NCBI GenBank assembly: GCA_947627215.1 | Contig: CANQVD010000042.1 | Span: forward strand, 1-32,083 | Direction: 5' to 3' | From: an uncultured Eisenbergiella sp. | Lineage (GTDB): Bacteria; Bacillota; Clostridia; Lachnospirales; Lachnospiraceae | DNA: 32,083 nt | In this document: piece after piece, positions 1-32,083 of the stretch | How the letters are laid out: each line of letters begins with the position of its first letter | How positions within the stretch are numbered: the first letter of the stretch is position 1 | Notes under the pieces: model-generated | Seen by the model: only the letters and a program-made list of their open reading frames with translations | Told to the model about the DNA's origin: nothing | Databases searched by the model: none | Position numbers and translations under genes: made by a program

Positions 1-345
1 ACTTGCGTTGTATCAGCCGAAGGTATCTATTTTGCTTTGTGTGCAGCTATAAGTGGTTTGATAGGCAAATTCCATAAGGGTAAAAACGATTTTATTATAT
101 CTGACTATCAATCAGGAATCATGATTGAGGAATTAGAAATTGCCGAAAATGAACTAAATGATCTTTGTACGACGACTGGTAATAAATGGATTGTACAGAA
201 AAGCAAATTAGGACTTGCGTTGGCGCTTCTAAATTATGAAGGGATTAAAATCAAGATGGTTTACGGAGAAGAAAAATCCGGAATCATGTTTTTGATGAAA
301 GCATATCCAGGGGGTGTGATGTTATGGGAAAATAATTGCACTTGA
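1..345 (+). CDS. Hypothetical protein, 5' end outside window
   Basis: The frame is open from the first base to TGA at 343-345, so the true start probably lies to the left; a TTG at 37 is only a possible internal start. The visible 114 residues are a mixed alpha/beta protein with no motif I recognise. It contains an acidic stretch (EELEIAENELND) followed by KWIVQKSKLG and a hydrophobic LALALLNYEG. Its base use is AT-richer than the genes from 2.5 kb onward, similar to the remnants at the right edge, which fits imported or decaying DNA. Just downstream, in another frame (about 326-432), an open stretch beginning GKIIALDISESGEQ could be the start of a further broken gene. I cannot name the family. 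Confidence 0.45.
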   Translation, partial: TCVVSAEGIYFALCAAISGLIGKFHKGKNDFIISDYQSGIMIEELEIAENELNDLCTTTGNKWIVQKSKLGLALALLNYEGIKIKMVYGEEKSGIMFLMKAYPGGVMLWENNCT

Positions 346-375
346 TATATCAGAATCAGGAGAGCAGATCGGTGA

Positions 376-633
376 AAAACTATCTGCGATTCTTTCACAA
401 AAGAGTTTAATATCTTTTCCCTGCTCATCATAAATCCGCGACGAGCGATTATTTATGACATGATCAACGACTTTGTATGGCATGAAAATCTGGATTACTA
501 TTCCCGCAGGGCAATCAGCAATCACGTCAGCAACCTCCGGCGCAAACTCAGGTTTGCACCGGAGATACCGGACTACATCAGAAGCGTGCTCGGCATCGGA
601 TACAAATTTAATCCGGACATCGGGCCGCTCTAA
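376..633 (+). pseudogene. Response regulator remnant (OmpR-type winged helix only)
   Basis: Translating from after the TGA at 373-375 gives a stretch that follows the C-terminal DNA-binding domain of OmpR/PhoB response regulators: KEFNIFSLLIINPRRA (the usual KEF-x-LL-x-x-NPGR segment), then VSNLRRKL (recognition helix) and YIRSVLGIGYKFN (the hairpin wing, normally IRTVRGVGYRF). The TAA is at 631-633. No receiver domain precedes it: the upstream frame is closed and no aspartate pocket or start codon with a ribosome site is visible. I read it as a 5'-truncated gene of about 80 codons, lying among other broken genes. A chimeric functional product is possible but unlikely. Confidence 0.6.
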
Positions 634-764
634 AGCTCTGGCCGCATTTACGACCGGGTTCGCAAAAAGCAATCGTTTTCCTCTCGTTTTTACCCTGCAC
701 GTCATCTGGCCTATTTCAGTTTGTTGGTTGATACAATTTTATGCGCAGTTGCCCGTCTTGATCC

Positions 765-1397
765 CTATCTCCCTTCCACCGCTTTTCGCGCTTCCTCCAG
801 GCTCATGCCCTGTTCCCGCGCGATCCGGGCCAGGTCCTCGTACTCCAGCTTGGAGCGCACGACGCCGTAGCCGAAGGAATCCTTGCGCCGCACCGGCCCG
901 TACGGGGTCTCCAGCTCCACCGTTTTCCGGTCCAGCACATACCGGTGCGTTTTTGCTTCCCGGATGCCGATGGTGGTCGTATGCCGGTAAAGGAGCTCCA
1001 CCATCTTTTCCCTGTCGGTCTCCGGACACATCACGCGGATCAGGATGCCCGGCCTGGATTTCTTCATGCCGATGGGTACGGTATAAACCTCCAGCGCACC
1101 GCCCTCCAGCAGCCGCTCCATCGCGAACCCGACGGCCTCCGCCGTCATGTCGTCCACGTTGCAGGACAGCTCTGTCACCTCATCGGTATGCTCCTGCGCC
1201 GTTCCGAGCATGGCGCGGACACAGTTGGCCGCTTCAAAATCCTTTTTCCCCATTCCGTATCCGATGCTCTGCACCCGCATGACGGGCATATCGTTGAACC
1301 GCGCCGCGAAATGCTTCAGAAGTGCCGTGCCGGTGGGCGTGCAGAGTTCGCCCCGGATGCTTCCTCCGTAGATCGGCCCATCCCGCAGAAGTATTCG
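765..1397 (-). pseudogene. larC: LarC C-terminal fragment (nickel-pincer cofactor synthesis)
   Basis: LarC (formerly DUF111) inserts nickel into the pyridinium-dithiocarboxylate precursor of the nickel-pincer cofactor of lactate racemase. The translation shows the family's C-terminal half: ELCTPTGTALLKHFA, PVMRVQSIGYGMGKKDFEAAN, ELSCNVDDMTAEAVGFAMERL and YGVVRSKLEYEDLARIA, ending with TAG at 765-767. An ATG at 1287-1289 exists but sits inside the conserved block, so it is not the true start. Reading back, homology stops near GPIYGG (about 1383) and the frame closes with TAA at 1398-1400. Roughly the first half of a protein of about 400 residues is missing. In some bacteria LarC is made from two overlapping frames, but no upstream larC1 frame is visible here, so truncation is the better reading. 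No larB, larE or racemase gene is nearby. Confidence 0.8.
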
Positions 1398-1482
1398 TTA
1401 CGTCTGCTGTGATTGCGACTATGTAGAGAATTGGGTTGAAACACAGGGCGAGCTTGGCGAGATCAACCGTACATTTAGATAA
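1391..1482 (+). pseudogene. Cys-rich protein tail (possible zinc ribbon)
   Basis: Immediately to the right of the larC breakpoint the plus strand reads IRYVCCDCDYVENWVETQG and ends at TAA 1480-1482. The CxxC-like cluster followed by aromatic residues and a short helix resembles the last 30 residues of small zinc-ribbon proteins. There is no start codon or ribosome site before it, and its beginning coincides with the larC junction, so it is read as the 3' end of a gene whose front was lost in the same event. The family is not identified. Confidence 0.35.
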
Positions 1483-1493
1483 AAAGCCCTATT

Positions 1494-1592
1494 ATGGCAT
1501 GGGATATAGATATAAAATACAAGGTCTATCAAAGACTGGCCAATGAAATCTGCTCAGCGAGAGAAAAGAAAAAACCGCTGCCGGGCAAGTAA
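1494..1592 (+). CDS. Tiny ORF, 32 aa, doubtful
   Basis: ATG at 1494 to TAA at 1590-1592 encodes a strongly charged peptide starting MAWDIDIKYKVYQRL and ending REKKPLPGK-like (RERKKPLPGK). It follows the Cys-rich tail by 11 bases but lacks a Shine-Dalgarno sequence. The charged, helical composition looks like a piece of a real protein rather than random sequence. It may be a remnant of a mobilisation or replication protein, but I cannot support a family. Confidence 0.2.
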   Translation: MAWDIDIKYKVYQRLANEICSAREKKKPLPGK

Positions 1593-1624
1593 TTTCCCAC
1601 GCTCAAATTTCAAGGTCAACGGCA

Positions 1625-1661
1625 AGCGGCGGTTTTGAATAAGCCGCTGTTTCCTTTTTCC
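1625..1661 (+). terminator. Candidate terminator after the remnant cluster
   Basis: AGCGGC (1625-1630) pairs with GCCGCT (1643-1648) around a 12-base loop, followed by a T-rich run (TTTCCTTTTT). A second pairing, AAAACCGC (1571-1578) with GCGGTTTT (1629-1636), overlaps it. The T-run lies on the plus-strand side, so it would end transcription of the broken genes to the left and separates them from the acetyltransferase on the other strand. Confidence 0.4.
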
Positions 1662-1683
1662 CCAATTGGATTCTGCGGCAGAG

Positions 1684-2196
1684 TCAGGGCTTCGGCGGTT
1701 CGATCCATATATAGTGTTTGTCGCCCGTGATCTTTTCGATCTTGCCGCCGTTTGCCAGCGCGGCGCGGATGGAGGGAGTATTGTGGTTTTGAACGGTGAG
1801 CAGGATCCTGCCGATGCCGATCCCGCGGGCCGCGTCGATCAGAAGCGATAAAAACCGCGTTCCCAATCCCCGGCCTCTTGCGTCCGGGCGGATGGCGTAC
1901 CCCACATTCCCGCCGTCTTCACGCAGAGCGTCCGTCAGAAAGTGGCGGACCTTGCCAAAGCCCATGGGCCTGCCGTCCTCGTAGAGCCAGAAGGTGGTCT
2001 GCGGGACCATCCATCCGTCCTTCACGCCCACCTGCTCCGCGCTTTCGGCGGCTCCTTTCAGCCATTCCCGGTATTCTCCGAAGGTCTTTCCGTTTGCCGA
2101 ATTGAGGAACCCGTTTTCATCTGCCGGCATTTCCTGAAGCATCTCGTAGACGTCCCGGCCGTCTTCAGTTGTGAGTTTTCTGATCTCCAGACCCAT
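1684..2196 (-). CDS. GNAT family N-acetyltransferase
   Basis: A 170-residue acetyltransferase of the GNAT fold, which moves the acetyl group from acetyl-CoA to an amine. The acetyl-CoA pyrophosphate loop is visible as RPDARGRGLGTRFLSLLIDAA, followed by ILLTVQNHNTPSIRAALANGG, the typical strand beta-6 and helix containing the N-x-x-S segment, and a short C-terminal strand (HYIWIEP). The N-terminal half (LEIRKLTTEDGRDVYEML) is the usual first strand and helix. The start at 2196 is chosen because GGAG lies six bases upstream; an in-frame ATG at 2208 would add only MEIA. It is a single gene without an operon partner. Substrate unknown; this subfamily is often annotated only as acetyltransferase. 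Full length for the family. Confidence 0.85.
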   Translation of the reverse strand: MGLEIRKLTTEDGRDVYEMLQEMPADENGFLNSANGKTFGEYREWLKGAAESAEQVGVKDGWMVPQTTFWLYEDGRPMGFGKVRHFLTDALREDGGNVGYAIRPDARGRGLGTRFLSLLIDAARGIGIGRILLTVQNHNTPSIRAALANGGKIEKITGDKHYIWIEPPKP

Positions 2197-2551
2197 GGCA
2201 ATCTCCATTCCGGAGCGTTTACGCGGCGGAGGCGCCAGCTCCATAAAATAAAAAAATCTGCAATTTCGGATAAAAAGAAACGACAGATTAAAAAGAACCC
2301 CTATTCACGACTTCATGATATAGCTTAGCAGATTTTGAAATGAAAGTCTAGTAATTTTTTCTTTTTCCGGTAAAATGGATGTTGTTCAGCGGAACCGTCC
2401 GCGGATCCTTCGCCGGGAAGCCCGGCTGGGGGACGCCTGCGGAGCGTTCCGGCGAATGGCAGCAGGCAGAAGGATCCGGAAGTCCGGCGCGGGGCGCACC
2501 CGTCCCGGCGGGCGGTGTCCGGGCGTTTACGGCAGACAGAAAGGAGCGGGC
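2197..2551. other. Divergent intergenic region before helD
   Basis: About 355 bases between the divergent acetyltransferase and helD. It has an AT-rich part (2245-2375) with a perfect 9-base inverted repeat, AAAATCTGC (2253-2261) and GCAGATTTT (2328-2336), and a GC-rich part (2376-2551) that stays open in the helD frame but reads as an Arg/Gly-rich sequence without protein character. I take the second part as untranslated leader. A TAAAAT at 2370-2375 could be a -10 box, but no good -35 accompanies it. Confidence 0.4.
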
Positions 2552-5500
2552 ATGGCGGAAAAGAAAAAAATCGCGGGGACCTCACGGCAGGCGGAGGAGG
2601 CGTATCTGGAAAATACGCTGGCCGTCGTCCGGAACAATGTAAAGAATTACGGCGCACAGGTCCGGCAGATGAAGGCGGATATCGATGAGATGCTGGAGCA
2701 TTTTCATGACAACGATGTGGAAGTGCTCACCATCCTGAACAACACGGTCACCATGCACGATCACATGAAGCGTGCGCTGGAGCGGAACGAAAAGGCGCTG
2801 TCGAAGCCGTATTTCGGCAGGATCGTATTCCACGACGAGGCGCTGGACCGGGAGGAGTCCCTTTATATCGGGCGGGGCGGCATTTTTAAGGATACCACGC
2901 ACGGCGTCGTGGTGGACTGGCGTGCGCCGGTGGCCAACGCCTACTACGAGAACGGGCTGGGAAAATGCAGTTATGCGGCGCCGGACGGAAAACGGCTGGA
3001 GATCAACCTGGAGCTGAAGCGCACCTATGAGATCGAGGACGGGCGTCTGCTGGATTATTTTGACAGCGAGGTGATCGCCAACGACGATCTTTTGACCAAG
3101 TATCTGGCGAAAAACAAGCAGGCCGTGCTGGGCGAGATCGTCGCCACCATCCAGAAGGAACAGAACGAGATCATCCGCAGATCGCCCTATCACAATATCC
3201 TCGTGCAGGGCGTGGCCGGTTCCGGAAAGACCACGGTGGCGATGCACCGGATCTCCTTTATCCTGTACAACTACCAGGAGCGCTTCCGTCCGGACGATTT
3301 TTATATCGTGGGAAGCAACCGGATTCTGCTCAATTACATCACGGGCGTGCTGCCGGACCTGGACGTGTACGGTGTGCGCCAGATGACCATGGAGCAGCTT
3401 TTTGTCCGGCTTTTATATGAGGATTGGGATGAGAAAAAATACCGGATCCGCCCCACGGCGCCGTCCGGCGGCAGGGAGAGCGTGAAGGGGAGCCTTTCCT
3501 GGTTCCGGGATCTGGAGGAGTTCTGCAGGAGGCTGGAGTGGGAAACCATCGACCGCCGGTCCGTTTTCCTGGATCCCAGACAGTTCGTGGAGGGCTTCCG
3601 GGACGGGAAAACGGGCGTCTTTGATGAGACGGGCGGCGTGCCCTCGGACCCGCAGACGTTGGTGCGGCTGGCGGACGGGGAGGCGGTGGAGCGCTATATC
3701 CGCCAGAATCCCGGCGTGTCCGTGCAGAGCAAGATCGATATGCTCAACGAACGCCTGCTCAATAAGGTCCGGGAGGAATTCTTAGGCAAGGGCGTCAAAT
3801 ATACGGAGGCGGAGCGAAAGGCGATCCTGAAGGCGTTCCGGGGGCGGTACGGCGGAAAGGTGTGGAAGCGCCCGATCTATGAGCTGTATCAGGATTTTCT
3901 GGCGTCTCAGATCCGAAAGGGATATGATGTGCGCATGCCGAAGGATGCGTTCAACGTGTACGATCTGGCCGCCCTGGCCTATCTGTATAAACGGATCAAG
4001 GAAACGGAGGTCATCAGCGAGGCGCACCATGTGGTCATCGACGAGGCCCAGGATTTCGGCATGATGGCGTACTGCGTGCTGAAGTTCTGTATCCGCGGCT
4101 GTACCTATACGGTGATGGGGGACGTTTCCCAGAACATTCATTTCGGCTGCGGGCTGAACGATTGGGAGGAACTGAAGGAGCTGCTTCTGAGCGATGACGA
4201 GGCGGCGGGCTTCTGCGTCCTGAAAAAGAGCTACCGGAATACGATGGAGATCTCCGAATTCGCTTCCCGGATCCTGCGGCATGGGCGGTACGCCGTCTAT
4301 CCGGCGGAGCCCATCATCCGGCACGGCGAGGCCGTAACCGTGGAGCGGGTTCGGGAGGAGGACATGGCGGAACGGGCCGCCGGACTCTGCCGGGACTGGC
4401 AGGCGAAGGGACACGGCACCATCGCCGTGATCTGTCGGGATCAGGCCGAAGCCGACCGGGCCGCAGAAAGGCTCGGAGCGCTGATCGATGTGATGGAGAG
4501 CGATCCGGAGACGATGGATTTCGGAAACGGCATCATGGTCCTGCCGGTGGAGATGACGAAGGGGCTGGAATTCGACGCCGTGCTGATCTGGGATCCCACG
4601 AGAGAGGCGTATCCGGTGGACGACGGCCACGCGAAACTCCTCTATGTGGCGGCTACCCGGGCGCTGCATGAGCTCTGCGTGCTGCATACGGGAGAGCTCA
4701 CCGGCCTGATCGCGGATCCGGCGCCGGAGGCGGAGGTGCGGCAGACTTCGCCTATAGAAGTGAAGGAACGCGTTTCGGAAGGACCGGCAAAGCCCGCCGC
4801 TCCGGCTGCGGCGGAAGGACGCCTCCAGCGCCGACCGTCGGCGCGGCCCGTTTTGCGGCAGGGAAAACAGCCCGGAGCGGGAACGCCGGAACCGAAAGTG
4901 GAGGAAAAGCGGCCGGAGGCGGAAAAGCAAATCCCTTCCGCATCACATCCGCATCCCACCGTGCCGCATCCGCAGCCTTCTGTGCAGCGCCCGCGCACCC
5001 TTGCGCCGGAACCCGCGCTGCAGTTCGGCGATATGCCCTCCACGGAGAGCCTGCGCCCGGCGGGACACGCACGGATCGATCTGTCCGTGCGCTGGGCGAC
5101 TAAGGGAGCGGACGGCCTGTACCTGCAGAGCCGCTATGGCGTGCTGCGTATCAGCCCGGTGGGCAGCGGGATCGTCCGGGTCACATTTGCCAGGGGAGGA
5201 GAGATCGGCACCGGGACACACCCCGGGATCGCCGTTCGGCGGGTCGAGAAGGCATGGACGTATAAAAGTACGGGCAGCGCGCTGGAGCTCTCCACGCAGG
5301 AGCTTCGTCTCCGGGTGGAAAAATCCACGGGAGCCATTCATTACCTGACGCCGGAGGGAAAGCTGCTCCTGGCGGAACGGGACAGGGAATGCCGTCAGAT
5401 GGAGCCGGGAGCGGGACGGAACATGAAGAACTGGCTGTTCCTGAACTGGACGAAGGGAGAAAATCTGTATGCGCCGACTGTGAAGGAGCGGGACTGGCTT

Positions 5501-5749
5501 CCGCTGAAGGGGACCGCCCGCTGCATTTCCCATGGCAGCGGCGCGGAGAGACTGCCGCTCCTCGTGTCCGACCGGGGATACGGGATCCTGTTGGCGGCGG
5601 ACGGCCCGGCGGTCTGCTGCGACATCCCGGCCTATGGGTCGTATCTGTATACGGAGAGCCCGCAGATGGATTTCTATTTTCTCGTGGGGAAGCGCCCTGC
5701 CACGGTCCTGAATGCGGCGGCGTATCTGTGCGGGAGAATGGAGAGGTGA
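2552..5749 (+). CDS. helD: HelD-type RNA polymerase recycling helicase with C-terminal GH31-N-like domain
   Basis: HelD proteins are superfamily 1 helicase-like ATPases that bind RNA polymerase and release it from stalled or post-termination complexes. This 1065-residue protein starts at the ATG preceded by AAAGGAG (2540-2546). Residues 10-100 form the N-terminal coiled coil expected to enter the polymerase secondary channel. The ATPase motifs are in order: GVAGSGKTT (Walker A, 220-228), VVIDEAQD (494-501), GDVSQNIH (523-530), KKSYRNT (558-564), EMTKGLEFDAVLI (667-679) and LLYVAATRA (696-704). The helicase part ends near 730; B. subtilis HelD is about 770 residues. A Pro/Ala/Glu-rich linker (about 730-835) leads to a second domain (840-1060) with GLYLQSRYGVLRISPVG, IVRVTFARGG, ELRLRVEKSTGAIHYL and LLVSDRGYGILL, matching the N-terminal galactose-mutarotase-like beta-sandwich of GH31 glycosidases. 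No GH31 catalytic barrel follows. Single gene, start well supported. Confidence 0.88.
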   Translation: MAEKKKIAGTSRQAEEAYLENTLAVVRNNVKNYGAQVRQMKADIDEMLEHFHDNDVEVLTILNNTVTMHDHMKRALERNEKALSKPYFGRIVFHDEALDREESLYIGRGGIFKDTTHGVVVDWRAPVANAYYENGLGKCSYAAPDGKRLEINLELKRTYEIEDGRLLDYFDSEVIANDDLLTKYLAKNKQAVLGEIVATIQKEQNEIIRRSPYHNILVQGVAGSGKTTVAMHRISFILYNYQERFRPDDFYIVGSNRILLNYITGVLPDLDVYGVRQMTMEQLFVRLLYEDWDEKKYRIRPTAPSGGRESVKGSLSWFRDLEEFCRRLEWETIDRRSVFLDPRQFVEGFRDGKTGVFDETGGVPSDPQTLVRLADGEAVERYIRQNPGVSVQSKIDMLNERLLNKVREEFLGKGVKYTEAERKAILKAFRGRYGGKVWKRPIYELYQDFLASQIRKGYDVRMPKDAFNVYDLAALAYLYKRIKETEVISEAHHVVIDEAQDFGMMAYCVLKFCIRGCTYTVMGDVSQNIHFGCGLNDWEELKELLLSDDEAAGFCVLKKSYRNTMEISEFASRILRHGRYAVYPAEPIIRHGEAVTVERVREEDMAERAAGLCRDWQAKGHGTIAVICRDQAEADRAAERLGALIDVMESDPETMDFGNGIMVLPVEMTKGLEFDAVLIWDPTREAYPVDDGHAKLLYVAATRALHELCVLHTGELTGLIADPAPEAEVRQTSPIEVKERVSEGPAKPAAPAAAEGRLQRRPSARPVLRQGKQPGAGTPEPKVEEKRPEAEKQIPSASHPHPTVPHPQPSVQRPRTLAPEPALQFGDMPSTESLRPAGHARIDLSVRWATKGADGLYLQSRYGVLRISPVGSGIVRVTFARGGEIGTGTHPGIAVRRVEKAWTYKSTGSALELSTQELRLRVEKSTGAIHYLTPEGKLLLAERDRECRQMEPGAGRNMKNWLFLNWTKGENLYAPTVKERDWLPLKGTARCISHGSGAERLPLLVSDRGYGILLAADGPAVCCDIPAYGSYLYTESPQMDFYFLVGKRPATVLNAAAYLCGRMER

Positions 5750-5776
5750 TCCCGGGAAACGGCGCGGCCTTGGGCA

Positions 5777-5796
5777 GCTTAACAGGGATGTTAAGC
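5777..5796. promoter_or_regulatory. Palindrome, candidate XRE operator
   Basis: GCTTAAC (5777-5783), six bases, then GTTAAGC (5790-5796): a perfect 7-base inverted repeat upstream of the XRE gene and 28 bases after the helD stop. Size and spacing suit a lambda-repressor-type dimer, so autoregulation is a reasonable guess. It is too short and lacks a T-run, which argues against a terminator. Confidence 0.35.
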
Positions 5797-5871
5797 GGAG
5801 TATCGTTCCGCGTACTGTTTTTTGCGGCCATGTTTTGCTATCCTATCAATAGAAGGCGCAGGAGGTCATGT

Positions 5872-6273
5872 ATGAATATCGGAAAAACCATAAAGGAATT
5901 GAGACAGAAAAAGGGAATCACGCAGGAAGAATTTTCAGAGGCGCTGCGCGTGTCCGTTCAGACGGTCTCCCGTTGGGAAAACGGGGTGAATGCCCCGGAT
6001 CTGTCGATGCTGCCTCAGCTCGCCGTATATTTCGGCGTGACCGCAGACTATTTGCTGGGCTTGGAAAGGAGTGATACCATGGTAAAGCTGATCAAAACCG
6101 TCGAGACATTTGAACTGGCATCCAGACAGGAGGCCGAGGAAATGGTGCTGAAATTCAAGGGCGAGAAATTCCCGGTGCTGAAGGATTATAAGATCACCGC
6201 CGATGGGGACAAGGTGATCCTGGAGGCTGAAAAGGAATTCAACAGCGACCTGGACAGCATGAAATTTCACTGA
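5872..6273 (+). CDS. XRE-family HTH regulator
   Basis: A 133-residue DNA-binding regulator. Residues 1-63 are a lambda-repressor-type helix-turn-helix: MNIGKTIKELRQKKGITQEE, SVQTVSRWENGVNAPD (recognition helix) and LAVYFGVTADYLLG. Residues 66-133 are a small charged alpha/beta tail (KLIKTVETFELASRQEAEEM and later KVILEAEKEFNSDLD) with no known ligand site; it may be for dimerisation or sensing. The start at 5872 has AGGAGG (5860-5865) six bases upstream; the longer open frame reaching back to 5389 overlaps helD and lacks protein character. It follows helD in the same direction after 122 bases that carry a palindrome, so it is probably transcribed separately. Targets unknown. Confidence 0.85.
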   Translation: MNIGKTIKELRQKKGITQEEFSEALRVSVQTVSRWENGVNAPDLSMLPQLAVYFGVTADYLLGLERSDTMVKLIKTVETFELASRQEAEEMVLKFKGEKFPVLKDYKITADGDKVILEAEKEFNSDLDSMKFH

Positions 6274-6341
6274 TCCCCAAAAGAGATGAGGCCGTCGGGA
6301 ATGGCGGGGCATCGCAAAGAAGTATTTTCTTTGTACGGTGA

Positions 6342-6375
6342 AGGAATCCTCGGCTTTTCAAAGCAGAGGATTCCT
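6342..6375. terminator. Bidirectional hairpin between convergent genes
   Basis: AGGAATCCTC (6342-6351) pairs perfectly with GAGGATTCCT (6366-6375), and the loop adds GCTT/AAGC after one mismatch, giving about 14 pairs. It sits between the XRE gene and the convergent AraC gene. The T-tract is poor on both sides, so termination strength is uncertain. Confidence 0.6.
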
Positions 6376-6379
6376 GTTA

Positions 6380-7153
6380 TTATCCCGCTCTTTCTCGCCG
6401 CATCATTTCCCTATACTCTGTAGGGGAACTCCCCTCCATCTGTCGGAACACCCGGCAGAAATAGTTGAAACTGTTGAAGCCAACCGCTGCCGAGACCTCA
6501 TCCACAGATATATCATCCAGATACAGCATCGCCTTTGCCAGGGCGATGCGTTTTTGTTTGATGAACTGGATGGTCGAGCAGCCGGTCTCGCGCTTGAGGA
6601 TGCGGTTGACATAGACCGTCGAATAGTTGAACTGTTCCGCGATCTGCTGCAGATTCAAATCGCCGGTCAGATTGGAAAAAATGTAATCCACGATCCGCTC
6701 CACGGTCGGACTGTAGGTCTTGCGGCCAAATTCCTGCACCATGCCGCAATAGGTGCGCAGGATGGCATCCATCAGCGCGCCAGAGAGCAGGGTGTCCGCA
6801 TCAGCCTCGTTGATGGCGCGGCCAAAGTAGGTAGCAATGCCATGGAGGATGGTCACCGGCACGTTGGTGTTCAGAACGGTCATGCGCAGGCCGGAATTCA
6901 TAATCAGGGTAAGCTGCCGCTGCTGCTCCACATCATTGGCAGCTCTGGCGGCAAAATCCCGGTAATACTCCTGGCTTTGCGGCAGGTTGTCCAGAAGTGT
7001 TCGCGCGCCGTCATAGTCACCGTTCAAAATAAAGCGTACCAGCTTCTTTTCCGCCATGTAGCGGTTGATGATGGCGCTCTCGCTGATAAACAGATTTTCC
7101 TTCCAACTGTTGGGCCGCGGAGTAAGCGCGGTGCCGGAGATGTTTATTCGCAT
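6380..7153 (-). CDS. AraC-family regulator of the GPH/GH88 genes
   Basis: A 257-residue regulator with its DNA-binding domain at the C-terminus (about 158-255): VERIVDYIFSNLTGDLNLQQ, IAEQFNYSTVYVNRILKRET (first helix-turn-helix), LYLDDISVDEVSAAVGFNSF and NYFCRVFRQMEGSSPTEYR (second helix-turn-helix and the family signature). The N-terminal 150 residues are helical, without a cupin-type sugar pocket that I can see; they contain a repeated pattern of short amphipathic helices. AAGGAG stands eight bases before the ATG. It is divergent from the symporter and GH88 genes across 232 bases, the usual arrangement for a local activator responding to the imported sugar. No membrane segment. Full length for the one-component AraC type. 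Confidence 0.85.
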   Translation of the reverse strand: MRINISGTALTPRPNSWKENLFISESAIINRYMAEKKLVRFILNGDYDGARTLLDNLPQSQEYYRDFAARAANDVEQQRQLTLIMNSGLRMTVLNTNVPVTILHGIATYFGRAINEADADTLLSGALMDAILRTYCGMVQEFGRKTYSPTVERIVDYIFSNLTGDLNLQQIAEQFNYSTVYVNRILKRETGCSTIQFIKQKRIALAKAMLYLDDISVDEVSAAVGFNSFNYFCRVFRQMEGSSPTEYREMMRRERAG

Positions 7154-7230
7154 AATAGTATCTCCTTGTTTCGCCTTGTGCTAAAAGAGGTTCTTATTGT
7201 TCATATTAAATTCGTATTTGAACTGGTACA

Positions 7231-7259
7231 ATTATAACATACTGCGATAGTGTGCACAA
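7231..7259 (-). promoter_or_regulatory. Promoter of the AraC gene
   Basis: On the minus strand TTGTGC (7254-7259) and TATAAT (7231-7236) are separated by 17 bases. The start site would fall near 7224, about 70 bases before the AraC start codon. The -35 box overlaps one of the two TGTGCACA palindromes, which suggests the regulator controls its own gene. Confidence 0.6.
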
Positions 7260-7293
7260 TATTTTATAATATTTAAAAAATATTTTGTGCACA
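7251..7293. promoter_or_regulatory. Paired TGTGCACA palindromes, candidate operator
   Basis: Two copies of the self-complementary octamer TGTGCACA stand at 7251-7258 and 7286-7293, 35 bases start to start, separated by a purely A/T segment. One overlaps the -35 of the leftward promoter. The second sits at TTGTGC (7285-7290), which has a weak candidate -10, GCAGAT, 17 bases on (7308-7313) for the rightward genes. This symmetry suggests one regulator controlling both directions. Confidence 0.5.
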
Positions 7294-7339
7294 AAACCGT
7301 GTTTCATGCAGATGCCGCTGGGATGGGGAGGGATCTGTT

Positions 7340-7381
7340 ATGAATAATCCGAAACCAACTCACAAAAAGAAAGGGGACTGA
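7340..7381 (+). CDS. Possible 13-aa leader peptide upstream of the symporter
   Basis: ATG at 7340 encodes MNNPKPTHKKKGD and stops at 7379-7381, four bases before the symporter ATG. It has a strong Shine-Dalgarno (GGGGAGG, 7325-7331, eight bases away), better than the AAAGGGG about ten bases before the symporter start, which itself lies inside this little frame. That layout would couple symporter translation to the leader. It may also be chance. Confidence 0.35.
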   Translation: MNNPKPTHKKKGD

Positions 7382-7385
7382 AACT

Positions 7386-8804
7386 ATGGAAACCAAATCT
7401 ACACGGCCTTTTGGCTTGCTCGATAAGATCGGGTATGCCATGGGCGACTTCGGCAACAACTTTACCTTCATTTTTGCCAGCATGTACCTGATGACCTTCT
7501 GCACCGATGTGCTGGGTATGGTGCCGGCCGTCGTGGGAACCATTCTGGCGGCATCCAAGATCGTGGACGCTTTCACCGATTTCGGCATGGGCCGCATCTG
7601 CGATTTGGCCAAGCCGACCAGGGACGGCCGCTTTCGTCCCTGGATCAAGCGCATGGCCATCCCCATGGGCATCAGCAGCATACTGATCTACCAGTATTGG
7701 GTCAGCAATTTCCCGATGGGCGGGCGCATCGCCTGGGTCGCCATCTTCTACATCGTGTGGGGAAGCTTCTTCTACACCGCCTGCAACATCCCTTACGGCT
7801 CGATGGCTTCCGTCATCACCAACGATGCCAAGCAACGCACCCAGCTTTCCACCTGGCGTACCGTCGGCGCCACCCTTTCCGGCATGCTTATCGGTATCGT
7901 CGCCCCTATGCTGGTGTTCGCCCGCAATGAAGCCGGCCAGCAGTATGTCGTGCCGGGAAAATTCACCATGACCGCTGTCATCTTCGGCGTCTGCGCTGCC
8001 GTGTTCTACCTTGTATGCTACGCTCTCTCGGTGGAACGCGTACAGATCGCGCCCGCTAAAAAGGACGACGGCAAGGCCAGGATCTCAGCCGGCGAGACGC
8101 TCAAAAACCTCGTTACCTGCCGCCCGCTGCTGGCCATCGTCATCGTGGCGATCTTCACGCTCGTTGCCAGCCTCGGTATGTCCTCGCTCAACACCTATCT
8201 GTATAAGGATTACTTCAACAACACCAACGTCATGGGCCTTGCCAGCATGGCCGGCACCATCTCGATGATCGCCATGGCCCCGGTCGCCACCATCCTTTCG
8301 GCCAGAATCGGCAAAAAGGAGACCGGCTGCCTCGGTATTGGCATCTCTGCCGTGATTTTCGTCATCATGTTCCTGATGCGTGTGACCAACCCCATGGTCT
8401 TCATCGGGCTGTATGTTCTGCAGGGCATGGGCATGGGCCTGAACAGCATGGTCACCTGGGCCTTCATCGGCGACGTTATCGATTCGCAGGAGGTCAAGAC
8501 CGGTGTTCGCACCGACGGCACCGTCTATTCCACCTATTCCTTTACCCGCAAAATTGCGCAGGCCGCCGCGGCCGGCCTGGGCGGATGGCTGCTGTCCGCC
8601 ATCGGCTATGTGCAGAGCACGGCCGGTGAGGTCGTGGTGCAGACCGAGGCTGTGCGCCAGAGTATCTACACCTGCATGACCCTGCTGCCCGCCGTCCTCT
8701 ATATCCTGGCCTTCCTGTGCATGTTCTTCCTCTATCCGTTGGGCAAAAAGCAGGTCGATGAGAATACCCGCATTTTGAATGAGCGCCGCGCCGCCAATAG
8801 TTGA
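7386..8804 (+). CDS. GPH-family sugar:cation symporter
   Basis: A 472-residue transporter of the glycoside-pentoside-hexuronide:cation symporter family (MelB/YicJ type). It opens with the hallmark FGLLDKIGYAMGDFGNN, has the loop motif GRICDLAKPTRDGRFRPW after the second helix, and about twelve hydrophobic segments including FTFIFASMYLMTFCTDVLGM, LLAIVIVAIFTLVASLGMSS and CMTLLPAVLYILAFLCMFFL near the end. Length is normal. It lies 41 bases before the GH88 gene in the same direction, and most likely imports the uronic-acid-containing di- or oligosaccharide that GH88 hydrolyses. The cation is not readable from sequence. Codon use is rich in GCC and ATC and differs from the flanks, consistent with the AraC/GPH/GH88 block having moved as a unit. 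Confidence 0.9.
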   Translation: METKSTRPFGLLDKIGYAMGDFGNNFTFIFASMYLMTFCTDVLGMVPAVVGTILAASKIVDAFTDFGMGRICDLAKPTRDGRFRPWIKRMAIPMGISSILIYQYWVSNFPMGGRIAWVAIFYIVWGSFFYTACNIPYGSMASVITNDAKQRTQLSTWRTVGATLSGMLIGIVAPMLVFARNEAGQQYVVPGKFTMTAVIFGVCAAVFYLVCYALSVERVQIAPAKKDDGKARISAGETLKNLVTCRPLLAIVIVAIFTLVASLGMSSLNTYLYKDYFNNTNVMGLASMAGTISMIAMAPVATILSARIGKKETGCLGIGISAVIFVIMFLMRVTNPMVFIGLYVLQGMGMGLNSMVTWAFIGDVIDSQEVKTGVRTDGTVYSTYSFTRKIAQAAAAGLGGWLLSAIGYVQSTAGEVVVQTEAVRQSIYTCMTLLPAVLYILAFLCMFFLYPLGKKQVDENTRILNERRAANS

Positions 8805-8845
8805 CGGGGCCAAACCCTTACGCATTTTAGGATGGGAGTATAACT

Positions 8846-10063
8846 ATGAGTGAAAAAATCATTGAAGTGAACACTGCAGCTGAAATGTATGAAATGCTCA
8901 CCGCCGCCGACCGCGCCTGGGTGGACGAAGTGCTCAAAAAAGCCCATGCCAAGCTGTGCAAAGTGCGGGAACGCTCTGCCAAAAAGCTGCCCAGCGAGGC
9001 GCAGAACGGTGTACATGACAACAAACTGGAAACCAAGGGCAATATCGGCATCGCCAGGGGTTTTTGGACCAACGGGTTCTGGGCAGGCATGCTGTGGCAG
9101 ATGTACGCCGAGACCGGCGACGAGCGCTACAAGGAGATCGCGCGCTTCACGCTGCCGATCCTGGACGAGTGCCTGCTTGAAATGGATACCCACGACATCG
9201 GTTTTCTCTGGCTGCCCACCGCCGTGCTGGACTACAAGATCACCGGCGACGAGGGCGCAAAAAACAGCGCCCTGGCCGCAGCCAAGTGGCTGGCCGGGCG
9301 ATTTAACCCGGCGCCGAATATCATCCGTGCCTGGGGTTCCGGCGATGAGAAAATGGCGCTTTCCAAGGTGGATCCGCCGATGCGGCTGGCCGGTGTGACC
9401 ATCATCGATTGTATGATGAACCTGCCGCTGCTCTACTGGGCCAGCAATGAGACCGGCGACCCGCGCTACCGCAACATAGCCATGCGCCACGCCGATATGG
9501 CGATGCAGTATTTTGTCCGCGAGGACGGCAGCGTCATCCACATCAACGAGTTCGACCCCGATACCGGCGCCTATGTTGATAACTTCGGCGGTCAGGGCTA
9601 CGGCAAGGGCTCGGCGTGGAGCCGCGGTCAGGGCTGGGGCCTGTGCGGCTTTACCGACAGCTACAAGGCCACCGGCAAGAAAGAATATCTGGAAACGGCC
9701 AAAAAGATCGCCGCCTATGTGCTGCCCAACATCCCGGCGGATGGACTTGTCCCCTCGGATTTCCGCCAGCCGCCGGAGCCGTGGGTGCAGGATGATATCG
9801 CGGCCTGTGTGCTTGCCACCGCGCTCATCGATCTGGCCGAGCTGGTGCCGAAGCAAAAGGACGCCTACCTTGGCGCTGCGCTCAAGATGCTGCACGCCAT
9901 CGACGAGAAAAGCGCCGATTGGAGCCCGGACACCGACCCAATCACGCTGCACGGTACGGCGGGCTACCATTTGCCGGGGCGCAACATTAACTTCATCTAT
10001 GCTGACTATTACTACATCGAGGCTGTCCGCAAGCTGAAGGGCCGCGACACATACCTTTGGTAA
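8846..10063 (+). CDS. GH88 unsaturated glucuronyl hydrolase
   Basis: A 405-residue enzyme of glycoside hydrolase family 88. These cytoplasmic enzymes hydrate the double bond of 4,5-unsaturated glucuronic acid at the end of lyase-made disaccharides, releasing the uronic acid. Visible family blocks: GFWTNGFWAGMLW (72-84), HDIGFLWL (116-123, with the first catalytic Asp at 117), TIIDCMMNLPLLYWAS (185-200, second catalytic Asp at 188), GQGYGKGSAWSRGQGWGLCG (249-268) and IYADYYYIEAVRKL (384-397). The 71-residue gap between the two Asp is close to the 61 of Bacillus UGL. No signal peptide, so it acts after import by the symporter. The ribosome site is GATGGGAG before ATG. The native substrate may be chondroitin, hyaluronan, heparan or another lyase product; no lyase gene lies in the window. 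Confidence 0.9.
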   Translation: MSEKIIEVNTAAEMYEMLTAADRAWVDEVLKKAHAKLCKVRERSAKKLPSEAQNGVHDNKLETKGNIGIARGFWTNGFWAGMLWQMYAETGDERYKEIARFTLPILDECLLEMDTHDIGFLWLPTAVLDYKITGDEGAKNSALAAAKWLAGRFNPAPNIIRAWGSGDEKMALSKVDPPMRLAGVTIIDCMMNLPLLYWASNETGDPRYRNIAMRHADMAMQYFVREDGSVIHINEFDPDTGAYVDNFGGQGYGKGSAWSRGQGWGLCGFTDSYKATGKKEYLETAKKIAAYVLPNIPADGLVPSDFRQPPEPWVQDDIAACVLATALIDLAELVPKQKDAYLGAALKMLHAIDEKSADWSPDTDPITLHGTAGYHLPGRNINFIYADYYYIEAVRKLKGRDTYLW

Positions 10064-10082
10064 CGGGAAGCCATTGGAAGTA

Positions 10083-10136
10083 AAAGGCCATCGCCAAAAC
10101 AAGGCGGTGGCCTTTGCAACGCTTGTTTTGGCGATG
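10083..10136. terminator. Nested, mutually exclusive hairpins between convergent operons
   Basis: Stem A pairs 10083-10095 (AAAGGCCATCGCC) with 10103-10115 (GGCGGTGGCCTTT), 13 pairs with one G-U, loop of 7. Stem B pairs 10089-10103 (CATCGCCAAAACAAG) with 10122-10136 (CTTGTTTTGGCGATG), 15 perfect pairs, loop of 18. They share 10089-10095 and 10103, so only one can form. Read leftward, stem A ends in TTTTA and suits the operon from the right; rightward the T-run is weak. Confidence 0.7.
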
Positions 10137-10207
10137 TTTGATGGTTGTTTTCAAATTGCTTCGTATGAAGCCGTTGCAAAATAACCGGCCCCTTTTTCGT
10201 TTTTGGA

Positions 10208-10900
10208 TCAGTATAGCTCCGGCACTTTCTTTTTGAAGATCAGGAAAGTCATTCCAAACGTAACGGTCGTAGCCAAAAGGATCTGCGGCAGCGACTCCTG
10301 ATTCGTTTCGTTTTTGGTGATCATGACTTGCCGGAGCACGATGACGATCCATGAGGTTACGATCGCGGCCGGAACGGATTTTCGTATCATGCCGATGATG
10401 AATGGCCAGAGCGACAGCACTGTGCATACGGCTGTTGCAGTGATCGCCGTCGGGATCCATGTCTGAAGCATGGAAATCCGGAAGGTTCCCTCCAGCATGT
10501 CAAAATGTCTGTCCGTAAATACGATATAGCCGCAGCAGCAGATATACCCGATCGTCATGGAAATTGCCGTATAGACCATAATGATGATCAGTTTGCCTGC
10601 GATCAGCTTCGTGCGGTTCAAAGGATAGGAAAACATAATGGTGATCGTTCGCTGATCATACTCTCCGATCACCAGCCGGGCGGTTAAAACCGACGAATAC
10701 ACCGGGAAAAGAAAGGACATCAGCAGGCCGATGGCGAGATAGGTACTCTCAAACGTATCTTTGGCCTGCTCCGGGTCCGTCATGCTGTCCCACAAAGACA
10801 CGGTGATGAAAAGCATACTGAAAAGGATCGCGGCGGCCGTAAAGATCATATTGCGGGCGAACCCGTTCTTTTTCAGTTCCAGTCTGATCAGATGCGCCAT
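10208..10900 (-). CDS. ABC-2 type permease, last gene of the Fic/TCS/ABC operon
   Basis: A 230-residue integral membrane protein with about six hydrophobic segments, beginning MAHLIRLELKKNGFARNMIF and including YLAIGLLMSFLFPVYSS, LIIIMVYTAISMTIGYICCC and ILLATTVTFGMTFLIF. Between segments two and three it has the ABC-2 segment GEYDQRTITIMFSYPLNRTK, typical of permeases pairing with BcrA-like ATPases (export of, or immunity to, peptide antibiotics). The start codon lies one base after the ATPase stop, with GGAGG inside the ATPase's last codons, so translation is coupled. Only one permease is visible, so it would act as a homodimer. Confidence 0.85.
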   Translation of the reverse strand: MAHLIRLELKKNGFARNMIFTAAAILFSMLFITVSLWDSMTDPEQAKDTFESTYLAIGLLMSFLFPVYSSVLTARLVIGEYDQRTITIMFSYPLNRTKLIAGKLIIIMVYTAISMTIGYICCCGYIVFTDRHFDMLEGTFRISMLQTWIPTAITATAVCTVLSLWPFIIGMIRKSVPAAIVTSWIVIVLRQVMITKNETNQESLPQILLATTVTFGMTFLIFKKKVPELY

Positions 10901-10901
10901 T

Positions 10902-11810
10902 TTATTTTTCCTCCATTAGCTGGAAGAAGTAATCTTCCAGAGTGTCCTGTTTGCGCCATAAGCTCTCTAAACCGACACCGTTTTCAAGGAGGGCTTTTGA
11001 TAAAACCTTGCCGGAAATATCCGGATCATAGATCCGGATGAACTCTTTGTCCAATACGCTGAAGCTTGCGATACCCATCTGTTCCAGTAAAGCCGCTGCC
11101 CGGGCGGCATCATCAACCTGCAGACTGATGTACGCCGTCTGGCGCTTATGGATTTCCTCGATGGGCAGTTCTGTCAGCAATTTTCCGTGCTGGATGATCC
11201 CGATCGTATCGGCGATCAGGTCCACCTCGGACAGGATGTGGCTGGAAATAAAAATGGTCGTTCCCTCTTCCCGGTTCAGCCGCCGGAACAGGTTCCGCAT
11301 TTTGCAGATGCCTTCCGGGTCCAATGCGTTGATCGGTTCATCTAAGATCAGGAATTCCGGACGTGCGAGGATCGCTCTTGCGATCGCCAGCCGCTGCTTC
11401 ATGCCTAAGGAATAATGGCGGATCTGCTTTCCCTCAACGTTTTGCAGGTCCACCATCTGCAAAACCTCGTCTATCCGCTCTTTGTTGGGAAAGCCCATGT
11501 ATTCGCAATGCAGCTCCAGGTTTTGGCGCGCCGTTAATCTGTCATAAAAGGCCGGATTCTCAATGATAGATCCCACCCGCTTGAAAATCTCATAGCTGCG
11601 GTCGGTAACCTTCTCGCCAAATAGATGAACCTCCCCGGCATCCGGCCGGATCAGGTTCAGGATCATTTTCATGACGGTGCTTTTTCCTGCGCCGTTTGGC
11701 CCGACAAAGCCATAAACAGACCCTTTGGGAATATGAATGTTCACATCGTCTGCAGCGACGTTTCCTTTGTAGGACTTTCGCAGCCCTACGGTTTCCATGA
11801 CAGCATCCAT
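10902..11810 (-). CDS. BcrA-like ABC transporter ATP-binding protein
   Basis: A 302-residue ATPase. Motifs: GPNGAGKST (Walker A, 37-45), SLGMKQR (signature, 134-140), FLILDEPINALDP (Walker B and D-loop, 153-165) and the switch His in IFISSHILSEVD. The 80-residue C-terminal extension after the nucleotide domain is typical for the BcrA/lantibiotic-immunity group. The start at 11810 is preferred over 11837 because GGAGG (11819-11823) lies eight bases before it; the longer frame would place that site inside the gene. It pairs with the ABC-2 permease directly downstream and follows the histidine kinase by 74 bases. Likely role: ATP-driven removal of membrane-active peptides or bacitracin-like compounds; the substrate is an inference. 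Confidence 0.9.
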   Translation of the reverse strand: MDAVMETVGLRKSYKGNVAADDVNIHIPKGSVYGFVGPNGAGKSTVMKMILNLIRPDAGEVHLFGEKVTDRSYEIFKRVGSIIENPAFYDRLTARQNLELHCEYMGFPNKERIDEVLQMVDLQNVEGKQIRHYSLGMKQRLAIARAILARPEFLILDEPINALDPEGICKMRNLFRRLNREEGTTIFISSHILSEVDLIADTIGIIQHGKLLTELPIEEIHKRQTAYISLQVDDAARAAALLEQMGIASFSVLDKEFIRIYDPDISGKVLSKALLENGVGLESLWRKQDTLEDYFFQLMEEK

Positions 11811-11884
11811 TTTGTATTCCTCCGGTACGGCTCTCATGATACAAAACAGACTTCTCTTTTCTCTGCCGGAAAGCTAACTTTTTT

Positions 11885-12805
11885 CTAACTTTTCAAAACG
11901 ATCGTGAAAACGGTCTTCTCATTCGGTATGCTGTACACCTGCAGATCTGCGCCTATTTGCGCGGAAAGATTTTTTGCGATTGCAAGTCCCAGACCGTTTC
12001 CTGACGATTTCGGGGCAGTCGTATAGTTTCTTGTGAATATCTGCTTTTGCCGCTGCGGCGGCATTCCTTTCCCATGATCCTCTATTTCAATGACACTTTT
12101 ACTTTTCTCTGCGGTAAGGCGCAGGGCAATATACTTGCCGTCGCCGCCATGCCGGATCGCATTGTCGATCAAGTTTTTCAAAATGCGCTGCAGGGCGTCC
12201 CGGTCCGTGTCTGCATAGATCGGTGCGGCCGGTATCCGGATATCCGCCTCAAACTGCTGCCCTTCTAGCAGATCGTAATATTCCAAAATGGTATCCCGGC
12301 ATAATCCCGAAACATTCTCCTTTTGCAGCTTCAAAGAAAGATCGCCGGAAGCGATCTTAGACATTGTAAAGTAATCGTTTACTGTTGTTATGAGGTCATC
12401 CGCTTTACGGTCAATTTTGGCGGCCATTGTATGAATGACCTCCGGCACCGATAAAGCATCCGCCTTTGCGGCCAACATTTCACTGTTCCCTTTCAGCACG
12501 GTGAGAGGGGTACGGATATCATGCGAGATATTTGTAAGGACCTGTGCTGTCGCTTTTTGTGCCTGTTCATATTCGGACTTCTTTTCATAGAAGCTGTGAA
12601 GCAATGTGTTGACCGCGGCCCCTAGTTTTTTGATACAGGCATGGTCGGTAGGGAGAAGCACAAAGCCATTTTCAGAAGCGGCAGAAAGTGTTTCCAACCG
12701 ACTGCTGATATAGCTGATCTCTTTTTGCAGCTTCTCATACTGTATTCTCTGCCAAATGAAGGTGAGCAGCAAAGCGGCTGAAAGCGCGGCAAACAGAACC
12801 CACAT
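11885..12805 (-). CDS. Sensor histidine kinase with a single membrane helix
   Basis: A 306-residue kinase. Only one membrane helix is visible (WVLFAALSAALLLTFIW, about 2-18) and there is almost no outer domain, so it probably senses within the membrane or through the ABC transporter, as in the BceS/intramembrane-sensing group. Residues 19-85 are a helical linker. The phospho-acceptor is His95 in NISHDIRTPLT; the ATPase domain has LIDNAIRHGG (N box), IEDHGKGMP (G1) and GNGLGLAIAKNL (G2). Its ATG follows the response regulator TAA without a gap, and GGAGG within the regulator's last codons serves as ribosome site. Neighbours: response regulator upstream, BcrA-like ATPase downstream. Confidence 0.9.
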   Translation of the reverse strand: MWVLFAALSAALLLTFIWQRIQYEKLQKEISYISSRLETLSAASENGFVLLPTDHACIKKLGAAVNTLLHSFYEKKSEYEQAQKATAQVLTNISHDIRTPLTVLKGNSEMLAAKADALSVPEVIHTMAAKIDRKADDLITTVNDYFTMSKIASGDLSLKLQKENVSGLCRDTILEYYDLLEGQQFEADIRIPAAPIYADTDRDALQRILKNLIDNAIRHGGDGKYIALRLTAEKSKSVIEIEDHGKGMPPQRQKQIFTRNYTTAPKSSGNGLGLAIAKNLSAQIGADLQVYSIPNEKTVFTIVLKS

Positions 12806-13498
12806 TTATTGATCCTCCATCTTGTAGCCGATTCCCCATAAGGTCTTAATATAGGCTGTCGTATCTTCTTCACCGTTTTTCAGCTTCAGGCGCAGCCGGT
12901 TGATATGGGTATTCAGTACGTTTTCATTTCCGAAATAGGGCTCCTTCCAGATGAGCTCATATAAGCGTTCCTTTGAGAACGCCTGTCCCGGATGGGCCGC
13001 CAGCAGATGCAGGATTTTAAACTCTATGGGGGTCAGCTCGATCGGCGATCCCTGCCGGCTGACAGTATGGGCTGCGGGGTCTATCTCCAGATCCCTGATC
13101 CGGATGCATGTGTCGCCCGGCACAGCCTGATACGTTCTGGCCCGCCGGATATTGGCCCTGATCCTCGCGGTGAGCTCGATCAGGGAAAAGGGCTTTACAA
13201 CGTAATCGTCGGCCCCCAGATTCAGCCCCAATGATTTGTCGGTATCATTGTCTTTTGCGGTGATAATGATGATCGGGATCGTGCTGACCTGCCGAATGGT
13301 CTTGATGATCTCCATACCGCGCATGTCCGGCAGCATAAGGTCTATCAGGGCAAGCGAATAATCGTCATAGTTTTTGATGCTCCGGACAGCCGTTATCCCG
13401 TCACGGAAGGAACTTATCTCAAAGTCTCCTGATAAATAGTCTTTTATCATGTCCCTGATCTCTGCATCATCTTCGATCAGTAGGATTTTGTTTTTCAT
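12806..13498 (-). CDS. OmpR-family response regulator
   Basis: A 230-residue response regulator. The receiver shows the acidic pair ED (9-10), the phospho-acceptor Asp53 in LALIDLMLPDMRG, the conserved Thr in IIIITAKD and Lys in DDYVVKPFS. The C-terminal winged helix has LTPIEFKILHLLAAHPGQAF, NVLNTHINRLRLKLK and IKTLWGIGYKME. It probably controls this operon and the ABC transporter in it. Its start codon lies inside the 3' end of the Fic gene: the two frames overlap by 32 bases (13467-13498). The ribosome site (AGGG) is weak, so expression may depend on translation of fic. Confidence 0.9.
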   Translation of the reverse strand: MKNKILLIEDDAEIRDMIKDYLSGDFEISSFRDGITAVRSIKNYDDYSLALIDLMLPDMRGMEIIKTIRQVSTIPIIIITAKDNDTDKSLGLNLGADDYVVKPFSLIELTARIRANIRRARTYQAVPGDTCIRIRDLEIDPAAHTVSRQGSPIELTPIEFKILHLLAAHPGQAFSKERLYELIWKEPYFGNENVLNTHINRLRLKLKNGEEDTTAYIKTLWGIGYKMEDQ

Positions 13499-14531
13499 TG
13501 CGTGCCCTGCCGTTTCTGCATTTTCTGTATTTCTGATTCCTGCTGTTGGGCTTATCCGGGATCGTGCGCTCGATCAGCTCCTGCTCCAGAGCAGGATTCA
13601 GATAATTCTGGCGGAACGTCGGCCTGTGTGAAAGCCCGAGCCGCTCCATAAGCTCCGCGGCGGAAAGCGTATCCTCGCCGAGAACGGAAAGCAGCCGTTC
13701 AATCGGGGATCTGTCCTGATCGGCGACTTGGTCGGTGACTTGATCGGTGACTTGGTCGGTGCCGCGGTCGGGTACAGCTGTTTCTCTCAGACTGTCTCTG
13801 ATAATCTCGAGCATCAATTCCACGAAAACGGCGCTGTCCGCCTGTCTGTCAGCGGTGCCGAGGGCATCGTAGTATTCCTTTTGGCGTGATCGGATCAGTT
13901 CTTCGATCGGAAGCCAGAAAAACAGATCCTTCCATTTTCCGAGAAGAAGGCTGTGCCACATCCGTCCCAAACGGCCGTTCCCGTCCGCGAAGGGATGGAT
14001 GAATTCAAATTCATAGTGAAAAACAGCGCTTTTGATCAGCGGATGAAGTTCGGACTGCTGATACCAGGCGAAAAGATCCCGGATATGTCCCGGCACCAAT
14101 GTTGCCGGAGGGGCCATGTGGACCAGGACATCTCCGTCAAATACGCCGACACCGCCGGAGCGGAATCGCCCGTTCTCGGCCACGAGGCCGTTCATCATCA
14201 GCCTGTGGGCCTTTAAAAGATCATTGACGGATAAGGGATCCAACTGCAGCATTTGTTCGTAGGCCGCGTAGGCGTTCTGCACTTCTCTGATCTCATTTGG
14301 ATCACCGAGAACGCGCCTGCCGTCCAGGATCGCCGTTACCTGTGTCAGCGACAGGGAATTATGCTCGATCGCAAGAGAAGAATGGATGGTACGGATGCGG
14401 TTTTCCCGCCGCAGGTGCGGACTTATCGTTCCTCCCTGCAAAACGGTGATCCGACCGACCTGTTCACTGATTTCCGCGATCAGGGATACCATTTTATCTG
14501 TCATATGAAAAGGCGGTTTGTATTCGCTCAT
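13467..14531 (-). CDS. Fic-domain protein (AMP-transferase type) with C-terminal winged helix
   Basis: Fic enzymes transfer AMP (or another nucleotide part) to hydroxyl groups of target proteins. Here the active-site loop HPFADGNGRLGR (179-190) is complete with catalytic His179. Residues 51-58 (SSLAIEHN) match the N-terminal inhibitory helix of class II Fic proteins, so activity is expected to be self-inhibited. A TDQV repeat (three copies plus an ADQD, 258-272) joins the core to a winged-helix segment (SPIERLLSVLGEDTLSAAEL). The tail is basic and ends 16 residues beyond the usual KPNSRxQKYR end, running into the response regulator. Start 14531 is preferred over 14537: GGAGG lies nine bases before it but only three before the upstream ATG. 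The first gene after the promoter at 14620-14648. Target unknown; the winged helix suggests DNA binding or autoregulation. Confidence 0.88.
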   Translation of the reverse strand: MSEYKPPFHMTDKMVSLIAEISEQVGRITVLQGGTISPHLRRENRIRTIHSSLAIEHNSLSLTQVTAILDGRRVLGDPNEIREVQNAYAAYEQMLQLDPLSVNDLLKAHRLMMNGLVAENGRFRSGGVGVFDGDVLVHMAPPATLVPGHIRDLFAWYQQSELHPLIKSAVFHYEFEFIHPFADGNGRLGRMWHSLLLGKWKDLFFWLPIEELIRSRQKEYYDALGTADRQADSAVFVELMLEIIRDSLRETAVPDRGTDQVTDQVTDQVADQDRSPIERLLSVLGEDTLSAAELMERLGLSHRPTFRQNYLNPALEQELIERTIPDKPNSRNQKYRKCRNGRARNEKQNPTDRR

Positions 14532-14619
14532 CAACATCTGCCTCCGGGATTTTGATGCGGGTTATTGCCTAAATGATCGTGCCGTGTACGGTTCTGACGT
14601 TCTATGACTGCGTACTTCT

Positions 14620-14648
14620 ATTATATTGCAGATTGTTTTTTGAAACAA
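14620..14648 (-). promoter_or_regulatory. Promoter of the Fic/TCS/ABC operon
   Basis: On the minus strand TTGTTT (14643-14648) and a consensus TATAAT (14620-14625) are 17 bases apart. The start site would be near 14613, leaving about 80 bases of leader before fic. No other promoter of this quality is visible between fic and the permease, so all five genes may share it. Confidence 0.65.
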
Positions 14649-14736
14649 TTGCAATTATCAGAAAGCGCGAAAATAAAATGAGCAGGCGCGGACAAAAGGC
14701 AGGACGGATTATGTAAGGATCCTGAGGCGCGGCGCT

Positions 14737-17019
14737 TCATTTGATCTTTTCTTTGGAGCGCCGGTAGGCGACCGGCGTCATGCCGAAGCGCTTTTTGAAC
14801 AGGTTGTAGAAATAGTTGGTGTTCAGGATCCCGACAGCCTGACTGATCTGCGTCACGGTTTGCCGGGTCTCCAGCAGTAGCTGCGCAGCGTGGTCCATCC
14901 GGAGATTGTTCAGATAATCGATAAAAGGATAGGTGGTCTGCGCCGTAAACAGTTTTCCGAAGTAGGCTGGCGACAGGCCCGACAGTTCGGCGAGCATGCG
15001 CAGGGTAAGCTCCGGATTGGAATAGTTTTTCTGCAGATATAGGACGGCGGAGGAGATGATCTGTTCGTTGCCGTGCTGCCGGTTGATGTTCAGCACATGG
15101 GCGGTCAGGGTCACAAATTCGGTGCATCGCCGACGCAGCATATAAACATTCGGAAGAGAGGAGTTGATCTGATTGATTTTTTCCATCAGCATTCCGTAGG
15201 TGTCGCCGACGGAAACCACGGAAGAGAAATCGTCCAGAAGGCTCATCATCACGTGGTTGAAGTAGGAAATCGCCGTGGCGAAGCTGTAGTCGGCCATCCG
15301 CGAAAAGGTCTGATCGAATTCCCGTTCGCAGCCGTCTAAGTCTCCTTGCCGGATCAGGCTTGCCAGCCGCAGATGGAGATCCTTCTGATACCGGTCCATG
15401 CGTTCCGGCGAAATGGCCTCTCCTGCCAGGAATACAGTCCCGCGGGTAGAAAGAGGGGCGTACTTCAGTGCGAAGCCAGTGGACACATAGCACATATTGA
15501 TGTTTGAAGCGGACGCTACGATGCTGCCGATGCAGATCGTGGTCTCCATTGAAAAGCGCACCTCCATGACAGAGATAATCCGCGTCAGTTCTTCGCGAAT
15601 GCTGACCGGATACTGTTCCTCCGGCAGCGGCAGCAGGAAAGTGAGAATATTTTTGGAAGAGAGATACCTCGTGGTTTTTCCGTATCGTTCCAGAACCTCC
15701 GCAGCGATATTTTCCAGACTGTAGGAATAGATGAAACCCTTCGATTCGCTCAGCTCCGGCGTATCGCCCTTGGGGACACAGCGGATGGCGATCACGCAGT
15801 AGTAGGGAGAGCTCAGGTCAATGCCGAATTGTCGGCAGGTTTCGGCGGCTTTGGCATCCGGCGTGAGCTCGCCGTGGAGCAGGCGCTGGACGCACCGCTT
15901 TTTTGACTCGGCATAGGAGGCGATCAGTCCCTGCTCTAGCTGGTTCGCGCGGGCATAAGTCTGCGCGACGGCCTGGTTAAGTTGCTCTAATTGGTTGCCG
16001 CGCGGCTCCGGCGTCTTCACATATCGGTGGTAAAGGATTTCGATGGGGCGTGACAGCCAGGCGCTGGTGCGGTAGGCCAGGAGCGTTCCAACGAGCAAAA
16101 CCAGCAGGCACGAAAAGAGCGTCAGCGCGGCAATCTGCGGAAGCGAGCCGAGAATATCAGAATAGGGAACGATGTTGATCACTGTAAAATAGGAATCCGA
16201 GGTTCTGGCATAGGTGACCAGCACCCGTGTCTCATCGGAGAGCCGACAGGAAAAGGTGCCGGAGGCATCGTTCATTTCCGGGAGGGCTTCTTTCAGGACG
16301 GCGGGACTGTCCGTCAGGGAAAAGGTCTCGTCCCGGTCGGATGCGGTGTTGACGGAAAAGATTTCGCCGTCCTGATTGAGAATCAGGATTTGTTGAAACC
16401 CCGCGTCGCTGCGGAGGCTGTTGATCGCCTGAGAAAAGAAATCGCTGTCTACGTCGATGATTACCAGATCTGGTTTTTCTGTATTCCGCAGACGGAAAGG
16501 GAGGATGAAGGAGTAGACATACTTGGTCTTGGTAGGTTGGGTGGCATAGTTGGCTCCGATCAGGCGGAGTGTGCAGGTGCTGAGGCAGTTTTCGACAGGT
16601 GCGCGGTAATAGTATGCGATGTCTTCCTCCGTCAGGAAGCCCGCCGTGGAATTGGAGATGAAGCGATTGGAAGCGCAGTTATAGAAGCTGACATAGCGCA
16701 CATACGGGTAGGAGGTCTGGATCTCCCGCAGTTTGATGGCGGCGGCTGCTTCCTTGAGGCGGTCGAAGGAGCCGGAAGAGAGACAGGTATTGGTGGCCGA
16801 GCTCTGGAGGATTTGATTGCCGATGGAAATCATTTCTTCGTGCAGAAGCTCAGTCATCTGGCAGACCTGCTCCAGTTGGCTGATGGAACGTGATCTGGCT
16901 CCTGTGATCTGGATGTGAGAAAACAGAGAGAACATAATTGCGGAAATCAGCGCGATCACCAGGAAAATCACCAGCAGAAAGCTGAACAGATACTGATTGA
17001 ACAGAGTTTTTTTTCGCAT
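14737..17019 (-). CDS. Membrane-bound AraC-family regulator (YesN-like)
   Basis: A 760-residue one-protein sensor-regulator. Two membrane helices (about 9-33, FSFLLVIFLVIALISAIMF, and 295-316, LTLFSCLLVLLVGTLLAY) flank an outer domain of some 260 residues with Cache-like features (YPYVRYVSFYNCAS, ILILNQDGEIFSV). A linker follows, then a poorly conserved central domain and the AraC DNA-binding domain at the end (about 655-755): ELTLRMLAELSGLSPAYFGK and ISQAVGILNTNYFYNLFKKR. Such regulators stand beside Lpl-type sugar ABC transporters in Clostridia and Paenibacillus and sense extracellular sugar. The start at 17019 has AAAGG seven bases upstream; the frame extends to 17061, but that part is less likely translated. 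Divergent from the permease genes, which it probably activates. Confidence 0.88.
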   Translation of the reverse strand: MRKKTLFNQYLFSFLLVIFLVIALISAIMFSLFSHIQITGARSRSISQLEQVCQMTELLHEEMISIGNQILQSSATNTCLSSGSFDRLKEAAAAIKLREIQTSYPYVRYVSFYNCASNRFISNSTAGFLTEEDIAYYYRAPVENCLSTCTLRLIGANYATQPTKTKYVYSFILPFRLRNTEKPDLVIIDVDSDFFSQAINSLRSDAGFQQILILNQDGEIFSVNTASDRDETFSLTDSPAVLKEALPEMNDASGTFSCRLSDETRVLVTYARTSDSYFTVINIVPYSDILGSLPQIAALTLFSCLLVLLVGTLLAYRTSAWLSRPIEILYHRYVKTPEPRGNQLEQLNQAVAQTYARANQLEQGLIASYAESKKRCVQRLLHGELTPDAKAAETCRQFGIDLSSPYYCVIAIRCVPKGDTPELSESKGFIYSYSLENIAAEVLERYGKTTRYLSSKNILTFLLPLPEEQYPVSIREELTRIISVMEVRFSMETTICIGSIVASASNINMCYVSTGFALKYAPLSTRGTVFLAGEAISPERMDRYQKDLHLRLASLIRQGDLDGCEREFDQTFSRMADYSFATAISYFNHVMMSLLDDFSSVVSVGDTYGMLMEKINQINSSLPNVYMLRRRCTEFVTLTAHVLNINRQHGNEQIISSAVLYLQKNYSNPELTLRMLAELSGLSPAYFGKLFTAQTTYPFIDYLNNLRMDHAAQLLLETRQTVTQISQAVGILNTNYFYNLFKKRFGMTPVAYRRSKEKIK

Positions 17020-17076
17020 ATTTTTACCTTTCTCCTTCATTCGGAAGGGCATTTCCCCCAAACGCGCCGTAAGCTT

Positions 17077-17104
17077 GTATAATTCAACATTTTAATTGTA
17101 GCAA
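17077..17104 (-). promoter_or_regulatory. Promoter of the membrane AraC gene
   Basis: Minus strand TTGCTA (17099-17104), 16 bases, TTATAC (17077-17082). The start site near 17070 gives about 50 bases of leader. The rest of the divergent region (17105-17374) is AT-rich up to about 17300, and I see no equally good rightward promoter; TTCAGG-17-TTATAT near 17260-17290 is a weak guess, as expected if activation is needed. Confidence 0.5.
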
Positions 17105-17374
17105 TACTTTTTCGCAAAAACAACGGGAAGAGCCGGAATAGCGAAATATTTATAGAAAATCAAAAAATTTATAATAAGAAAAGGAAATCAGAAGGAATTC
17201 CCCAAAACAGCAAATTTCGAAAAGATTGGAGCGATGCGGAAAAGTTAAAGTTTACAAATTCAGGGCATGATGTCACCATATTTATATGCAAATTATGGAA
17301 ACGGCATGGACGGAGTCGGGTGGGATGCCCGGGAGGATTCCCATGGCGGCACAAACAGAAAGGGGAGGGTGCAA

Positions 17375-18331
17375 ATGCGGAAAGGCGTCGCAAAAATCGA
17401 AACGGGAAAGAAAAAGAAACGGATCAGTCCCATGAAGGAGCTCTGGCAGAACAAGTTCCTATATCTCCTCGCGCTCCCGGCAGTGGCGTATACATTCATT
17501 TTTTCCTATTGTACTCTGCCGTATATCGCGATCGCGTTCGAAAAGTTCAATTACAAAACGGGGATTCGAAGCCCCTTCGCCGGGCTCTCCAACTTCGCCT
17601 ACTTTTTTAAGTCCAGTTGGGCCTGGACGGTCACGCGCAATACCCTGGTTATCAACGTCCTGTTTCTGATCGCCGGGACGGTGTGCGCGGTCCTGCTGGC
17701 TCTGATCCTCAACGAGGTCAAGGCGAAGCGGTTCCTGAAAGTGTCCCAGTCTATGATGCTGTTCCCATATTTCATTTCCTGGGTCATCGTCAGTTATATG
17801 CTCCAGGGGATCCTGGGAACCGATACGGGGCTGCTCAATAATCTGATCGTCTCTTTGGGCGGGGAAAAGGTGAATTTCTATGCCTCCCCGGGCTACTGGT
17901 ATCCGATCCTTCTGATTCTGAACGTCTGGAAGAATACCGGCTACAGCACGATCATCTATCTGGCGGCGATCGCCGGGATCGATGAGGGTATTTATGAAGC
18001 CGCCTATGTTGACGGCGCTTCCAGGTTTAAGCGCGTCATCTATATCACGCTGCCGCTTCTGGCCCCGACCATCTGTATCATGGTCCTGATGTCGGTAGGG
18101 CGGATCTTTTACGGCGACTTCGGCATGCTCTACGCCATCATTCGCGACAATAGTACCCTGATGCCGCTGGCGGAGGTAATCGATACCTATGTATACCGGA
18201 CTTTTAAGAATACCGGGGATCCGAGCCTGTCCATGGCGATCGGACTGTATCAGTCCGTGGTCGGCTTTATTCTGGTTTTCACCGCAAACTGGATTGTGCG
18301 CAGGAAATTTCCGGACGGCGCGCTGTTTTAG
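17375..18331 (+). CDS. Carbohydrate ABC permease, LplB family
   Basis: A 318-residue inner-membrane permease of the CUT1 sugar transporter class. Six hydrophobic segments are visible, from FLYLLALPAVAYTFIFSYC to VVGFILVFTANWIV. The cytoplasmic coupling loop is EAAYVDGASRFKRVIYITLP, the EAA motif that contacts the ATPase. The start at 17375 is chosen because GGGGAGGG lies just upstream; the in-frame ATG at 17267 would add 36 residues without membrane or family character. First gene of a four-gene set: permease, permease, binding protein, GH28-like enzyme. No ATPase gene is in the set, which is common: CUT1 systems share a housekeeping MsmX/UgpC-type ATPase encoded elsewhere. Confidence 0.9.
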   Translation: MRKGVAKIETGKKKKRISPMKELWQNKFLYLLALPAVAYTFIFSYCTLPYIAIAFEKFNYKTGIRSPFAGLSNFAYFFKSSWAWTVTRNTLVINVLFLIAGTVCAVLLALILNEVKAKRFLKVSQSMMLFPYFISWVIVSYMLQGILGTDTGLLNNLIVSLGGEKVNFYASPGYWYPILLILNVWKNTGYSTIIYLAAIAGIDEGIYEAAYVDGASRFKRVIYITLPLLAPTICIMVLMSVGRIFYGDFGMLYAIIRDNSTLMPLAEVIDTYVYRTFKNTGDPSLSMAIGLYQSVVGFILVFTANWIVRRKFPDGALF

Positions 18332-18349
18332 AAGGAAGGAGGCACAGAA

Positions 18350-19270
18350 ATGCAAAGCATACAGCGGAAAATAGGGGTTGCTGAGAGCCGGATTCGCAGG
18401 AGCGCGGGGGAACAGGCCGCGACCTTCCTGATTTATTTCGTCGTTTTCCTGTTCGCGCTCGCCTGTATTATGCCATTTGTGCTGGTGGTCATCGTCTCCT
18501 TCAGCAGCGAGCGCTCCATCACCTTAAACGGTTATTCCTTTATCCCCGCGGAGTGGTCGCTCGGAGCGTATCGGATGCTGTTCATGTCGAAGTCTTCCGT
18601 GCCGCGGGCCTATGGAGTTACCTCGATGGCGACAGTAGCTGGCACGCTGGTGGCCACGCTGATTACCTTCGGCGCTGGATATACGCTGGCAAACCGGGCG
18701 TGTCGGTATCGGAACGGCCTGTCCCTGTATTTCTATATCACGATGGTATTTTCGGCGGGGCTGGTTCCCTGGTATATGGTGTGCAAGGCGCTTGGCTGCT
18801 TTGACAATATTTGGGCCCTGATCGTTCCGTCTCTGATGTTTTCACCTTTTAATATGTTTCTGGTGCGGAATTTTGTCAGGGATATACCGGCGGAACTGAA
18901 CGAGTCGGCGAAGATCGACGGTGCGGGAGAGGTGCGGATCGCCTTTTCAATCTATTTCCCGCTGTGTATGCCGGTATTGGCAACGATCGCGCTGTTCTAT
19001 GCCATCGGTTATTGGAACAATTACTTCAACGCGGTCATGCTGGTCAACAACTCGGATTATTACACACTGCAGATGCTGTTATTCAAGATCCAGTCCGAAA
19101 TTACGGCGCTGGGCAACCTGGCATCCGGGGCCCAGCATATATCGAATCCGCCGAAGGAGAGCTTTAAGATGGCGACCTCCGTGATCACCATGGGCCCCAT
19201 CGTCATCCTGTACCCGTTTTTGCAGAAGTATTTTGTAAAGGGAATGGTGGTCGGAGCGGTGAAGGGCTAA
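18350..19270 (+). CDS. Carbohydrate ABC permease, LplC/YtcP family
   Basis: A 306-residue permease, the second subunit of the CUT1 transporter. It has six membrane segments (first FLIYFVVFLFALACIMPFVL) and the coupling loop ELNESAKIDGAGEVRIAFSI, followed by the family's YFPLCMPVLATIALFYAIGYWNN-type region. The C-terminus MVVGAVKG is the typical end of this family. AGGAGG stands before the ATG and only 18 bases separate it from the first permease, so the two are translated from one message. Substrate most likely an oligosaccharide of pectin type, judged by the GH28-like gene downstream. Confidence 0.9.
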   Translation: MQSIQRKIGVAESRIRRSAGEQAATFLIYFVVFLFALACIMPFVLVVIVSFSSERSITLNGYSFIPAEWSLGAYRMLFMSKSSVPRAYGVTSMATVAGTLVATLITFGAGYTLANRACRYRNGLSLYFYITMVFSAGLVPWYMVCKALGCFDNIWALIVPSLMFSPFNMFLVRNFVRDIPAELNESAKIDGAGEVRIAFSIYFPLCMPVLATIALFYAIGYWNNYFNAVMLVNNSDYYTLQMLLFKIQSEITALGNLASGAQHISNPPKESFKMATSVITMGPIVILYPFLQKYFVKGMVVGAVKG

Positions 19271-19423
19271 AACCCAGGTATTCAGGGCGGCGGAGCGCGT
19301 CGGCCCGGAGGGCAGCCCCAAATAAGGAACCGGGGCGGCTCCCTGCCGCACCTTCCGTTCAAAGCCCCTGATATACAGAAAGGATTCCAGTCAACGAAGA
19401 CGTACAAAAAAAGGAGGGAGTAC

Positions 19424-21061
19424 ATGATGAAATCGTTGAGGAAGCAACTGGCATTTGTGTTGGCGCTTGTGTTGGCGATGACGTTTCTGGCGGCCTGCGC
19501 GGGCAGCAGTCCCGACCCCGGGCAGGAGACATCAGCCGCAGGGGCGGCGGAGGGGGAAAGCACCTCCGCGGCCGAGCCGGAGAGCGCTTCACCGGAGGAC
19601 GGGGAGGATGACGTGATTCATCCCATGCGCTATGTCCAGCCCGGCGTCCTGCCCGAGGATTACGAGACGGGAATCAAGGCGGTCAACGATAAGCTAAAGG
19701 CCGACGGCGTCAACATCGAGGTGGAGGTCATTCGAATCCCGTGGGACGCCTACGCGGAAAAGCTGAACCTGATGCTGAATACCGGAGAGGAATTTGAACT
19801 GCTGCACGTTATGCAGGACGTCAAGAACCTAAGCTCTCTCGCCGGAATGGGCGCGGTGGTCTCCATACACGATCTGATCCAGAAATACCCGGATCTGTAT
19901 CAGAAATTCGGGGAGACCGAGTGGATGGGCACTCTGTATAACGGCGAGGAATACGCGGTGCCCTGTTATTGGAGATCGTTCGACAACAATATGTCCTATC
20001 TCAATTACCGCGTCGATGTGGCCGAGAAGGTAGGCTACGAAGAGTTCCCGGAGACCAGGGAAGGGGTTCTTGATCTGATGAAAAAATCCCAGGATTATAT
20101 CCTGGAGGAGACCGAGCTGAAGGCCTACAACTGGTTCCATCAGACGCAGGATACCGCTCACTGGCTGCACAGAAGTTATGATACGTATCCGTTTTATGTG
20201 GAAAACAGCCTTGGCATCGCGCTGATCCGGCAGGACGGCACGGTGGATTCCTTCTATGAATCGGAGGAATTCAGGCAGGACGCGCAGTTCTATGAGGAAA
20301 TGTATGAGGCGGGTCTGGTACATCCGGATGTGCTGAGTCTGGACAGTCAGAAGAAGTACGATGACGCGAACTACGGCGCTTTCCTGCCGTCAGCGACCTT
20401 TGATCCTGATGTGGCCAATACCATCCTGGAAAAGACCGGCATCGAGACAGACGTCCAATGGATCAAGAGCTTTGGCGATGAGAAGCCTGACATGATCTAT
20501 ACTTTCGTACAGAATCTGAACGCAATCTCCAGCACGGCGGAGGATCCGGAATCCGGCCTGAAATTCCTTAACTGGCTTTATGCCAGTGAGGAAAACTATA
20601 ATCTGTTCCACTACGGCATTGAGGGCGTGCATTACAACGTGGTCGGCGATCACCGGATCGAACAGGTGAAAAATGAAGCGGGAGAACCGATCTACAGTAT
20701 GGATACGTGGATGTCAGGCTACCTGCCGTATATGTGTTATGGAGAGAATACAAGCGACGAATACATCGATTATATGACCTATCAGTCGGATAACTATGTG
20801 ATCTCTCCTGCCGCCGGTTTCATTTTCGACGCAGCGCCGGTGCAGAGTGAGTTGACCAATCTCCAGACGGAGATCATCGCGTCCATCTATCCCATCAAGT
20901 TCGGCATGGTTTCCTATGAGGACGGGATCGACGATGCGATTGCCAAGCTGAAGGCGGCGGGTCTGGATACTTATCTGGAAGAATATCGGAAGCAGTTCGC
21001 CGCATATCTGGAAGCGAATCCCAGTGCCTTGGAGAATGCGAAAGGTACTACGCAAGGATAA
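19424..21061 (+). CDS. Sugar-binding lipoprotein of the Lpl-type ABC transporter
   Basis: A 545-residue extracellular solute-binding protein. The signal sequence MMKSLRKQLAFVLALVLAM ends in the lipobox LAAC with the lipidated Cys25, followed by a Ser/Glu/Ala-rich linker (26-60). The mature part shows the LplA/YtcQ-like pattern: DKLKADGVNIEVEVIRIPWD, LMLNTGEEFELLHVM, NGEEYAVPCY and, near the end, SIYPIKFGMVSYEDGIDDAIAKLK-like text common to this family. AGGAGG stands six bases before the ATG. It follows the second permease by 153 bases with GC-rich partial hairpins, which may raise its level relative to the permeases. Large size suits binding of oligosaccharides. Confidence 0.9.
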   Translation: MMKSLRKQLAFVLALVLAMTFLAACAGSSPDPGQETSAAGAAEGESTSAAEPESASPEDGEDDVIHPMRYVQPGVLPEDYETGIKAVNDKLKADGVNIEVEVIRIPWDAYAEKLNLMLNTGEEFELLHVMQDVKNLSSLAGMGAVVSIHDLIQKYPDLYQKFGETEWMGTLYNGEEYAVPCYWRSFDNNMSYLNYRVDVAEKVGYEEFPETREGVLDLMKKSQDYILEETELKAYNWFHQTQDTAHWLHRSYDTYPFYVENSLGIALIRQDGTVDSFYESEEFRQDAQFYEEMYEAGLVHPDVLSLDSQKKYDDANYGAFLPSATFDPDVANTILEKTGIETDVQWIKSFGDEKPDMIYTFVQNLNAISSTAEDPESGLKFLNWLYASEENYNLFHYGIEGVHYNVVGDHRIEQVKNEAGEPIYSMDTWMSGYLPYMCYGENTSDEYIDYMTYQSDNYVISPAAGFIFDAAPVQSELTNLQTEIIASIYPIKFGMVSYEDGIDDAIAKLKAAGLDTYLEEYRKQFAAYLEANPSALENAKGTTQG

Positions 21062-21087
21062 CACGTCTTCCCGGGAGGGAGGCGCTG

Positions 21088-21162
21088 CCGCGGCGGGTAT
21101 AGGGCGGAGGCAGAAGAGGCATACGGAGTACGGCAAAAGCCACTCCGTATGCCCCGCCGCGG
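21088..21162 (+). other. Long GC-rich hairpin after the binding protein
   Basis: GGCATACGGAGT (21118-21129) pairs perfectly with ACTCCGTATGCC (21142-21153). An outer pair, CCGCGGCGGG (21088-21097) and CCCGCCGCGG (21153-21162), closes around it with a 20-base left bulge. A third stem with one bulged T lies at 21206-21216/21226-21235, just before the GH28 ribosome site. No T-run follows, so these are more likely mRNA-stabilising or processing elements than terminators. Confidence 0.55.
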
Positions 21163-21261
21163 TTCGGCCGGATTCGGGCGACGCGTTTCCCGAAGGGGAG
21201 AATGTGGGCCTTCGGCGGAACTCCTGCCGAGGCCCGATTGAAAAGAAGAGGGGAAAACACG

Positions 21262-22548
21262 ATGCGCAATATCACGGAGTTTGGAGCGGTGGGAGACGGA
21301 AAAACCGTCAATACTGCCGCGATCCAGGCCGCCTTAGATGAGGCGGCGAAAAGCCGCGGGACAGTTCTGATTCCGGAGGGAGTTTTTCTCACCGGTACAC
21401 TTGAGCTGCACGGGGCGTCCCTGTATCTGGACGGCGGCGCGGTGCTGAAAGGCTCCGCGAATCTGGAGGATTACCCCATCCAGGATTATATCCATAACGA
21501 AATGGGTCCGCTGCGCGCGCTGATCATCAATCGGGATTGCGACAATGTGTCGATTGACGGCAACGGCACGATCGACTTTTCGGGCGGCGCTTTTTTTGAC
21601 AAAACGGCGCGGAACGTCCCAGCAGGGCGGATGTCCTTTTCCACACGCCAGAGGGAGGAGTGCACCTATCCGATCCCGTCCGGCCGCAGGCCCAATCAAT
21701 GCCTGTTTTTCCACCGTTCCAGGCATGTGGCCGTGCGGAATATCCGGGTGATCGATGCCCCATGCTGGACGCTGAGCTTTCACGACTGTGAGGACGTGAA
21801 GCTGCTGGGCCTGACGATCGACACCGATCTGAATTTGCCGAATGATGACGGGATCCATCTGTGTAGCTGCCGGGGAGTCGTCATTTCCGACTGTAATATT
21901 TCCAGCGGGGACGACTGTATTTCGATCACCGGCATCACCAGTTGGGAGAAGCCCTGTGAGGATATTGTGATTTCCAACTGTATCCTGCGCTCCTGCTCCA
22001 AGGCGCTTGTGCTGGGCTATGTTTACAGCCATATCCGAAATGTCGCGATTTCAAACTGCATCATTTATGAAAGTAACCGGGGACTCACCTTCATGAGCGA
22101 TCCAGAGGGAGGCCTGATTGAAAACGTGCGGGTTTCTAATCTGATCGTCCGGACCCGGATCCGGGCAGGAAATTGGTGGGGGAACGGGGAACCGGTTTTT
22201 ATGATGGCGGTCCCGCACCACAGCGGGATTCCGAAGGAGCAGGATCCCCATCGAAAGACGCCCTGCGCCATCCGGAATGTGCGGATCAACGGTGTGACCT
22301 GTATCGGCGAGAACGCGATAGGTATTGTCGGCACGGAGGGTAGCATCCGAGAGGTGGAGCTTCGCGGCATAGACTATGTGAGGGCGGAATCAGAAAACCT
22401 CGCTTTGAAGGGACGGCGCTTTGATCTGGAGCCTGGAGAATGGCAGGGAGAAATTCCTGAGGACTGTGGTCTTTTCGTCAGCGGCGGCCTGCAGGTCGTC
22501 CTGTCTGACATAAAATTGCATGGTATGAGGATCTGTCAGGGAGAATAG
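21262..22548 (+). CDS. GH28-like right-handed beta-helix glycosidase
   Basis: A 428-residue protein of the polygalacturonase (GH28) fold. It opens with the pectate-lyase-superfamily start ITEFGAVGDGKTVNTAAIQA, then repeats of the beta-helix type (VAVRNIRVIDAPCWTLSFHD, VVISDCNISSGDDCISITG). The acid residues of the GH28 active site are visible: Asp195/196 in PNDDGIHL and Asp217/218 in SGDDC. The third motif, usually GHG followed by SIGS, reads LVLGYVYS (249-256) and lacks His; RIRAGNWWGNGEP replaces the RIK block, as in gut GH28-like subgroups. No signal peptide, so it works on imported oligosaccharides. The start at 21262 follows GAGGGG; the ATG at 21202 lies in the hairpin region. Possible activities: exo-polygalacturonase, rhamnogalacturonan or another pectin-derived linkage. 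Confidence 0.85.
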   Translation: MRNITEFGAVGDGKTVNTAAIQAALDEAAKSRGTVLIPEGVFLTGTLELHGASLYLDGGAVLKGSANLEDYPIQDYIHNEMGPLRALIINRDCDNVSIDGNGTIDFSGGAFFDKTARNVPAGRMSFSTRQREECTYPIPSGRRPNQCLFFHRSRHVAVRNIRVIDAPCWTLSFHDCEDVKLLGLTIDTDLNLPNDDGIHLCSCRGVVISDCNISSGDDCISITGITSWEKPCEDIVISNCILRSCSKALVLGYVYSHIRNVAISNCIIYESNRGLTFMSDPEGGLIENVRVSNLIVRTRIRAGNWWGNGEPVFMMAVPHHSGIPKEQDPHRKTPCAIRNVRINGVTCIGENAIGIVGTEGSIREVELRGIDYVRAESENLALKGRRFDLEPGEWQGEIPEDCGLFVSGGLQVVLSDIKLHGMRICQGE

Positions 22549-22649
22549 GCGGCGCAAAAAAGCGTCGGCGGCTTGCAAAAGGCGCATTTCCTAAGAACGC
22601 CCGCCCTGTTCCTGTGCGGATCTGTCCTCTTCGCCCTGGCGCTGCCAAT

Positions 22650-22671
22650 GCCGCTCTAGGGCGGCTTTTTT
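22650..22671 (+). terminator. Rho-independent terminator after the GH28 operon
   Basis: GCCGC, six-base loop, GCGGC followed by TTTTTT (22666-22671). It lies about 100 bases after the GH28 stop and before the promoter of the next gene. The intervening 22549-22649 holds nothing else that I recognise. Confidence 0.75.
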
Positions 22672-22789
22672 CTATGTTGTTCTTTCCGATAGAATACGTG
22701 CGCTTTTCCTGTGGGACAGTTTATAAGTTAAGAATCGCGTAAAAGAGCGAATTTCATCAATTATATCTTATAAAATATATTTCCCGAAC

Positions 22790-22818
22790 TTGATTTTTCA
22801 CTATATTTTTCATATACT
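22790..22818 (+). promoter_or_regulatory. Promoter of the AAA_14/DUF4143 gene
   Basis: TTGATT (22790-22795), 17 bases, TATACT (22813-22818) in an AT-rich stretch. The start site near 22825 gives a leader of about 25 bases and rules out the in-frame ATG at 22790 as a start. Confidence 0.7.
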
Positions 22819-22849
22819 AAAATTTATCACGGGAAAGGGGCTGACTCTT

Positions 22850-24064
22850 ATGATCAAGCGGGAAACCTATATGCGCCGTATCCGGCCGTTCATCGGGAAT
22901 GATCTCGTCAAGGTCATGACCGGCATAAGGCGGAGCGGGAAATCCGTCATGCTGGAGCTGATAAAGGAAGAACTGAAGGAGATGGGCATTTCTGCCGGAC
23001 AGTTCATCTCTGTCAATTTTGAGGATATGAGGAACGCGCACCTTCTTACCGCGGGCGCGCTTCACGAAGAGATCCTGAGAAGGGCGAAAGAGATTGAGGG
23101 AAAAGCGTATCTGTTTTTTGATGAGATTCAGGAGGTGGCGGATTGGGAGAGGTGCGTCAATTCGCTCCGTATTTCCCTCGACTGCGATATCTATATCACC
23201 GGTTCCAATGCGAAGCTTTTGTCCGGGGAGCTCGCGACGTATCTCGGCGGGCGGTATGTGGAATTTGTGATCTATCCGTTTTCTTTTTCCGAGTTCCTGG
23301 AGCTTTACCGTACGGTTGAGCCAAACGCTTCGGAGCAGCAATGCTTTCGGAAATATCTGGTGTCCGGCGGGATGCCGTATCTTGCGAACCTTCGTTACGC
23401 GGAAGAGGCGTCCCGACAGTACCTTACGGATGTTTTCAACTCCGTTCAGCTCAAGGATGTTGTCAAACGGAACAACGTGCGCGATGTCGATCTGCTGGAA
23501 CGTATCGTTGCTTACACCATGGCAAATATCGGAACTGTCTTTTCGGCCTCTTCCCTCGTGAAGTTTCTAAAAAGCGAACAGCGCCCCGCGGCGGCGGAAA
23601 CGGTGCTGAACTACATCAGATACTGCTGTGATGCCTACCTTTTTTACCAGGTCAAAAGAGAGGATCTGCAGGGGAAACAGCTCCTTTCATCCAACGAAAA
23701 ATACTACATTGCCGATCACGGCATCCGGGAGGCTGTGTTCGGCGGAAATATGCGGGATATTAACCTGATCCTTGAAAATATTGTTTACATGGAGCTTTTG
23801 AGGCGCGGGTACACGGTCACGGTCGGCAGATACGGAGACCGGGAAATTGATTTTGTCTGTCACCGGCGCGGGGAAAAGCTCTACGTTCAGGTCGCTTATC
23901 TGCTTGCCGCGGAGGAAACGGTCAGGCGGGAATTCGGCGTTTACGATCTCATACGGGACAATTTCCCGAAATACGTCGTCACGATGGACGAGATCGACAT
24001 GAGCCAAAACGGGATCAAGCACAGGAACATCCGGGATTTCCTGACCGCAGACGAGTGGAGCTGA
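22850..24064 (+). CDS. AAA_14 / DUF4143 family ATPase
   Basis: A 404-residue protein of the widespread ATPase family with an N-terminal AAA_14 domain and a C-terminal DUF4143 part. Visible: VKVMTGIRRSGKSVMLELI (Walker A), YLFFDEIQEVADWERCVNSL (Walker B with the extra IQ), YITGSNAKLLSGELATYLGGR (sensor region), then YPFSFSEFLEL and GGMPYLANL, typical of the second domain. The C-terminal REIDFVCHRRGEKLYVQVAY has the spacing of a PD-(D/E)xK-like nuclease core (E-ID...Q), with Gln where Glu is usual. AAGGGG stands nine bases before the ATG. Single gene, own promoter. The family's role is unproven; defence, DNA repair or stress have been suggested. Its stop is 15 bases from the convergent kinase gene. 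Confidence 0.88.
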   Translation: MIKRETYMRRIRPFIGNDLVKVMTGIRRSGKSVMLELIKEELKEMGISAGQFISVNFEDMRNAHLLTAGALHEEILRRAKEIEGKAYLFFDEIQEVADWERCVNSLRISLDCDIYITGSNAKLLSGELATYLGGRYVEFVIYPFSFSEFLELYRTVEPNASEQQCFRKYLVSGGMPYLANLRYAEEASRQYLTDVFNSVQLKDVVKRNNVRDVDLLERIVAYTMANIGTVFSASSLVKFLKSEQRPAAAETVLNYIRYCCDAYLFYQVKREDLQGKQLLSSNEKYYIADHGIREAVFGGNMRDINLILENIVYMELLRRGYTVTVGRYGDREIDFVCHRRGEKLYVQVAYLLAAEETVRREFGVYDLIRDNFPKYVVTMDEIDMSQNGIKHRNIRDFLTADEWS

Positions 24065-24079
24065 TGCGGGGGCGGCTGC

Positions 24080-25558
24080 TCAACGGACAGTCTCTCCTGC
24101 AGTTGTATCGGAGCAGATCGGGAGCTCAAACCAAAATGTGCATCTGTTTTGACCGTTGACACCGAATTTCGCTTTATGCGCCGTTAAGATTTCCTTTGCG
24201 ATGGACAGGCCCAGACCGGACACGGCGGCTTTGTTCTTTCTGTTCCGGGCGGTGTAATAGCGGTCCCAGATATAGGGGAGATCCTCATCGGCGATCCCTT
24301 TTCCGAAGTCCGTCACCGCAAACCTTGCGGAACCGTCCTTTGCCGTCAGGGACACCCGGATCTTTTTGCTTTCGTCTGTGTGATTCACGGCGTTGTCGAT
24401 GAAATTATAGATCACCCGCCTGATCTGCGCTCCGTCCGCCGATACGGTGATGCCGTCCGCGATCTCCGTCTCGATCGCGAAGCCGTTCTGTTCGCAGAAG
24501 GGTAAAAACTGCCCGATCGTTTCACGGACTGCACGGCTCAGATTGATCATGCCGTACTCCGGCGGCACATTGTCCGACTGCATGGCGGAAAATTCCAATA
24601 TTTCATTCACGAGCGCCGTCAGCCTGTCAGCCTCGCGCGTAATGATGTCAAGATCTTTTTCCCTCTTTTCCGCGTCGCTCCACGAAAATTCCCTGACCAT
24701 TTCCGCATAGCCTTTAATCATGGTGAGCGGCGTACGCAGATCGTGCGAGACATTGGCGAGGAATTCCCGCTGGGCGTTTTTCGCTTTTTCCAGGCGCAGC
24801 GCCGTTTCGCCCAGCGTATCGGACAGCTCGTCCAGTTCCGTGCAAAAACCCTTCGGAAGCTCCGGACGGAAGTTTCCCTCGGCGATCTGCTTGGCGGAAT
24901 CGGTTATTTTTTCGATCGGCTTCTCAAACCGTCTGGAAATGATCCAGGCAAGGACAAAGCCCAGGATCAGAGACAGGGCGGAGACCCATACGAGCTGGAG
25001 CCGCAATATCCTGACGGTCCCGCCGACCGTGCCGAGAGGCATACTGACAGAAAGAATATCTCCGTTGTCCAGAAGGTATCCCGTCACATAAGCCGTATTG
25101 TCCTCTGTGACAAAGCCGACGCTGTCCGCGCCGGACGCTTTGAGCTTCGTGATGAGAGACGCATAGCTGTACGGCAGATTCCGCAGAGCGCCCCTTTCCC
25201 AGTTCAGGATCTCGTCGGAGGAAAGGTAGGGATTCCCGTTTCGGCGCTCCTCCTGTTCCGTTTCCCCGTAAAGGCGCTTATATTCGTCGGCGCTGTATCG
25301 GATATTTCCTCCGGCGTCCGTCACGAACACAAGCAGGGAATTTTCCGCTGCCGTTTCATCGATCACTTCATAGAAATCCGCGTCCGAGGAATGCTCCGCC
25401 ATTTCCCCGGCTGCTCTTTTGGCGCCGCGGATCGCCATATCGTTATAAAAGCTCTGTAAAAATACGGTCTGCAGAAGCCACAGCGCGAGGAAAATGACGG
25501 CGGAAAAGGCCACGAACCACAGCCACAGCTTCACGCCGAAGGATTTACGCTTTTTCAT
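24080..25558 (-). CDS. Sensor histidine kinase with two membrane helices
   Basis: A 492-residue kinase. Membrane helices at about 10-34 and 186-208 enclose an outer domain of roughly 150 residues (VIDETAAENSLLVFVTDAGG and NTAYVTGYLLDNGDILSVSM, PAS/Cache-like). A HAMP linker (RRFEKPIEKITDSAKQIAEG) leads to the phospho-acceptor His272 in VSHDLRTPLTMIKGY. The ATPase domain has FIDNAVNHTDE (N), VTDFGKGI (G1), YIWDRYYTA (F) and SGLGLSIAKEI (G2). It overlaps the response regulator by 14 bases and is translated after it. The outer domain is a natural candidate to sense the secreted repeat protein encoded just upstream or the same stress that induces it. Confidence 0.92.
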   Translation of the reverse strand: MKKRKSFGVKLWLWFVAFSAVIFLALWLLQTVFLQSFYNDMAIRGAKRAAGEMAEHSSDADFYEVIDETAAENSLLVFVTDAGGNIRYSADEYKRLYGETEQEERRNGNPYLSSDEILNWERGALRNLPYSYASLITKLKASGADSVGFVTEDNTAYVTGYLLDNGDILSVSMPLGTVGGTVRILRLQLVWVSALSLILGFVLAWIISRRFEKPIEKITDSAKQIAEGNFRPELPKGFCTELDELSDTLGETALRLEKAKNAQREFLANVSHDLRTPLTMIKGYAEMVREFSWSDAEKREKDLDIITREADRLTALVNEILEFSAMQSDNVPPEYGMINLSRAVRETIGQFLPFCEQNGFAIETEIADGITVSADGAQIRRVIYNFIDNAVNHTDESKKIRVSLTAKDGSARFAVTDFGKGIADEDLPYIWDRYYTARNRKNKAAVSGLGLSIAKEILTAHKAKFGVNGQNRCTFWFELPICSDTTAGETVR

Positions 25559-26216
25559 CGAACCGATACCCCGTTCCCCGCAAAGTCACGATACATTTTC
25601 GGTAAGGCCCCAGTTTGCCGCGCAGCAGCTTGATTTGCCAGTCCACGGTGCGGTCGTCGCCGAAGTACTCGTAGCCCCACACGGCGTTCAATATGTTTTC
25701 CCGCGTCAGCGCGATCCCCTTATTCTGTATGAGGTAGGAGAGCAGCTCATACTCCTTCGCGGTCAGCTCCGTTCGCACCCCGTCCACAAAGACCTCGTGG
25801 GCCAGGGTATCGATCCGGATGCCCTGTATCAACAGTTCGGCTTTCGGTCTGGCCGCCCCGTTTCTCGACAGGACAGCCTTGATGCGGGCCATCAGTTCCC
25901 GTGGGGAAAATGGCTTTACCACATAATCGTCGATGCCAAGTTCGAACCCCATCAGCTTGTCGTATTCTGCACCCAATGCGGAAAGCATGATAACGGGTGT
26001 TTTCTTTTCCTCCCGGAGCTTCTTGCAGAACGTGAACCCGTCCATCTCCGGCATCATGATATCGAGGATGATAAGGTCGTAGTCGTTTCTTTGACACAGA
26101 CTCAGTGCCTGAGCTCCGTTCTCCGCCGTATCGACGGTGTGCCCCTCGTGCTCCGCAAAACGGGAAATGAGCTCAACAATGTCCTTTTCGTCATCGACTG
26201 CCAACAGGTAAGCCAT
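25545..26216 (-). CDS. OmpR-family response regulator
   Basis: A 223-residue regulator. Receiver: VDDEKD (7-12), phospho-acceptor Asp52 in LIILDIMMPEMDG, Ser/Ala in IMLSALG and Lys in DDYVVKPFSPREL. Winged helix: LTAKEYELLSYLIQNKGIAL, RTVDWQIKLLRGKLG and IVTLRGTGYRFDE. The start at 26216 is preferred because GGAGGAAGATC precedes it directly; the frame continues to 26270 without family character. It lies 107 bases downstream of the secreted repeat protein in the same direction and probably binds the phased ATTCC boxes at 26761-26798. Confidence 0.92.
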   Translation of the reverse strand: MAYLLAVDDEKDIVELISRFAEHEGHTVDTAENGAQALSLCQRNDYDLIILDIMMPEMDGFTFCKKLREEKKTPVIMLSALGAEYDKLMGFELGIDDYVVKPFSPRELMARIKAVLSRNGAARPKAELLIQGIRIDTLAHEVFVDGVRTELTAKEYELLSYLIQNKGIALTRENILNAVWGYEYFGDDRTVDWQIKLLRGKLGPYRKCIVTLRGTGYRFDEKA

Positions 26217-26236
26217 GATCTTCCTCCCGTGCAGCG

Positions 26237-26284
26237 CAAAATGCGGACCGCTGCAAGCGCAGACTGCCACAAACGCAAACTGCC
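26237..26284. repeat. Three 16-base imperfect tandem repeats before the response regulator
   Basis: Units at 26237-26252, 26253-26268 and 26269-26284 in plus orientation; units two and three agree at 13 of 16 bases (consensus near RCAARCGCARACTGCC), unit one at 9. A 9-base inverted pair CAAAATGCG (26237-26245) / CGCATTTTG (26307-26315) encloses them and could form a long stem in the mRNA leader of the regulator. Confidence 0.4.
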
Positions 26285-26323
26285 GCTTGGGCGGTCTGTC
26301 ATTTCGCGCATTTTGTCTTTGTG

Positions 26324-26698
26324 TTACTTGTGATAGCTGCTGCCGCGCTGCTGGCCGGTCAGGTAGCTGTACCCGGACATATCCTGTGTGCTGTCCGCGT
26401 CATCGTCCTGCCGGTAGGACGCGCCTCTCTGCCGTCCGGCGACATAGCTGTAGGACGCCGCCGCTTCCTCAGACCAGGGCGTTTCTCCGATGCCGTTCTC
26501 CGCAAGGAAGGCATCCTGCTCCTCCTCCGGAAGCTGGGCCGCCTGTGCGTACAGCTCGTTCCGCGCTGTGCTGCGCTGCTGCCCGGTCAGATAGCTGAAC
26601 GCATCGGACTCGGCGGCAGATGCGGGTACGCATTGCATCGACAGCACGAGCGCCGCCGCGACGGCGGATAAGGATAATACGATTGTTTTCTTCTTCAT
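26324..26698 (-). CDS. Secreted small protein with three SYLTGQQR-type repeats
   Basis: A 124-residue exported protein that I cannot place in a known family. Residues 1-29 are a signal peptide (KKK start, VLSLSAVAAALVLSM core, cleavage expected after PASA near 28). The mature part of about 96 residues carries three copies of one motif: FSYLTGQQRST (34-44), YSYVAGRQRGASY (83-95) and YSYLTGQQRGSSY (110-122), the last two residues from the C-terminus. Between the first two is an acidic helical segment (QAAQLPEEEQDAFLAENGIG). No Cys in the mature part and no anchor. AAAGGTGG stands before the ATG. It is the first gene of a leftward set with a response regulator and kinase. Possible roles: signal, cell-wall-associated stress protein or peptide precursor; all inference. 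Confidence 0.75.
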   Translation of the reverse strand: MKKKTIVLSLSAVAAALVLSMQCVPASAAESDAFSYLTGQQRSTARNELYAQAAQLPEEEQDAFLAENGIGETPWSEEAAASYSYVAGRQRGASYRQDDDADSTQDMSGYSYLTGQQRGSSYHK

Positions 26699-26737
26699 GG
26701 CTTATACCACCTTTCCTGATTCTGACTTCCGTCAGTG

Positions 26738-26798
26738 ATTATAGGGTAAACCATGAATGAGGAATGCGCGTGGCGGTTATTTGGAATCTGTGTGGAAT
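26738..26798 (-). promoter_or_regulatory. Promoter with 11-bp-phased ATTCC boxes
   Basis: Minus strand: consensus TATAAT (26738-26743) and, 17 bases upstream, a poor -35, CATTCC (26761-26766). ATTCC occurs at 26761-26765, 26783-26787 and 26794-26798, spaced 22 and 11 bases, one helical turn apart. OmpR-type regulators often bind direct repeats with this phasing overlapping the -35 box. It would drive the secreted protein and probably the two-component genes. Confidence 0.5.
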
Positions 26799-26875
26799 AT
26801 GCAAAGGGCGGGGCCGCCGGCCGGTATCGGGATTTCCTGGACGCCGGCGAAGGAGACTGATGCGGGGGCACCCAC

Positions 26876-27751
26876 TCAGGCGAACCGGCTTTTCAGCTCC
26901 GCGAGCAGCCGTTCCGCGATCGGGGTGAAAGCCTGATATTTTCTCCAGATCAGGTATATTTTCGCCTCCAGCTTCGGCGTCAGGGGGCGGAACGCGAGCC
27001 CGCTTTCCGGCCCCGTATCGATCAGGCGGTCAAAGGTGAGAAGGAACCCCAATCCCTCCCGCACAAAAAGGGAAGCGTTATAGGACAGCCGGAAAGAACC
27101 CTCCAGATGCAGCGCATCCATTTTATCTTTGCACCAATGCGGAATATCCCGTTTCCATCCCTGCCCCGAACAGAACAGGGGCAGACCGATAATATCATCT
27201 GCTGTAATGCTTTCTTTTTTTGCGAGGGGATGCTCTGTGGGCATGACAAGGCCCCATACGTCCGCTTCCGGGAAGGTGAGAGAGCGGTACTTTGCGGGAT
27301 CCGGTTCCTCGGCCAGCACGGCAAAGTCGAGAACGCCCTTATCCAGCTTTTCCGTCACCTGTTCCGTGTCTCCGCTGCTGATATGATAGCGCAGACCGGG
27401 ATATCTCTCTTTGAATCGTTTGAGTTCCCGGGCAAGGTAGCGGATCTGATAAGATTCCGCCAGCCCGAAATAGACGTCCCCGCCTGTCACATCGTCCAGC
27501 GCCGTAAATTCCCCCGCGATCTTATCCGCCATGGAGACAAGATCCTCCGCTCTCTTTCGGAGAAGGATCCCCTCCTCGGTCAGTTCGATGCGGAAGCTGT
27601 GGCGGATAAAGAGCTTTTTCCCGAGCTCGTCCTCCAGAGACTGGATCTGCTTGGAGAGCGTCGGCTGGGTGACGTGCAGATACTCGGCGGCGCGGGTCAT
27701 GTTCTCCTCCCGGGCGACGGCGAGAAAATAGCGGAGCGTGCGGATTTCCAT
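26876..27751 (-). CDS. LysR-family transcription regulator
   Basis: A 291-residue regulator. Residues 1-60 are the LysR winged helix: MEIRTLRYFLAVAREENMTR, AAEYLHVTQPTLSKQIQSLE and ELGKKLFIRHSFRIELTEEG. The effector domain follows (GDVYFGLAESYQIRYLAREL, then VLDFAVLAEEPDPAKY and GLGFLLTFDRLID). The start at 27751 is chosen because GGAGG lies seven bases upstream; the frame to 27766 would add MGGCT, which overlaps the ribosome site. Divergent from the alpha/beta hydrolase across 140 bases, so it most likely regulates that gene. Effector unknown. Confidence 0.92.
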   Translation of the reverse strand: MEIRTLRYFLAVAREENMTRAAEYLHVTQPTLSKQIQSLEDELGKKLFIRHSFRIELTEEGILLRKRAEDLVSMADKIAGEFTALDDVTGGDVYFGLAESYQIRYLARELKRFKERYPGLRYHISSGDTEQVTEKLDKGVLDFAVLAEEPDPAKYRSLTFPEADVWGLVMPTEHPLAKKESITADDIIGLPLFCSGQGWKRDIPHWCKDKMDALHLEGSFRLSYNASLFVREGLGFLLTFDRLIDTGPESGLAFRPLTPKLEAKIYLIWRKYQAFTPIAERLLAELKSRFA

Positions 27752-27798
27752 AGTACATCCTCCCACATGATATTCTGAACAGGAATAGTACGATATAA

Positions 27799-27827
27799 AT
27801 TATAACCATTAGTGCACAGCGCGTCAA
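27799..27827 (-). promoter_or_regulatory. Near-consensus promoter of the LysR gene
   Basis: Minus strand TTGACG (27822-27827), 17 bases, TATAAT (27799-27804), start site near 27791, about 40 bases before the LysR start. The rightward promoter for the hydrolase must overlap this region or lie just right of it (TTGTTA at 27830-27835 is a possible -35), so LysR binding could switch both. Confidence 0.7.
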
Positions 27828-27891
27828 GTTTGTTATCATAAGATTAGATAGCGAAGTGCATCATAAGAGCAAACAGCGAAGGAGGCGGATC

Positions 27892-28896
27892 ATGATGATG
27901 AGATCAGAAAATCTGGGACTTACGGATCTCTGGGACAAGACATTTCCCAAAAGTGAAAAGGTGGAGCATCGGAAGGTGACCTTCCCCAACCGCTACGGCA
28001 TCACCCTGGCGGCAGATCTGTATGCGCCCAAGGATGCGGACGGCAGACTCGCGGCCATCGCGGTGTGCGGCCCCTTCGGGGCGGTCAAGGAGCAGGCGGC
28101 GGGACTGTATGCCCAGACCATGGCGGAGCGCGGCTTTTTGACGATCGCCTTCGATCCTTCTTTCACCGGCGAGAGCGGCGGCACGCCCCGGTACATGGCC
28201 TCCCCGGACATCAACACCGAGGATTTCCAGGCGGCGGTGGACTTCCTCTGTGTGCAGGACAATGTGGACCCCGAGCGGATCGGCATCATCGGCATCTGCG
28301 GCTGGGGCGGTATGGCTTTAAATACGGCGGCGCTGGACACCCGCGTCAAAGCCACGGCGGCCATGACCATGTATGACATGACGAGGGTAAACGCGAAGGG
28401 CTATTTTGATGCGGAGGACTCTGAGAAGGCCCGATATGAGAAGAAGAAAGCCCTGAATGCCCAGCGGATCGTGGATTTCAAGACCGGTTCCTATGCCCTG
28501 GGCGGCGGCGTGGCGGACCCCGTGCCCGAGGACGCGCCCTTCTTCGTAAAGGATTACTACGATTATTATAAGACGAAGCGCGGATACCATTCCCGCAGCC
28601 TCAACTCCAACGGCGGCTGGAACGTCATCGGGTGCATGAGCTTCCTGAATCAGCCGATCCTGCAGTACAGCAGCGAGATCCGCAGCGCGGTGCTGATCGT
28701 CCATGGAGAGAAGGCCCATTCCTGCTACTTCTCAAAGGATGCCTACGCCGACATGGTCAGGGATAATCCGTATTCTGACAACAAGGAACTGCTCATCATC
28801 CCGGACGCGGTTCACACCGACCTCTATGACGGCGGCGGGAAGGGCGCGATTCCATTTGATAAGCTCACGGATTTCTTTTGCAAATATCTTGGGTGA
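27892..28896 (+). CDS. Alpha/beta hydrolase with Cys nucleophile
   Basis: A 334-residue hydrolase of the YcjY/dienelactone-hydrolase-like group. The nucleophile elbow reads GICGWGG with Cys136 in place of the usual Ser; the catalytic His is probably His308 in DAVHTDLYD and the acid lies near VLIVHGEKAHS (267-277). Family core: GITLAADLYAPKDADGRLAA, RGFLTIAFDPSFTGESGG and VDFLCVQDNVDPERIGIIG. The first ATG of three in a row (27892) follows AGGAGG by six bases. No signal peptide. Such genes commonly stand next to flavodoxin or reductase genes under LysR control in Clostridia, as here, suggesting a role in detoxifying or remodelling small organic compounds; substrate unknown. Confidence 0.88.
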   Translation: MMMRSENLGLTDLWDKTFPKSEKVEHRKVTFPNRYGITLAADLYAPKDADGRLAAIAVCGPFGAVKEQAAGLYAQTMAERGFLTIAFDPSFTGESGGTPRYMASPDINTEDFQAAVDFLCVQDNVDPERIGIIGICGWGGMALNTAALDTRVKATAAMTMYDMTRVNAKGYFDAEDSEKARYEKKKALNAQRIVDFKTGSYALGGGVADPVPEDAPFFVKDYYDYYKTKRGYHSRSLNSNGGWNVIGCMSFLNQPILQYSSEIRSAVLIVHGEKAHSCYFSKDAYADMVRDNPYSDNKELLIIPDAVHTDLYDGGGKGAIPFDKLTDFFCKYLG

Positions 28897-28904
28897 CTTG
28901 GATC

Positions 28905-28975
28905 ATGAAGGTATCAGGAATCAGCGGCAGTGCCCGCGGGGGCGGGAACACCGCGATATCGAAGGAAATGAGGGA
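28905..28975 (+). pseudogene. N-terminal stub of an NADPH-dependent FMN reductase
   Basis: Nine bases after the hydrolase stop, ATG at 28905 begins MKVSGISGSARGGGNTAI, which follows the phosphate-binding start of flavodoxin-fold FMN reductases/iron-sulfur flavoproteins (consensus MKILGISGSPRKGGNT). After about 23 codons the likeness ends, and the frame runs on in nonsense overlapping the next gene to 29072. The gene was probably cut and joined to the lipoprotein gene that starts at 28981. Confidence 0.6.
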
Positions 28976-28980
28976 CTTCA

Positions 28981-30897
28981 ATGAAGCGGATTTTGGCAGC
29001 CGGTTTGATCTTCCTACTGCTATTTGGGCTTGCCGCCTGCGGTCAGGACATGATTTCGGAAAAGCCGGATGACTTACCCATTCAGGAATCAGGAAGTGCG
29101 GTAGGAACACCGGAATCAATGGATTCGCCTGAAAGCATTGTGGAGCCGACTCCCAATGCAGACCGGACGACTACGCTTGTTGCTTATTTTTCCGCAACCG
29201 GAATCACAAGACCGTTGGCGGAGTATGCTGCTGATATTCTGCATGCAGATTTGTATGAAATCGTTCCAACGGATCCTTATACAGATGAGGATCTGGCCTA
29301 TTATACCGGCGGACGTGCGGATCAGGAGCAGAGCGATCCGGAAGCTCGCCCGGAGATATCCAGTTTCGTAGAGGACATGGGACAGTACGATACTATTTTG
29401 CTGGGTTACCCTATCTGGCACGGCCAAGCTCCGAAGATCATCTGTACTTTTCTGGAAAGCTATGATTTTTCCAGCAAGACGATTCTACCGTTTTGCACAT
29501 CGCACACAAGCGGAATCGGCTCCAGTGCAGAAAACCTTCACGGTCTTGTTTCCGATAATGTAACATGGCTGGATGGAATGCGTTTTGCGGCCGAAACCTC
29601 CGAATCGGAAATACAGGCGTGGCTTGAGGGCCTTGAACTGACAGATGCAAAGGAGGTGTCCGCCTTGCCCTATGACGGGATCTATCCGCAGCATGAGCCC
29701 TACGGGACCGGAATCGGCGCGATGCCGGGGCGCGTGGTCTGGGCATACGATTCGGACAGCGTGGACTGGGACGGGAACGGTTATTGGTGGGAGCCTGACC
29801 ACTTCGATGAGAGCGTTGTTTTGCGTATGGTCAATGATTCCATTGCCTCCCTGGGCGGGAAGGAGAATGCGAAGGACGGCTGGGCGGCGCTGTTCGCTGC
29901 GTGCAACAGCGCCCGCGGCCGAAACGGCGGCTATACCCCAGGAGAAAAGATCGCCATCAAAGCCAACATCAACGGCTCTGCCGTCTATGACGACGACACT
30001 TCCGGGGAAACGAAGATGAGCTACACCAACCCGGTGCTGCTGAAAGCACTGCTCACCTCTATGGTAGAGGAGGCGGGCGCAGCGCCCTCAGATATCACCG
30101 TTTATGACGTTTCCCGGTTATTTCCGGACTACATGACAGAAATGTGTACGGAAGGAGAACTGCAGGGCATCCATTTTGTGAACCGCAATACCGGCGCGGC
30201 GGACGAGAACGCTCCCATCCTCTGGTCGTATTCCTTCAGCGGTGCGGTGAATTATCTGCCGACCTGCGTGACGGAAGCGGCCTATGTGATCAATCTTGCC
30301 AATCTCAAGGGCCACAGCTACGGGATCACGCTGTGCGGCAAAAACCATTTTGGCTCCTTCATCAACGGCAATGCCATGCGTCCGCCGGAGGGCGCAAACC
30401 TGCATCAATGGCTGACGCGAAACGAAATGGGGATCTACAGCCCCCTGGTGGATCTGATGGCGAATGCGGATCTGGGCGGCAAGACGGTGCTGTATATGCT
30501 GGACGCTCTGATCTGTGCCCCCAGCGAGGGAGCCTCCATTACCGGGGACAATTCCAGGTGGCAGCAGGCCCCTTTTGACGGGGATTACACCTCCAGCGTG
30601 TTTGTCTCTCAGGATCCGGTCGCCATCGACAGCGTGGGGGCCGACTTCCTGATGAATGAGCCGGCTGTCACGGACAATAACGGTGCGCTGCGCGGCAATC
30701 CCATCGTAGAAAACTATCTGCATGAAGCGGGCCTGGTCGCTGACGCTCCCTCCGGCACAGTCTACACGGACGGCCGGGGGCATATCGTCACGAACCTGGG
30801 CGTCCATGAGCATTGGTGCAATTCCGCGGAAAAGCTGTACAGCCGCAATCTCGGGAAGGACGAGGGGATCGAATTGGTGCGCGTCGGCCAAGGCTGA
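28981..30897 (+). CDS. Flavodoxin-DUF362 fusion lipoprotein
   Basis: A 638-residue exported protein. Residues 1-20 are a lipoprotein signal (LLLFGLAAC, lipidated Cys20), then a linker rich in Pro, Ser and Glu (21-60). Residues 63-220 are a flavodoxin domain: TLVAYFSATGITR (FMN phosphate loop 71-76), ILLGYPIWHGQAPKIICTFL and LPFCTSHTSGIGSS, as in the Flavodoxin_4 group. Residues 230-635 match DUF362 proteins: GRVVWAYDSDSVDWDGNGYW, GEKIAIKANINGSA, NPVLLKALLTSMVEEAG and INLANLKGHSYGITLCGKNH. No 4Fe-4S ferredoxin motif is seen. At the domain border the DNA carries AAAGGAGGTG (29649-29658) seven bases before an in-frame TTG (29665, codon 229), and base use becomes GC-richer, so two genes appear to have been joined. 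Likely extracytoplasmic redox role, inferred. Confidence 0.85.
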   Translation: MKRILAAGLIFLLLFGLAACGQDMISEKPDDLPIQESGSAVGTPESMDSPESIVEPTPNADRTTTLVAYFSATGITRPLAEYAADILHADLYEIVPTDPYTDEDLAYYTGGRADQEQSDPEARPEISSFVEDMGQYDTILLGYPIWHGQAPKIICTFLESYDFSSKTILPFCTSHTSGIGSSAENLHGLVSDNVTWLDGMRFAAETSESEIQAWLEGLELTDAKEVSALPYDGIYPQHEPYGTGIGAMPGRVVWAYDSDSVDWDGNGYWWEPDHFDESVVLRMVNDSIASLGGKENAKDGWAALFAACNSARGRNGGYTPGEKIAIKANINGSAVYDDDTSGETKMSYTNPVLLKALLTSMVEEAGAAPSDITVYDVSRLFPDYMTEMCTEGELQGIHFVNRNTGAADENAPILWSYSFSGAVNYLPTCVTEAAYVINLANLKGHSYGITLCGKNHFGSFINGNAMRPPEGANLHQWLTRNEMGIYSPLVDLMANADLGGKTVLYMLDALICAPSEGASITGDNSRWQQAPFDGDYTSSVFVSQDPVAIDSVGADFLMNEPAVTDNNGALRGNPIVENYLHEAGLVADAPSGTVYTDGRGHIVTNLGVHEHWCNSAEKLYSRNLGKDEGIELVRVGQG

Positions 30898-30954
30898 AGC
30901 GTGCCGCATCCGATATCCAGCATTTTCCTGCTCCGGATTTTAAGAAAAATACGG

Positions 30955-30983
30955 AACCCGCAAGGATGAGCCTGCGGGTTTTC
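30955..30983 (+). terminator. Terminator after the lipoprotein gene
   Basis: AACCCGCA (30955-30962) pairs with TGCGGGTT (30973-30980) around ten bases, followed by TTTC. The rest of 30898-31185 holds no gene that I can support; a tiny ATG frame at 31081-31113 (MKEIVLAYEA) resembles an ABC-ATPase start but stops at once. Confidence 0.75.
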
Positions 30984-31185
30984 GTCGTTATAGGATGTGG
31001 GGATTTGCCGTAATTGCCGGATGATTGGGGGATTTCGTATTGTTTGGGATCGTATTTGTGACGGTTGAAAGCGGAAGGTTATGAAGGAAATTGTACTTGC
31101 ATATGAAGCCTGATATGTTAAGATAACTGGAGAGTGTTTTTGTATTGTGTGATAGAAGCTGTACTGGAAAATGTGATGGAGGAAA

Positions 31186-31722
31186 AAGGCGTATTTATTA
31201 AAACAGTATGTGGATGAGCTTTTTCAATGGTTTAAGCTGAATTCAAAAGAACAGCAGTTTATCATAAAAAAGACTGAGATAGTAGAATTGTCAAAAATTG
31301 TATTTGCAAACTGGATAGAAGCATTTGAACGAAATCAACTGGAATATGAATTTGTGAATGAGGTTGAAACAGCATACGCGCTTATTGACGAAACGGCCTT
31401 TGAGAGAATCATGAATAATCTGATTCAAAATGTGTTGGAGCATAGCGGGGCGTCCGGCATAAAAGTGAGGATCCGCAGAGCAGAGAAAAATGTCCATTTA
31501 AGTGTTGAAGATAATGGGGTTGGAATTCCTGCCGCAGAACAGGAACATATTTTTGAAAGATTATATAAAGGAGATGCTTCCAGAAGTAAAGAGGGAAGCG
31601 GCTTGGGGCTCGCAATTACGAAGAAACTGGCTGATGCGCTGCATGGAAAAATTCATGTGGAATCGGAAGAGGGTGCAGGTGCAAGGTTTGTATTAGAATT
31701 AGAATGTGTTGAGGATTTATGA
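31186..31722 (+). pseudogene. Histidine kinase C-terminal remnant
   Basis: The frame opens after TGA at 31174-31176 and reads KKAYLLKQYVDELFQWFKLN, the end of a kinase dimerisation domain, then the ATPase domain: IMNNLIQNVLEHSG (N box), VEDNGVGIPAAEQEHIFERL (G1 and F), GSGLGLAITKKLADAL (G2), ending EDL* at 31720-31722. The phospho-acceptor His, membrane part and a start codon with ribosome site are absent; GTG at 31210 is not convincing. It lacks about two thirds of a normal kinase. AT-richer than its left neighbours. No response regulator is adjacent. Confidence 0.75.
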
Positions 31723-31763
31723 GAGATTTGAATAAAAAGGCAGATAATCCGAACAGGGTATGA
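31719..31763 (+). other. 14-codon ORF linked by ATGA overlaps
   Basis: ATG at 31719 overlaps the kinase stop (ATGA) and encodes MRDLNKKADNPNRV; its TGA (31761-31763) again overlaps the ATG of the next frame (31760). Such chained overlaps suggest a once coupled operon in which this is a shortened or frameshifted gene. Confidence 0.25.
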
Positions 31764-31948
31764 ACCGTCAGGCTTTTTTAGTCCGGCGGTTTTATTTGGC
31801 AGTAGCATTTGGGATTGGAATGTTGGTTGGAAATTCACTTTTTCCTTTCAATCGTAACGGTGCTCACATTACGCATACATCAGGCGGCCTTTGGGTTGTG
31901 GGATTTCTCTCCCGGTCTCCTTCGCAGTTTCCAACCATTCTGATATAA
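31760..31948 (+). pseudogene. N-terminal stub of a membrane protein
   Basis: ATG at 31760 begins NRQAFLVRRFYLAVAFGIGM, a basic start followed by one membrane helix, as at the beginning of ABC-2-type permeases placed after a kinase or ATPase gene. From about 31855 the translation loses character and the frame runs 80 bases into the convergent hicB gene, stopping at 31948. I read it as a 3'-truncated gene. Confidence 0.45.
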
Positions 31949-32078
31949 TGATCTCTGCATTTTGCAGCGCCTGCTCCGCTGTTTCTCCGTCAGCCATGCA
32001 CCCAGGGAGCTCTGGGATCTCAATAATAAATTTCCCGTCATTCTCAGACCAATATATAATCCGTTCATACTTATACAT
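31869..32078 (-). CDS. hicB: HicB-family antitoxin
   Basis: A complete 69-residue HicB-like protein: MYKYERIIYWSENDGKFIIE, IPELPGCMADGETAEQALQN, AEIIISEWLETAKETGREIP and PKGRLMYA, the whole degenerate RNase-H-like fold of the family. HicB neutralises the HicA mRNA interferase in type II toxin-antitoxin systems. In the usual order hicA precedes hicB, which would put it beyond the right edge (past 32083), so I cannot tell whether a toxin is present; solitary HicB proteins of this type are also common. There is no C-terminal DNA-binding extension, so autoregulation by HicB is not evident. Confidence 0.85.
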   Translation of the reverse strand: MYKYERIIYWSENDGKFIIEIPELPGCMADGETAEQALQNAEIIISEWLETAKETGREIPQPKGRLMYA

Positions 32079-32083
32079 TTTTA

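Follow-up and report, generated by a model that had tools for sequence, protein, structure and literature searches.

A HelD-type motor protein of Lachnospiraceae with a GH31-derived C-terminal domain

The window analysed here, a stretch of 32,083 nucleotides from an uncultured Eisenbergiella sp. (contig CANQVD010000042.1, forward strand), contains at positions 2552-5749 (+) one open reading frame of 1065 residues. Its product joins a HelD-type motor, a long linker that is predicted to be disordered and a β-sandwich of the kind found at the N-terminus of GH31 glycosidases; the catalytic barrel of these enzymes is absent. By computation, the fused proteins form a single clade, their tails have low dN/dS values and a loop that is conserved in GH31 enzymes is eroded. 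We regard the fused proteins as an apparently new subfamily of HelD, in which a domain was exapted for a putative function. The reading that we prefer, and hold with about even confidence, is that the protein recycles RNA polymerase and carries a C-terminal protein-docking module, whose GH31 sandwich was acquired probably once.

Architecture of the fused protein

A ribosome-binding site (AGGAG, 2542..2546, +), recognized from the sequence, lies 5 bases before the ATG. The HelD-type motor comprises residues 1-720 (2552..4711). Among the NCBIfam models HelD_BACSU (NF041464) is the best (E 1.4e-104, 350.6 bits), with a score below the curated equivalog cut-off of 419 bits; the window protein is thus described as a HelD-type motor and is not given the label of a B. 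subtilis equivalog. The closest PDB entry by sequence is 6wvk, B. subtilis HelD on RNA polymerase (E 1.5e-73, two stretches), and a Foldseek search with the full-length model places HelD chains at ranks 1-7. Both results relate the motor to HelD proteins that were solved on RNA polymerase. The TM values of these matches are just 0.21-0.23, owing to the uncertain domain arrangement of the full-length model (motor mean pLDDT 72, pTM 0.42), and the arrangement predicted in this model should not be trusted.

In all 48 aligned fused sequences G220 and A222-T228 of the Walker A motif (GVAGSGKTT, residues 220-228, 3209..3235) are invariant and V221 is nearly so. DEAQ (497-500), GDVSQN (523-528) and TKGLEFD (669-675) are likewise invariant or nearly invariant. 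We take these four to be SF1 ATPase motifs, and each of them is present. The N-terminus is modelled as a long helical hairpin (residues 12-84, 2585..2803) with helices 12-49 and 56-84 and an acidic tip (D53/D55/E57). Among the 48 sequences E57 is invariant and D53 almost so; D55 is absent from the list of conserved positions. By analogy with B. subtilis HelD, for which parts of one study (PMC7749167) describe this role, the hairpin is likely the secondary-channel arm. Since the hairpin keeps an acidic tip and the Walker A motif is kept in all aligned fused proteins, the motor looks functional; it may use ATP to drive RNA polymerase off nucleic acids.

The motor most resembles class I HelD (B. 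subtilis; 6wvk, 6zca), with which it shares the SF1-type motor, the long N-terminal hairpin with an acidic tip and the Walker A motif, and which supplies both the best PDB sequence match and Foldseek ranks 1-2. The B. subtilis protein ends at 774 residues, whereas in the window protein 345 residues (linker and GH31-derived domain) follow the motor. HelR and the class II HelD proteins (Actinobacteria; 6yxu) share the motor domain homology, but their models reach just 154.6 and 137.9 bits, far below the 350.6 bits of class I.

Residues 721-824 (4712..5023) form a linker rich in Pro, Ala, Lys and Arg. Between the folded parts, residues 728-820 have pLDDT values below 50, mostly 27-29 (about 28), and are thus predicted to be disordered. 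Its length across 53 proteins is 81-249 residues, and 47 of these linkers are positively charged overall.

The tail (residues 825-1065, 5024..5746) is modelled by AF2 with a pLDDT of 91. A structure search with this model (Foldseek, VIA-align 2) retrieved GH31-type enzymes exclusively, among the matches listed, with a matching β-sandwich over the full domain, and a tail profile searched against the PDB gave an E-value of 8.2e-17. The GH31 N-terminal domain is a non-catalytic part of the enzyme. Its Pfam profile, PF13802, reaches 15.5 bits for the window tail, below the gathering score of 27 bits, and E<=0.01 in 44 of the 56 members described below (best 5.5e-9). The window protein has no match to the catalytic TIM barrel, PF01055, at E<=1; in the normal GH31 gene of the same genome the barrel is found with an E-value of 8.6e-89. 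Compared with GH31 glycosidases (FjDex31A, 6jr8; BoGH31A, 5jou), the window protein lacks both the barrel and the C-terminal domains according to Pfam.

A preliminary description of the window, made from its letters, had recognized a HelD motor, a Pro/Ala-rich linker and a barrel-less GH31 N-terminal-type sandwich, and profiles and the structure model support all of these parts. Of the checks it proposed for the tail, structure prediction with fold search supported the GH31 relationship among the matches listed, and the Pfam score of the window tail itself stayed below the gathering score. Its remark that such an architecture was not known as described also agrees with our searches, which were confined to open-licence PubMed Central, a negative of limited reach, and found no description of a HelD-GH31 fusion. 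None of the words "glycos-", "extension", "fusion" and "C-terminal" is used in the main text of the HelD class survey (PMC8655204), as far as available.

Other genes of the window can be described briefly. A frame for the nickel-insertion protein LarC (765-1289, -) covers profile positions 207-373 only; in the stretch upstream of it (1290-1560) some residues continue before stops appear, and the N-terminal half seems to be missing. Sugar-related genes follow the fusion at 7386-22548, with an MFS sugar transporter and a GH88-like enzyme and, farther along, ABC sugar permease-, solute-binding lipoprotein- and pectinase-like genes (assigned by eye). At 28981-30897 (+) a lipoprotein-like protein combines Flavodoxin_4 and DUF362 domains in a single chain.

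Distribution and origin of the fusion

When a collection of genomes from 84,980 species was scanned with an alignment of the tails, 59 loci were found, three of which (L089-L091) are true GH31 enzymes with a barrel. The remaining 56 tail loci come from 56 records, one per record, whose titles give Lachnospiraceae, genera that include Eisenbergiella and Acetatifactor, or loosely named Clostridia and Bacillota. In 52 of them the tail and HelD share a single open frame (L044 and L077 begin at a contig end), so that relatives have the architecture the preliminary description had suggested looking for. Two loci are split between HelD and the tail, L050 by one stop and L061 by a frame change; at L075 and L082 a contig end cuts off the locus, so that neither speaks for or against linkage to HelD. 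Named strains with the tail include Acetatifactor muris DSM 23669 (L055), bacterium D16-50 (L074) and bacterium 1xD8-48 (L076). As the scan patterns were drawn from one of two fused subclades, 56 is a lower bound.

Within the genus of the window, 9 of 13 genomes have a match that spans most of the motor, and the tail follows in frame in all nine. A motor-based sweep took 150 genomes from the window's family, each from a different genus, and found a HelD-type match (E<=1e-30) in 57. In 12 of the 150 this match runs into the tail in one frame (G081 is cut at a contig end), and a further genome, G170, has a split copy; the tail sequence is kept in all 12 one-frame members and in G170. In the latter (L123, 2279-5387), which sits in an otherwise fused clade, HelD and the tail are two overlapping frames that are split within the linker. 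In an evenly sampled set of 294 genomes of the order (tail search, E<=1e-18), ten have tail frames of 1016-1136 residues; each of these contains the motor and all belong to the window's family. The other frames found there are of GH31 length (784-908 residues), and one of them (G008) is a confirmed GH31. The ten include a single-contig genome that is 99% complete (G434) and encodes motor and tail in one frame of 1059 residues with 48% identity over residues 5-1044.

No complete stand-alone tail is present among the 56 tail loci. Two candidates were rejected: the frame of the G018 tail (L016) begins at a contig end, and the two frames of G170 overlap in the linker.

The motor tree was calculated from 64 of 92 trimmed motors, after the removal of 28 rows that were near-duplicates, incomplete or very distant; G170 was assigned to no group and the tree flags long outgroup branches. 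All 42 fused rows are set apart from the others by a single branch (100/97; present in 99% of 200 bootstrap trees). The split G170 falls inside the fused clade, and the tail-less G141, G180 and G188 form its sister group. Among the rows from the motor-based sweep there is no tail-less motor inside the fused clade; since most fused rows were recruited by their tail, loss is detectable through these sweep rows only. In the tail tree 27 tails form one clade against 7 GH31 domains (99/98). The simplest reading is that the GH31 domain was captured once, probably by an ancestor within Lachnospiraceae, from a donor GH31 gene of uncertain lineage.

Conservation and selection in the tail

The mean identity among 53 proteins is 72% for the motor, 17% for the linker, 69% for the 26 lead-in residues before the sandwich and 56% for the tail, which thus evolves faster than the motor. 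For 15 close, non-independent pairs the dN/dS values span 0.019-0.296 (tail), 0.028-0.145 (motor) and 0.184-0.843 (linker); they were obtained by the counting method NG86 with no significance test, and those of the five most distant pairs (dS >1) are unreliable. The fusion seems to be retained by selection. Purifying selection on the tail, which the preliminary description had named as a point to be checked, is consistent with dN/dS below 0.3 in 15 of 15 pairs. That description had left open whether the tail is a functional add-on or a captured gene fragment. Each alternative appears partly true, given a single apparent capture, the spread over many genera and the low dN/dS.

Thirteen fused tails from both subclades were compared with seven GH31 enzymes, all of which carry the barrel (Pfam). 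The loop LYGLG-EEG-LR-Q-N, which in GH31 presumably faces the active site, corresponds to residues 970-996 (5459..5539) and is eroded in the tails. Its residues Y973, G974, L975, R986, Q994 and N996 are invariant in 7/7 enzymes and are kept in only 5, 2, 2, 3, 0 and 1 of 13 tails, respectively. E970, G976, L985 and Y991 persist in 11-12 of 13 tails (E970 in 12, and in 7/7 enzymes). Residues of the fold core, such as R876, E942, S1006, G1009, Y1010 and D1040, are identical in all seven enzymes and all 13 tails.

Other positions set the tails apart. P829, L834, A989, S993 and C1023, among others, are present in 13/13 tails versus 0-1/7 enzymes (C1023 in none of the enzymes and in the tails of both subclades), and K924, R948 and Y1031 in 13/13 versus 3/7. 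The conserved lead-in motif to the sandwich, FGDMPSTESLRPAGH (residues 825-839, 5024..5068), aligns mostly with gaps in the seven enzymes, which have no conserved feature there. A second conserved stretch is CCDIPAYGSYL (residues 1022-1032, 5615..5647). The alignment of all 56 tails has 21 invariant columns, which include P829, G838, H839, C1023, D1024, Y1028 and G1029. The second subclade keeps G838 and H839 only partly, and D1024, found in 8/13 tails and 7/7 GH31 enzymes, is invariant in the window's subclade and variable in the second. As far as residues can tell, the pattern is what exaptation predicts, with the scaffold retained, the old function lost and new residues fixed.

Proposed function and alternative readings

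In the proposed scenario, an ancestor within Lachnospiraceae would have gained the GH31 N-terminal β-sandwich in frame after helD, probably once. With the barrel absent, the GH31-conserved loop would then have decayed while the fold was retained and new residues became fixed. The motor may act as in B. subtilis, with the hairpin inserted into the secondary channel, the main channel opened by the clamp arm and the nucleic acids released. On its tether of ~100 disordered residues the sandwich would make a second protein contact, with RNA polymerase, with a factor bound to it or with another HelD, and so may recruit or retain the motor at stalled complexes. The tail as a protein-docking module would be comparable to the Tudor domain of PcrA. 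According to parts of one study (PMC8318588), a long disordered linker tethers this C-terminal domain, which binds the RNA polymerase β subunit, and tight binding to the elongation complex depends on the domain. PcrA/UvrD is the nearest functional parallel: in it a long disordered linker joins a small β domain to an SF1 motor whose target is RNA polymerase, and the HelD tail would follow the same logic. The folds are unrelated, however, and RNA polymerase binding by the HelD tail is a proposal. As D1024 and other residues vary in the second subclade, one common interface is not assured.

RpoB and RpoC were compared in a set of 24 genomes, of which G155 yielded neither; the fragmented RpoC of G068 and G180 were omitted and the RpoB of G141 is partial. 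Neither in RpoB (23 genomes, 12 fused) nor in RpoC (21 genomes, 12 fused) does any gap column (with a difference of one half or more) or any column of disjoint residues separate fused from unfused lineages. The idea of a dock that co-evolved as an insert of RNA polymerase was therefore rejected, and docking on a lineage-specific insert, as in PcrA, is unsupported. In G122 and G188 (L190, L191), whose HelD proteins are both tail-less, RpoC has extra residues around alignment columns 559-664 that are absent from the other 19 genomes; G076 has a few extra residues at the first of these sites. According to the part of the HelD survey available (PMC8655204), Clostridia mostly lack the RNA polymerase δ subunit. 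The δ-type domain HARE-HTH (PF05066) is present in 1 of the 24 genomes, in a frame of 284 residues of G140. δ is thus seemingly absent from fused and unfused lineages alike, and the idea that the tail replaces it was dropped, as its absence fails to separate them.

It is doubtful, though worth weighing, that the sandwich serves intramolecular contact or self-association instead. It would then dock either on its own motor or onto another HelD, and gate the ATPase activity or the release from RNA polymerase. The tail is met only in cis with HelD (56 loci), and motor and tail distances are correlated (r 0.77, 51 proteins), although common ancestry alone yields such a correlation. Against this, the full-length AF2 model has no confident overall packing, to which the poorly modelled motor contributes, and the linker varies widely in length.

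Binding of a carbohydrate or another small ligand, which would couple RNA polymerase recycling to sugar status, is unlikely. The fold is of glycosidase origin, many of the genomes come from gut samples according to their record titles, and sugar-related genes lie downstream in the window. Yet the domain is non-catalytic in GH31, the loop that is invariant in the comparison enzymes is eroded, and no gene family, carbohydrate-related or other, is widely common beside the fusion. In this survey 3 kb downstream were present in 53 of 56 loci and 2.5 kb upstream in 46, and genes were named by eye. The most frequent neighbour family (15/56) groups mixed ABC ATPases that lie on either side, followed by a small protein (11/56) that in the six copies shown is encoded on the opposite strand just downstream. 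Clusters resembling sugar-type ABC permeases, found at 8/56 and 6/56 loci, speak for a ligand and belong mainly to one group of near relatives; a sugar gene set like that of the window is not widely common across the 56 loci. The sugar-binding or metabolic role suggested in the preliminary description is thus not supported so far by the eroded loop, the neighbour families or the lack of a free-standing tail. In a bolder form of it, which is also unlikely, the glycosidase domain would have been converted into a domain of a transcription factor. This domain would sense a metabolic signal, be it a sugar, a sugar phosphate or a partner glycosidase, and adjust how actively HelD clears stalled RNA polymerase. 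If true, transcription recycling in gut Lachnospiraceae would be wired directly to carbohydrate status.

It is very unlikely that the tail is just a neutral passenger, kept from an old fusion because it does no harm. The stop or frame change around the junction of L050 and L061 and the split in the linker of G170 would fit such a passenger, but dN/dS well under 1 disfavours it, as do the invariant columns and the persistence of the tail sequence throughout the motor-based sweep, even in split G170. An assembly or sequencing artefact, such as a deletion merging HelD with an adjacent GH31 gene, has a practically negligible probability and is refuted: the window does come from a draft assembly of 108 contigs, but most other loci, named strains included, and the single contig of G434 have the same single frame, motors of fused copies are as divergent as 51% identity to that of the window, and the genome's own GH31 gene (800 residues, barrel present) lies on a separate contig (C21).

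HelD is currently studied for its part in transcription recycling and in rifampicin tolerance. The spread of an exapted glycosidase domain through a whole HelD clade is a natural experiment on what an extra tethered domain adds to a recycling motor, and the tail-less sister lineages G141, G180 and G188 are a ready-made control. The family is also a clear case of an enzyme accessory domain reused outside carbohydrate chemistry.
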